From Oscillospiraceae bacterium (GTDB lineage Bacteria; Bacillota; Clostridia; Oscillospirales; Ruminococcaceae), in NCBI GenBank assembly GCA_014799325.1, contig JAAVIE010000020.1, positions 1 through 38,472 of the forward strand: DNA of 38,472 nt. The letters are read 5' to 3'. The notes under the pieces were generated by a model. That model ran no database searches. It was not told the DNA's origin and worked only from the letters and a program-made list of their open reading frames with translations. Position numbers and translations under genes: made by a program. Position 1 is the first letter of the stretch; each line of letters begins with the position of its first letter. Positions 1 through 38,472 of the stretch are shown here, one piece after another.

Positions 1-210
1 TGCGAGGCTCTCACTGATAAAGTTCACTGCTCATCGACGCCCAAGCCCAAGCCGCAGTACTCTCGGGGTGGACGGCAGCTGCGCTTAGGCAGCTACGAGT
101 TCAGATCTATAATCTGCGTTTAATTTTAAAATTGCCCATTATTAAAGAGTTTAGGCGAACTCTGCATGCTTAGCGAGGTTCACAGCCCCCGTCGAAACCT
201 TTACGATCCC
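1..210 (-). ncRNA. ssrA: tmRNA (ssrA), 3' end outside the window
   Basis: On the minus strand the RNA begins near 210 with GGGAUCGUAAAGGUUUCGAC, the conserved tmRNA 5' segment (tRNA-like half followed by the GUUUCGACGGGGG block). Downstream lies a short tag reading frame ending in a stop inside a hairpin, then pseudoknot-like GC-rich sequence up to the window edge. tmRNA enters stalled ribosomes with SmpB, adds a degradation tag and releases the ribosome. The 3' half, which pairs with the 5' end and carries CCA, is missing because the window starts inside the gene. The identification rests on the conserved 5' block and a plausible tag; the exact 5' processing site is inferred. Confidence 0.9.
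85..117 (-). other. tmRNA proteolysis-tag reading frame (ADYRSELVAA)
   Basis: Read on the minus strand from a GCA resume codon at 117-115, the frame gives ADYRSELVAA and stops at TAA (87-85). Ten residues and an AA C-terminus fit SsrA tags recognised by ClpXP-type proteases. An earlier in-frame GCA would give a 16-residue tag; the shorter one fits known tag length better. The interior differs from the common ANDENYALAA type. Confidence 0.75.
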
Positions 211-223
211 TTTGTAAAAATAT

Positions 224-252
224 ATTATATACGATTTCAATTAAAAAGTCAA
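224..252 (-). promoter_or_regulatory. sigma-A promoter of tmRNA
   Basis: On the minus strand TTGACT (252-247) and TATAAT (229-224) are separated by exactly 17 bp and lie just upstream of the mature tmRNA start near 210. Near-consensus elements suit a highly expressed stable RNA. No operator-like palindrome is seen. Confidence 0.85.
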
Positions 253-306
253 TAGCTTTTTTAAATTTTTTGATAAATCTTTTTTAAAAAAATAAAGGTA
301 TCTAAC

Positions 307-448
307 TTTGCCTTGCAAAATTCTCCTTTTATGATATAATAACCTCAAACTGCGGAAAGAGGAAGAAATTATTTAAATGTTTGAGGTTATTTTATCTTTT
401 TAAAGGAATCGAATTTTGCCTTGCAAAATTCTCCTTTTATGATATAAT
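307..448 (+). repeat. Duplicated 34-bp promoter module flanking an inverted repeat
   Basis: The same 34 bp occurs at 307-340 and 415-448. Each copy holds a hairpin-like TTTGC-CTT-GCAAA element (extended in the second copy to GAATTTTGC/GCAAAATTC, 411-431) and a promoter: TTGCAA, 16-bp spacer, extended -10 TGATATAAT. Between the copies ATAACCTCAAAC (339-350) pairs with GTTTGAGGTTAT (379-390), followed by a T-rich run. Only the second copy (421-448) is well placed to drive the ClC gene. The first may make a short RNA or be a duplication remnant. No protein gene is seen from 211 to 484. Confidence 0.65.
421..448 (+). promoter_or_regulatory. Likely promoter of the ClC-led gene run
   Basis: TTGCAA (421-426), 16-bp spacer and TATAAT (443-448) preceded by TGA, an extended -10. 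The start codon at 485 lies 36 bp downstream with GGAGAGGG as ribosome site. The phoH promoter (36204-36232) has the same build (TTGCAA, TATGA-TATACT), which supports a common promoter style. Confidence 0.65.
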
Positions 449-484
449 ATGATATAGGAATATATTGCTAAACGGAGAGGGAAA

Positions 485-1753
485 ATGAGCATAGATAAAG
501 AGTATGCAGCAACAGAAACGAAAAGATCGCTGCATTATGTCACAGTATTTGTAAAATGGCTGTTGTTGAGTCTTGTTACAGCTGTAGTCTGCGGCGGCGC
601 GGGCTGTTTATTTCACCTACTGATCGAAAAAGCTACAGGACTGCGTGAGGAGAATAATTTTATATTGTATTTTCTCCCATTAGCAGGCGTATTGATAACT
701 GTGCTCTACCACCTGTTCAAGCTCGAAAAGATAGATGGTACGAACTATGTTATCGACTCCATACGCAAGGACGGCTCTGTACCTTTCACTATGGCTCCCG
801 GAATACTCATCGCTACTGTTATGACACATCTTTGCGGCGGATCGGCAGGCAGGGAAGGAGCGGCATTGCAGCTTGGCGGAAGCCTTGGTTCTACCTTAGG
901 AAAAATGTTTAAGCTGGACGACAAGGATATGCACGTTATAGTTCTTTGCGGTATGAGCGCGGTATTTACGGCTCTTTTCGGCACACCCCTTACCGCCGTT
1001 ATTTTTGTTATGGAGGTAATAAGTGTTGGCGTGATCTATTACAGCGCAATAATGCCCTGTGTGTTCAGCTCGGTGTTTACATATCTTCTGACCCTTATTT
1101 TAAATATGCACCCTGTCAGCTATAAACCGGTGGCTGTACCGTCGGTAGGTCCCATAAGCCTGCTCCAGAGCATAGCTCTTGGCATAGTTTTCGCTATGGG
1201 AAGTATTTTGCTTTGTCTGTCTTTTTCCAAAGGGGAAGGACTTCTCCATAAAATCATTAAAAACGATTATATACGAACTATCGCAGGCGGCGCGGCAATT
1301 ATCGGGCTTACCTTGCTTTTGGGTACCGACTATAACGGCTCGGGAATGTGGATAGTTGACAACGCCATACTAAAAGGCGAAGCCCGCCCTGAAGCTTTTA
1401 TCCTTAAGATCCTCTTTACCGTGATAACCTTGGGCTGTGGCTATAAGGGCGGTGAGATCGTGCCTACATTTTTTGTGGGAGCGACCTTGGGCTGTACCGT
1501 TGCGCCGCTTCTTGGTATGGATCCCGGATTTGGCGCGGCGCTTGGTCTTGTAGGACTTTTCTGCGGCGCTACAAATGCTCCCTTGGCGTCAATTATGCTA
1601 AGCATTGAGCTGTTCGGGGTAGAGGGACTGCCTTTTTACGCAATAATCTGTTCCACCTGCTTTATGCTTTCGGGATATTACAGCCTTTACAAATCGCAAA
1701 TTATCGTTTATGATAAGCTAAAAGCCATATTTATCAACAGAAACACAAAATAG
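485..1753 (+). CDS. ClC-family anion channel/antiporter, possibly the fluoride (CLC-F) clade
   Basis: This 422-residue integral membrane protein has the ClC fold signatures. GGSAGREGAALQLGG at residues 118-132 includes the gating glutamate E124; PLTAVIFVMEV follows near 168-180; and KGGEIVPTFF near 320 is the third anion-pore motif. Many hydrophobic helices span the chain, and no C-terminal CBS domains follow. Where chloride transporters have GSGIP the protein reads GTNYVID (residues 85-91); together with GREGA instead of GREGP this resembles the fluoride/proton CLC-F clade from memory, so substrate is uncertain. No fluoride riboswitch is visible upstream. Start has GGAGAGGG five bases ahead. 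It leads a closely spaced rightward run ending at 4588. Confidence 0.85.
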   Translation: MSIDKEYAATETKRSLHYVTVFVKWLLLSLVTAVVCGGAGCLFHLLIEKATGLREENNFILYFLPLAGVLITVLYHLFKLEKIDGTNYVIDSIRKDGSVPFTMAPGILIATVMTHLCGGSAGREGAALQLGGSLGSTLGKMFKLDDKDMHVIVLCGMSAVFTALFGTPLTAVIFVMEVISVGVIYYSAIMPCVFSSVFTYLLTLILNMHPVSYKPVAVPSVGPISLLQSIALGIVFAMGSILLCLSFSKGEGLLHKIIKNDYIRTIAGGAAIIGLTLLLGTDYNGSGMWIVDNAILKGEARPEAFILKILFTVITLGCGYKGGEIVPTFFVGATLGCTVAPLLGMDPGFGAALGLVGLFCGATNAPLASIMLSIELFGVEGLPFYAIICSTCFMLSGYYSLYKSQIIVYDKLKAIFINRNTK

Positions 1754-1763
1754 GAGGTACAAA

Positions 1764-2606
1764 ATGAACTACAAAAACGACATAATAAAGCTTAGACGCA
1801 ACAGCATCGTTTTATCTATTGAAGAAGAGGGAAACACCGCTGTAGGCGCAACACGTTTCGGCGGCATTCCCGATGTTCCCAAGGACTTTCAGTGGCCTTA
1901 TTTCAGTACAAGTACATTTGATGACGAGGAGGAAAAGCCCCGTCCTCTCGCATTTATTGCACAGTTTAACTGTGAGGAGATCTCAAAATACGATACAGAG
2001 CATCTACTGCCCGAAAAAGGCTTGCTTTCATTTTTCTATGAACTGGATTCTCAATTATGGGGATTTGATCCGAAGAACAAAGGCTGTGCAAGGGTCTTTT
2101 GGTTTGAAAATATCGAGGATCTGTCACCTGCCGCCATTCCCGATGATCTTCAAAAGGAAAACATCTTTGAAGCCTTAAAAATAAAAGCAAGATCGGAGCC
2201 GTCCTATCCTTCCTTTGAGGATTTCAGCCTTACCCGCGATAATATGATAGAGCATTGGGACGAGTACGATATGTCCATGAAAGGCTTGCGCAAAGATGAG
2301 GACAATATCCACAAGCTGTTAGGCTGGGCAGATCCCATTCAGGGCAATATGACTATGCAGTGCGAGCTGATAAAAAGAGGGTACTACTTAGGCGGTTCAT
2401 GGGATCATGTAACTCCCCAAGACAGACAGGAAAGTATTGATCATTCGGGCAAGGATTGGCTGCTGCTGTTTCAGCTTTCTTCCTTCGCCGAAGATTCTGT
2501 TGATCTATGTTTCGGTGATGAGGGAAACATTTATTTTTATATTCACAAGGACGATCTTGCAGAAAGAAACTTTGACAATGCTTGGCTGATCATGCAGTGT
2601 TATTGA
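1764..2606 (+). CDS. DUF1963 (YwqG-like) protein
   Basis: The 280-residue soluble protein carries the DUF1963/YwqG pattern: TRFGGIPDVPKDFQWPYF near residues 29-46, then PLAFIAQFNC, LLSFFYELD, and a late LLLFQLSS...FGDEGNIYFYI block close to the C-terminus. The family's biochemical role is not established. It starts 10 bp after the ClC stop with AGGAGG ahead of ATG, so it is probably cotranscribed. A YwqG-like assignment is secure at family level; no substrate or partner can be read from the sequence. Confidence 0.85.
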   Translation: MNYKNDIIKLRRNSIVLSIEEEGNTAVGATRFGGIPDVPKDFQWPYFSTSTFDDEEEKPRPLAFIAQFNCEEISKYDTEHLLPEKGLLSFFYELDSQLWGFDPKNKGCARVFWFENIEDLSPAAIPDDLQKENIFEALKIKARSEPSYPSFEDFSLTRDNMIEHWDEYDMSMKGLRKDEDNIHKLLGWADPIQGNMTMQCELIKRGYYLGGSWDHVTPQDRQESIDHSGKDWLLLFQLSSFAEDSVDLCFGDEGNIYFYIHKDDLAERNFDNAWLIMQCY

Positions 2607-2635
2607 CAATTTTAAAAAACTATCAAGGAGACATT

Positions 2636-3823
2636 ATGGGACTTAACATTTTTAAAAAGAATGATCCTAAAGAGATCACTATGGAAAACGCAAACAGCTA
2701 TGTTGTAAATAACGTGCTGCACAAAATGCTTGGTGTAAAGGATATAGTTAAAGGTGACAGCCTTTACGTTCCGGAGTGGGAAATGACCCTGACACCAAAG
2801 GTAGTGGAAATAAACGGTCAGCAGGCTACCTTAAACATCTTTATGAATTCTCCCAAGTGGGGAAATGAGCTGTTTGAGTGCGCCTCTGCTTTGGGAAAAG
2901 ACACCAAGACCGCCATAGGAACTGCTTGTGGATCATTCCTTTTTTCTTTTATACAGGGCTTGGGAAAAATGGAAAGGGACGAAGATCCCGACGTTTTGGT
3001 GACCGAGCTTGATGGTCAGAAACATAAGTGGAAAGCCTACAAAAGCGATCTTGTAGGCTTAGGCGAATCGGTGGCAGCGTATGTTGATTCCCCCGACTTT
3101 TATTGGAGACTGCTCCGAGAGGATATTATAAAAAGATTGGGCAACCAGAAGCTGTGCTATGTGAAGATCTATGTTGCCAAAACTCCAACTGAGATAATAG
3201 GCGAATGCAGGATCGACGATGTAAAAAACGATGAGCTTAGCGAGATCGTTGCTCAATCCGCCGCAAATTGGGATATACAGCAATTTGCGTCACAGAAAAT
3301 GTTCTTCTTCATAAAACAGCAGGAAGACACCGTTATTCCGTACCCATACTGGGGCAGCGAGGGCTTTGAGGTGTTAAAGAGCAAGGTAAAGACCGCTATG
3401 GAGATTTTTTATAAATGCGAGACCGAGGAGCAGTATGATGAATTAGTTTCACAAACTGTTCTGAGATTAGGCGATCCTATTTTAGCTGAAAGCTGTTTGT
3501 CCTTTATCCCCGAAATATGCGCCGAAAACGCTTTTTATGAAGTACAATATTCCGAAATGGTGGACATTGCGCCTGCAGGTCGGGAGAAGATATCCTGCTA
3601 TAAAAATCAGATCTCCGATTATTACCTGATACAGAGAGCAGTGCTGACCTTGCTTTCCTCGGGAGTTTTCGGAAAAGACACCGATGAGATATACAAAAGT
3701 TACATAGGCTACAGTGCTGTGGGTCATGCGATTTCCTCAATACTTGAAAAGGGAAACAAGCTGGAGGGCGTCAGAATGACTGCGCTTATCTTTAATGTCA
3801 GCGAATGTTTTATATTCAGATAA
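2636..3823 (+). CDS. Unknown protein, possibly DUF6348-like
   Basis: The 395-residue reading frame starts at ATG 2636, where AAGGAG lies 6 bases ahead; an upstream in-frame ATG at 2582 lies inside the DUF1963 gene and has no ribosome site. No signal peptide or clear membrane helix is seen. The first half contains WEMTLTPKVVEINGQQATL and a glycine-rich LGKDTKTAIGTACGSFLFS stretch; the middle has aromatic-rich PYPYWGSEGFEV; the C-terminus is hydrophobic and cysteine-containing. I recall similar text in DUF6348 entries but cannot confirm it. It is 29 bp downstream of the DUF1963 gene and probably in the same transcript. Confidence 0.7.
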   Translation: MGLNIFKKNDPKEITMENANSYVVNNVLHKMLGVKDIVKGDSLYVPEWEMTLTPKVVEINGQQATLNIFMNSPKWGNELFECASALGKDTKTAIGTACGSFLFSFIQGLGKMERDEDPDVLVTELDGQKHKWKAYKSDLVGLGESVAAYVDSPDFYWRLLREDIIKRLGNQKLCYVKIYVAKTPTEIIGECRIDDVKNDELSEIVAQSAANWDIQQFASQKMFFFIKQQEDTVIPYPYWGSEGFEVLKSKVKTAMEIFYKCETEEQYDELVSQTVLRLGDPILAESCLSFIPEICAENAFYEVQYSEMVDIAPAGREKISCYKNQISDYYLIQRAVLTLLSSGVFGKDTDEIYKSYIGYSAVGHAISSILEKGNKLEGVRMTALIFNVSECFIFR

Positions 3824-3835
3824 TCGGAGGAAAAT

Positions 3836-4588
3836 GTGTTTACTAAAAAAGAGATAGTTCTTGAATTGAAAAAACAGCTTGCCATAGATTTTAACTGTAG
3901 ATCAGAAGATTTTGACTGTGAAGATAATACTCTGACCCTGTCCGCCAAAAATGATGGCAGACGGGTATACAGCGAAAACAAGGCTTTTTTCTCAATGGCG
4001 ACAATGGGGAAAGGCGCTGTGGTTTCCGCCGATGAGATACTGCACCCCTTTTTAAAGGACTTTATCAAGGACAAAAAGGGGATATGGCTCTTTGAACAGC
4101 ATAATCTTTTTGAAATAGAAAAAGAAGTTCAAAAGCACGGCAAAACGCTTTTTCAAACACATCACCTGTTTTTGCCCGATACAAAGCCTTTGGACATCAA
4201 GCCCGATTTTGAAGTGAAATGGTTTGAAGAAAAGGATATAGGGCAGTTTTACGGTGACAAAAGATTTCCCAACGCATTTTGTGAAAAGTACGAGCCTGAG
4301 CGTCCCGATGTGCTTGGCGTATGTGCTGTTATAGGCGGTGAAATCGCCGGAATGGCAGGCTGTTCCGCAGATTCCAAGCTGATGTGGCAGATAGGGATAG
4401 ATATAATGCCGAAATATCGGGGAAAGGGAATAGGTACTGCCCTTGTGGGGCTTTTAAGGGAAGAGATATTTAAGAGAGGGGCTATTCCTTTTTACGGTAC
4501 GGGGCTGGCTAATATCCACTCGCAGAATATTGCTTTGAAGTGTGGGTTTTATCCGGCTTGGGTGGAGATCGAAACTTTGGATAAATAA
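3836..4588 (+). CDS. GNAT-family N-acetyltransferase
   Basis: The 250-residue protein has the acetyl-CoA binding motif A, MPKYRGKGIGTALVGLL (RGKGIG at 195-200), followed by GTGLANIHSQNIALKCGFYP, typical of GNAT enzymes; the first 120 residues form a separate less conserved region. Substrate cannot be told. The start is GTG at 3836, five bases after CGGAGG; the ATG two bases earlier is out of frame and stops at once. It is the last gene of the rightward run and is followed by two hairpins. Confidence 0.85.
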   Translation: MFTKKEIVLELKKQLAIDFNCRSEDFDCEDNTLTLSAKNDGRRVYSENKAFFSMATMGKGAVVSADEILHPFLKDFIKDKKGIWLFEQHNLFEIEKEVQKHGKTLFQTHHLFLPDTKPLDIKPDFEVKWFEEKDIGQFYGDKRFPNAFCEKYEPERPDVLGVCAVIGGEIAGMAGCSADSKLMWQIGIDIMPKYRGKGIGTALVGLLREEIFKRGAIPFYGTGLANIHSQNIALKCGFYPAWVEIETLDK

Positions 4589-4626
4589 AAAACCTTGGAG
4601 GAAGCTTTTGTTTTCTCCAAGGTTTT
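4589..4626 (+). terminator. Hairpin after the GNAT gene
   Basis: AAAACCTTGGAG (4589-4600) pairs perfectly with CTCCAAGGTTTT (4615-4626), right after the stop codon. The T-run after the stem is short, so termination strength is moderate. The CCTTGGAG stem recurs in the terminator at 5401. Confidence 0.7.
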
Positions 4627-4637
4627 AAATACAAAAT

Positions 4638-4680
4638 AAAAGCAATATTGCATATTAGCCTTATGCAGTATTGCTTTTTT
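4638..4680 (+). terminator. Second hairpin with T-tract
   Basis: AAAAGCAATA...GCAT pairs with ATGC...TATTGCTTTT, then TTTTTT. It lies between converging genes and ends rightward transcription more convincingly than the first hairpin. Confidence 0.75.
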
Positions 4681-4692
4681 ATTTTTGATATT

Positions 4693-5085
4693 TTATTCTT
4701 TAGTATTACCACAGCGTGTACAACAATTTAGGACATCATTATTTGAAGTCCCACATTTTTTGCAGATCCATGAACTTTTCGCAATAACAACTGCATTATT
4801 GTTGTTTACGTTTTCTTCGTTAGCATTTTCCGGATCTTCATTTGATAATGAAACATTTGACTTTTTACTTGAATGGTAAATATTGCTTGCGATTTCAATA
4901 AAAAGACCCCAAACTGCGTGTTCAATAGTTACTGCCACAACTCCACCGACAAACACCATCCACGCATCCGACCCCAAACATTTATCATCAGCAAAAAACA
5001 CAGTTAGAAAAATCACAAAAAAGAAAGAGGCAATCATACTAAAAATCAGCAATCCTTTATTAAACCTTATCCATTTGTCACTCAT
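4693..5085 (-). CDS. Small membrane protein with C-terminal zinc ribbon
   Basis: The 130-residue protein starts with MSDKWIRF, two hydrophobic helices follow (about residues 11-31 and 39-66), then a polar Asn/Glu-rich linker and a zinc-ribbon end with WICKKCGTS and NCCTRCGNT (two CxxC knuckles). Start chosen at 5085, where GGGAGG lies 6 bases ahead; an upstream in-frame ATG at 5124 lies in the operator region without a ribosome site. Function is unknown. It is transcribed from a consensus promoter overlapping palindromes shared with the divergent XRE gene, so that small repressor probably controls it. Confidence 0.75.
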   Translation of the reverse strand: MSDKWIRFNKGLLIFSMIASFFFVIFLTVFFADDKCLGSDAWMVFVGGVVAVTIEHAVWGLFIEIASNIYHSSKKSNVSLSNEDPENANEENVNNNNAVVIAKSSWICKKCGTSNNDVLNCCTRCGNTKE

Positions 5086-5115
5086 GTTTTCCTCCCAAAC
5101 TTTATAATAGAATTT

Positions 5116-5134
5116 ATATCCCAAATCGGGATAT
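5116..5134. promoter_or_regulatory. Palindromic operator candidate 1
   Basis: ATATCCC (5116-5122) and GGGATAT (5128-5134) form a perfect dyad around 5 bp. It sits just downstream of the leftward -10 box, so a bound protein would block the membrane-protein gene. Confidence 0.6.
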
Positions 5135-5138
5135 TTAC

Positions 5139-5167
5139 ATTATACCACATTGGTATAATATTGTCAA
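5139..5167. promoter_or_regulatory. Overlapping divergent promoters within a 21-bp palindrome
   Basis: ATTATACCA (5139-5147) and TGGTATAAT (5151-5159) are perfect inverted arms around CAT, so the -10 boxes of both directions lie in one dyad. Leftward: TTGACA (5167-5162), 17 bp, TATAAT (5144-5139), full consensus. Rightward: TATAAT at 5154-5159 with a poor -35. A repressor dimer here would control both the membrane protein and its own gene. Confidence 0.75.
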
Positions 5168-5180
5168 GGGGGTGACCGCT

Positions 5181-5390
5181 ATTTTCAGATTAAAGGAACT
5201 GCGAAAAAAGAAAAAGCTCTCACAAGTCAAAATGGCTATCGATTTAAATATGAATCAAAATTCTATTTCAAGATACGAAAACGAAGAAAGGGAGGCAGAC
5301 TACGAAACTCTGATTGCTATTGCAGATTACTTTGATGTTTCAATAGACTATCTTTTAGGTCGCACCGATTGCCCCAAAATGAATAAATGA
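5181..5390 (+). CDS. Small XRE-family (HTH_3) repressor, likely ATT start
   Basis: The roughly 69-residue protein is a single helix-turn-helix domain: FRLKELRKKKKLSQ, then NQNSISRYENEEREAD and ISIDYLLGRTD-type ending, typical of small XRE repressors. No ATG or TTG fits. GTG at 5172 lies within the ribosome site itself, whereas AGGGGGTGA (5167-5175) is 5 bases before an in-frame ATT at 5181, giving the usual family start MFRLKELR. I therefore prefer ATT; GTG 5172 (72 residues) is the alternative. The predicted transcript starts almost at the ribosome site. It probably binds the adjacent palindromes. Confidence 0.75.
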   Translation: MFRLKELRKKKKLSQVKMAIDLNMNQNSISRYENEEREADYETLIAIADYFDVSIDYLLGRTDCPKMNK

Positions 5391-5400
5391 CAAACATAGA

Positions 5401-5440
5401 AAAAGCCTTGGAGAAAACCTTTTACTTCTCCAAGGCTTTT
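5401..5440 (+). terminator. Terminator after the XRE gene
   Basis: AAAAGCCTTGGAGAA (5401-5415) pairs perfectly over 15 bp with TTCTCCAAGGCTTTT (5426-5440), ending in T's. The symmetric A/T flanks allow use from both strands, so it can also end the leftward erm-HD transcript. Confidence 0.85.
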
Positions 5441-5465
5441 TACAAGCCAAACATTATTTAAAATA

Positions 5466-6062
5466 TTACGGAAAAAGAATAACCCCATTACTTTCTTTCA
5501 GCATACGTTCCGCAAAGCTCTTGACATAGCTGCGCCTTTCGTCATAGATCCTTTGACTTATCTCAAAATGGATCTTATTAAACGGCGAAAACTTACTGTC
5601 ATCAAGCAAAAGATAAGCCGCATCGGTCATAGACATCTTTTCCTTTAAAGCATACTGAAAATAATTCCATACCTCAAAGGTTCCGAAGTGGTCAAGAAGA
5701 TCGGCATCCTGATGAATTTTTTCGTCTGTGGAAAGGTCGGATTTCGTTCTCTCGTCATGTACGGAAATTATTCTGTGTATGTCCTTTAATTCGCTTTCTG
5801 AGCAAAGATCATGCAGTAAAAGACTGGTTTTGGCTGCGCCTTTATTTTCGTGATGTTCTTCGCCGTTGCAAATATCGTGAAACCATGCAGAAACGATAAG
5901 AATTTCCATATTACCCGTATATCCGACTATTGGGCAAAGCTGTTTAATAATTTCAGCCGTGCGCTGTCCGTGATAGTATTTATTTCCTGGTTCTTTAAAG
6001 GGGTGGCTTGATTTTGTTTTCATCTCTCTGGCAGCTATCTCAGATATTTTTTGTAAGTTCAT
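5466..6062 (-). CDS. HD-domain phosphohydrolase
   Basis: The 198-residue protein has the HD metal-site residues in order: YYHGQR (H31), AWFHDICNG (H62-D63), and HQDADLLDHFG (D119/D121). HD proteins hydrolyse phosphoesters such as nucleotides; the specific substrate cannot be told. GAGGAT lies 6 bases before ATG 6062, inside the end of the methyltransferase gene. The three-base gap to the erm-like gene implies one transcript, so its expression may follow antibiotic-dependent attenuation upstream. Confidence 0.8.
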   Translation of the reverse strand: MNLQKISEIAAREMKTKSSHPFKEPGNKYYHGQRTAEIIKQLCPIVGYTGNMEILIVSAWFHDICNGEEHHENKGAAKTSLLLHDLCSESELKDIHRIISVHDERTKSDLSTDEKIHQDADLLDHFGTFEVWNYFQYALKEKMSMTDAAYLLLDDSKFSPFNKIHFEISQRIYDERRSYVKSFAERMLKESNGVILFP

Positions 6063-6065
6063 GGC

Positions 6066-6845
6066 TTATCCTCTTTTGTTTTTACCAAAATTCAGCCAGC
6101 ATCGGAAAAGGCAAAGCCACTGTATATAAGAAACATCGCCTGTTTGCGGTATCTGCGGCAGTTTTTCCAATCTTAAAGCAGTTGAAATTTGTTTTTTTGT
6201 CAATAAGGGTCGAGAGCTAAATAAGCTTTTTTGGCTTTGTTCTAAAAATACTTTAAAATCATCTTTTTGAGAGGGTGGAATATCAAAGGTTTCTTTAAGT
6301 TTCATTTCCAACATAACAACATCGGTATTAGGTGCGGGGTGAAAATCGTTTCTGTTGAAATACCATATTATTTTGGAATCGAAAAATGGCTTTAAAAGCA
6401 GGGAATTGATATTATCTTTGGGTAATCCGCAAAAACGTTTTGCCGCACCTTTTTCCATAATAAGCCAGATGCTTTCAGGTAGATCATGAGCGGATGTCAG
6501 CTTGCGAATTATCTCTGTGGTTTTTGAAAAGGGAATATTTGCAAAAACCTTATATGGAGAGGATGGCAGCTTTGATTTGAGAAAATCTCCATAATACAGC
6601 TTTACATTGCCGTTAAGCTGAGGTTTAAGATGAGTGTACAGCTTTTCATCAATTTCATAAGAAATAACTTTTTTGCATTTTTCAGAAAGAGCTTTTGTGA
6701 TGTGACCTTTTCCTGCACCTATTTCAAGCACTGTGTCACAGCTTGCTATTGTGGTTATGGAAATAAGCTTGTTAATTATTTTTCTGCTTGTTAAAAAATT
6801 TTGTGATACCCAATAGGGCGAGTTATTGCCTTGTTTTTTGGACAT
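6066..6845 (-). CDS. Erm-type 23S rRNA adenine N6-methyltransferase
   Basis: The 259-residue protein matches the Erm/KsgA fold and is closer to Erm: SQNFLTS at 14-20, SAM motif EIGAGKGHIT at 41-50, acidic YEID at 63-66, GDF near 86, catalytic NIPF at 103-106, and FHPAPNTDVVML at 168-179. Erm enzymes methylate A2058 of 23S rRNA and give macrolide-lincosamide-streptogramin B resistance. The start is ATG 6845 with GAGGTG ahead; an in-frame ATG at 6893 lies in the attenuator stem. A leader peptide, a terminator-like hairpin and a strong promoter precede it, as in inducible erm genes. KsgA (16S) is less likely given NIPF and the leader. Divergent from Erm(B) and Erm(F) as I recall them. Confidence 0.85.
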   Translation of the reverse strand: MSKKQGNNSPYWVSQNFLTSRKIINKLISITTIASCDTVLEIGAGKGHITKALSEKCKKVISYEIDEKLYTHLKPQLNGNVKLYYGDFLKSKLPSSPYKVFANIPFSKTTEIIRKLTSAHDLPESIWLIMEKGAAKRFCGLPKDNINSLLLKPFFDSKIIWYFNRNDFHPAPNTDVVMLEMKLKETFDIPPSQKDDFKVFLEQSQKSLFSSRPLLTKKQISTALRLEKLPQIPQTGDVSYIQWLCLFRCWLNFGKNKRG

Positions 6846-6883
6846 AAAAATACACCTCATTTTGCAAAATTTGTTGATTACGC

Positions 6884-6926
6884 AAAAAGGCATAGCTATA
6901 CCGCTGTAAAAATAGGTATGCTATGC
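6884..6926 (-). promoter_or_regulatory. Attenuator/terminator hairpin in the erm leader
   Basis: On the minus strand GCATAGCATACC (6926-6915) pairs with GGTATAGCTATGC (6902-6890), one bulged base, and is followed by CTTTTTG. It lies right after the leader peptide and before the erm ribosome site, the arrangement of an intrinsic terminator used for attenuation. Leader bases AATTTGT can also pair with ACAAATT downstream, a possible alternative fold. Confidence 0.75.
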
Positions 6927-6929
6927 AAT

Positions 6930-6959
6930 TTAGCGAATACGACAAATTCTGTTGATCAT
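6930..6959 (-). CDS. Erm leader peptide MINRICRIR
   Basis: A nine-codon frame with its own ribosome site (GAGGT, six bases ahead of ATG 6959) encodes MINRICRIR and stops at 6930. The ending R-I-R matches the +X+ macrolide-arrest motif known from leader peptides such as ErmDL (R-L-R). In that mechanism a drug-bound ribosome stalls at the motif and changes the downstream RNA fold. The position before a terminator-like hairpin and an erm gene strongly supports regulation by stalling. It is too short for ordinary gene calling. Confidence 0.8.
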   Translation of the reverse strand: MINRICRIR

Positions 6960-7002
6960 GGGTGTACCTCAAATAATGTATAAACGAATTCTTAGATGAT
7001 TT

Positions 7003-7031
7003 ATTTTAGCATAGTTTTTATTATTTGTCAA
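7003..7031 (-). promoter_or_regulatory. Promoter of erm leader and erm-HD transcript
   Basis: On the minus strand TTGACA (7031-7026), 17-bp spacer, TAAAAT (7008-7003). The -35 box overlaps the last codons of the upstream methyltransferase remnant. Transcription would begin about 40 bases before the leader-peptide ATG. Confidence 0.85.
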
Positions 7032-7750
7032 CAGATGTCGGGATTTTTCTTGCATATATGGTATTCATTGCATGCTTATGAGGCTTACCGCCCGAATTGC
7101 AGTCAAATACCGTTTCAAAGCTCTCCTCTATATACCAGTCGTGATACAGCATAAGAAGCTCTCCGCTTTTCCAGTTGTAACGTGATGTATCCTTATCGGG
7201 AGGCACGGGAACAAAAGGCTTTTCTACAAACACATTAAATGTGTTTATGCCGTTTTCCTTGGTGTGGAGCTTGTAGTTTTCAATTATTTCCTGCCGCAGC
7301 TCGGGTTTGATGAAATGAAAAACGCCGCTTGAAAAGAGTATATCAAAATCCTTATCCAATCGGAAATCCAAAACATTTGCCTTAAATGCGTCAACATAAA
7401 CTCCCGCCTTATCGGCAAGTCTTTTGGTTTTTTCTATGCCGCTGTCGGTTATGTCAAAGGCACTGACGCTGTAGCCGCAGCGGGCAAGAAAAACAGCGTC
7501 CTTTCCTTCGCCGCAGCCTATGTCCAATATGTTTATCGGTTTTGTGGGCGGCATCAGCTCAAGAATTTTAAGGCACATATATGAGGGCTTTACTCCCCAA
7601 TAATATTCCTCGGAATTATAACGCCTTTCATAATCGCTTTCAATGTCAAAGTTATGGGAACAGCCCATCAGTCGGTCTATGCTTATATGAAGGATAGAGG
7701 CAATCTCGGGAAGAAGATACAGATCGGGAGAGGTTTGTCCGTTTTCCCAC
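7021..7750 (-). pseudogene. XRE-methyltransferase gene, 3' part (split by the element)
   Basis: This fragment begins inside a helix-turn-helix (WENGQTSPDLYLLPEIASIL, DRLMG) and continues into a class I SAM methyltransferase (INILDIGCGEGKDAVFLA, then FDIT and FDILFSSGVFHF). In place its only start would be GTG 7752 right after a stop, giving 243 residues without the first DNA-binding helices. The missing N-terminal 40 codons are at 16605-16725; joining at the GTGGGAAA core restores an open frame of about 280 residues reading AVSKWENGQTS. Intact relatives are transcriptional-regulator/methyltransferase fusions; target unknown. The gene lies immediately upstream of erm. If the element excises, function should return. 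Confidence 0.85.
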
Positions 7751-7763
7751 ACTTAAGGATACC
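7743..7763. repeat. Left attachment site of the integrated element
   Basis: Core TTTCCCAC (7743-7750; GTGGGAAA on the minus strand) is followed inside the element by TTAAGGATACC (7753-7763). The same core and the inverse arm occur at 16578-16612. The recombinase stop codon is only 12 bp further in, the usual position of an integrase next to its site. Confidence 0.85.
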
Positions 7764-7774
7764 ACAAAAGTTCT

Positions 7775-9394
7775 TTAATCGATCTTCCCGACAAAGCGGT
7801 AAAATATCTCTATTTCCTGCGTTCTGTTGCCGTTTTCGTCCTTAACCGCCTCGTGAACCACAATTTTATCAATCAGTTCATTAAGCAGCGGTGCGTTAAG
7901 CTCTGTTAGCTCGGTGTATTTGCGAACCAATGACAGCCACTTTTCCGCTCCATCGGTATTTTGTGCTGATTTGTCAAGCTTGGCTTGGAGTTCACACTTC
8001 TTGTTTTCAAGCTGTGTTTGCTCCTCTTGATACTTCGCTGAGAGCATCGCAAAGTTGCGGTCGGTGATCGCTTCTTTCGCCCTGTCTTCATACATTTTGG
8101 CGAACAAGTTATCAAGCTCCTGCAGACGTTTCTCGGTTTTCGTCAGCTCTTTTTTGGTACTCGCAGTCTCTTTCTCTCTTTGCTTATCGCCACTTTTCAG
8201 CAGACGCTGAAGCAGTTCTTTATCGTCTTTTTCGTGAGCCTGAGAGATCCAATATTGCAGTCTGCCAAGCACAACAGCATATATCACATCATACCGAATG
8301 TAGTGCTGTGAGCACTTGTCCTTTCCATACTCACTGTAGGTCGTGCAGAAAAAACATTTCTTTTCCTTTCGGGTAGCTGTTGCATTGTTGTGCATATACC
8401 GAAGCCCCCAACCGCAGTCCGCACATTTCAGAAGTCCTGCGAAAATTTGTGTTTCTCCACTCTTTGCAGGTCGTTTTCGGCTGTTAATGTGCGCTTGCGC
8501 TTGCTCCCAAAGCTCTATTGAGATTATGGGTTCGTGAGTATTTTCTACAATGAACCACTCGTCTTTAGATTTGCGAATTTTCTTTTTGTTTTTGAAGGAT
8601 ATGGTGGTCTGCTTGTTGTGAACGCTGTTGCCGATGTACACCTCGCTGGATAAAATCGTTTTTATGTTTGCTGTCGTCCACTGGTGCTGCTTGCTCTCGG
8701 GTTGACCCTCAAAGATGTGCGCAAACGTTCCGTATTTTTGGTAGTTCAGCCATGCCGGAGTGGGTATGTGCTCATCATCAAGTATACGTCGTATTCTGCC
8801 CGCTCCAACTCCATGTGCTGCAAGATCAAATATCTTTTCAACTATCCACCTTGTATCCTCATCGGGAATGATTTTTCCCTTGATTTCGGGGTGCTTTTTG
8901 TAGCCTATAGGAGCATACGCTCCATAATGCGCTCCGCCTAAAAATCGAGTTTTCATAGCTGCCTTGACCTTTTTGCTGGTCTGACGGGCATGCATTTCAT
9001 TCAGAATATTTAGGAATGGAGCGATCTCACTTTCACCTTTCTCGCTGTCTACACCGTCACTGACTGCTATGTATCTGACACCCTTTGACGGGAAGTAAAT
9101 GTCGGTGTACTGTCCTGTGAGAATGTAGTTTCTTCCGAGCCTTGACAGATCTTTTGTGATTACACAGTTGATTTTTCCGTCCTCTATATCGTCAATCATA
9201 CGCTGGAAACTTGGTCTGTCGAAGTTTGTTCCCGACCAACCGTCATCAACATATTCGTCAACGATTCTGAGGTTTTGCTCTTTACAATACTGTGTCAAAA
9301 TATCACGCTGTGTTCCTATACTGCCGCTTTCGCCTTTCAATTCATCATCACGGCTGAGTCTTAAATAAAGTGCTGTATTATATTGTTGTTTCAT
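7775..9394 (-). CDS. Large serine recombinase (TndX/TnpX-like integrase)
   Basis: The 539-residue protein has the resolvase catalytic domain (YLRLSRDD with nucleophile S14; VDDGWSGTNFDRPSFQ at 49-64; KDLSRLGRNY at 81-90), a recombinase domain (about 155-310), a zinc ribbon with C324, C327, C350 and C361, a long charged coiled-coil (about 385-465), and a C-terminal conserved tail. This is the layout of integrases that move Tn4451/Tn5397-type elements with a 2-bp core and no target duplication. It probably integrates and excises this element through the flanking sites. Its gene ends beside the left attachment site. Ribosome site AGGAGG lies ahead of ATG 9394. Confidence 0.93.
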   Translation of the reverse strand: MKQQYNTALYLRLSRDDELKGESGSIGTQRDILTQYCKEQNLRIVDEYVDDGWSGTNFDRPSFQRMIDDIEDGKINCVITKDLSRLGRNYILTGQYTDIYFPSKGVRYIAVSDGVDSEKGESEIAPFLNILNEMHARQTSKKVKAAMKTRFLGGAHYGAYAPIGYKKHPEIKGKIIPDEDTRWIVEKIFDLAAHGVGAGRIRRILDDEHIPTPAWLNYQKYGTFAHIFEGQPESKQHQWTTANIKTILSSEVYIGNSVHNKQTTISFKNKKKIRKSKDEWFIVENTHEPIISIELWEQAQAHINSRKRPAKSGETQIFAGLLKCADCGWGLRYMHNNATATRKEKKCFFCTTYSEYGKDKCSQHYIRYDVIYAVVLGRLQYWISQAHEKDDKELLQRLLKSGDKQREKETASTKKELTKTEKRLQELDNLFAKMYEDRAKEAITDRNFAMLSAKYQEEQTQLENKKCELQAKLDKSAQNTDGAEKWLSLVRKYTELTELNAPLLNELIDKIVVHEAVKDENGNRTQEIEIFYRFVGKID

Positions 9395-9495
9395 TTATTT
9401 TTACCTCCTGTTATGAAACAACCCGCATTACAACACATTGTTTACAACTGCATTATACCATAATACGGGCGTAATGTCTATCTTTTTTTCAAAAA

Positions 9496-9747
9496 TTATC
9501 CTGCCATTTCGGCGCGTTTTTCGTACTTAATGGCACTCTCTACAAGGTCAAGGGCTGTCACTTTTGTTTCGGCGAAGTGTTCCTTGATCTTTATTTTTGT
9601 CTTGCCATTGATGTAATAGAGTACATTATCTATCACCGAAAATCCGTCTTTCACAGCGTTTGACTTTCCATTTTCAACCTCTCCTCGTCTGTTGAAAAAC
9701 AGCAAACATGATTTGAAAAATATTTTCATTCTGTTAAACTTAGTCAT
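9496..9747 (-). CDS. TnpW-like small element protein
   Basis: The 83-residue protein ends with VLYYINGKTKIKIKEHFAET and an ALDLVESAIK helix. This resembles small transposon-encoded TnpW-family proteins, which have an IGKTTY-V-VHFS pattern and usually sit beside serine recombinases in clostridial elements. Function is unknown. ATG 9747 overlaps the stop of the ribbon-helix-helix gene by four bases (ATGA), indicating translational coupling. The N-terminal 30 residues are basic and atypical, so the family call is tentative. Confidence 0.65.
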   Translation of the reverse strand: MTKFNRMKIFFKSCLLFFNRRGEVENGKSNAVKDGFSVIDNVLYYINGKTKIKIKEHFAETKVTALDLVESAIKYEKRAEMAG

Positions 9748-10232
9748 ATATCTTCCTCCATAAAATCATAATCATCTATCGTGTACTCGTTGACATAGGT
9801 ATCCTCATCGGTGCCGTTGACCGATATTTTTTGTTCCGCCAACTCCCGATTATTTCTCGCAATAAGATCATCAAGATTTATTTTCCCACGAGTTCTGCGG
9901 ACATTTCTGATTGCTTCTTTTCGATATTCCTCCATGACTTCTGGAGGAATATCCGCCAGCTCCGACAGTATCATGATGATCATTTCAACCTCAACGGCGT
10001 AGCGGAATAACCCTTTTGAGATTTTTGTAACTCCCGCTTCGCTGCCCTTGACGATCTCATCAGCAAGCTCTTTTGCAATAATATTTTTATGCTTGCCAAG
10101 CTCCAAATCGGAAATGTATTTTTGGATAGCCGCTGCTATAAATTCGGAGCGTGATCTTGAGTTTTCCGCTGCGTACTTCTCACAAAGCTGAAATGTTTCC
10201 TCATCTAAGCTGATACTTGTCTTTTTTACCAT
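9744..10232 (-). CDS. Ribbon-helix-helix (CopG-like) DNA-binding protein
   Basis: The 162-residue protein begins with KKTSISLDEETFQLCEKY and SRSRSEFIAAAIQKYI, the beta-helix-helix pattern of RHH proteins, followed by a helical region and an acidic tail. The start ATG 10232 has GAGGT five bases ahead; an upstream in-frame ATG at 10295 lacks one. Such proteins commonly accompany serine recombinases in gut Firmicutes elements and may act as repressor or relaxosome accessory factor. The nearby palindrome and nic-like sequence at 10495-10555 are possible targets (inference). Confidence 0.8.
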   Translation of the reverse strand: MVKKTSISLDEETFQLCEKYAAENSRSRSEFIAAAIQKYISDLELGKHKNIIAKELADEIVKGSEAGVTKISKGLFRYAVEVEMIIMILSELADIPPEVMEEYRKEAIRNVRRTRGKINLDDLIARNNRELAEQKISVNGTDEDTYVNEYTIDDYDFMEEDI

Positions 10233-10494
10233 TTTTACCTCACTTTCCTGCGGTGTTACTTTTTTGTGTTGCTTAAAAGCCGTTAAATTCGGCATTTTTG
10301 ATATTTTGTCGCTTGTTGTGACACCTGAATTTCATACTTTTTGATTTTACAGCCACCTATGATTGACTCAATAAATCCCTTTACAATGCGGTCGGCTTTG
10401 CCGTCCGCTGTATCTGCGACACCGTCGCTTTAACTTGCATCAGAATAATACATCTTGCTTTTGCCCCCGGTTTGGCATAATGCACAATTTCATA

Positions 10495-10555
10495 TTCCCA
10501 CCAAAAGGCGCAAATTTTGGCGGGAACTATGCAGGGCGGCTTGGTATCCTGCCCG
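10495..10555 (+). other. Candidate oriT with IncP-like nic site
   Basis: TTCCCACCAAAA (10495-10506) and TTTTGGCGGGAA (10515-10526) are 12-bp inverted arms with one mismatch. About 25 bp on is TATCCTGCCCG (10545-10555), which matches the RP4/IncP nic region TATCCTG|CCCG; the cut would fall between 10551 and 10552. IncP oriTs likewise have a dyad bound by an accessory protein just upstream of nic. GCAGG/CCTGC arms surround the site. The element has no relaxase, so this would be used in trans. It is based on motif recall only. Confidence 0.55.
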
Positions 10556-10719
10556 TTGTCAAAGAGCTCACAAAACCCTCAATTTTTGCTGTTTAGGGGT
10601 GTTGTTTTTCATTTCGGTTTTACCAAGAACAGTGATAAAATAATACTACAAACTTTTGCTTTTAGAAATATGGAATTGAACTTTGCGTTTTATCCAAAGT
10701 TCAATTTCGGACATCTTTT

Positions 10720-11377
10720 TTGAAAAGTTACTGTCACCCGATTTCAATTTTTACCGTCACCCTTAAAGTTATTGTCACCCATCAAATCCTATTGAGAAAA
10801 CATTTTTCAAAGTTGGGTGCCGGTAAGTCGGTAAAATTAAGGGGGAGCATTTTTACTGTCACTACCGTCACCCAACTGCAAAATAATTTTTCCTTTTGAA
10901 AATAAAACCGATTTTATCAATTCTCAAAATTGATTTCTTCTGTGACGATATGACGATATTTTTTGGGAAGATGTTTTTCTGATATATCGTCACGGCGTAA
11001 ATCAAAGCTGTGAAAGGATTTGTTGGGAATTTTGATTTTATCGTCACACCAAAATTTTAATCGTCATATCGTCATTGGTGTTTTGTGATAGTGTTAAAAT
11101 AATACTATGATTTTTTCCTTTTGAAAATATCAAAGTGTTCTTTGTGTTTTTTAGCAAAGAACACTTGGAGACATTCAATTATTTTTGCTAAGATATTTTC
11201 TGTAACTAATTCAAATCTAGCTGTCACTATTTTGCAGCAGTGCCGTCACTTTTTAAACTGCCGTCGCTGTCTATGATTCGCACGAGTAAAGCATTTGCGG
11301 CAATCGTAGTGACGGCAGTGACAGCTATTTTTACCCTCGGGTTTCAGCCGTCACTTTTTCAGTTTTAGTTCGCCCAA
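10720..11377 (-). pseudogene. GTCAC-rich non-coding stretch, possible decayed gene
   Basis: No convincing gene is seen between 10233 and 11565. This part is dense in GTCAC/GTGAC and CGTCA motifs (for example 10733, 10756, 10774, 10867, 11042, 11243), some spaced about 20 bp. An AAGGAGG ribosome site at 11392-11386 precedes a TTG at 11377, but that frame stops after eight codons; another frame downstream is open as AVTAVTTIAANALLVRIIDS. This could be the remnant of a replication or primase-type gene, or a repeat-based origin. The region 10556-10719 shows nothing specific. Confidence 0.3.
11218..11327. repeat. Bipartite inverted repeat in the GTCAC-rich region
   Basis: TAGCTGTCAC (11218-11227) and TGCCGTCACT (11241-11250) together are the exact reverse complement of one uninterrupted 20-bp stretch at 11308-11327. 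Two separate blocks facing one fused block suggests DNA-level structure or protein binding, not coding constraint. Confidence 0.6.
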
Positions 11378-11410
11378 TAAATTATCCTCCTTGTCAAGTC
11401 ATTTGCAGAA

Positions 11411-11440
11411 GAAAAAATCCCCAACCTGTTAGGCGGGGAT
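11411..11440 (-). terminator. Terminator of the defence-type operon
   Basis: On the minus strand ATCCCC (11440-11435) pairs with GGGGAT (11422-11417), then TTTTT follows. It lies about 255 bp after the ATPase stop and is the first clear leftward terminator of the four-gene operon. Confidence 0.8.
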
Positions 11441-11565
11441 CATGTCTTCTATATACTTCCGACACAAGGGAAGCAAATTATTCCATTGGTGGAAGAAGAA
11501 TTTTATTTTTGTATAGTTGCATAAAAATTTATTATAATTTTGTGCAAATTCGCAATAATGTCGTT

Positions 11566-11694
11566 TTAATTTTTATCTTTGTGCTTTTCATATCTTTTTT
11601 TGAAATTGTTATATGCGAAATTCTGAGCCGTTTGGCAATTTAACTCTGTTAATTGTATTTTGAGTATCTCATTAGCTTTTAACAAAATATGCAA
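11566..11694 (-). CDS. Possible 42-residue tail frame after the ATPase gene
   Basis: A TTG-started frame beginning two bases after the ATPase stop reads LHILLKANEILKIQLTELNC and continues to a lysine-rich end (KRYEKHKDKN). Composition looks protein-like, but no ribosome site is visible. It may be a frameshifted former C-terminus of the ATPase, a coupled small gene, or chance. Confidence 0.25.
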   Translation of the reverse strand: MHILLKANEILKIQLTELNCQTAQNFAYNNFKKRYEKHKDKN

Positions 11695-11695
11695 A

Positions 11696-13252
11696 TTAAA
11701 CTATTATTTCGGCATTTATTTGTTTAGCAATAATATTATATGCGTTTCTGAAATTATTCATAAAACTTTCGTATTCTTCTTTGTTAGTAACCATCCAATA
11801 TTTTATTAATTTTTTGTATCCTTTTCCAAAATTGCTTTTGACAGAGTCAAACCATTTCTTGTACATATCAGAATCCGATTTATCATCGAGTGTCGGATAT
11901 TTTAAAAAGCATTTGTTTTTATCAAATCCACCTATAGAATTATCCCAAAAAATATCATCATCTGGTAAATTAAAAAGAAATTTATAAAACATTTTTTCTG
12001 GGCAAAAAGTAGATGGCAAAAAGATCACATTTTGAGCTTTAATGGATTTAAGTTTGTTATTAGTTTTTGTATTATTCTTGTCTCCGTCTAAAACAATAAC
12101 AGATTCAACTATTTGCTTTAATTGAACTCTTAGCAATTCCCCATATTCTTCCGCACCTATTGAACATGACATAATTCTATAATATTTATTGTAATTAGTC
12201 AAAAATTGCCTAAGGATACTTCTAGCTACAACATCTTCGCAAAAAATATCTATTTTTTTAACCTTTTTATTTTTCTTTACCACCTCACCTGACAGTTCTG
12301 AAATCACACTATCTACATCAGGATTATTGTATCCTTGCACTTTATCGCCAACTTTCTTTAAATATAGCATTTGAGCCTCACCTTTATTATATTTATCAAA
12401 AGTTGATTTTATTACAGTTGGAGAATGAGTTGTAAAAATAAATTGAATTTTATAATCTTTTGCATATTTATAAATGCGCTTAATCAACATCATTTGGGAA
12501 GCAGGATGTAATGTTGATTCAATTTCATCTATAAGTAATATTCCTCCCTTGTAATCATTAGGAAAAGTTTCTTTTAAACGTTTGAATGATAGTATGGCTA
12601 ATAAAATTTTTCCTATATTATCTTGTCCCGCTGAAATTGTTAATGCATCATATTCAGCTGGATAAATTGCAGCTGTATGCTTCTTAGCAGAAACAATTGT
12701 TTCCACTGATAAGTTACATATATTGGTTGAAGAAAAAATATTCCTGTATTCTTTATCAAGGAATTCCTTTTCCTCATCACTTAATTCAGCAACAGAATTT
12801 ATATTAATCTCTTCTCCTAATGGCGTAACTCTTTTTAAGCTAATATAGTAAACTGGAACTTGAGGATAACCCACACCTTTACCTTTTCCTTCTGTAGACC
12901 AAAATCTAATTTCTTTAGAGGTTTTATCTCTAAGTATACTATGAGCTTCAAAGGTATTGTTTTTGTAAATTCCATCATATAATTCTAAGCTCCATTTATG
13001 TTCTCCAGGTAAATCTTTATCAGTAAGTTTAAACTTTTCTTTAAATTGCGAGCAAAAATTATATCCATCTATTGTTTTTTCTCCAAACATTACATTATCT
13101 TTACCAATTGTAAAAGTTTGACTAAGAATACCCAAAATAGTTGTTTTCATCGTTCCGTTATATCCTACAATAGCTGTAATTTTTGAGCCAAGATCAAAGT
13201 CTATATTGTTTAAAGCTCGAAACTTTTCTATGTAAGCATGCTTGATAATCAT
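11696..13252 (-). CDS. AAA-ATPase with TOPRIM domain (OLD-like nuclease)
   Basis: The 518-residue protein has an ABC/SMC-like ATPase: KFRALNNIDFDLG at the start, P-loop GYNGTMKTT (30-38), signature-like ISAGQ (206-210), Walker B ILLIDEIE (238-245) and H-loop TTHSP (H276). A TOPRIM-like nuclease domain follows, with FCED (E339) and LDGD (D389, D391). This is the layout of OLD family proteins such as GajA; a fused PARIS-type ATPase/TOPRIM is an alternative. The P-loop has Met where Gly usually precedes Lys. GGAGG precedes ATG 13252; the gap to the Dam gene is 16 bp. It is the last large gene of the operon, probably a DNA-sensing nuclease (inference). Confidence 0.8.
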   Translation of the reverse strand: MIIKHAYIEKFRALNNIDFDLGSKITAIVGYNGTMKTTILGILSQTFTIGKDNVMFGEKTIDGYNFCSQFKEKFKLTDKDLPGEHKWSLELYDGIYKNNTFEAHSILRDKTSKEIRFWSTEGKGKGVGYPQVPVYYISLKRVTPLGEEININSVAELSDEEKEFLDKEYRNIFSSTNICNLSVETIVSAKKHTAAIYPAEYDALTISAGQDNIGKILLAILSFKRLKETFPNDYKGGILLIDEIESTLHPASQMMLIKRIYKYAKDYKIQFIFTTHSPTVIKSTFDKYNKGEAQMLYLKKVGDKVQGYNNPDVDSVISELSGEVVKKNKKVKKIDIFCEDVVARSILRQFLTNYNKYYRIMSCSIGAEEYGELLRVQLKQIVESVIVLDGDKNNTKTNNKLKSIKAQNVIFLPSTFCPEKMFYKFLFNLPDDDIFWDNSIGGFDKNKCFLKYPTLDDKSDSDMYKKWFDSVKSNFGKGYKKLIKYWMVTNKEEYESFMNNFRNAYNIIAKQINAEIIV

Positions 13253-13268
13253 ACAAAACCTCCACGAA

Positions 13269-14147
13269 TTAGTATAAGTTTATTTTTACTGATGAATTTG
13301 CCAATTCAATTTGTGTTGGGCACAAGGTCTTACTGCTAAAAATCATGATTTCCGAAGATTGCCCTTTGTTGGCCAAACTATAGATTAAGTCAAAATTTTT
13401 ACGATAATATTGGCGATACATATCAGAAATACTTGTAACATTATCGTATGTAATTAGCCATGGACAAGTTACAGTTTGACTTATTTGACTATATATTTCT
13501 GTATGATCTTTTGGTAAAAAATAATTCTTATATAATTCCTTTCCTTTCTGAAAATAAGGAGGATCAAAATAAACAAAAGAATGTTCTTGATTTGGGATAA
13601 TTACTAAACGAATAAAATTTCGTATATCTTTGTTATATACTTTGATGTTATTCCGTCTCTGTGAAATAGAAGTAATTTTTTTTATTAAATCATCTTTATT
13701 AAATCTTGCATTGATAGGATAATTTCCATTTTTATGAATGCCACCTATTGGTCCAGCAGTAAGAATTCCTGAACGATTTGTCCTATTGAGAAAAAATGTC
13801 GCAAAGCCTAAGTCAAATGAGTATTTATGTCTATAGTTAGTGTAGATATTTTTTTGATTCTTCCATTCTTCAACAGTAACGTTAATTTCTTGTATTCTCT
13901 CAACAAATCTATTTGCTTCATAAATCGCTGCTTTCCAAAATGAGTATACAGCTTTGTCATAGTCATTAATAATAATATTCTCAACAACATTATTGAACAA
14001 TAAATCTAATGCCACACCTGCTCCACCGGCAAAAGGTTCAATATATGTATCTATTTCTCTATTAACTTTATTCTCAATAACATATCTAACAAAACTAGAC
14101 AATTTGGCTTTTCCTCCAGGATATCTTAATGGAGAATATGTTGTCAT
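13269..14147 (-). CDS. Dam-family (D12 class) DNA adenine N6-methyltransferase
   Basis: The 292-residue protein starts with SPLRYPGGKAKL (motif X), has SAM motif I YIEPFAGGAGVALDLL (35-50), and catalytic motif IV FVYFDPPY (191-198), in the alpha-class order of Dam and DpnM enzymes. It transfers methyl groups to adenine N6; recognition sequence cannot be read, although GATC is common in the family. Length is normal and key residues are intact. AAAGGACA lies ahead of ATG 14147. It is third in the operon, 24 bp after the DUF262-HNH gene, so a second methyltransferase of different class sits in the same unit. Confidence 0.9.
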   Translation of the reverse strand: MTTYSPLRYPGGKAKLSSFVRYVIENKVNREIDTYIEPFAGGAGVALDLLFNNVVENIIINDYDKAVYSFWKAAIYEANRFVERIQEINVTVEEWKNQKNIYTNYRHKYSFDLGFATFFLNRTNRSGILTAGPIGGIHKNGNYPINARFNKDDLIKKITSISQRRNNIKVYNKDIRNFIRLVIIPNQEHSFVYFDPPYFQKGKELYKNYFLPKDHTEIYSQISQTVTCPWLITYDNVTSISDMYRQYYRKNFDLIYSLANKGQSSEIMIFSSKTLCPTQIELANSSVKINLY

Positions 14148-14171
14148 AAAACCACTGTCCTTTCATAAGAC

Positions 14172-15266
14172 TTAAATATTACTTTTAACCCGGTTGCAAT
14201 CTTCGCAAAGCATTTGGCAATTATCTGAAATTGTTTTCCCTCCTTTGCTCCAAGGGGTAATGTGATCAGCTTGCATTTGTTCGATTTGAAAATGCTTTCC
14301 GCATTTGGGACACATACCCTTTTGACGTTCGTAGGCGGTTCGAGCCATTTTGGGCGTAAACAAACGAATATTTAAATGTCGTTCGTTCCCATCTAAAAGA
14401 TACTCGTAGATACCCTTTTGATTGGTGACATCTTCATCGTCAAGCAACTCAACTACTCGCATTTCAAGCACTTTTGGATCATATTTCTCTGTGCCGAATT
14501 TGTTGTAGAAAATACCCCATTCAAGACCTTTCATCAAATTTTTGCGGTAAGTTGGAAAAGTTACTTTTACCCAATTTATAACGGATTGAAAGTATAGCCA
14601 CAACTCACTACAATTTGTCTCATGCTGGTGCTTTGACATATAATCTTCAATCTCGATATTCTCTCGTATCGCAATCCATTTTATTGCAGTTTCGAGATAA
14701 TCTTGCCGAATCGGTGAACCATTCATATATTCTCCTGCAATTTGATATGCCGGACATTGTGTTTTGCTAAAGTATTTCTTTGCTTCAGTAAGCCATTCAC
14801 CAGTGTATACGGCATTGCGCAACTCTTGATTGGAAAGTTTCTCGCCTGCTATATTAATGATTTTAAACCAATCCAATTTCTCCTTGTCGTTCCCCTCACA
14901 AATATATATCATAAGTGGATAATCAAGGATTTGCTTTTGTTCAGTATTTGTTAAATTGTCAAAAGCAAGATGATCAATAGAAAAATCGCCATTTACATAT
15001 TGACAAATACTGATTGTTCTTTGTTGACCATCAAGAACTTCATAGCTATCCTCACCGCTTTTTACCCAGTACATAACGTTCAACGGAAAATACTTCATAA
15101 TTGTACGAATTACCTCATCCCGTTGCTTGCCACTATATATAAATTCACGCTGAAAGGCAGGTCGGATATTGAGCTTGCCACCATATCCAACAACACCATT
15201 TTCCGCACTGTCAACATATCCGTTAACTATATCACGAACTTGAATCTCATGTAATTTTATATCCAT
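14172..15266 (-). CDS. DUF262 (DGQQR) domain fused to HNH nuclease
   Basis: The 364-residue protein has the ParB-like DUF262 signatures IRPAFQREF (34-42) and VLDGQQRTI (77-85), then a helical middle and a C-terminal HNH nuclease: CPKC (319-322), ADH (333-335), N349, CEDCN (354-358). In GmrSD, SspE and BrxU proteins the DGQQR domain is an NTPase coupled to an HNH (DUF1524) nuclease that attacks foreign or modified DNA. Here the HNH is the compact zinc type, not DUF1524. AGGAT precedes ATG 15266; the gap to the upstream methyltransferase is 9 bp. It is the likely restriction partner (inference). Confidence 0.88.
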   Translation of the reverse strand: MDIKLHEIQVRDIVNGYVDSAENGVVGYGGKLNIRPAFQREFIYSGKQRDEVIRTIMKYFPLNVMYWVKSGEDSYEVLDGQQRTISICQYVNGDFSIDHLAFDNLTNTEQKQILDYPLMIYICEGNDKEKLDWFKIINIAGEKLSNQELRNAVYTGEWLTEAKKYFSKTQCPAYQIAGEYMNGSPIRQDYLETAIKWIAIRENIEIEDYMSKHQHETNCSELWLYFQSVINWVKVTFPTYRKNLMKGLEWGIFYNKFGTEKYDPKVLEMRVVELLDDEDVTNQKGIYEYLLDGNERHLNIRLFTPKMARTAYERQKGMCPKCGKHFQIEQMQADHITPWSKGGKTISDNCQMLCEDCNRVKSNI

Positions 15267-15275
15267 TAAATAATC

Positions 15276-16313
15276 CTACTTTCTTTTTATTAAAAGCCTT
15301 CGATACAAGGTTTTACCTTTTATAATGTTTATGTCGTCCGAGAAATCTTGACCGTCATGAAAACGGCTGTCACCTAATATGACAAACTGATTGGGATTGT
15401 AGTATTGCATGAATGTAATTGGAACACCCATTATCCCATAATAATCACAAGGTATATCTGCAGTGCGACTCACCTCTATCGCATCATAGTTATCGTACTT
15501 AGGATAAGATTTTGAATCATAGTTTCTAAATAATGTCATATTTTCATGTCTTTTTTCTATATCAAGATTTGTAAACCAACAAATATTTCCCATTCTTCGC
15601 CACTTTTGTCCGTTTTCATCAATCTTAAAATCTGTTTTCTTTACTTCATATGTTTCGGGAACTTTAAACCAAAAATGACCATTATTATATCCAAGCCAGA
15701 CCTTGTTATCACGTATCAATGGCAATATTTCACGATATGTAACAGCGTTTTGATTCCCAACTATTATAAAACTCTTTTTATATTCCATAAGTTGAGCGAC
15801 ATATTCTCTAAATAGGGAAAACGGTGGATTTGTGACAACGATATCTGCTGTTTTCAACAACTCAACACATTCTGGACTACGAAAATCACCATCGCCTTCA
15901 AGAAGGGTTAGAATATTATTTCTGTTCTTTAAAAGATACTCAACATCAGCAAGATCAACACGTCCATCACCATTCTCGTCAGTTACTTCTGTGATTTCAA
16001 TTTTGTATGGTTTGCGTTGGTCTTCTGCAACCGCAACAACATTTTCATCACCAAAAAAATCAAGCTGTGAATATACAATTGGTGACGAAGCATAGCAGGT
16101 TGCAATAAGTTTCTTTAAACCCAGAGAGTTAAAATTCATTGCAAAATACTTGAAAAAATTGCTTTCGTATGGGTCATCACAATTACAAAATACCGTCTTG
16201 CCCTTAAAATGTAATTTATAATGTTTTAACTCACTTTCTATTAAAGAAAGTTGAGTGTAGAATTCATCTGCTTTATCAGAACGAGACATATGTAAATTAC
16301 TATTTCCCGACAT
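15276..16313 (-). CDS. EcoRI-family adenine-specific DNA methyltransferase
   Basis: The 345-residue protein resembles M.EcoRI: KADEFYTQ near 14-21, VFCNCDDPYESNFFKYF (41-57), GDFRSPEC (142-149), catalytic IVVTNPPFSLFREY (158-171), and WLGYN...GNICWFTNLD further on. The family methylates adenine N6, GAATTC in the type enzyme; specificity here is unknown and no EcoRI-like endonuclease gene is adjacent. It is first in the operon behind a consensus promoter, with AAAGGAAG ahead of ATG 16313. Leading with a methyltransferase is sensible for host protection before nuclease expression (inference). Confidence 0.88.
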   Translation of the reverse strand: MSGNSNLHMSRSDKADEFYTQLSLIESELKHYKLHFKGKTVFCNCDDPYESNFFKYFAMNFNSLGLKKLIATCYASSPIVYSQLDFFGDENVVAVAEDQRKPYKIEITEVTDENGDGRVDLADVEYLLKNRNNILTLLEGDGDFRSPECVELLKTADIVVTNPPFSLFREYVAQLMEYKKSFIIVGNQNAVTYREILPLIRDNKVWLGYNNGHFWFKVPETYEVKKTDFKIDENGQKWRRMGNICWFTNLDIEKRHENMTLFRNYDSKSYPKYDNYDAIEVSRTADIPCDYYGIMGVPITFMQYYNPNQFVILGDSRFHDGQDFSDDINIIKGKTLYRRLLIKRK

Positions 16314-16361
16314 TTTTATCTTCCTTTCAAATCTAGCAGTTTATCTAATAATCCATAGTAA

Positions 16362-16390
16362 AGTATACCACAAATACATAATTATGTCAA
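16362..16390 (-). promoter_or_regulatory. Promoter of the four-gene defence-type operon
   Basis: On the minus strand TTGACA (16390-16385), 17-bp spacer, TATACT (16367-16362), close to consensus. It lies 49 bp upstream of the methyltransferase ATG. No other promoter of this quality is seen within the operon, and gene gaps are 9-24 bp. Confidence 0.85.
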
Positions 16391-16509
16391 TTTTTTACAA
16401 TTATAATTACATAGTCTTGTTGCTTATAAATCACTTGGGATTTTATAGAAATAAAAATTTGTTATTAGCACTTTGGCATTTAGATTTTATTTTATATTAA
16501 TATAATAAT

Positions 16510-16533
16510 GACCGCAAGCTTATTGTTGCGGTC
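16510..16533. terminator. Hairpin near the right end of the element
   Basis: GACCGCAA (16510-16517) pairs with TTGCGGTC (16526-16533). On the minus strand AT-rich sequence follows without a clean T-run. It could stop transcription entering from the split host gene before the cargo promoter. Otherwise 16391-16577 shows nothing. Confidence 0.5.
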
Positions 16534-16577
16534 AGTTATTGGTATTAAGCAATGTAATTATAATGCGGGTTAAGCTT

Positions 16578-16612
16578 GGTATCCTTAACTCTGTTACTCA
16601 CCGGTTTCCCAC
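16578..16612. repeat. Right attachment site of the integrated element
   Basis: GGTATCCTTAA (16578-16588) is the exact inverse of the left arm, and TTTCCCAC (16605-16612) is the shared core. Joining both element ends gives a 48-bp dyad-flanked attP. On the host side the sequence continues as codons for AVSK of the helix-turn-helix. Confidence 0.85.
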
Positions 16613-16725
16613 TTGCTGACTGCCTGATAGGATATGTTTAAGCTATTTGCAAGCTCCTGCTGAGTCAGGTTCTGTTCCTTTTGGTAACGTGCAATGTTTG
16701 TGCCTATTGCTTTTTTGATTTCCAT
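16605..16725 (-). pseudogene. XRE-methyltransferase gene, 5' part (split by the element)
   Basis: From ATG 16725 the frame reads MEIKKAIGTNIARYQKEQ, then LTQQELANSLNISYQAVSKWE, a canonical XRE helix-turn-helix. Entering the element it adds only T-G-E and stops at 16594, a 43-residue truncated product. The rest of the gene resumes at 7750. AGGA lies ten bases before the ATG. The short product lacks the dimer and methyltransferase parts and is probably inactive. Confidence 0.85.
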
Positions 16726-16950
16726 TATTCAAAAATCCTTTCTTATACGCTTGGAGTTTCATAAATATTAGATCTTTTTTGTTCTATAATGCAGCTGCTT
16801 TGGTTCTTATCTGTATTTATTATAAAGATTATAAGCTTATTTTTCAATAACCGCATATTTGAGTTTTGAGAAAAAATCAACCAGTGGGCGAAAATGTGAA
16901 AGTGTTAAGGACATATTATTTTGATGATTTCAGAGAAGAGCCAATTATAA

Positions 16951-16993
16951 AAACAGCACCAAGCAGATTAAACATTTCCGTTCGGTGCTGTTT
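16951..16993 (-). terminator. Terminator after murD2
   Basis: AAACAGCACC (16951-16960) and GGTGCTGTTT (16984-16993) pair perfectly; on the minus strand the stem is followed by TTTT, so it ends the leftward mur transcript. From 16726 to 16950 no other feature is seen. Confidence 0.8.
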
Positions 16994-17026
16994 ATATTTG
17001 AGTTACAATTTTTTATAGCTTTATGA

Positions 17027-18331
17027 TTAAAGCCTATTCACCAATTCCTTAAAATGCTTACCCCTCTCCTCAAAATTCTTATAAAAACCATAGCTTGCAG
17101 CAGCAGGCGAAAGCACACAGCAACGCTTTGCCACGTCAAAAGCCTTTGCCACCGCCTCCTCCATATCCTTAACTCTGTAAACATTTGACTTAGTATTAAG
17201 CATATCGGCTATTCTGTAACCGCTGTCGGGCAGACAGATTATATTTTCAACCTTTCCGCTATTCAGAAAATCAACTAAAATATCATAGTTTATCCCTCTA
17301 TCCATACCGCCTATTATGACTGTATCGGCGTTAAAGGTGTTTACAGCGTTGATCGTGGCAAGGGGAATCGTGCTTATGCTGTCGTTGATGTACCTTACGC
17401 CGTTAACGGTCTTTACATATTCCATACGGTGTTCAAGCCCGTTAAAGCTGCTAACCGCTTCCACAGCCTTGTCAAGATCACAGCCTTGGTGCAGTGCGGC
17501 GCACAAAGCTATTCCAATATTATAGAGATTGTGCTTTCCCTCTAATTTCGGAGCAAGCTTTTCAATAGAAACAGGCTTTCCCTCAACAAAAATATCCTTG
17601 TCCGAAACATAAATATTCGCTTCTTCTTCCATAGAGGCGGTTATTTTTTTTGAGGGAAGGGAATTGACCGATTCGGTTTGCAGTGCTTTGTTATAGATCA
17701 GCAGGTCATCTTTTCCCTGATAACGGTAAATGTTCTCCTTGGCAGACTTGTAAGCATTGAAATCAACATAGTGATCCAGATGCTCCTCATAAACGTTGAG
17801 CAAAACGGCGGTTCTTGGTGATGCTTTAACATATTCAAGCTGATGACAGGACATTTCCATTACCGCAACAGTGTCTTTCTCCAAGGTGTCGACTACCGAC
17901 AAAGGCGGAATGCCGATATTTCCTATAAGCACCGCATTTTTGCCGCAATGGTTCAAAATATGTGTGATAAGGCTTGATGTGGTGGACTTACCCTTTGTGC
18001 CTGTTACTCCAATAGTGTAGTTGGGACAGAATCTTAAAAACAAGTCGGTTTGCCCTATGATCTTCTCCCTGTCCTTCTCGTCGATCTTATCCAAAAGGGC
18101 AATTCCAGGGGTTTTCATCACAATGTCGTATTCCTTTATGGGGTCAAGGTAGCTGTCGCCGCTGTAAAGGTTATATTTCTTTACATCATCAGTAAAATTG
18201 GGGTTCTGATCCGATATTCCTATCTCGCAGTCAAAGTCCTTTATCAAATCAAGGGTCGACTTTCCCTCGCGTCCAAAGCCAAGGATAAGAACCTTTTTTC
18301 CTTTAAAAAAAGCTTTTAGTTTTTCTCTCAT
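17027..18331 (-). CDS. murD2: MurD-family ligase, probably MurD2 (adds L-Glu to UDP-MurNAc-L-Ala)
   Basis: The 434-residue protein has the Mur ligase layout: N-terminal Rossmann VLILGFGREGKS (14-25), ATP loop GVTGTKGKSTTSS (108-120), central EMSCHQLE and NVYEEHLDHY, and GLEHRMEYV with ND near 300-315. Classical MurD adds D-Glu. Here the gene directly follows a MurL homologue (9-bp gap). In Xanthomonas such a pair is known to use L-Glu: MurD2 adds L-Glu and MurL epimerises it. I therefore assign MurD2, though ordinary MurD activity cannot be excluded from sequence alone. Confidence 0.8.
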   Translation of the reverse strand: MREKLKAFFKGKKVLILGFGREGKSTLDLIKDFDCEIGISDQNPNFTDDVKKYNLYSGDSYLDPIKEYDIVMKTPGIALLDKIDEKDREKIIGQTDLFLRFCPNYTIGVTGTKGKSTTSSLITHILNHCGKNAVLIGNIGIPPLSVVDTLEKDTVAVMEMSCHQLEYVKASPRTAVLLNVYEEHLDHYVDFNAYKSAKENIYRYQGKDDLLIYNKALQTESVNSLPSKKITASMEEEANIYVSDKDIFVEGKPVSIEKLAPKLEGKHNLYNIGIALCAALHQGCDLDKAVEAVSSFNGLEHRMEYVKTVNGVRYINDSISTIPLATINAVNTFNADTVIIGGMDRGINYDILVDFLNSGKVENIICLPDSGYRIADMLNTKSNVYRVKDMEEAVAKAFDVAKRCCVLSPAAASYGFYKNFEERGKHFKELVNRL

Positions 18332-18340
18332 TTCTTCCTC

Positions 18341-19657
18341 TTATTTTAGTAAAGTAAGCAGTTTTTGTGGAACAAAGTTGTTTTCGTCAAAAAAGTCGTC
18401 TAAGTTTTCGGGAGACTTGTCTGCTTCCTCGCTGTTCATATAGTCTCTTAACAACAGTGGCAGATCGTGATTTTCCCTTTTCAGAGCCGCTCGGAACAAA
18501 GCGAGATTTATCTCCTTTTTGGTACCAACGCACTCAAAGGGCTTGTTATAGTCCTGATACACCAAGCCGTTGAACAAATCCCGATATTCTTCCTTTTCCA
18601 GCATATTCTTGCCGAATATTTTTATAAGCTCCTCATCAGGCAAAAACGCTGCCAGCATTATATAGACATATAGGCACTTAGCGCAGTCGGCGCACCAGGT
18701 GTCGGTTTTTGAGCCTACATTACAGCTTTGGAAAACAGGGAAGTACTTGGGGTAAGTGACAAATTTTTTGGCGATCTGCCACTCGCTCCAAGGTCTCAGC
18801 ATACTGAAATACTCGGGAACAGCGGAAAAATACGTCTTAGTATAGTATCTGAAATCCGATTCAAATTCGGTGCTTTTGCTGTATTGGTGATTTATGGAGG
18901 TGCCGTTTATATTGGATTCATTGGCGCTGCTCTCATTGGATAAGGCTATATACTTTTTTCCGTTGCAGTAAGCAAAGATCCAAGCGGAAAAGGCTATTAC
19001 CGAGGAGATAGGGGTGTGCCCGTTGAGATAGCCCATAGTGTTCAGCTCTAAAAGCTGTTTGTCAATGGTGCGCCTTACTCCGATTATCCGGTCGTCGCTG
19101 TAATCGGCAGTGTGAGCGCAGTTTAAAGTCGCCCCTCTCGGATTTAAAATATAGCAGGCATTTTGGGCTTTGTATTCTTTCAACAGTTCAAGAGTGACAA
19201 CGCTGTCCTTTCCTCCGCCTACAGGAATCAGAAATCCCTCACCCGTGTTGTTTCCTGAAAACTTGGGTACAGACTCAGAGCAGGGAATTATTGTCATAAA
19301 GCTGTCAATATCGGTCTGGATATCATTGCGGTAGAAAAATTCACCCAAGCCGTTGAAATAAAGCTTTTTCCACCATTTTACCTGTTCATGGTCAAGGGCG
19401 CCGCAGTTGATCTTTACCACGGGAGGACAAGCGCACTTCCAATAGCTTACCAGCTCCGACATTCCCAAGGAAAAAACTGCGTAGTCCAAAAGCTCTTTAT
19501 CGGGAGCGTTTTTGATCAGATCGGGAGAAAAGCTCCATTTGGGCGCAAAGGAATGATCATCTATCCTGAAATGAAAGACAAAGCTGTCATTATTGACCTC
19601 ATAACTTTCATAAACGAATTCGTTGTGCTTTTCTCTGAACTGCTGAAATTTATCCAT
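18341..19657 (-). CDS. murL: MurL-like UDP-MurNAc-L-Ala-L-Glu epimerase
   Basis: The 438-residue protein carries an ATP pyrophosphatase loop FLIPVGGGKDSVVTLELL (142-159, GGGKDS at 147-152), followed by ALSNESSANESN and a cysteine cluster WCADCAKC, matching the MurL family as I recall it. MurL uses ATP to invert the terminal L-Glu of UDP-MurNAc-L-Ala-L-Glu to D-Glu, bypassing glutamate racemase. Its immediate neighbour is a MurD-family ligase, the known functional partner, which is the strongest support. It starts at ATG 19657 with a weak AGAAG site, 17 bp after the DUF4380-like gene. Confidence 0.75.
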   Translation of the reverse strand: MDKFQQFREKHNEFVYESYEVNNDSFVFHFRIDDHSFAPKWSFSPDLIKNAPDKELLDYAVFSLGMSELVSYWKCACPPVVKINCGALDHEQVKWWKKLYFNGLGEFFYRNDIQTDIDSFMTIIPCSESVPKFSGNNTGEGFLIPVGGGKDSVVTLELLKEYKAQNACYILNPRGATLNCAHTADYSDDRIIGVRRTIDKQLLELNTMGYLNGHTPISSVIAFSAWIFAYCNGKKYIALSNESSANESNINGTSINHQYSKSTEFESDFRYYTKTYFSAVPEYFSMLRPWSEWQIAKKFVTYPKYFPVFQSCNVGSKTDTWCADCAKCLYVYIMLAAFLPDEELIKIFGKNMLEKEEYRDLFNGLVYQDYNKPFECVGTKKEINLALFRAALKRENHDLPLLLRDYMNSEEADKSPENLDDFFDENNFVPQKLLTLLK

Positions 19658-19674
19658 AATTTTCTTCTTTCAAA

Positions 19675-20607
19675 TTATAATATATGCTTTTTAACAAAAG
19701 CGTCGATGCTGTTGGGATCAGTCCTGTTAAAGGTATCAGAGCATTCCTTTACCTCCCAATATTCGTTGTATTCCGTAAACTCGCCTGGACGCAGGGTCTC
19801 CAATGTTCCGAGAGATTCTATTTCCATAATGAACTGATTTGTATAGGTTTCATAGTTGACGGAATAGTCGGGATATTCGCCGTCCTTGTCAAAGTCAAAG
19901 CGCTTTATAAACAGCTGTCCGCCGTTAAGATATGCGCCCCAGCCGTCCTCGTTGTTTACGCCGATCTTGAACGCCTGTTCTCTGTCAGTCTGTGCAAGGG
20001 TGATGTACTTGTCGCAGATAAAAAACCTTGGGTCGCGCACATCGGAATAAGCCCAGAATACGGCTCTTCTGTTGGATAACAGTCCTGTGTCCTTGGTGCA
20101 TTGGGGAACTATCTCCACACCGCCTTTTTCCGCAACTGTAAGGCACCATGGAGCAAGCTTTATTTCAAAGTCAGCTATGTTCTGTATAGTGTGATTTACA
20201 GTGACCTTTGAAGTATTTTCATCCATGGTGACGGTCATTGTGTGGCGTTCTCCCACCTTAACCCTGTCCTCGGGACACAATTTTATGGAATTTCCCTTTA
20301 TCTCATAGGGAACAGGGTGGTTATCGGGAGTGTAGCTCTCGGGATAGCTTTCGGGGCTGCTCCAAAGTCTGTGTCCGCCGTAAATGTACCAGTTCTCCTC
20401 GGTTTCAAAGAAATCATGGAGCTGCTTTTTGTCGTTGAAGCTGTCGCGGTCAATGTCCTCGCGGAAAATATTGCTTTTTCCGTTAAGTCCGTAGTAAATA
20501 ACACGGGGACCCACATCAACGGTAACAATGACAGTTGCCGCTTCATTCTCCATTTTTATGCACTTTCCGAAGTTTTTATAGCTGATTTCCGAAAATTTTA
20601 CGCTCAT
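19675..20607 (-). CDS. DUF4380/galactose-mutarotase-like beta-sandwich protein
   Basis: The 310-residue protein shows VTVDVGPRVIYYGLNG (28-43), YGGHRLWSSPESYP (75-89), EIKLAPWCLTV and YTNQFIMEIESLGTLETLRPGE, a pattern like carbohydrate-binding mutarotase-fold DUF4380 proteins. No signal peptide is present, so it is cytoplasmic. Its role is unknown; position between TmcAL and MurL may only reflect shared transcription. AAAGGA lies 8 bases ahead of ATG 20607. Confidence 0.7.
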   Translation of the reverse strand: MSVKFSEISYKNFGKCIKMENEAATVIVTVDVGPRVIYYGLNGKSNIFREDIDRDSFNDKKQLHDFFETEENWYIYGGHRLWSSPESYPESYTPDNHPVPYEIKGNSIKLCPEDRVKVGERHTMTVTMDENTSKVTVNHTIQNIADFEIKLAPWCLTVAEKGGVEIVPQCTKDTGLLSNRRAVFWAYSDVRDPRFFICDKYITLAQTDREQAFKIGVNNEDGWGAYLNGGQLFIKRFDFDKDGEYPDYSVNYETYTNQFIMEIESLGTLETLRPGEFTEYNEYWEVKECSDTFNRTDPNSIDAFVKKHIL

Positions 20608-20638
20608 GATGTTTTTTCCTTTCGTCTTAAAAAATTTG

Positions 20639-21802
20639 TTAATCCAAAATTATGGGCTTAGCGGTATAATCAAGTCCGCAGCCCAGCCTTTTTTCAAGGG
20701 CTAAGGTGTATTGATTGTCGCAGTGCTGTTCCAATCCCGCTTGATTTTTGGTGTTATCGTCTATTTTTTCAAGCTGAGAAAGGGAAGTGTTAATGGGAAG
20801 ATCGCACTTTGCCGCCCCGAGAATTTCCTTGCCCTTGCCGTTCATACCTAAAATTCTAACATAGGAAGGCTTATTTTTCAAGTCATTTTTTGTAATTCCC
20901 AAAAAGGCGGACAAAATAATTCTTCTTATTCTCGCTAAGGTATAACGTTTTGTCTTTACAAGGAAATAAAGCTCGTTTAAGCTTGTAGCTATGGAAACAG
21001 CTCTGTAAATGCGGTTTTCCAGACCCATAAGCACATTGGGCGTTTTTTCAAGCTCCGATTGGCTCATTATTCTTAGCTTGGACAAAATGGCGATCTCAAT
21101 ATTTGAAAGGGAAGCAATATTTGAAAAATCGCATTCAGGGGCATACTGCGAAATATCGCCTTTTTCGGAAATTATCTTCCGTATCTGCGAGGCGCTTAAA
21201 ATATTCGAGGACTTGTTTATCTCGCTGTCGTGAGGGGCGATATATCTTTTGACGGTGACAGGCTTGATAAAAGAACCTATTTCGTCAAGAGCCTTGATGT
21301 ATTCTATGGCAAGGGTGTTGTTTGGTGTTGCCAAAGTTTCCAGCACATCATCGGTGTAGAACTTTCCCATAGCCTTTTGCAATGCGGAGGGATAGGCCAT
21401 ACCGTTTTTCATCAGATTGTGGAACTCCTCGCTTTCCTGGGTATAAACAACTGCTCCTGCTGCCTCCTTCAGCTTGCTTATATCTCCACATTCGCTGCCA
21501 AAGCTGAGAGTGTCAACGCAGCCCAGAGCGTTAAGCAAATGCACCGCACCTTGCGCAAACTGTTCAGCGCTGCCCAAAGCATAGGCTACGGGAAGCTCGA
21601 TCACAAGGTCAACGCCGTTTTTCAACGCCGTTTCTGCCCGCTTGTACTTATCAACAATAGCCACATCTCCTCGCTGGGTAAAATTTCCGCTCATGACTGC
21701 GACTATGTGAGTTGCACCAAATTCTTTTTTTGTTTGCTCAATATGGTGCTTGTGACCGTTGTGAAATGGGTTGTATTCACATATTATTCCGCAAATGTTC
21801 AT
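20639..21802 (-). CDS. tmcAL: tRNA(Met) cytidine acetate ligase TmcAL (YlbM)
   Basis: The 387-residue protein opens with GIICEYNPFHNGHKHHI, the HxGH nucleotidyltransferase motif of YlbM/TmcAL, followed by MSGNFTQRGDVAIVDKYKRA and DLVIELPVAYALGSAEQFA, both characteristic. TmcAL activates acetate with ATP and acetylates C34 of elongator tRNA-Met. The start is ATG 21802 with CGGAGG ahead; the upstream frame to 21895 is promoter DNA. It is divergent from acetate kinase and begins the leftward cluster with the mur genes. Confidence 0.92.
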   Translation of the reverse strand: MNICGIICEYNPFHNGHKHHIEQTKKEFGATHIVAVMSGNFTQRGDVAIVDKYKRAETALKNGVDLVIELPVAYALGSAEQFAQGAVHLLNALGCVDTLSFGSECGDISKLKEAAGAVVYTQESEEFHNLMKNGMAYPSALQKAMGKFYTDDVLETLATPNNTLAIEYIKALDEIGSFIKPVTVKRYIAPHDSEINKSSNILSASQIRKIISEKGDISQYAPECDFSNIASLSNIEIAILSKLRIMSQSELEKTPNVLMGLENRIYRAVSIATSLNELYFLVKTKRYTLARIRRIILSAFLGITKNDLKNKPSYVRILGMNGKGKEILGAAKCDLPINTSLSQLEKIDDNTKNQAGLEQHCDNQYTLALEKRLGCGLDYTAKPIILD

Positions 21803-21824
21803 TTTTTCCTCCGTTTTTTTATAA

Positions 21825-21853
21825 TTGACTTGATTTTTTTGTAAAAATATTAT
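21825..21853 (+). promoter_or_regulatory. Promoter of ackA
   Basis: TTGACT (21825-21830), 17-bp spacer, TATTAT (21848-21853), 44 bp before the ackA ATG. The leftward tmcAL promoter must lie in the same 95-bp space but its -35 is unclear. Confidence 0.7.
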
Positions 21854-21897
21854 AAAATAAATATGAAAGATTTCTCTAAAGAAAGGATCATACAAAA

Positions 21898-23097
21898 ATG
21901 AAAATTTTAGTAATCAATGCAGGAAGCTCATCTTTGAAGTATCAGCTTATCAATATGGACGATGAAAGTGTCATCGCCAAGGGCAACTGTGAGAGGATCG
22001 GAATTGACGGTCACATCACACACAAGACCTTTGACGGAAAGACGGTAAGCGAGGACTGCGATTTCCCCACCCATACAGAAGCCTTTGAAAGAGTTGTAAA
22101 GGCTTTGACAGAGGGAGAAGCTGCAGTTATCGGAAGCATGGAAGAGATCTCCGCCGTAGGTCACAGAATCGTGCAGGGAGCCGAGGTCTTCAACAAAACC
22201 ACTCTTGTTACCGATGAGGTTATAGATAAGATCGATGATCTTGCCGAGCTTGCTCCCGTACATAACCACCCTCACGCTCTTGCATTGAGAGCCTGCAAAA
22301 AGGTAATTCCCGCAAATGTTCCACAGGCAGTAGTATTTGACACCGCATTCCACCAGACAATGTCCGAAAAAGCGTTTATGTTCGGTATGCCCTATGAGTG
22401 TTACGAAAAGTATCATGTAAGAAAATACGGCTTCCACGGCACATCTCACCGCTTTGTATCCGCCGCTTTGGCTGATGCTATGGGTAAGGACATCAAGGAT
22501 CTTAAGATTGTTTCTTGCCACCTTGGCAACGGTTCTTCTATTACCGCTATCAACGGCGGAAAATCCGTAGATACATCTATGGGCTTTACTCCCTTGGACG
22601 GCGTTATCATGGGAACAAGAAGCGGTTGTGTTGACCCTTCCGCTGTGACATTTGTTCAGCAGAAGCTTGGTCTTGACGCTCACGGAATGAGCGAGTATCT
22701 TAACAAGAAGTCGGGATTTTTGGGAATCACAGGTATTTCCAGCGACAACAGAGACATTGAAAGCGCCGCAAAGGAAGGCAACAAGCGCGCCGCTCTTGCA
22801 CAGGAGATGCTGGCTTACGGCATCAAGAAGTATATCGGCAGCTACACCGCTGTAATGAACGGACTGGACGCCGTTATCTTCACAGGCGGTCTCGGCGAAA
22901 ACTCTCCCTCTGTTCGCCTGAACGTGTGCAAGGATATGGAATATCTCGGAATAAAGATCGACGAGGAGCTGAACTCCAAGGAGAGAGGCAAGCTGGTAAA
23001 GCTTTCCACAGCAGACAGCAAGGTTCAGGTATGGGTAGTTCCCACCAATGAAGAGCTTCTGATTGCAAGAGATACTAAGGAGCTTTGCGGACTTTAA
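21898..23097 (+). CDS. ackA: Acetate kinase
   Basis: The 399-residue protein has all ASKHA signatures of acetate kinase: VINAGSSSLKYQL at the N-terminus, RKYGFHGTSHRFV near 180, VSCHLGNGSSI near 205, MGFTPLDGVIMGTRSGCVDP near 240, and FTGGLGENSPSVR near 327. It converts acetyl phosphate and ADP to acetate and ATP in fermentation. Length is normal. AAAGGA precedes ATG 21898; a strong terminator follows, so it is monocistronic and no pta gene is adjacent. Confidence 0.97.
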   Translation: MKILVINAGSSSLKYQLINMDDESVIAKGNCERIGIDGHITHKTFDGKTVSEDCDFPTHTEAFERVVKALTEGEAAVIGSMEEISAVGHRIVQGAEVFNKTTLVTDEVIDKIDDLAELAPVHNHPHALALRACKKVIPANVPQAVVFDTAFHQTMSEKAFMFGMPYECYEKYHVRKYGFHGTSHRFVSAALADAMGKDIKDLKIVSCHLGNGSSITAINGGKSVDTSMGFTPLDGVIMGTRSGCVDPSAVTFVQQKLGLDAHGMSEYLNKKSGFLGITGISSDNRDIESAAKEGNKRAALAQEMLAYGIKKYIGSYTAVMNGLDAVIFTGGLGENSPSVRLNVCKDMEYLGIKIDEELNSKERGKLVKLSTADSKVQVWVVPTNEELLIARDTKELCGL

Positions 23098-23132
23098 TTT
23101 CCGAATAACTCTGAACAATAAACAGTGATTTT

Positions 23133-23170
23133 AATAAAGCAGGCGAATGAAAATCGTCTGCTTTATTTTT
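23133..23170 (+). terminator. Terminator after ackA
   Basis: AATAAAGCAGGCGA pairs with TCGTCTGCTTTATT (one G-U) and is followed by TTTT. It lies 35 bp past the ackA stop. Confidence 0.88.
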
Positions 23171-23198
23171 ATAATTGTAAAATGTCTTTTCTCATTTT

Positions 23199-23395
23199 CA
23201 AAGAATCCGATCCGGTTGGTAAATCTCTTTTTTACACTTCCAAAGAATCCGATTGGTTGGTAAATCCCTTTTTTACACTTCCAAAGAATTCGATCGGTTT
23301 AAATATCTGTTTTTTACACTTCAAAAGAATCCGATCGGTTTGTAAATCTATTTTACACTTCCAAAGAATTCAATTCGTTTGAAATATCCCTTTTA
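23199..23395. repeat. Five tandem copies of a 39-42-bp unit derived from a gene end
   Basis: Units start at 23199, 23241, 23282, 23323 and 23362, each beginning (C)AAAGAATYCGAT and ending TTTTACACTTC; the last is diverged. Read on the minus strand each unit contains GAATTCTTTGGAAGTGTAA or a close variant, the same bases that encode the NSLEV-stop end of the adjacent 494-residue protein. The array therefore looks like repeated duplication of that gene's 3' end, with each copy still carrying the stop. Confidence 0.85.
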
Positions 23396-24837
23396 AGGGA
23401 ATCCTTTTTGTTTTTCTCCTTGGCTTTTGATGCGGCAACAGATTCACAATAAAGCGCATATCTTTTGATATACTTTTCGGCAGAGGACTTTAACATATTA
23501 TAAGACTGACTGTCGCTGTTAAGAATTTCTTTAAATAAAGCTTCGATCCTTGGATCCATAATAGTCTGCAGGCGGGAAGCCGCATATTGGTGAATAGCTA
23601 TAAGCTCTTCATTTTTCAGCAATGAGGAAACAAAGCCGATAAATCTGTTGAAATCCTTGTATTGCAGATAGTTCAAGGCGATAGTAATGCTGGAATAGTA
23701 ATTTTTGTTGATGATATATCTGCCGTTCAGTGTTGTTTCACCCATCAAAAGGGCATCCAGCTCCTCATCTGACAAGTGCCCTACCCAGGCAGCCGACTGA
23801 AGCATCTCAAAATCGGGGAATCTTTCGCATTTTTCCAGAACGTTGACAGGCATGGAGCGCTTGCTCTTTGCGTGAGAGGGCTTTTCGCAGTTATATACCA
23901 CAGTGTCGGTGTATTTTCCGTACAGACCCTTTCTTGTCACAAAAAATCTTTCCAAAAGATTATTGGGAATCTTGCTGAAAGGAATTTTTACGCGGCAAGA
24001 GTATAGACAAGGTTCAACATCTTCTGCTGATTCAGTGTTATCGGAGTTGTTGTCCTGCTGTACGTCTTCAGAATTTTCTTCGGAAGTGACCTCGGCGGAA
24101 AGGGAAGTCTGATAGCTTCTCATTTCCTCCTCGGTACAGATGTACTTTATAGGCTCGATCACAAGGCACTTGATCTTTTTATCATGTATCAGGGCGGCTG
24201 TAACGTCATAATGGCTGGACAGCAGCGCGCAGAACATTCCCGTCAAATGGAAGCACAGTCCGTAAGCGCAGTCGTCCTTCTTTACTCTCTCATTGGCGGA
24301 TTTCATCAGCTTGTCGCTGAATGAGCCGAAATTCTCGGTAGGCACAAGGAAAGAGGGAACTATAGACCTTTCTTTTCTGCATACTGTATTAAAAGTACTG
24401 GAGCCGCCGAATTCATGCGGTATCATATAGCTTGACCAGAAATAATTTCCCTCGCCGTCTGTGGGGATCATGTTAGCTTCATATACCACATACAAGCCCG
24501 ACTTGATGTAGTCAAGCAAGGGCTGAAGAGACGCCGTAAGGTTTTTGTTATTATAAAAATAGTCCTCAACAACAGCCGAAACTCTTCTGGGAAAATCTTC
24601 GCCCCTACCCATAGGCGAGATCTGGGATATGATCTCGTTGTAATAGGAGCCGTTGATGCTTCTTTGGATAATATTCAGAAGCGCTTCATTTCCGATAAAG
24701 AATGTTTCTCTTATACCCTTATCTCTGTGTAAGGTGGTATCGCATATTCCGAAGCTGTTAGGGCTGTTGGAAACGCCTATGAGGGTATATTCCTTATTGT
24801 TTATCAATATTGATTCAGAGGAAACGGAAGATTTCAT
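23353..24837 (-). CDS. Unknown 494-residue protein
   Basis: I do not recognise a family. No signal peptide or membrane helix is evident. Residues about 1-230 look globular (GEGNYFWSSYMIPHEFGGSS, YGLCFHLTGMFCALLSSHYD); an acidic, Ser/Asn/Glu-rich linker spans about 245-275; a second globular part includes VKIPFSKIPNNLLERFF and a helical end rich in Lys/Glu. AT-rich 3' end runs into the tandem repeats, and the last codons are themselves one repeat unit. It lies 9 bp downstream of a YcxB-like membrane protein gene, so the two probably work together. Confidence 0.75.
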   Translation of the reverse strand: MKSSVSSESILINNKEYTLIGVSNSPNSFGICDTTLHRDKGIRETFFIGNEALLNIIQRSINGSYYNEIISQISPMGRGEDFPRRVSAVVEDYFYNNKNLTASLQPLLDYIKSGLYVVYEANMIPTDGEGNYFWSSYMIPHEFGGSSTFNTVCRKERSIVPSFLVPTENFGSFSDKLMKSANERVKKDDCAYGLCFHLTGMFCALLSSHYDVTAALIHDKKIKCLVIEPIKYICTEEEMRSYQTSLSAEVTSEENSEDVQQDNNSDNTESAEDVEPCLYSCRVKIPFSKIPNNLLERFFVTRKGLYGKYTDTVVYNCEKPSHAKSKRSMPVNVLEKCERFPDFEMLQSAAWVGHLSDEELDALLMGETTLNGRYIINKNYYSSITIALNYLQYKDFNRFIGFVSSLLKNEELIAIHQYAASRLQTIMDPRIEALFKEILNSDSQSYNMLKSSAEKYIKRYALYCESVAASKAKEKNKKDSLKRDISNELNSLEV

Positions 24838-24846
24838 TTTTTGATC

Positions 24847-25713
24847 CTACCTTTGTCTTACTCTTGCTGCAATCATACCGAATACATCAGATTGCTGATT
24901 TTTGGGAATAAAGCTTTTGGGAAGCCAGAAAACCGATTTGTTATCCCTTAACACAACAAGTCCCGCGTGGGTCTCTATAAAGAAGTTGGCTTCACTCCAG
25001 GGAATAAGATCCCGTCCTGTGTAAACACTGCTCTCAACGGCAGCAAAGCCCTCGGGAGCAACAACTACTGTGATCTCCTTAGAGGTGGCGGGGTCGTATT
25101 TTTTGGTGGAATTAAACTTATGTCTTGCAATAATGCCCACCACTAAATACACCACGATAGAGATGATTATCCCTATAAAGATCGACAGGGGAAGGCAGTA
25201 GAGCCAGTTTTCCCTGAAATCTCCCATTGCGGTCACAAAGCCTATAAACAAAGCGATAATAAGCAATATAGTCATCAAAAACATATACCGACCGAATCTT
25301 GCAATTACAAGCGCGATATTGCAGGAATTTATCACCTTTTCCTCGTAAAAGCCTTTCATTATATACGCGTTGTCGGGGGTTATATTTTTGTAAAGGTATT
25401 TCAGCGGAAGTATGCGTTTGTTGAACTTGTAGCGGATCTCCGGATGGACGGCTATCTGACCTTCGATAATAGTCCTTACCGCCAAAAATTTATCCTCGTC
25501 CTCAAAAGCGTTCATTTCAATGCTGTAGCTTTGTTTTCCCGCAGTGATATTCAGCGCAGACATGGTCTCGGTAATGGAGACGACTTGACTCCACTCATAA
25601 ATATCAGGGTTTACACCCTCGCCCTTCATGACTACAAAATAATCTCCGAATATGTAGGTCATTCCGGTCATAGGCGAAAAGACCTTTCGTCCTCTGACGC
25701 TTTCAAATGCCAT
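24847..25713 (-). CDS. Membrane protein with YcxB-like domains
   Basis: The 288-residue protein has an N-terminal cytosolic beta-rich region (MTYIFGDYFVVMKGEG, then EWSQVVSITET), two central hydrophobic helices (about 140-162 and 170-194), and a C-terminal region VVVAPEGFAAVESSVYTGRD...IPWSEANFFIETHAGLVVL...FWLPKSF that matches the YcxB-like pattern. Function is unknown. AAAGGAG precedes ATG 25713, and an extended -10 (TGTTATAAT) sits at about 25765-25772. It is followed closely by the 494-residue unknown gene. Confidence 0.75.
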   Translation of the reverse strand: MAFESVRGRKVFSPMTGMTYIFGDYFVVMKGEGVNPDIYEWSQVVSITETMSALNITAGKQSYSIEMNAFEDEDKFLAVRTIIEGQIAVHPEIRYKFNKRILPLKYLYKNITPDNAYIMKGFYEEKVINSCNIALVIARFGRYMFLMTILLIIALFIGFVTAMGDFRENWLYCLPLSIFIGIIISIVVYLVVGIIARHKFNSTKKYDPATSKEITVVVAPEGFAAVESSVYTGRDLIPWSEANFFIETHAGLVVLRDNKSVFWLPKSFIPKNQQSDVFGMIAARVRQR

Positions 25714-25843
25714 AAGCGACTCCTTTTATTTATATAGATTTTATTGTCACAACATATATTTAATATTATAACACAAATCTTTAAAAAAGGGAATACACTA
25801 ATCGGTAAATTTGACAAAAATATTAAAAAAAATATTCAGTATC

Positions 25844-25872
25844 TTGAAAAAAATTGTTAAATGCTTTATAAT
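25844..25872 (+). promoter_or_regulatory. Promoter of proS
   Basis: TTGAAA (25844-25849), 17-bp spacer, TATAAT (25867-25872), 40 bp before the proS ATG. No T-box leader is visible in the short untranslated region. Confidence 0.85.
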
Positions 25873-25911
25873 ACTATAAGAAAAAGTAAATTTTACAAAG
25901 GGGAAACCAAA

Positions 25912-27348
25912 ATGGCAGACAAAAAAATGGTTGAAGCGATAACCTCCCGTGATGAGGACTTCGCTCAATGGTACACAGATATTGTTAAAAAAGCGGATCT
26001 GATCGACTATTCCAGTGTTAAGGGCTGTATGATCATAAGACCTTACGGATATGCAATTTGGGAAAATATGCAGAAAATACTTGATCAGATGTTCAAAGAT
26101 ACGGGGCATGAGAACGTTTATATGCCAATGTTCATACCCGAGGGATTGCTGAACAAGGAAAAAGACCATGTTGAGGGATTTGCTCCCGAAGTAGCATGGG
26201 TAACTCACGGCGGAAACGAAAAGCTCCAAGAGCGTCTTTGCGTAAGACCTACATCGGAAACACTTTTCTGCGAGCATTATGCAAATATTATCCACTCTCA
26301 CAGAGACCTGCCCAAGCTCTACAATCAGTGGTGTTCCGTAGTAAGGTGGGAAAAGACCACCCGTCCTTTCCTTCGTTCAAGGGAATTTCTCTGGCAGGAG
26401 GGACACACCGTTCACGCTACTGCCGAAGAAGCTATTGAAGAAACGGAAAGAATGCTGAATATTTATGCTGAATTTTGTGAAAAATCACTGAATATGCCTG
26501 TTATAAAGGGAAGAAAGACCGAAAGCGACAAGTTTGCGGGCGCAGAAGCCACCTACGCTATCGAAGCCCTTATGCACGACGGAAAGGCGCTTCAGGCAGG
26601 AACCTCACACTATTTCGGCGACGGATTTGCAAAGGCTTTTGACATAACATATACCAGCAAGGAAAACAAGCTTGAATATGTTTACGAAACCTCCTGGGGC
26701 GTTACCACCCGACTTATCGGCGCGATAATCATGTCCCACGGCGATGACAACGGCTTGGTTCTTCCTCCTGCGGTTGCTCCTATCCAAGTTATCATCATCC
26801 CTGTTAATCAGCATAAAGAGGGCGTTTTAGACAAGGCAGGCGAAATTGCGGAAAGACTTAAAGGCAAATACCGCGTAAAGATCGACGACAGCGAGAACAG
26901 CCCCGGCTGGAAGTTCTCTGAGTATGAGATGAAGGGCGTTCCTCTCCGTCTTGAGATAGGTCCTAAAGATATTGAAAATAATCAGTGCGTGATCGTTCGC
27001 CGCGATAACCGCGAAAAGAGCTTTGTTCCTTTGGATAAGCTGGAGGAAACTATTGAACAGCTGTTAAAGGCTTATGGCGACAATATTTACAATATCGCTT
27101 ATGAAAATATGGAAAAGCGCACCTACGACTGCACTAACATGGACGAGATCATTCAGAAGCTGAACGAAAACGGCGACGGTTTTGTCCGTGCTATGTGGTG
27201 CGGTGACGAGGCTTGCGAGGATAAGGTCAAGGAAGTAACGGGTGTTGGTTCAAGATGTATTCCTTTTGAGCAGAAGGAGCTTTCTGATAAGTGCGTTTGC
27301 TGCGGTAAGCCTGCTAAGCAGATGGTTTATTGGGGTAAAGCGTATTGA
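25912..27348 (+). CDS. proS: Proline--tRNA ligase, archaeal/eukaryal-type
   Basis: The 478-residue class II synthetase has motif 2 [38 protein letters not shown] upstream, motif 3-like [24 protein letters not shown], an anticodon-binding domain (VIIIPVNQH...), and a C-terminal zinc-type domain with CGDEAC and CVCCGKPA ending in tyrosine. It lacks the inserted editing domain of E. coli-type ProRS, placing it in the archaeal/eukaryal-like form found in some Clostridia. Start ATG 25912 has AAAGGGG ahead; the upstream frame to 25861 overlaps the promoter. Confidence 0.95.
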
Positions 27349-27386
27349 TTTTGCTTCATTGAAATATTGATACAACTATATAATTT

Positions 27387-27425
27387 AAAAGGGACTGTCA
27401 ATTTGCGGCAGTCCCTTTATTTTTT
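27387..27425 (+). terminator. Terminator after proS
   Basis: AAAGGGACTG and CAGTCCCTTT pair perfectly around 11 bases, followed by A and a run of T's into 27425. It also reaches the stop codon of the converging gene. Confidence 0.9.
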
Positions 27426-27922
27426 CAATCTTTATGTGAAACACCTGTTTTCATGATCCACTTTGCCTCATATTTGAAATTCTTAAGTACCTTTTCTTCC
27501 ATAGAAGAAAGCATAGGCGTAAGCTTGACCTTTTCTTTAAGATCAAAATACAGTGATTGAAGCACCGAGTAATACAAGTAAAAGCAAGCCTGACTTTGAG
27601 TAAAAAATATTCTTTTGTCCCACTTTATTCCTCTTTCTACGTAATAACATTGCCAAAGGAAAAAACCAAATCTGCACATCACAAGGGTGTCCTCGGGTAC
27701 ACCGTTTATAAAAGAATAGTATCTAGGCGGTATCCCCTTGGAACGAAATTCCTCTCTTAGTGTTTTCCTTGTGCGCTTTTTATCAGTTCCATAACAGATT
27801 AAGGGGCGGGGAAAACTATGTTTTAACAAAAATAGCTTGTCGGGTATGCCATATTGGATATTATTCTGGAACCATTCTTTAGTATACACACCCCATTTGT
27901 GAAAAGTGTATGGCATTTTCAT
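27425..27922 (-). CDS. Unknown 165-residue protein
   Basis: I recognise no family. The protein is basic and aromatic-rich (HKWGVYTKEWFQNNIQYGIP; FGFFLWQCYYVERGIKWDKR), without a signal peptide or clear membrane helix. AGGAG precedes ATG 27922 by seven bases, which supports real translation. It is 40 bp after the alpha/beta hydrolase gene and may share its transcript. Confidence 0.6.
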   Translation of the reverse strand: MKMPYTFHKWGVYTKEWFQNNIQYGIPDKLFLLKHSFPRPLICYGTDKKRTRKTLREEFRSKGIPPRYYSFINGVPEDTLVMCRFGFFLWQCYYVERGIKWDKRIFFTQSQACFYLYYSVLQSLYFDLKEKVKLTPMLSSMEEKVLKNFKYEAKWIMKTGVSHKD

Positions 27923-27962
27923 TTATAAACTCCTATTCGTACATACTTATGCAAATCAGGAT

Positions 27963-28778
27963 TCATTCAATTATGCTATTTATATATGTGACGACCTCTT
28001 CTGAAATAAAATAATTTTCGTGAGTAATATCATCAAATATTTTTAACTCGGAGTTTTCAAAGCATTCCGACAATTTTTCCTGTAATGATGCACTTAGTGT
28101 TTTATCTGCTTTTGAACCGATTATATACACTGAAGCAGTTATTTTTTTAGCATATTCTGCTGTTTGAATATTGTTTGAAATAAAAATTTTAAAAGGTCCC
28201 CAAAATATTGGTATCATTTTATTATATAAATCAGAAATATCTCTATAACCGGATGCCAATACCAATGTTTTGCATTGTTTCACACTTGCAAGATATGCAG
28301 CCATACCAACACCATAACTATGTCCCATAATTATAATTTCTGCCTGCGGATACTGCTTTTGTGCCCAGTCATACAATTCCGTAGCTGATTTCTTCATTGT
28401 TTGCAAATTCATTTTCCCTTTGCTATCCTGCGTTCCATAATAATCAACCGTCAAAAATGGATAGGAAAACTTGTCTGCATATTTTCCAACAGAATTATAT
28501 GCGATATAATTTGAACCTCCAAAGAATAAAATCACCTTGTCACTGTTTGCTTCAAGATTATACCCATAGCCCGTTAATTTATCTGTTATTTGAATATACT
28601 GAGGTGTAGCTGTAATATTTGTCATTTTCGTTGCTCCCTTATAAAAGGAGTAGCTAACTGTTTGCATAACAAAATTACACCCAAATCCTACAATCAACAC
28701 CCACATAATTATTTTCAATAATATTCTCATAATTTCCATTTTATTATTCAATTTTTCCTTTTCATATTTAACAATCAT
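27963..28778 (-). CDS. Membrane-anchored alpha/beta hydrolase
   Basis: The protein (271 residues from ATG 28778) has one N-terminal helix (about 18-40) and then an alpha/beta-hydrolase fold outside the membrane: ILFFGGSN as oxyanion strand, nucleophile elbow IIIMGHSYGVG, SKADKTLS as acid loop and DDITHENYF with the histidine. Similar proteins are often annotated as BAAT/acyl-CoA thioester or cell-surface hydrolases; substrate unknown. Start is uncertain: ATG 28778 overlaps the thioesterase stop by 11 bases, while ATG 28739 just before the helix is also possible. Confidence 0.75.
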   Translation of the reverse strand: MIVKYEKEKLNNKMEIMRILLKIIMWVLIVGFGCNFVMQTVSYSFYKGATKMTNITATPQYIQITDKLTGYGYNLEANSDKVILFFGGSNYIAYNSVGKYADKFSYPFLTVDYYGTQDSKGKMNLQTMKKSATELYDWAQKQYPQAEIIIMGHSYGVGMAAYLASVKQCKTLVLASGYRDISDLYNKMIPIFWGPFKIFISNNIQTAEYAKKITASVYIIGSKADKTLSASLQEKLSECFENSELKIFDDITHENYFISEEVVTYINSIIE

Positions 28779-29202
28779 ATAAATCCACACCAACTAAACT
28801 CTTAAACACATCATAAATATGAGGATCAATATTTTTCATTCTTATAGGCTTAAAATCACTATCCACAAAAAAATGCGCCGTTTCCGCAATGACGCGTATA
28901 TCATCAGTCTCCTTATCCGTAACACGGTAAGAGATCCTGAATTTCAGCCCGTTAAAGTCCTCCATTTTCATTTTAATGCACACCGTATCATTAAATCTCA
29001 CCGCATATTTATACTGACAGGAAACGGACAGCACGGGGATCATTATCCCGTTTTTCTCCATTTCGTCATAGGGAAGCCCCACCTGCTTCAAAAAATCGAT
29101 GCGGGCTTCTTCAAGCCACCTTACATAATTTGAATGATGCACCACAGCCATTTTGTCTGTTTCATAATATAGTGCCGTTCTGTAAAAAGGTTCTATCTTC
29201 AT
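28768..29202 (-). CDS. YbgC/FadM-type acyl-CoA thioesterase (hot-dog fold)
   Basis: The 144-residue protein has RTALYYETDKMAVVHHSNYVRWLEEARIDFL at its N-terminus, the 4HBT signature with the catalytic aspartate (D16), followed by the strand pattern VSCQYKYAVRFNDTV. It hydrolyses acyl-CoA or acyl-ACP thioesters; chain specificity cannot be told. GGGAGA precedes ATG 29202. It overlaps the start of the hydrolase gene, so both are likely cotranscribed. Confidence 0.88.
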   Translation of the reverse strand: MKIEPFYRTALYYETDKMAVVHHSNYVRWLEEARIDFLKQVGLPYDEMEKNGIMIPVLSVSCQYKYAVRFNDTVCIKMKMEDFNGLKFRISYRVTDKETDDIRVIAETAHFFVDSDFKPIRMKNIDPHIYDVFKSLVGVDLYDC

Positions 29203-29325
29203 AGCATTATCTCCCGAAAATATTGTTGTCTTTTTATTATTTTACCATATTGCAGAAATTTTTGCAACAATAATTGTAGGAAACTTCAAATTTTTGAAAT
29301 AAAGCTATTTTCTTTACAATTATAT

Positions 29326-29354
29326 TTGAAAAAAATCTGAATATATGGTATACT
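29326..29354 (+). promoter_or_regulatory. Promoter of the citrate synthase gene
   Basis: TTGAAA (29326-29331), 17-bp spacer, TATACT (29349-29354), 54 bp before the ATG, with AAGGAGAA as ribosome site. Confidence 0.85.
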
Positions 29355-29408
29355 GATAACAGAAAATGAATTTTTGAAAAATAAATTATTCATAAATAAG
29401 GAGAACTT

Positions 29409-30788
29409 ATGGAAAAACTCGCATCAACAAATAAATTGACAGCCCCCGCTGAAAACAGAATCCCCCTTTACGGCAATTTGTGCAAACAAAACTGTCAGAT
29501 CAACCCTGAGCTTTTTGAAAAGTACGATGTAAAAAGGGGACTGAGAGAGAAAAACGGAAAGGGCGTTTTGGTAGGACTTACCAAAATTGCCGAGGTAAAG
29601 TCCTACACAATTGACGACGGCGATATGATACCCTGCGAAGGCAAGCTCTATTACAGAGGAATAGATATAGAGGAGCTTGTAGACGGCTTTATGAAGGATA
29701 ACCGCTTCGGCTTTGAGGAAACGGCTTATCTGCTTATGTTCGGCAGTCTGCCAAATGAAAAGGAGTTGAAAGACTTTAAGGAGGATCTGATCTATTACCG
29801 CGATCTGCCTACCAGCTTTACCCGCGACTTTATTCTGAAAGCCCCCAGCCGCAATATTATGAATTCTCTTGCAAGAAGTGTGCTGACGCTGTATACCTAT
29901 GACGAGAATGCGGATTCCGTTGACGTTGAAACTCTTGTCCGTCAATCTCTGCAAATGATAGCCCGTTTCCCTCGACTTGCAGTTTACAGCTATCAGGCAT
30001 TGGCGCACTATTATCAGGAAAACAGCTTGTTTATCCACGCGCCCTCTCCCGATCTTGGCATTGCGGAAAACATTCTCTATATGCTCAGAGCCGATAATTC
30101 CTTTACCGAGCTGGAGGCAAGAGTTTTGGATCTGGCGCTGGTTCTTCATTCGGATCACGGCGGCGGTAATAACTCCGGCTTTACCACAAGGGTTGTAACT
30201 TCTACGGGAACCGATACTTATTCCACCATAGCCTCCGCAATAGGTTCTTTGAAAGGTCCGCGCCACGGCGGTGCAAATATCAAGGTCGCCGAAATGTTTG
30301 AGGATATGATGGAAAAAGTTACAGATTGGGAAAGCGACCGAGAGGTTTCTCAATATCTCAATGATATATTGGATAAAAAAGCTTTTGACAATGCGGGTCT
30401 TATTTACGGTATGGGTCACGCAGTCTACTCGATCTCCGACCCCCGTGCAAAAATATTCAAGCAGTATGTGGAAAAGCTCTCCCGCGAAAAGGGCTTTGAA
30501 AGAGAGTTTGAGCTTTATAACCGTGTTGAAAAGCTCGCTCCGGATATAATAAACGCCAAAAGGCATACATACAAGGCAATAAGCGCGAACATTGACTTTT
30601 ACAGCGGCTTTGTTTATAAAATGCTGGAAATTCCCAAGGAACTGTACACGCCTTTGTTTGCCATTTCAAGAGTTCCAGGCTGGTGCGCTCACAGGATCGA
30701 GGAGCTTGTCAGCAACAGCAAGATCATTCGTCCTGCTTACAAGAATGTTATTAAGCACAATCCTTATATTGAACTTAACAACCGATAA
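29409..30788 (+). CDS. Citrate synthase
   Basis: The 459-residue protein has the citrate synthase active-site blocks: VLHSDHGGGNNSGFTTRV near 246-263, LKGPRHGGAN near 282-291, IYGMGHAVYSISDPRAKIF near 334-352, and a late RVPGWCAHRIEEL near 425-440. It condenses acetyl-CoA with oxaloacetate; in fermentative Clostridia this supplies glutamate precursors. Longer than the usual 370-430 residues, matching a clostridial subgroup with an N-terminal extension. 2-Methylcitrate activity cannot be excluded. The long minus-strand frame inside it is an antisense shadow. Confidence 0.93.
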   Translation: MEKLASTNKLTAPAENRIPLYGNLCKQNCQINPELFEKYDVKRGLREKNGKGVLVGLTKIAEVKSYTIDDGDMIPCEGKLYYRGIDIEELVDGFMKDNRFGFEETAYLLMFGSLPNEKELKDFKEDLIYYRDLPTSFTRDFILKAPSRNIMNSLARSVLTLYTYDENADSVDVETLVRQSLQMIARFPRLAVYSYQALAHYYQENSLFIHAPSPDLGIAENILYMLRADNSFTELEARVLDLALVLHSDHGGGNNSGFTTRVVTSTGTDTYSTIASAIGSLKGPRHGGANIKVAEMFEDMMEKVTDWESDREVSQYLNDILDKKAFDNAGLIYGMGHAVYSISDPRAKIFKQYVEKLSREKGFEREFELYNRVEKLAPDIINAKRHTYKAISANIDFYSGFVYKMLEIPKELYTPLFAISRVPGWCAHRIEELVSNSKIIRPAYKNVIKHNPYIELNNR

Positions 30789-30800
30789 TACTGATTCTCG

Positions 30801-31013
30801 ATCATACAATAGACAAAGTCTATTGTATGATGCCGCCCTTCAGGCGGCTGTCAAAATCTTTGATTTTAACAGAATTAGTATTGAACTAACTTTTTTAGAG
30901 GTTTCACCGCCAACGCCGTGCATGGCACGGTGAATCATACTGTAGACATAGTCTACAGTATGATAAAGAAGTAGTATAAAAACTTACTGCCGCAAGCTAT
31001 ATTGCGGCAGTAA
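30801..31013. repeat. Cluster of perfect inverted repeats (MITE-like or structured RNA)
   Basis: Hairpins in order: 30801-30831 (ATCATACAATAGAC, 3-base loop, perfect arms); 30832-30848 (GCCGCC/GGCGGC); 30903-30934 (TTCACCG/CGGTGAA); 30934-30964 (ATCATACTGTAGAC, perfect arms); 30984-31013 (TTACTGCCGCAA, perfect arms). The first and fourth share the pattern ATCATAC..TAGAC, so a 164-bp unit (30801-30964) begins and ends with related palindromes, as in palindrome-ended mini-elements. None has a T-tail. The fifth, just before the next gene's ribosome site, may be regulatory. Confidence 0.7.
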
Positions 31014-31033
31014 ATATTATGGAGGACATATTC

Positions 31034-31966
31034 TTGAAGATTTTCCCTTATTCATCAGACAACAAGCGCTATCACACGCTCCACTACTATAATATGCAGA
31101 AATTCGGAGAACGTGTATACAAAGCTCCTATAAACGCAGGATTTACCTGTCCCAATATTGACGGCACAAAGGGATTTGGCGGCTGTATATACTGTGACGG
31201 CGGCAGCGGATATTTTACTGACAGCAGCATTATTCCCATAAAAGAACAGTTGGAGCATCAGATCGCCCTGATACACCAAAAGCACCCAAAGGCAAAGATA
31301 AACGCTTATTTTCAGTCCTACTCCAACACTTACGGGAACGCAGAGTTGATAAAGAGCAGGGTAGAGCCTGTTTTTGATTTTGATGATGTGGTTTCTGTTT
31401 CCATAGCCACCCGCGCGGATTGTTTTAAAAAAGACGTTTTGGATCATCTTAAAGAGCTTTCCCGAAAAACCGAGCTTACAGTTGAGCTGGGGCTTCAGAC
31501 CGTTCACGACCATACCGCCGAGATAATCAACAGAGGACATACCTTTTCCGAATTTCAAGAGGGCTATAACAGTCTTAAAGCTTTGGGAATAAGAACAGTA
31601 GTCCACATTATAAACGGTCTGCCTGATGAAAACAAGGATATGATGCTCGAAACTGCCTCTGTTTTGGGAAAAATGAGACCCGACGGAGTAAAGATCCACC
31701 TTTTGCATGTAATAAAAGGCACAAAGCTGGAGCTTATGTACAATGAGGGAAAGTACACGCCCTTGGAAAAAGAAAAGTATGTTGATATCACCGTCAGGCA
31801 GCTGGAGCTGCTGCCTCAGGAAACAGTCATAGAAAGGCTTACGGGCGACGGAGACAAAAACAAGCTGATCGCCCCTTTATGGAGCAGGGATAAAATTTCG
31901 GTCTTGGGTGCAATAGACAAGCTGCAAGCCAACCTTGACAGCTATCAGGGGAAAAAACTCAAATAA
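31034..31966 (+). CDS. TIGR01212-family radical SAM protein (YhcC/YtqA-like), TTG start
   Basis: The 310-residue protein (from TTG 31034) has the radical SAM cysteines C39, C51 and C54 in FTCPNIDGTKGFGGCIYC, then AYFQSYSNTYG, ELTVELGLQTVHDHTAEIINRGH and HIINGLPDE, all typical of the TIGR01212 family. Its substrate is not established; related proteins are linked to tRNA or protein modification. GGAGG at 31021-31025 lies eight bases before TTG, whereas the in-frame ATG at 31019 lies ahead of that site; hence TTG. A strong hairpin (30984-31013) sits right before the ribosome site. Confidence 0.88.
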   Translation: MKIFPYSSDNKRYHTLHYYNMQKFGERVYKAPINAGFTCPNIDGTKGFGGCIYCDGGSGYFTDSSIIPIKEQLEHQIALIHQKHPKAKINAYFQSYSNTYGNAELIKSRVEPVFDFDDVVSVSIATRADCFKKDVLDHLKELSRKTELTVELGLQTVHDHTAEIINRGHTFSEFQEGYNSLKALGIRTVVHIINGLPDENKDMMLETASVLGKMRPDGVKIHLLHVIKGTKLELMYNEGKYTPLEKEKYVDITVRQLELLPQETVIERLTGDGDKNKLIAPLWSRDKISVLGAIDKLQANLDSYQGKKLK

Positions 31967-31969
31967 TAA

Positions 31970-31996
31970 AAAGGGAAGCCGATCAAGCTTCCCTTT
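31970..31996. terminator. Bidirectional terminator
   Basis: AAAGGGAAGC (31970-31979) and GCTTCCCTTT (31987-31996) pair perfectly between converging genes, with A- and T-rich flanks. Confidence 0.85.
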
Positions 31997-32027
31997 AATT
32001 ATTAAATATTTTTAAAAACTTTAAAAA

Positions 32028-33428
32028 TTACTTCAAGGTTGCGTTAATGTCATTAAGCGACTTTTCAAGCATAGGAGCCATTGAAGTTCTCATAACAGTC
32101 CAGCTCTGAATGTCATCGCCGCTGACAAGAGGAACATCTTCACAAAGCTTGGAAATAACGCTGTCGCAGGTTTCTGTATCAATATTATAAGCGTAATCGG
32201 AAACCAGATCGTCGGGATCAAAGTTTTCAACTGTCTGGAAGTAATTCCACAGCTCATACTGTTCTTTTGTGTATTGTTTAGAATTCATGATACTTTCACT
32301 GGTAGTTTCCATTAAAGTTGGATCAGTCTTGCTGAGTCTTACGCAGTTGATGAAAATGCAGGAAGCCTGAGGATTTGGAGCGCCTGCGGGAACAAGGTAA
32401 GCAAATGTGGTCATTGACTGATAGTATCTGTCAGCATTGGGATCCTTGGGGTAAGGAACAAAGAAGATGTCCAGATCGGGATTATCGACCTGTTTTTTAG
32501 AATAGTCAGTTATCAGCCAGTCGCCTACGCTCTGGAATGCGGCATAGCCGTTAATGATAGGTTCTTTAGCAACATTTTGGTATACACTGTATTGCAAGCT
32601 TGACAATCCCTGTTTTTTGAGATTTTCCAGGAAGCTCTGAGCGCGGTCAACGTCTGCGTTATCAAGGTTGTTTACGAGCTGTCCGTTTTCCATTCCTACC
32701 AAAGGAACGCCTGTGGAGTTGATAAAGCAGTTTGCAACGCTTCCGTATAAACCTATAGGAGCTTGGGGTTCGTCAATCATACTGCCCTTGCGAGCGTCAA
32801 CAAAATCCGTCATACATTTCAGAAATGTATCCCATGTCCAATTACCCTGATCATAAAGGGTCTTAGGATCGTCTATACCGATCTCGTTGAATAATCCTCT
32901 GTTGTAAATAAGATATCTTGAACCAATAACGCAAGCCCAAGGATAATAATAATGCTTGCCATTGATAGCACATCTTTCAATAAAGCTTGAAACCGCCTCC
33001 CATTGAGGAGCGCTGGTGTCCATATACTCGTCAAGAGCCATATACGCATTCTGTCCTATGTAGTAGGGGAATGAGTTGGAACGCTGGTCAATAAGATCGG
33101 GTGAATCGCCGCCGTTGATCATAACGTTCAGCTTATCCATAATTTCACTGTCGCCGAAAATATCTACCTGAATATCGGCTCCGTAGGTTTCTTTAAAATA
33201 AACATAGGCGGGTTTAATGTCGCCGGCTGTGGTAATATCATAACAGCCGATGTAATGCAGGGTCTTGCCGTTAAGGTCAACGTCTTTATCCAGATCCAGA
33301 TCCACGTTGCTTACATCTACGGGGTTATCGTCTTCCGTAGTAACTTCACTGTTTGTTTCGTCCTGAGAACAGCCTGTGATACCCAGTACCATGGCTGCGC
33401 ACAAAAAGCATGACAAAAATTTTTTCAT
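32028..33428 (-). CDS. Extracellular solute-binding lipoprotein (family 1, sugar ABC type)
   Basis: The 466-residue protein starts with a lipoprotein signal (KKFLSCFLCAAMVLGITGC; lipobox cysteine C20), then an acidic linker and a binding-protein fold: GDSEIMDKLNVMINGGDSPDLI, YNRGLFNEIGIDDPKTL, NGYAAFQSVGDWL, FFVPYPKDPNADRYY. Such proteins deliver sugars or oligosaccharides to ABC permeases. No permease gene is adjacent, so it is an orphan, possibly using permeases elsewhere or acting as a sensor. AAAGGAG precedes ATG 33428. A cre/LacI-like operator lies in the leader. Confidence 0.9.
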   Translation of the reverse strand: MKKFLSCFLCAAMVLGITGCSQDETNSEVTTEDDNPVDVSNVDLDLDKDVDLNGKTLHYIGCYDITTAGDIKPAYVYFKETYGADIQVDIFGDSEIMDKLNVMINGGDSPDLIDQRSNSFPYYIGQNAYMALDEYMDTSAPQWEAVSSFIERCAINGKHYYYPWACVIGSRYLIYNRGLFNEIGIDDPKTLYDQGNWTWDTFLKCMTDFVDARKGSMIDEPQAPIGLYGSVANCFINSTGVPLVGMENGQLVNNLDNADVDRAQSFLENLKKQGLSSLQYSVYQNVAKEPIINGYAAFQSVGDWLITDYSKKQVDNPDLDIFFVPYPKDPNADRYYQSMTTFAYLVPAGAPNPQASCIFINCVRLSKTDPTLMETTSESIMNSKQYTKEQYELWNYFQTVENFDPDDLVSDYAYNIDTETCDSVISKLCEDVPLVSGDDIQSWTVMRTSMAPMLEKSLNDINATLK

Positions 33429-33453
33429 TTTCTACTCCTTTCATAATGTAAGG

Positions 33454-33467
33454 TGTAACCGTTTACA
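33454..33467. promoter_or_regulatory. cre/LacI-type operator
   Basis: On the minus strand TGTAAACGGTTACA fits the catabolite-response consensus TGWAANCGNTNWCA at every fixed position. It sits between promoter and start codon of the binding-protein gene, a roadblock position, so CcpA or a local LacI-family sugar repressor would repress it. Confidence 0.75.
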
Positions 33468-33482
33468 TTATTTTATATATTA

Positions 33483-33511
33483 AGTATACTATAATTGCAA
33501 ATTATAGTCAA
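33483..33511 (-). promoter_or_regulatory. Promoter of the solute-binding lipoprotein gene
   Basis: On the minus strand TTGACT (33511-33506), 17-bp spacer, TATACT (33488-33483). Confidence 0.85.
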
Positions 33512-33598
33512 TTTACATTTTGCACTAATAAACTTATGAGCTAATAGTGAATATACACAAATGTTTCCGAAAATACAAAGACATTTCATACAAAATAG

Positions 33599-34675
33599 CT
33601 ATTTACGGGTCGAAGTCAGATCTTTGGTTTCTCTTAAAAGTAAATATGTCATCACAATAAGGCAGGCAGTGCTGATCGAATCTGCGGCGGAAAGAGCAGG
33701 AACCACACCGGACGGTGTAACGGTCTCAACTGTAATAGGGAACAAACGGTTTATAATATACATATAAAATGCGCTTAAAAGGGCAGCAGGGAAGCGCGAG
33801 AGAATAAACTTTCTTAATGGTATCTGCCCTTTTGATAGGGCGGCGGTCTGAATGATTATGCAAAGTCCGCCGAAAGAGGTCACTGCGGCAAAAAAGGGAA
33901 GCAGTCCAAAACTATTACCTTGAAAAGCAGATATATTTGATATTTCCATTAAAGACATAAAATGCTTTTCAATATTCAGCTGTTCAAGAATTTCTGTAAA
34001 GCCCGAAAACCGTATCAGCTCCAGAACTATATTAAAAGCAAGTATAGTGCCGCTGATAACACCCAAAGCCTTTACCGTATCTGCAATACTGTCCGTAAAG
34101 TCCTGAACGGTTATCCTGCTGATATTGTCCTTTTGCTTATCATCTGCTTTTCTTTCCGCTTTTGGCGGCATTACATTTATGATCACCGCCATAGTGACAC
34201 AAGCGGCGATATTTGACAGATATACCAACAGCCCCGCCTTTGCGCTGCCCAAAACCGATATTCCCACTATCTGTATTATAAAAGAGGGGCTTCCGCAGTA
34301 ACAATAGCAGAGCATTTTTTCTGCAATTGCGGTATAATTTTTATTATACGCAATATAATCCTTTAAAAGTTTGATCCCCACAGGATAACCGCCAAAAAGA
34401 CTTATAATGAATATGGAGAATTCACGGCGATTCCCCTTGAACCAAAAGGAATTGAGCTTGTAAAGAGGGTAAAACAGATAATCACCGATCCCGCTTTTGA
34501 TAAAGACTTGTGAAAACACCATAAAGGCAAAGAGAGAAGGGATTATGGCGGTAAGGCACACCTCCACCGACTGCCTTGCCGCCTTTACAGTCCCCTCGGA
34601 ATCAATTATCAGCACAAGGCACAGCGCCGCCGCCAACACAGCGAAAAATATCTTTGTTATTCTTTGCTTTTTCAC
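33599..34675 (-). CDS. ylbJ: Sporulation membrane protein YlbJ (nucleoside-gate type)
   Basis: The 358-residue protein has about eight hydrophobic helices and the YlbJ pattern CLTAIIPSLFAFMVFSQVF (40-58), FIISLFGGYPVGIKLL (88-103), CYCGSPSFIIQ and a second gate-like half (GVISGTILAFNIVLE; FFAAVTSFGGLCIIIQ). YlbJ is needed for spore cortex formation in Bacillus. The start is GTG 34675, seven bases after AGGAG. It is divergent from yqfC-yqfD, also sporulation genes. Confidence 0.85.
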   Translation of the reverse strand: MKKQRITKIFFAVLAAALCLVLIIDSEGTVKAARQSVEVCLTAIIPSLFAFMVFSQVFIKSGIGDYLFYPLYKLNSFWFKGNRREFSIFIISLFGGYPVGIKLLKDYIAYNKNYTAIAEKMLCYCYCGSPSFIIQIVGISVLGSAKAGLLVYLSNIAACVTMAVIINVMPPKAERKADDKQKDNISRITVQDFTDSIADTVKALGVISGTILAFNIVLELIRFSGFTEILEQLNIEKHFMSLMEISNISAFQGNSFGLLPFFAAVTSFGGLCIIIQTAALSKGQIPLRKFILSRFPAALLSAFYMYIINRLFPITVETVTPSGVVPALSAADSISTACLIVMTYLLLRETKDLTSTRK

Positions 34676-34746
34676 ACAAACGCTCCTGTCTATAGTAATT
34701 TATTTGAACTTGTCTCATATATTTATATTAAAAAGGCGGTGATAAA

Positions 34747-35019
34747 ATGAATATAAATGACTTGGCTATCAGATACGAGGAGTTCAAAAAATCTCTCAAC
34801 AAGCACTCGGAGATCCAGATAACCGATAATAAAAGCATAGTTTTGGACGGCTGCCGCAGGGTGATTGAGTATAATGAAAACTGTATCAGGCTGGAGCTTT
34901 CCGCGGTGGCAGTTTCGGTTGTGGGTATGGGACTTTCCATGCGGAATTTCAATGAGGGAGGAATAGTTATCGAAGGGCAGATACATTCACTTACCTTTAT
35001 TTCAAAGGAGGAATTATAA
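34747..35019 (+). CDS. yqfC: Sporulation protein YqfC (YabP family)
   Basis: The 90-residue protein matches YqfC/YabP: SEIQITDNKSIVLDGCRRVIEY, then LELSAVAVSVVGMGLSMRNF and GIVIEGQIHSLTF. It is made in the mother cell during sporulation in relatives and may work with YqfD at the forespore membrane. AAGGCGGTG precedes ATG 34747. Its stop overlaps the yqfD start by one base (TAATG), so they are translated together. A sigma-E promoter was looked for in 34676-34746 but not confidently found. Confidence 0.9.
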   Translation: MNINDLAIRYEEFKKSLNKHSEIQITDNKSIVLDGCRRVIEYNENCIRLELSAVAVSVVGMGLSMRNFNEGGIVIEGQIHSLTFISKEEL

Positions 35020-36182
35020 TGGGGAAGGCTTTCGGATATGTTAAATTCATGCTGCTTGGCGCAGACTGCGAAGCTTTTTTTACAGACGCTATCAATAACG
35101 GCATAAAGATATTTGATGTGGAAAATGTCAAAGGTGTTTACTACGCAAAAACACTTCCAAAGGATTACATTAGGCTGGCAAGGCTCAAAGGAAAGAGGCA
35201 GATCCAAATGAGGATCGCTGAGAGGCACGGTATCGCTTTCAGGCTTTATAGATATAGGTACCGCTACGGCATTCTTTTGGGAGCGGCTGTTTTCTGCGCG
35301 GTATTATATTTTTGCTCGGGTATTGTGTGGGATATAACTGTCACAGGAAACGAACGTATACCCGAGGAGTCAATTCTTGAATTTTTAGCCGATAACGGAA
35401 TATACCCCGGAGTGCCGAGAAAAGCGGTACAGAATACCGTTACCGAGCTTAAAGCCATGATGAACTACAAGGATCTGGCGTGGATAAGCATTGAGGAAAA
35501 CGGTTCAAGGATAAACGTCAAGGTCAGCGAAAGCGTGGAAAATCCCTATCACGGCTTATCGGTAAGCACTCCCTGCAATTTAGTGGCATTCAGAGACGGC
35601 AGAATTATTTATTCCGAGATCCACAGCGGAACTATGCAGTATGAGATAGGCAGCGGCGTCAAAGAGGGTGATGTGGTAGTCAGCGGAATTGTTACCGACG
35701 AGGCAGGAAATGTGACGATCCACCACGCAGACGCAAAGATCATAGCCGAATTTGAGGAGGAAGTGAGCTTCTACAAGGAATTTACCACCACAGAGCAGGT
35801 AAAGACCAAGGAAAGCTACACTCAGGAATATATAAAGCTCTTCGGCTTTTCCTTTCCCAACAAAGGCGGTCAGTACATAGACGGCTACACCTACACCTCC
35901 GACAGCTATGCAGTAAAGCTTTTTGGATTGACAATGCCCTGGACAAAGATCAAGGTCACAGGGGTAAAGACCGAAAATGTGGAAGTCACCCGCTCGGTTA
36001 ATGATGTAAAGCGGAGCTTACAGCAGGAGCTTGATAAATACGAAGTAAATTTCTTGAAGAACTACGAAATAACAGACCGCAATATTAAGTTTGAGAGAGA
36101 TGAAAAGGGGATAAAAATCATCTGTAACTATACCTTGCAGGGGGATATTCTTTCGCAAAGTGAAATTTTCCTGAGAGATTAG
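35019..36182 (+). CDS. yqfD: Sporulation protein YqfD
   Basis: The 387-residue protein has an N-terminal cytosolic part, one membrane helix (about 87-108: YGILLGAAVFCAVLYFCSGI) and a long outer domain with VTGNERIPEESILEFLADNGI (a POTRA-like start), WISIEENGSRINVKVSE, and VVSGIVTDEAGN. This is the YqfD layout. AAAGGAGG precedes ATG 35019. It follows yqfC in the gene order conserved across spore-formers. Confidence 0.9.
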   Translation: MGKAFGYVKFMLLGADCEAFFTDAINNGIKIFDVENVKGVYYAKTLPKDYIRLARLKGKRQIQMRIAERHGIAFRLYRYRYRYGILLGAAVFCAVLYFCSGIVWDITVTGNERIPEESILEFLADNGIYPGVPRKAVQNTVTELKAMMNYKDLAWISIEENGSRINVKVSESVENPYHGLSVSTPCNLVAFRDGRIIYSEIHSGTMQYEIGSGVKEGDVVVSGIVTDEAGNVTIHHADAKIIAEFEEEVSFYKEFTTTEQVKTKESYTQEYIKLFGFSFPNKGGQYIDGYTYTSDSYAVKLFGLTMPWTKIKVTGVKTENVEVTRSVNDVKRSLQQELDKYEVNFLKNYEITDRNIKFERDEKGIKIICNYTLQGDILSQSEIFLRD

Positions 36183-36203
36183 GATTTTAAGGACATTAAA
36201 GCA

Positions 36204-36232
36204 TTGCAAAAAGCCTGTTTTTATGATATACT
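36204..36232 (+). promoter_or_regulatory. Promoter of phoH-ybeY-dgkA-era
   Basis: TTGCAA (36204-36209), 17-bp spacer, TATACT (36227-36232) preceded by TGA (extended -10). It gives vegetative expression separate from the sporulation genes upstream. Confidence 0.75.
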
Positions 36233-36285
36233 ATATCCGTGTGTACAAATAAATCTATTTTACACGACGGAGGAAGTTTAAATTT

Positions 36286-37260
36286 ATGGCAGAGAAAAAC
36301 ATTTCGGTAAACGGAATGGAGTGTATACATTCCATTTTCGGTAATTTTGATGAAAATATAAATATCATTCAAAGAGAGTACAACGTTTCGGTATACAGCC
36401 GCAACGGCGAGATCATCGTTAACGGCGCGGAGGCAAATGTAGACGCTGCGGCTGCGGTCATTGACAGCCTTGAAAAAATGTTCAACAAAGGCGAGGTCAT
36501 CAACGATCAAAGCGTCAGATATGTTATAACCGCAGTTAATGACGGAATGCAGCAGCAGCTTGAAAATCTGTCCTCGGACAGCGTTTGCGTTACCTTTACG
36601 GGAAAGCCCGTCAAGCCCAAGACCATAGGTCAGAAAAAGTATGTGGATTCCATAAGGCATAACACCATTGTCTTTGGAATAGGCCCTGCGGGAACGGGAA
36701 AGACCTATCTTGCGGTGGCTCTGGCGGTGAGAGCCTTTAAAAACCACGAAATACAGCGTATTATACTGACCCGTCCTGCTGTTGAAGCAGGGGAAAAGCT
36801 GGGCTTTCTTCCGGGAGATCTGCAAAACAAGGTGGATCCATATTTAAGACCACTGTATGACGCTTTGTTTGATATGATGGGAGCGGAAGCGTTCCAAAGA
36901 AATCAGGAAAAAGGCGTTATCGAGGTTGCCCCCTTGGCATATATGAGAGGACGTACACTTGACGACAGCTTTATTATCCTTGATGAAGCACAGAACACCA
37001 CTCCCGAGCAGATGAAGATGTTCCTCACACGTCTTGGATTTAACAGCAAAATGGTCATCACAGGGGACGTTACACAGATAGACCTTGCCGACAATAAAAA
37101 ATCGGGACTTGTGGAAGCCTCAAAGGTGTTAAAAAACATTGAGGGTGTGGAGCAGATCAAGTTTTCGGAAAAGGACGTTGTAAGACATAAACTGGTGCAG
37201 GATATAGTAAAAGCCTATGAAAGATATGCCGCAGAACAGGCGAAAAGAGGAAAGCAGTAA
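36286..37260 (+). CDS. phoH: PhoH-like ATPase (PhoL/YbeZ)
   Basis: The 324-residue protein has an N-terminal KH-like RNA-binding region (about 5-65) and a P-loop ATPase domain: FGIGPAGTGKTYLAVALAV (130-148), RPAVEAGEKLGFLPGDLQNK, Walker B SFIILDEAQNT, and VITGDVTQIDL. It is thought to act in RNA metabolism with YbeY, whose gene follows after two bases. GGAGGAAG lies upstream of ATG 36286 with a long spacer. Confidence 0.95.
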   Translation: MAEKNISVNGMECIHSIFGNFDENINIIQREYNVSVYSRNGEIIVNGAEANVDAAAAVIDSLEKMFNKGEVINDQSVRYVITAVNDGMQQQLENLSSDSVCVTFTGKPVKPKTIGQKKYVDSIRHNTIVFGIGPAGTGKTYLAVALAVRAFKNHEIQRIILTRPAVEAGEKLGFLPGDLQNKVDPYLRPLYDALFDMMGAEAFQRNQEKGVIEVAPLAYMRGRTLDDSFIILDEAQNTTPEQMKMFLTRLGFNSKMVITGDVTQIDLADNKKSGLVEASKVLKNIEGVEQIKFSEKDVVRHKLVQDIVKAYERYAAEQAKRGKQ

Positions 37261-37262
37261 AA

Positions 37263-37739
37263 ATGTCAAAAGTAAAGCTGTATTATTCAAATCATCAAAA
37301 GACAGTGGATATTCCCAAAGGATTGAGAACCCTCATAAGGCAGTGCTGCGAAGCTGCTCTTGAAGAAGAGGGCATCAAGGAGGACGCAGAGGTTTCCCTT
37401 ACCGTTGCAGACAACGCTGAAATAAAGGAAATGAACAAGGAATACCGTCAGAAGGACAGCGCCACGGACGTGCTTTCCTTTCCCATGAGCGACGGGGAGG
37501 AGTTTGACCTTGATCCCGACACAAACCGCATTTTGCTGGGGGATATCGTTATATCGGCGGAAAGGGCGAAGGAGCAGGCGGAGGAATACGGTCATTCCTT
37601 TGAGCGTGAAATGTGCTTTCTTGCCACTCACTCTATGTTTCATCTTTTAGGCTACGATCATGAAATCAGCAAGGAGGAGGAAAAGATAATGTTTGAAAAG
37701 CAGGAAAAGGTTCTCAAAAGGTTAGGGATAAACAGGTGA
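37263..37739 (+). CDS. ybeY: Endoribonuclease YbeY (16S rRNA maturation)
   Basis: The 158-residue protein has the metal site HSMFHLLGYDHE with H123, H127 and H133 (H-x3-H-x5-H), plus YRQKDSATDVLSFPM and LLGDIVISAERA, diagnostic of YbeY. It acts in 16S rRNA 3' processing and ribosome quality control. The two-base gap to phoH and four-base gap to dgkA mark a tight operon. Confidence 0.96.
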   Translation: MSKVKLYYSNHQKTVDIPKGLRTLIRQCCEAALEEEGIKEDAEVSLTVADNAEIKEMNKEYRQKDSATDVLSFPMSDGEEFDLDPDTNRILLGDIVISAERAKEQAEEYGHSFEREMCFLATHSMFHLLGYDHEISKEEEKIMFEKQEKVLKRLGINR

Positions 37740-37743
37740 TCTG

Positions 37744-38229
37744 ATGAAAAATCGGTTTAGTTTATTTGACAGCTTTAAATGCGCGTTTAAGGGCATCGCT
37801 TTTGTGCTGCAGCACGAAAGGAATATGCGGATCCACCTTGTAGCCGCTTTGTACGTCGCCTTTTTTTCCGCGTTTTACAGCTTTTCAAAATCTGAAATAG
37901 TGCTGTTGGTGATCACCTGCGCTCTGGTGATGATACTTGAAGTGCTGAACACCGCCATTGAAGTTATCGTGGACAAGGTTTCCCCAAAGTACAGCCCTCT
38001 TGCGAAGATAGCCAAGGACGCGGCGGCGGGAGCGGTACTTCTGGCGGCTATCATGGCGATCATTGTGGGAATAGTGCTGTTTTTTGATCTTGAAAAGTTC
38101 AAGCTCATTCTGCTGTTTTTCAGCGAATGGTCAAATCTGCTTTTATTTATCGGATTTTCGGCAATAGCCGTAGTATTTATTACTTCAGGAAAAAAGAGAA
38201 ATATCAAAGGAAAGATAAAAAATGACTAA
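37744..38229 (+). CDS. dgkA: Undecaprenol/diacylglycerol kinase (DgkA family) with C-terminal extension
   Basis: The 161-residue membrane protein has the DgkA signature [18 protein letters not shown] (66-83, with E66, N69, E73) and [13 protein letters not shown] (88-100). In Gram-positives this enzyme phosphorylates undecaprenol for cell-wall lipid carrier recycling. It has a fourth C-terminal helix (about 130-147), making it longer than the usual 120-130 residues. AGGTGAT precedes ATG 37744, and the stop overlaps era by eight bases. Confidence 0.92.
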
Positions 38230-38472
38230 ATCAGCTTTTATAGCAATTACAGGACGTCCAAACGCGGGCAAGTCCTCTTTGACAAATCTGTTGGTTGGTG
38301 AGAAGATCGCCATTGTCAGCGAAAAGCCCCAGACCACACGGACGAAAATAAACGGAATTCTCACAAAGGGCGAGACCCAGTATGTGTTTATCGACACTCC
38401 CGGAATGCACAAGCCAAGAACTAAGCTGTCCGAGGAAATGGTGAAGTCCGTAAGAAACAGCATAGACGACGT
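38222..38472 (+). CDS. era: GTPase Era, 5' part (cut by the window end)
   Basis: The first 83 codons show the Era GTPase motifs: G1 GRPNAGKSS (11-19), [10 protein letters not shown] (G2 region), and [12 protein letters not shown] (G3). Era binds the 16S rRNA 3' end in 30S assembly, in line with ybeY and phoH upstream. The ATG overlaps dgkA by eight bases. The KH domain lies beyond the window; this is not a broken gene. Confidence 0.95.

Follow-up and report, generated by a model that had tools for sequence, protein, structure and literature searches.

Two probably independent defence modules make up the four-gene cargo of a serine-recombinase element in an Oscillospiraceae bacterium

The four genes described here probably represent the defence cargo of a mobile element, in which two independently evolving modules are transcribed together: module A, which resembles a Type II restriction-modification (R-M) system, and module B, in which a nuclease would be guarded by modification. 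The stretch of DNA that was analysed (the window, 38,472 nucleotides) had been given a preliminary description in which these genes were taken for one candidate system; this candidate is resolved here into two modules with a sharp boundary. The features of the locus are collected in Table 1.

Table 1. Features of the four-gene operon and of the element that carries it (positions in the window).
Feature	Position	Strand	Remarks
Left end of element, TTTCCCAC	7743..7750		3' piece of split HTH-methyltransferase gene (ORF 7021-7752) ends here
Large serine recombinase of element	7775..9394	-	Resolvase, Recombinase, Zn ribbon and DUF4368 domains
Intrinsic terminator of operon (predicted)	11411..11440	-	51-nt fold -21.6 kcal/mol, z -4.98
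Module B gene 2, OLD-type ABC ATPase + TOPRIM nuclease (predicted), 518 aa	11696..13252	-	phrog_3940 family
Module B gene 1, D12-class (Dam-like) N6-adenine methyltransferase, 292 aa	13269..14147	-	PF02086 71 bits; PD-Lambda-5_B family
Junction between modules A and B, 24 bp	14148..14171		homology to relatives ends 20 bp away or less on both sides
Module A gene 2, DUF262 (GmrS/ParB-like, DGQQR) + C-terminal HNH nuclease, 364 aa	14172..15266	-	PADLOC REase_II PDLC03418
Module A gene 1, EcoRI-family N6-adenine DNA methyltransferase, 345 aa	15276..16313	-	PF13651 464 bits; NPPF intact
Promoter-like site TTGACA-17-TATACT + TG	16362..16390	-	about 50 bp upstream of first start codon; consensus match only
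Right end of element, second TTTCCCAC	16605..16612		5' (HTH) piece of split gene aligns from 16601

The operon consists of four intact open reading frames, all on the minus strand and separated from their neighbours by 9, 24 and 16 bp in the ORF listing of the window, in agreement with the single unit that was described previously; likewise, the identities given to its parts (EcoRI-type methyltransferase, DUF262-HNH protein, Dam-type methyltransferase and AAA-TOPRIM protein) were sustained by Pfam scans and by the TOPRIM residues and structure model. The site that had been read as a consensus promoter indeed agrees with the consensus at 11 of 12 positions, and a TG precedes its -10 element; however, such sites are only 1.6 times commoner than in shuffled DNA (61 between positions 9000 and 19000 versus 39.1, sd 6.2), so it is to be taken as a consensus match and not as proof of a promoter. 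The terminator previously pointed out, some 255 bp downstream of the stop codon that ends the last gene, is absent from the list of a simple terminator scan and is supported by a separate fold test, in which none of 200 shuffles folded as well as the 51-nt stretch; a U run then follows. The four genes also travel together, as the cargo of a serine-recombinase element of 8.9 kb (about 7743-16612) that is inserted in an HTH-methyltransferase gene. A congeneric genome has this gene uninterrupted as far as its contig reaches, and comparison with the split gene delimited the element and upheld the earlier view of the operon as mobile cargo. The sequence TTTCCCAC is one of nine 8-mers common to both compared stretches, and the only one that sits at both alignment breaks. 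The four genes would be co-transcribed, and given one promoter-like site, short gaps (9-24 bp), one terminator and shared travel, they may act jointly.

A fixed system of four families was nevertheless rejected, since nothing else that was examined has the four together: as a set they are absent from 80 viral OLD-gene loci, 18 viral DUF262-HNH loci, eight other class genomes, four plasmid DUF262-HNH loci and 17 further OLD-gene loci from genomes and plasmids, some of the DUF262-HNH contigs ending soon past the nuclease gene. The undescribed four-gene system put forward in the preliminary description is therefore not supported, and the model of two stacked modification-restriction pairs that it also contemplated is: the pairs recur separately and homology breaks at the junction. 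In the DNA at hand, pair A occurs together and without pair B in all 18 viral-collection contigs (2, 256 and 809 bp follow the nuclease gene in three, and at least 1.8 kb in fifteen), in all eight other class genomes (nine of 391 carry the nuclease at E 1e-30, the window's own genome among them) and in all four plasmid loci, picked from 118 records. Some of these members are incomplete; the methylase is cut or partial in L225 and L229, and the nuclease in L231, L232 and L258. Conversely, pair A lies beside the OLD gene in 0 of the 80 viral loci. DNA homology to one relative (L055) covers window positions 11717-14135 only, and that to another (L256) 14191-16346 only; differences in GC (0.353 versus 0.288) and GC3 (0.27-0.34 versus 0.20) were also counted for the separation of the modules. 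In the earlier opinion this is not a named set; no name was found for the methylase-OLD combination, and the halves match known families, i.e., MTase_II and REase_II of PADLOC, and PD-Lambda-5_B.

The genes in front of pair B bear on an alternative that we consider unlikely, namely, a single layered system in which the methylase and the OLD protein guard the preceding R-M pair, sense anti-restriction or the loss of methylation, and kill the cell once the R-M pair is disabled. In L055, which holds the closest relative of pair B (59/68% identity), a Type II R-M pair (REase_II and MTase_II) that seems complete but is unrelated ends 14 bp in front of it, and a restriction-type gene is directly upstream in 7 of 16 clusters with the gene order of the window (the window, L055 and five with a PD-lambda-5 A-like gene, among which L135 matches with just 47 bits). 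A Type I R-M set is found beside L103, and OLD-ABC modules have been proposed as a backup effector layer of BREX (PMC12839542). Two cytosine methylases and an MzaE-like gene lie upstream at L067, although these may belong to another named system (Mza). On the other hand, in 8 of the 16 clusters no gene of the same direction lies within 120 bp upstream, and in one there is an unassigned ORF at the contig edge; the 46 clusters with the opposite order, except L212, have no adjoining restriction gene of the kinds modelled, the further neighbour scans being of hand-chosen genes. Moreover, defence genes tend to cluster in any case, and the upstream counts are raw ones. What survives in the compared sequences is a weaker pattern: the methylase-OLD pair is directly preceded by a Type II R-M pair once more, in L055, where the R-M pair is an unrelated one.

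Regarding module B, the D12 methylase matches PD-Lambda-5_B with 362 bits, better than any other PADLOC family, and its motifs DPPY and PLRYPGGK are invariant in 13 sequences. In a Pfam scan the OLD-type protein matches AAA_15 and AAA_21 (55 and 51 bits), and its TOPRIM half has no match of its own; residues 3-511 match phrog_3940, a family without annotated function, with 334 bits. The TOPRIM acids E339, D389 and D391 are invariant in 62 aligned sequences, that of the window included, as are the Walker A, signature, Walker B and H-loop motifs. The best PDB match of its AlphaFold2 model (pLDDT 91.6) is the OLD nuclease 6p74, and 9lpa and 8u7i were also matched; with ABC motifs and TOPRIM acids in one chain and an OLD fold, the protein falls within the OLD family.

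The methylase is kept beside the OLD gene, within 3 kb in 36 and within 200 bp in 35 of 39 non-redundant viral clusters, a count that leaves out the loci retrieved with the methylase (L055-L134); a possible bias is that L045, among the 10 proteins behind the OLD profile (A2), was retrieved via the methylase. Three clusters have no methylase, one of these at a contig edge, and among the 80 individual viral loci, 80 being the upper limit of one scan, it is missing in 14, in five of them because the available DNA stops at the stop codon of the OLD gene. Of 17 further OLD loci, taken from genomes and plasmid records, 15 have it (10 of the 11 plasmid records that matched the OLD protein were examined, all but H8, which equals H7, also an Edwardsiella plasmid, in length), and two distant plasmid homologues, L267 and L268 (86 and 113 bits), have none. 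From these plasmid homologues and the clusters without methylase, it follows that the methylase may not be an absolute requirement for such an OLD gene. Across 60 pairs the distances of the two proteins are correlated, with r 0.634, a value that none of 5000 permutations reached, although this co-divergence is gone among the 15 pairs that share the gene order of the window (r 0.109, reached in 1101 of 5000 permutations).

It could be argued that the D12 methylase descends from PD-lambda-5 and persists as a remnant or for self-protection, and that the OLD protein works on its own in abortive infection, as an ATPase similar to class 1 OLD, as the PADLOC match of the methylase and the homologues without it might suggest (L267, L268, L153 and the L189 cluster, where in L190 an HTH-S24 gene is upstream of the OLD gene in place of the methylase). 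We regard this possibility with considerable doubt, given the retention of the methylase in the viral clusters and at the further genome and plasmid loci, and the correlated divergence over the 60 pairs.

The methylase has also changed partners. On a tree of 107 methylases, 30 changes are required to account for the partner labels, and the well-supported branches alone impose a minimum of nine for each main partner; since shuffled labels need 47.1, the labels are more clustered than expected and the swapping is limited. Combinations of an A-like gene with the methylase and OLD genes occur elsewhere (e.g., L034, L035, L088, L126 and L260). Judging from tree and gene neighbourhood, the PD-lambda-5 B methylase family is one that swaps among at least three partner sets.

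Module B is most likely a methylation-guarded nuclease. The D12 methylase would mark a second motif, different from that of module A. The effector would be the OLD-type ATPase-TOPRIM nuclease, which either the mark or the methylase itself would keep inactive until the nuclease encounters unmarked or replicating phage DNA, or until methylation is blocked by anti-restriction. Methylation would in this manner restrain cleavage, and the outcome might be either degradation of the invader or killing of the cell.

In module A, the EcoRI-type methylase matches PADLOC MTase_II with 421 bits, its NPPF motif is invariant across 22 sequences, and it is 46.6% (tblastn) to 51.7% (global) identical to a methylase that adjoins an annotated EcoRI nuclease. 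As a separate observation, a 68-aa fragment of an EcoRI methylase was noticed at L124, 1 kb behind PD-lambda-5-like genes and near the contig end. The second protein of the module shows GmrSD_N (DUF262, 62 bits) and HNH (50 bits) domains in the Pfam scan, and matches REase_II over its full length with 477 bits; residues D79-R83, D334, H335, N349 and N358 are invariant in 28 sequences. The best PDB match of its structure model is BrxU, a weak one (E 2.2e-3), and the HNH half resembles McrA (6ghc). With a matching methylase and nuclease in tandem that are kept together, module A looks like a Type II R-M system. The methylase would mark host DNA, its target being likely GAATTC or close, and the DUF262-HNH nuclease, possibly gated by nucleotide, would cut unmarked DNA; site counts in the window (13 GAATTC and 169 GATC) are uninformative on the methylase targets. 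That the nuclease needs the EcoRI-type host mark for its activity, as SspE would, instead of being blocked by it, is quite improbable: the resemblances to BrxU and McrA, and the action on or through modified DNA of the DUF262 proteins SspE, BrxU and GmrSD (PMC12707154), would suit it, but at all of the viral (18), genome (8) and plasmid (4) loci examined the methylase ORF immediately precedes the nuclease gene, as is usual in Type II systems, PADLOC places the DUF262-HNH protein under Type II, and elsewhere this methylase family partners an annotated EcoRI nuclease.

The methylase-OLD pair may, as a tentative proposal, constitute an OLD class and defence system of its own, in which the D12 methylase licenses or restrains a TOPRIM suicide nuclease and which in Firmicutes has repeatedly docked behind unrelated Type II R-M pairs. 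If this is true, the system is spread over phages, plasmids and chromosomes, and the four-gene operon is one case of a modular R-M system plus a methylation-sensing guard. In any event, the phrog_3940 protein and the PD-Lambda-5_B-type methylase form a large pair, open to experiment, with repeated occurrences in bacterial genomes and in the viral collection. Since one methylase family swaps between three or more partner sets, nature provides a means to test how a methylase can control nucleases of unrelated fold, and also if OLD proteins can respond to methylation. No name for the pair was found in the literature searched; an ABC-ATPase survey of 2020, which was not covered, may describe the pair, and its absence from print therefore cannot be claimed.

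Comparison with known systems places the two modules differently. Both proteins of module A match the PADLOC Type II R-M families (REase_II PDLC03418 and MTase_II) over nearly their full length, and their order and close spacing are those of the plasmid, viral and genome loci examined; by this sequence comparison, module A would be a Type II R-M system with a DUF262-HNH nuclease, and no difference from it was apparent. The EcoRI system proper was rejected: the methylase belongs to the same family over its full length, whereas the nuclease is an unrelated DUF262-HNH protein and the methylase gene comes first. The solved structures nearest to the nuclease model include Type IV enzymes, which act on modified DNA, and with GmrSD, BrxU and SspE the nuclease shares a DUF262 domain with DGQQR and an HNH-type C-terminus; however, this C-terminus matches the HNH family PF01844 and not DUF1524, and a methylase gene adjoins in every locus examined, so GmrSD Type IV was rejected. 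Regarding Menshen (NsnABC), the DUF262-HNH protein matches NsnA with 96 bits, versus 477 for REase_II, and the ATPase matches NsnB with 52 bits; NsnC is not among the PADLOC matches listed (for the ATPase, the best 25 of 117). PD-lambda-5 is a validated defence system (Vassallo 2022, PMC9519451), and its subunit B is of the same methylase family as the methylase of module B. PD-lambda-5 proper was rejected, given that subunit A was found neither in the genome with the model PDLC04017 at E 1 nor in the window with an A-like model; in module B the OLD-type ATPase-TOPRIM stands in its place. Among the OLD classes, class 2 (Gabija) and class 3 (retron, Retron-Eco8 type) were rejected, as the ten genes scanned from 5466 to 16313 include no helicase/GajB and no reverse transcriptase; a retron ncRNA was also absent from the window, where a tmRNA was the sole match at the gathering scores of Rfam. 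Class 4 (PARIS) was rejected because ATPase and TOPRIM are in a single chain and not in separate genes. As in the OLD nucleases and GajA of Gabija, the module B protein is an ABC ATPase fused to a TOPRIM domain; its partner is a DNA methylase, whereas Gabija has a helicase, the retron a reverse transcriptase, PARIS a separate TOPRIM protein, and class 1 no partner.

The HTH-SAM-methyltransferase gene that the element splits in the window is uninterrupted in contig 5 of the congeneric genome G265, where it runs for 201 residues up to the end of the contig. Segments of this gene match window positions 7271-7750 and 16601-16704, on both sides of the insert. The compared stretches have nine 8-mers in common, and one of these, TTTCCCAC, occurs at both alignment breaks. 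Between the two gene pieces are found the recombinase, two small ORFs, a noncoding repeat-rich stretch and the four defence genes. On the basis of the split-gene alignment and of TTTCCCAC at its breaks, the element measures approximately 8.9 kb, and the four genes are its only evident cargo. The carriage on a mobile element proposed in the preliminary description is upheld. The D12 methylase was not detected in G265 or G519, the two congeneric genomes searched (E 1e-20), nor was a DUF262-HNH enzyme of the window's family in G265 at E 1e-30. The noncoding stretch (10720-11360), between the recombinase genes and the cargo, contains many GTCAC and GACGAT words in direct and inverted copies.

Features of the element and its four-gene cargo
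Feature	Position	Strand	Basis
Serine-recombinase element	7743-16612		TTTCCCAC (8 bp) at either end; insertion in HTH-SAM-methyltransferase (TehB-like) gene
EcoRI-family methylase	15276-16313	-	Intact ORF, family scan
DUF262-HNH	14172-15266	-	Intact ORF, family scan
D12 methylase	13269-14147	-	Intact ORF, family scan
ABC-ATPase/TOPRIM (OLD protein)	11696-13252	-	Intact ORF, family scan
Promoter-like site	16390-16362	-	11/12 consensus positions matched; consensus match only

The four ORFs are closely packed as previously described, with spacings of 9, 24 and 16 bp. As for the single promoter and terminator also claimed, both flank the genes, the terminator as a hairpin of -21.6 kcal/mol (z -4.98) and the promoter solely as a match to the consensus. 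The catalytic residues are in place in all four proteins: NPPF in the EcoRI-family methylase; DGQQR with D334, H335, N349 and N358 in the DUF262-HNH protein; PLRYPGGK and DPPY in the D12 methylase; and Walker A, signature, Walker B, H-loop and TOPRIM E339, D389 and D391 in the OLD protein. The GC content is 0.353 for pair A (the first two genes) and 0.288 for pair B (the last two). A symmetrical hairpin of 9 pairs (16509-16534), between the right end of the element and the operon promoter, could end transcription. Outside the element, a protein encoded at 6066-6893 (-) comes close to the Erm family of 23S rRNA methyltransferases (204.5 bits versus a cut-off of 212) and adjoins an HD-domain protein (5466-6062); a tmRNA gene at 1-210 (-), cut by the window edge, scores 53 bits with Rfam with no ARAGORN call; and positions 293-472 have eleven matches (two overlapping, 71-82% identity) scattered across G265, hence perhaps a dispersed genus repeat.

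Pair A was found by itself elsewhere. In the 18 contigs of the viral collection retrieved with the DUF262-HNH protein, an EcoRI-type methylase ORF is always the next scored gene upstream, with gaps of up to about 300 bp (in L225 and L229 it is truncated by the contig start), and pair B is absent from all 18, three of which end less than about 0.8 kb past the nuclease gene. The enzyme is present in 9 of 391 genomes of the class, including the window's own; the methylase lies directly upstream in the other eight (the nuclease of L258 is cut by the contig start), and pair B is missing from each of them over 5.9-13 kb per locus. From 118 plasmid records four loci were selected, and these too show the methylase with DUF262-HNH and lack pair B. 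EcoRI recognises GAATTC, and the EcoRI-type methylase family also partners an annotated EcoRI nuclease elsewhere. Pair A is of an already known kind. In a Lactiplantibacillus plasmid (L235, 2180-4282), an EcoRI-family methylase lies within a 700-residue protein annotated dcm, possibly a methylase-nuclease fusion.

Pair B was likewise found without pair A. Among 17 loci found with the OLD protein (7 strong genome matches and 10 of 11 plasmid records), none has pair A; the D12 methylase adjoins the OLD gene in 15, and the two plasmid loci that lack it carry distant homologues (L267 and L268, 86 and 113 bits). Among 80 viral OLD loci, again none with pair A, the methylase is present in 66, and 5 of the remaining 14 end at the stop of the OLD gene. 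After clustering at 85%, it lies within 3 kb of the OLD gene in 36 of 39 viral clusters and within 200 bp in 35; one of the three without it sits at a contig edge. OLD homologues with no methylase in the examined sequence are L189-L193, L195, L196, L213 and L153; in L190 an HTH-S24 repressor-like gene is located 3 bp upstream of OLD, and L189 has an ORF of equal length there. Distances of the methylase and the OLD protein are correlated (r 0.634, 60 pairs, 0/5000 permutations as high), a correlation absent among the 15 methylase-first pairs (r 0.109, 1101/5000). The boundary between the pairs is sharp: with blastn, window 5001-17100 matched L055, whose methylase (59%) and OLD protein (68%) are the nearest to those of pair B, only at 11717-14135, and L256, closely related to pair A (72 and 76%), only at 14191-16346; both matches end no more than 20 bp from the 24-bp gap. 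The proposal of one undescribed four-gene system is accordingly abandoned, since relatives of the two pairs are separate and none of the other loci examined has both; together the four genes are no system of their own.

Stacking of a restriction-modification pair upstream of methylase-OLD recurs in L055: directly upstream are a 543-residue ORF, residues 57-507 of which match MTase_II (360 bits), and a 217-residue ORF matching REase_II (266 bits), which overlap as called, the matched part of the former starting at the end of the latter. The neighbourhood includes a Mob_Pre gene and DUF3987, and no recombinase resembling the window's was found near the L055 genes. Over 74 clusters, methylase-retrieved loci included, OLD comes first in 46, the methylase (the window's order) in 16, and 12 have another layout. 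The 16 comprise the window and L055, five with a relative of PD-lambda-5 subunit A (A-like) directly upstream (only 47 bits in L135), one with an ORF of no assigned family at a contig edge, and eight with no co-directional gene within 120 bp upstream. Among these eight, the pair in L103 is flanked on its other side by a Type I R-M set. Farther upstream in L067 come two cytosine-methylase genes and one resembling MzaE, possibly a separate system; MzaE is part of the named system Mza.

The D12 methylase itself swaps partners. Within 1.7 kb, and with an A-like threshold of 60 bits or more, 80 methylase-found loci include 39 with the A-like gene only, 21 with OLD only, 4 with both, 15 with neither, and one with the A-like gene and an EcoRI-methylase fragment. 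A third partner set, a HerA-like ATPase with a gene of 420-480 residues, is found at some of the 15 with neither (L057, L060, L065, L080, and L070 by layout only); L057 and L060 have a Schlafen AlbA_2 gene upstream. On a FastTree phylogeny of 107 methylases the four partner labels need 30 changes (minimum possible 3), and well-supported branches force at least nine for either main partner; shuffled labels average 47.1 changes, so inheritance also accounts for part of the pattern.

The model of the OLD protein (pLDDT 91.6) is nearest to OLD 6p74, then to the Retron-Eco8 effector and GajA (E 6e-14 to 1e-11), with low whole-chain TM-scores of about 0.3, perhaps due to a different arrangement of its two domains. 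The DUF262-HNH model (pLDDT 87.8) has BrxU, Noc/ParB, McrA and HNH 4h9d as best matches, none at E <= 0.001. PADLOC, whose R-M models derive from REBASE, gives the OLD protein a best model of 71 bits, and the protein's family, phrog_3940, is annotated 'unknown function'. Published OLD classes 1-5 are set apart by partners other than a methylase and ten further clades remain uncharacterised, to one of which this OLD protein could belong (PMC12796447). TOPRIM-linked OLD neighbourhoods were surveyed earlier, according to another article (PMC12839542); as far as the literature checked extends, which leaves that survey aside, pair B is an unnamed variant. The OLD protein may be the effector of the methylase, mainly because OLD can occupy the place of subunit A. 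Mrr targets adenine-methylated DNA. PD-lambda-5 has been validated as a defence system; the host used in its testing lacked the mrr region, and the system is described as what looks like a condensed prophage form of RM+Abi (PMC9519451).
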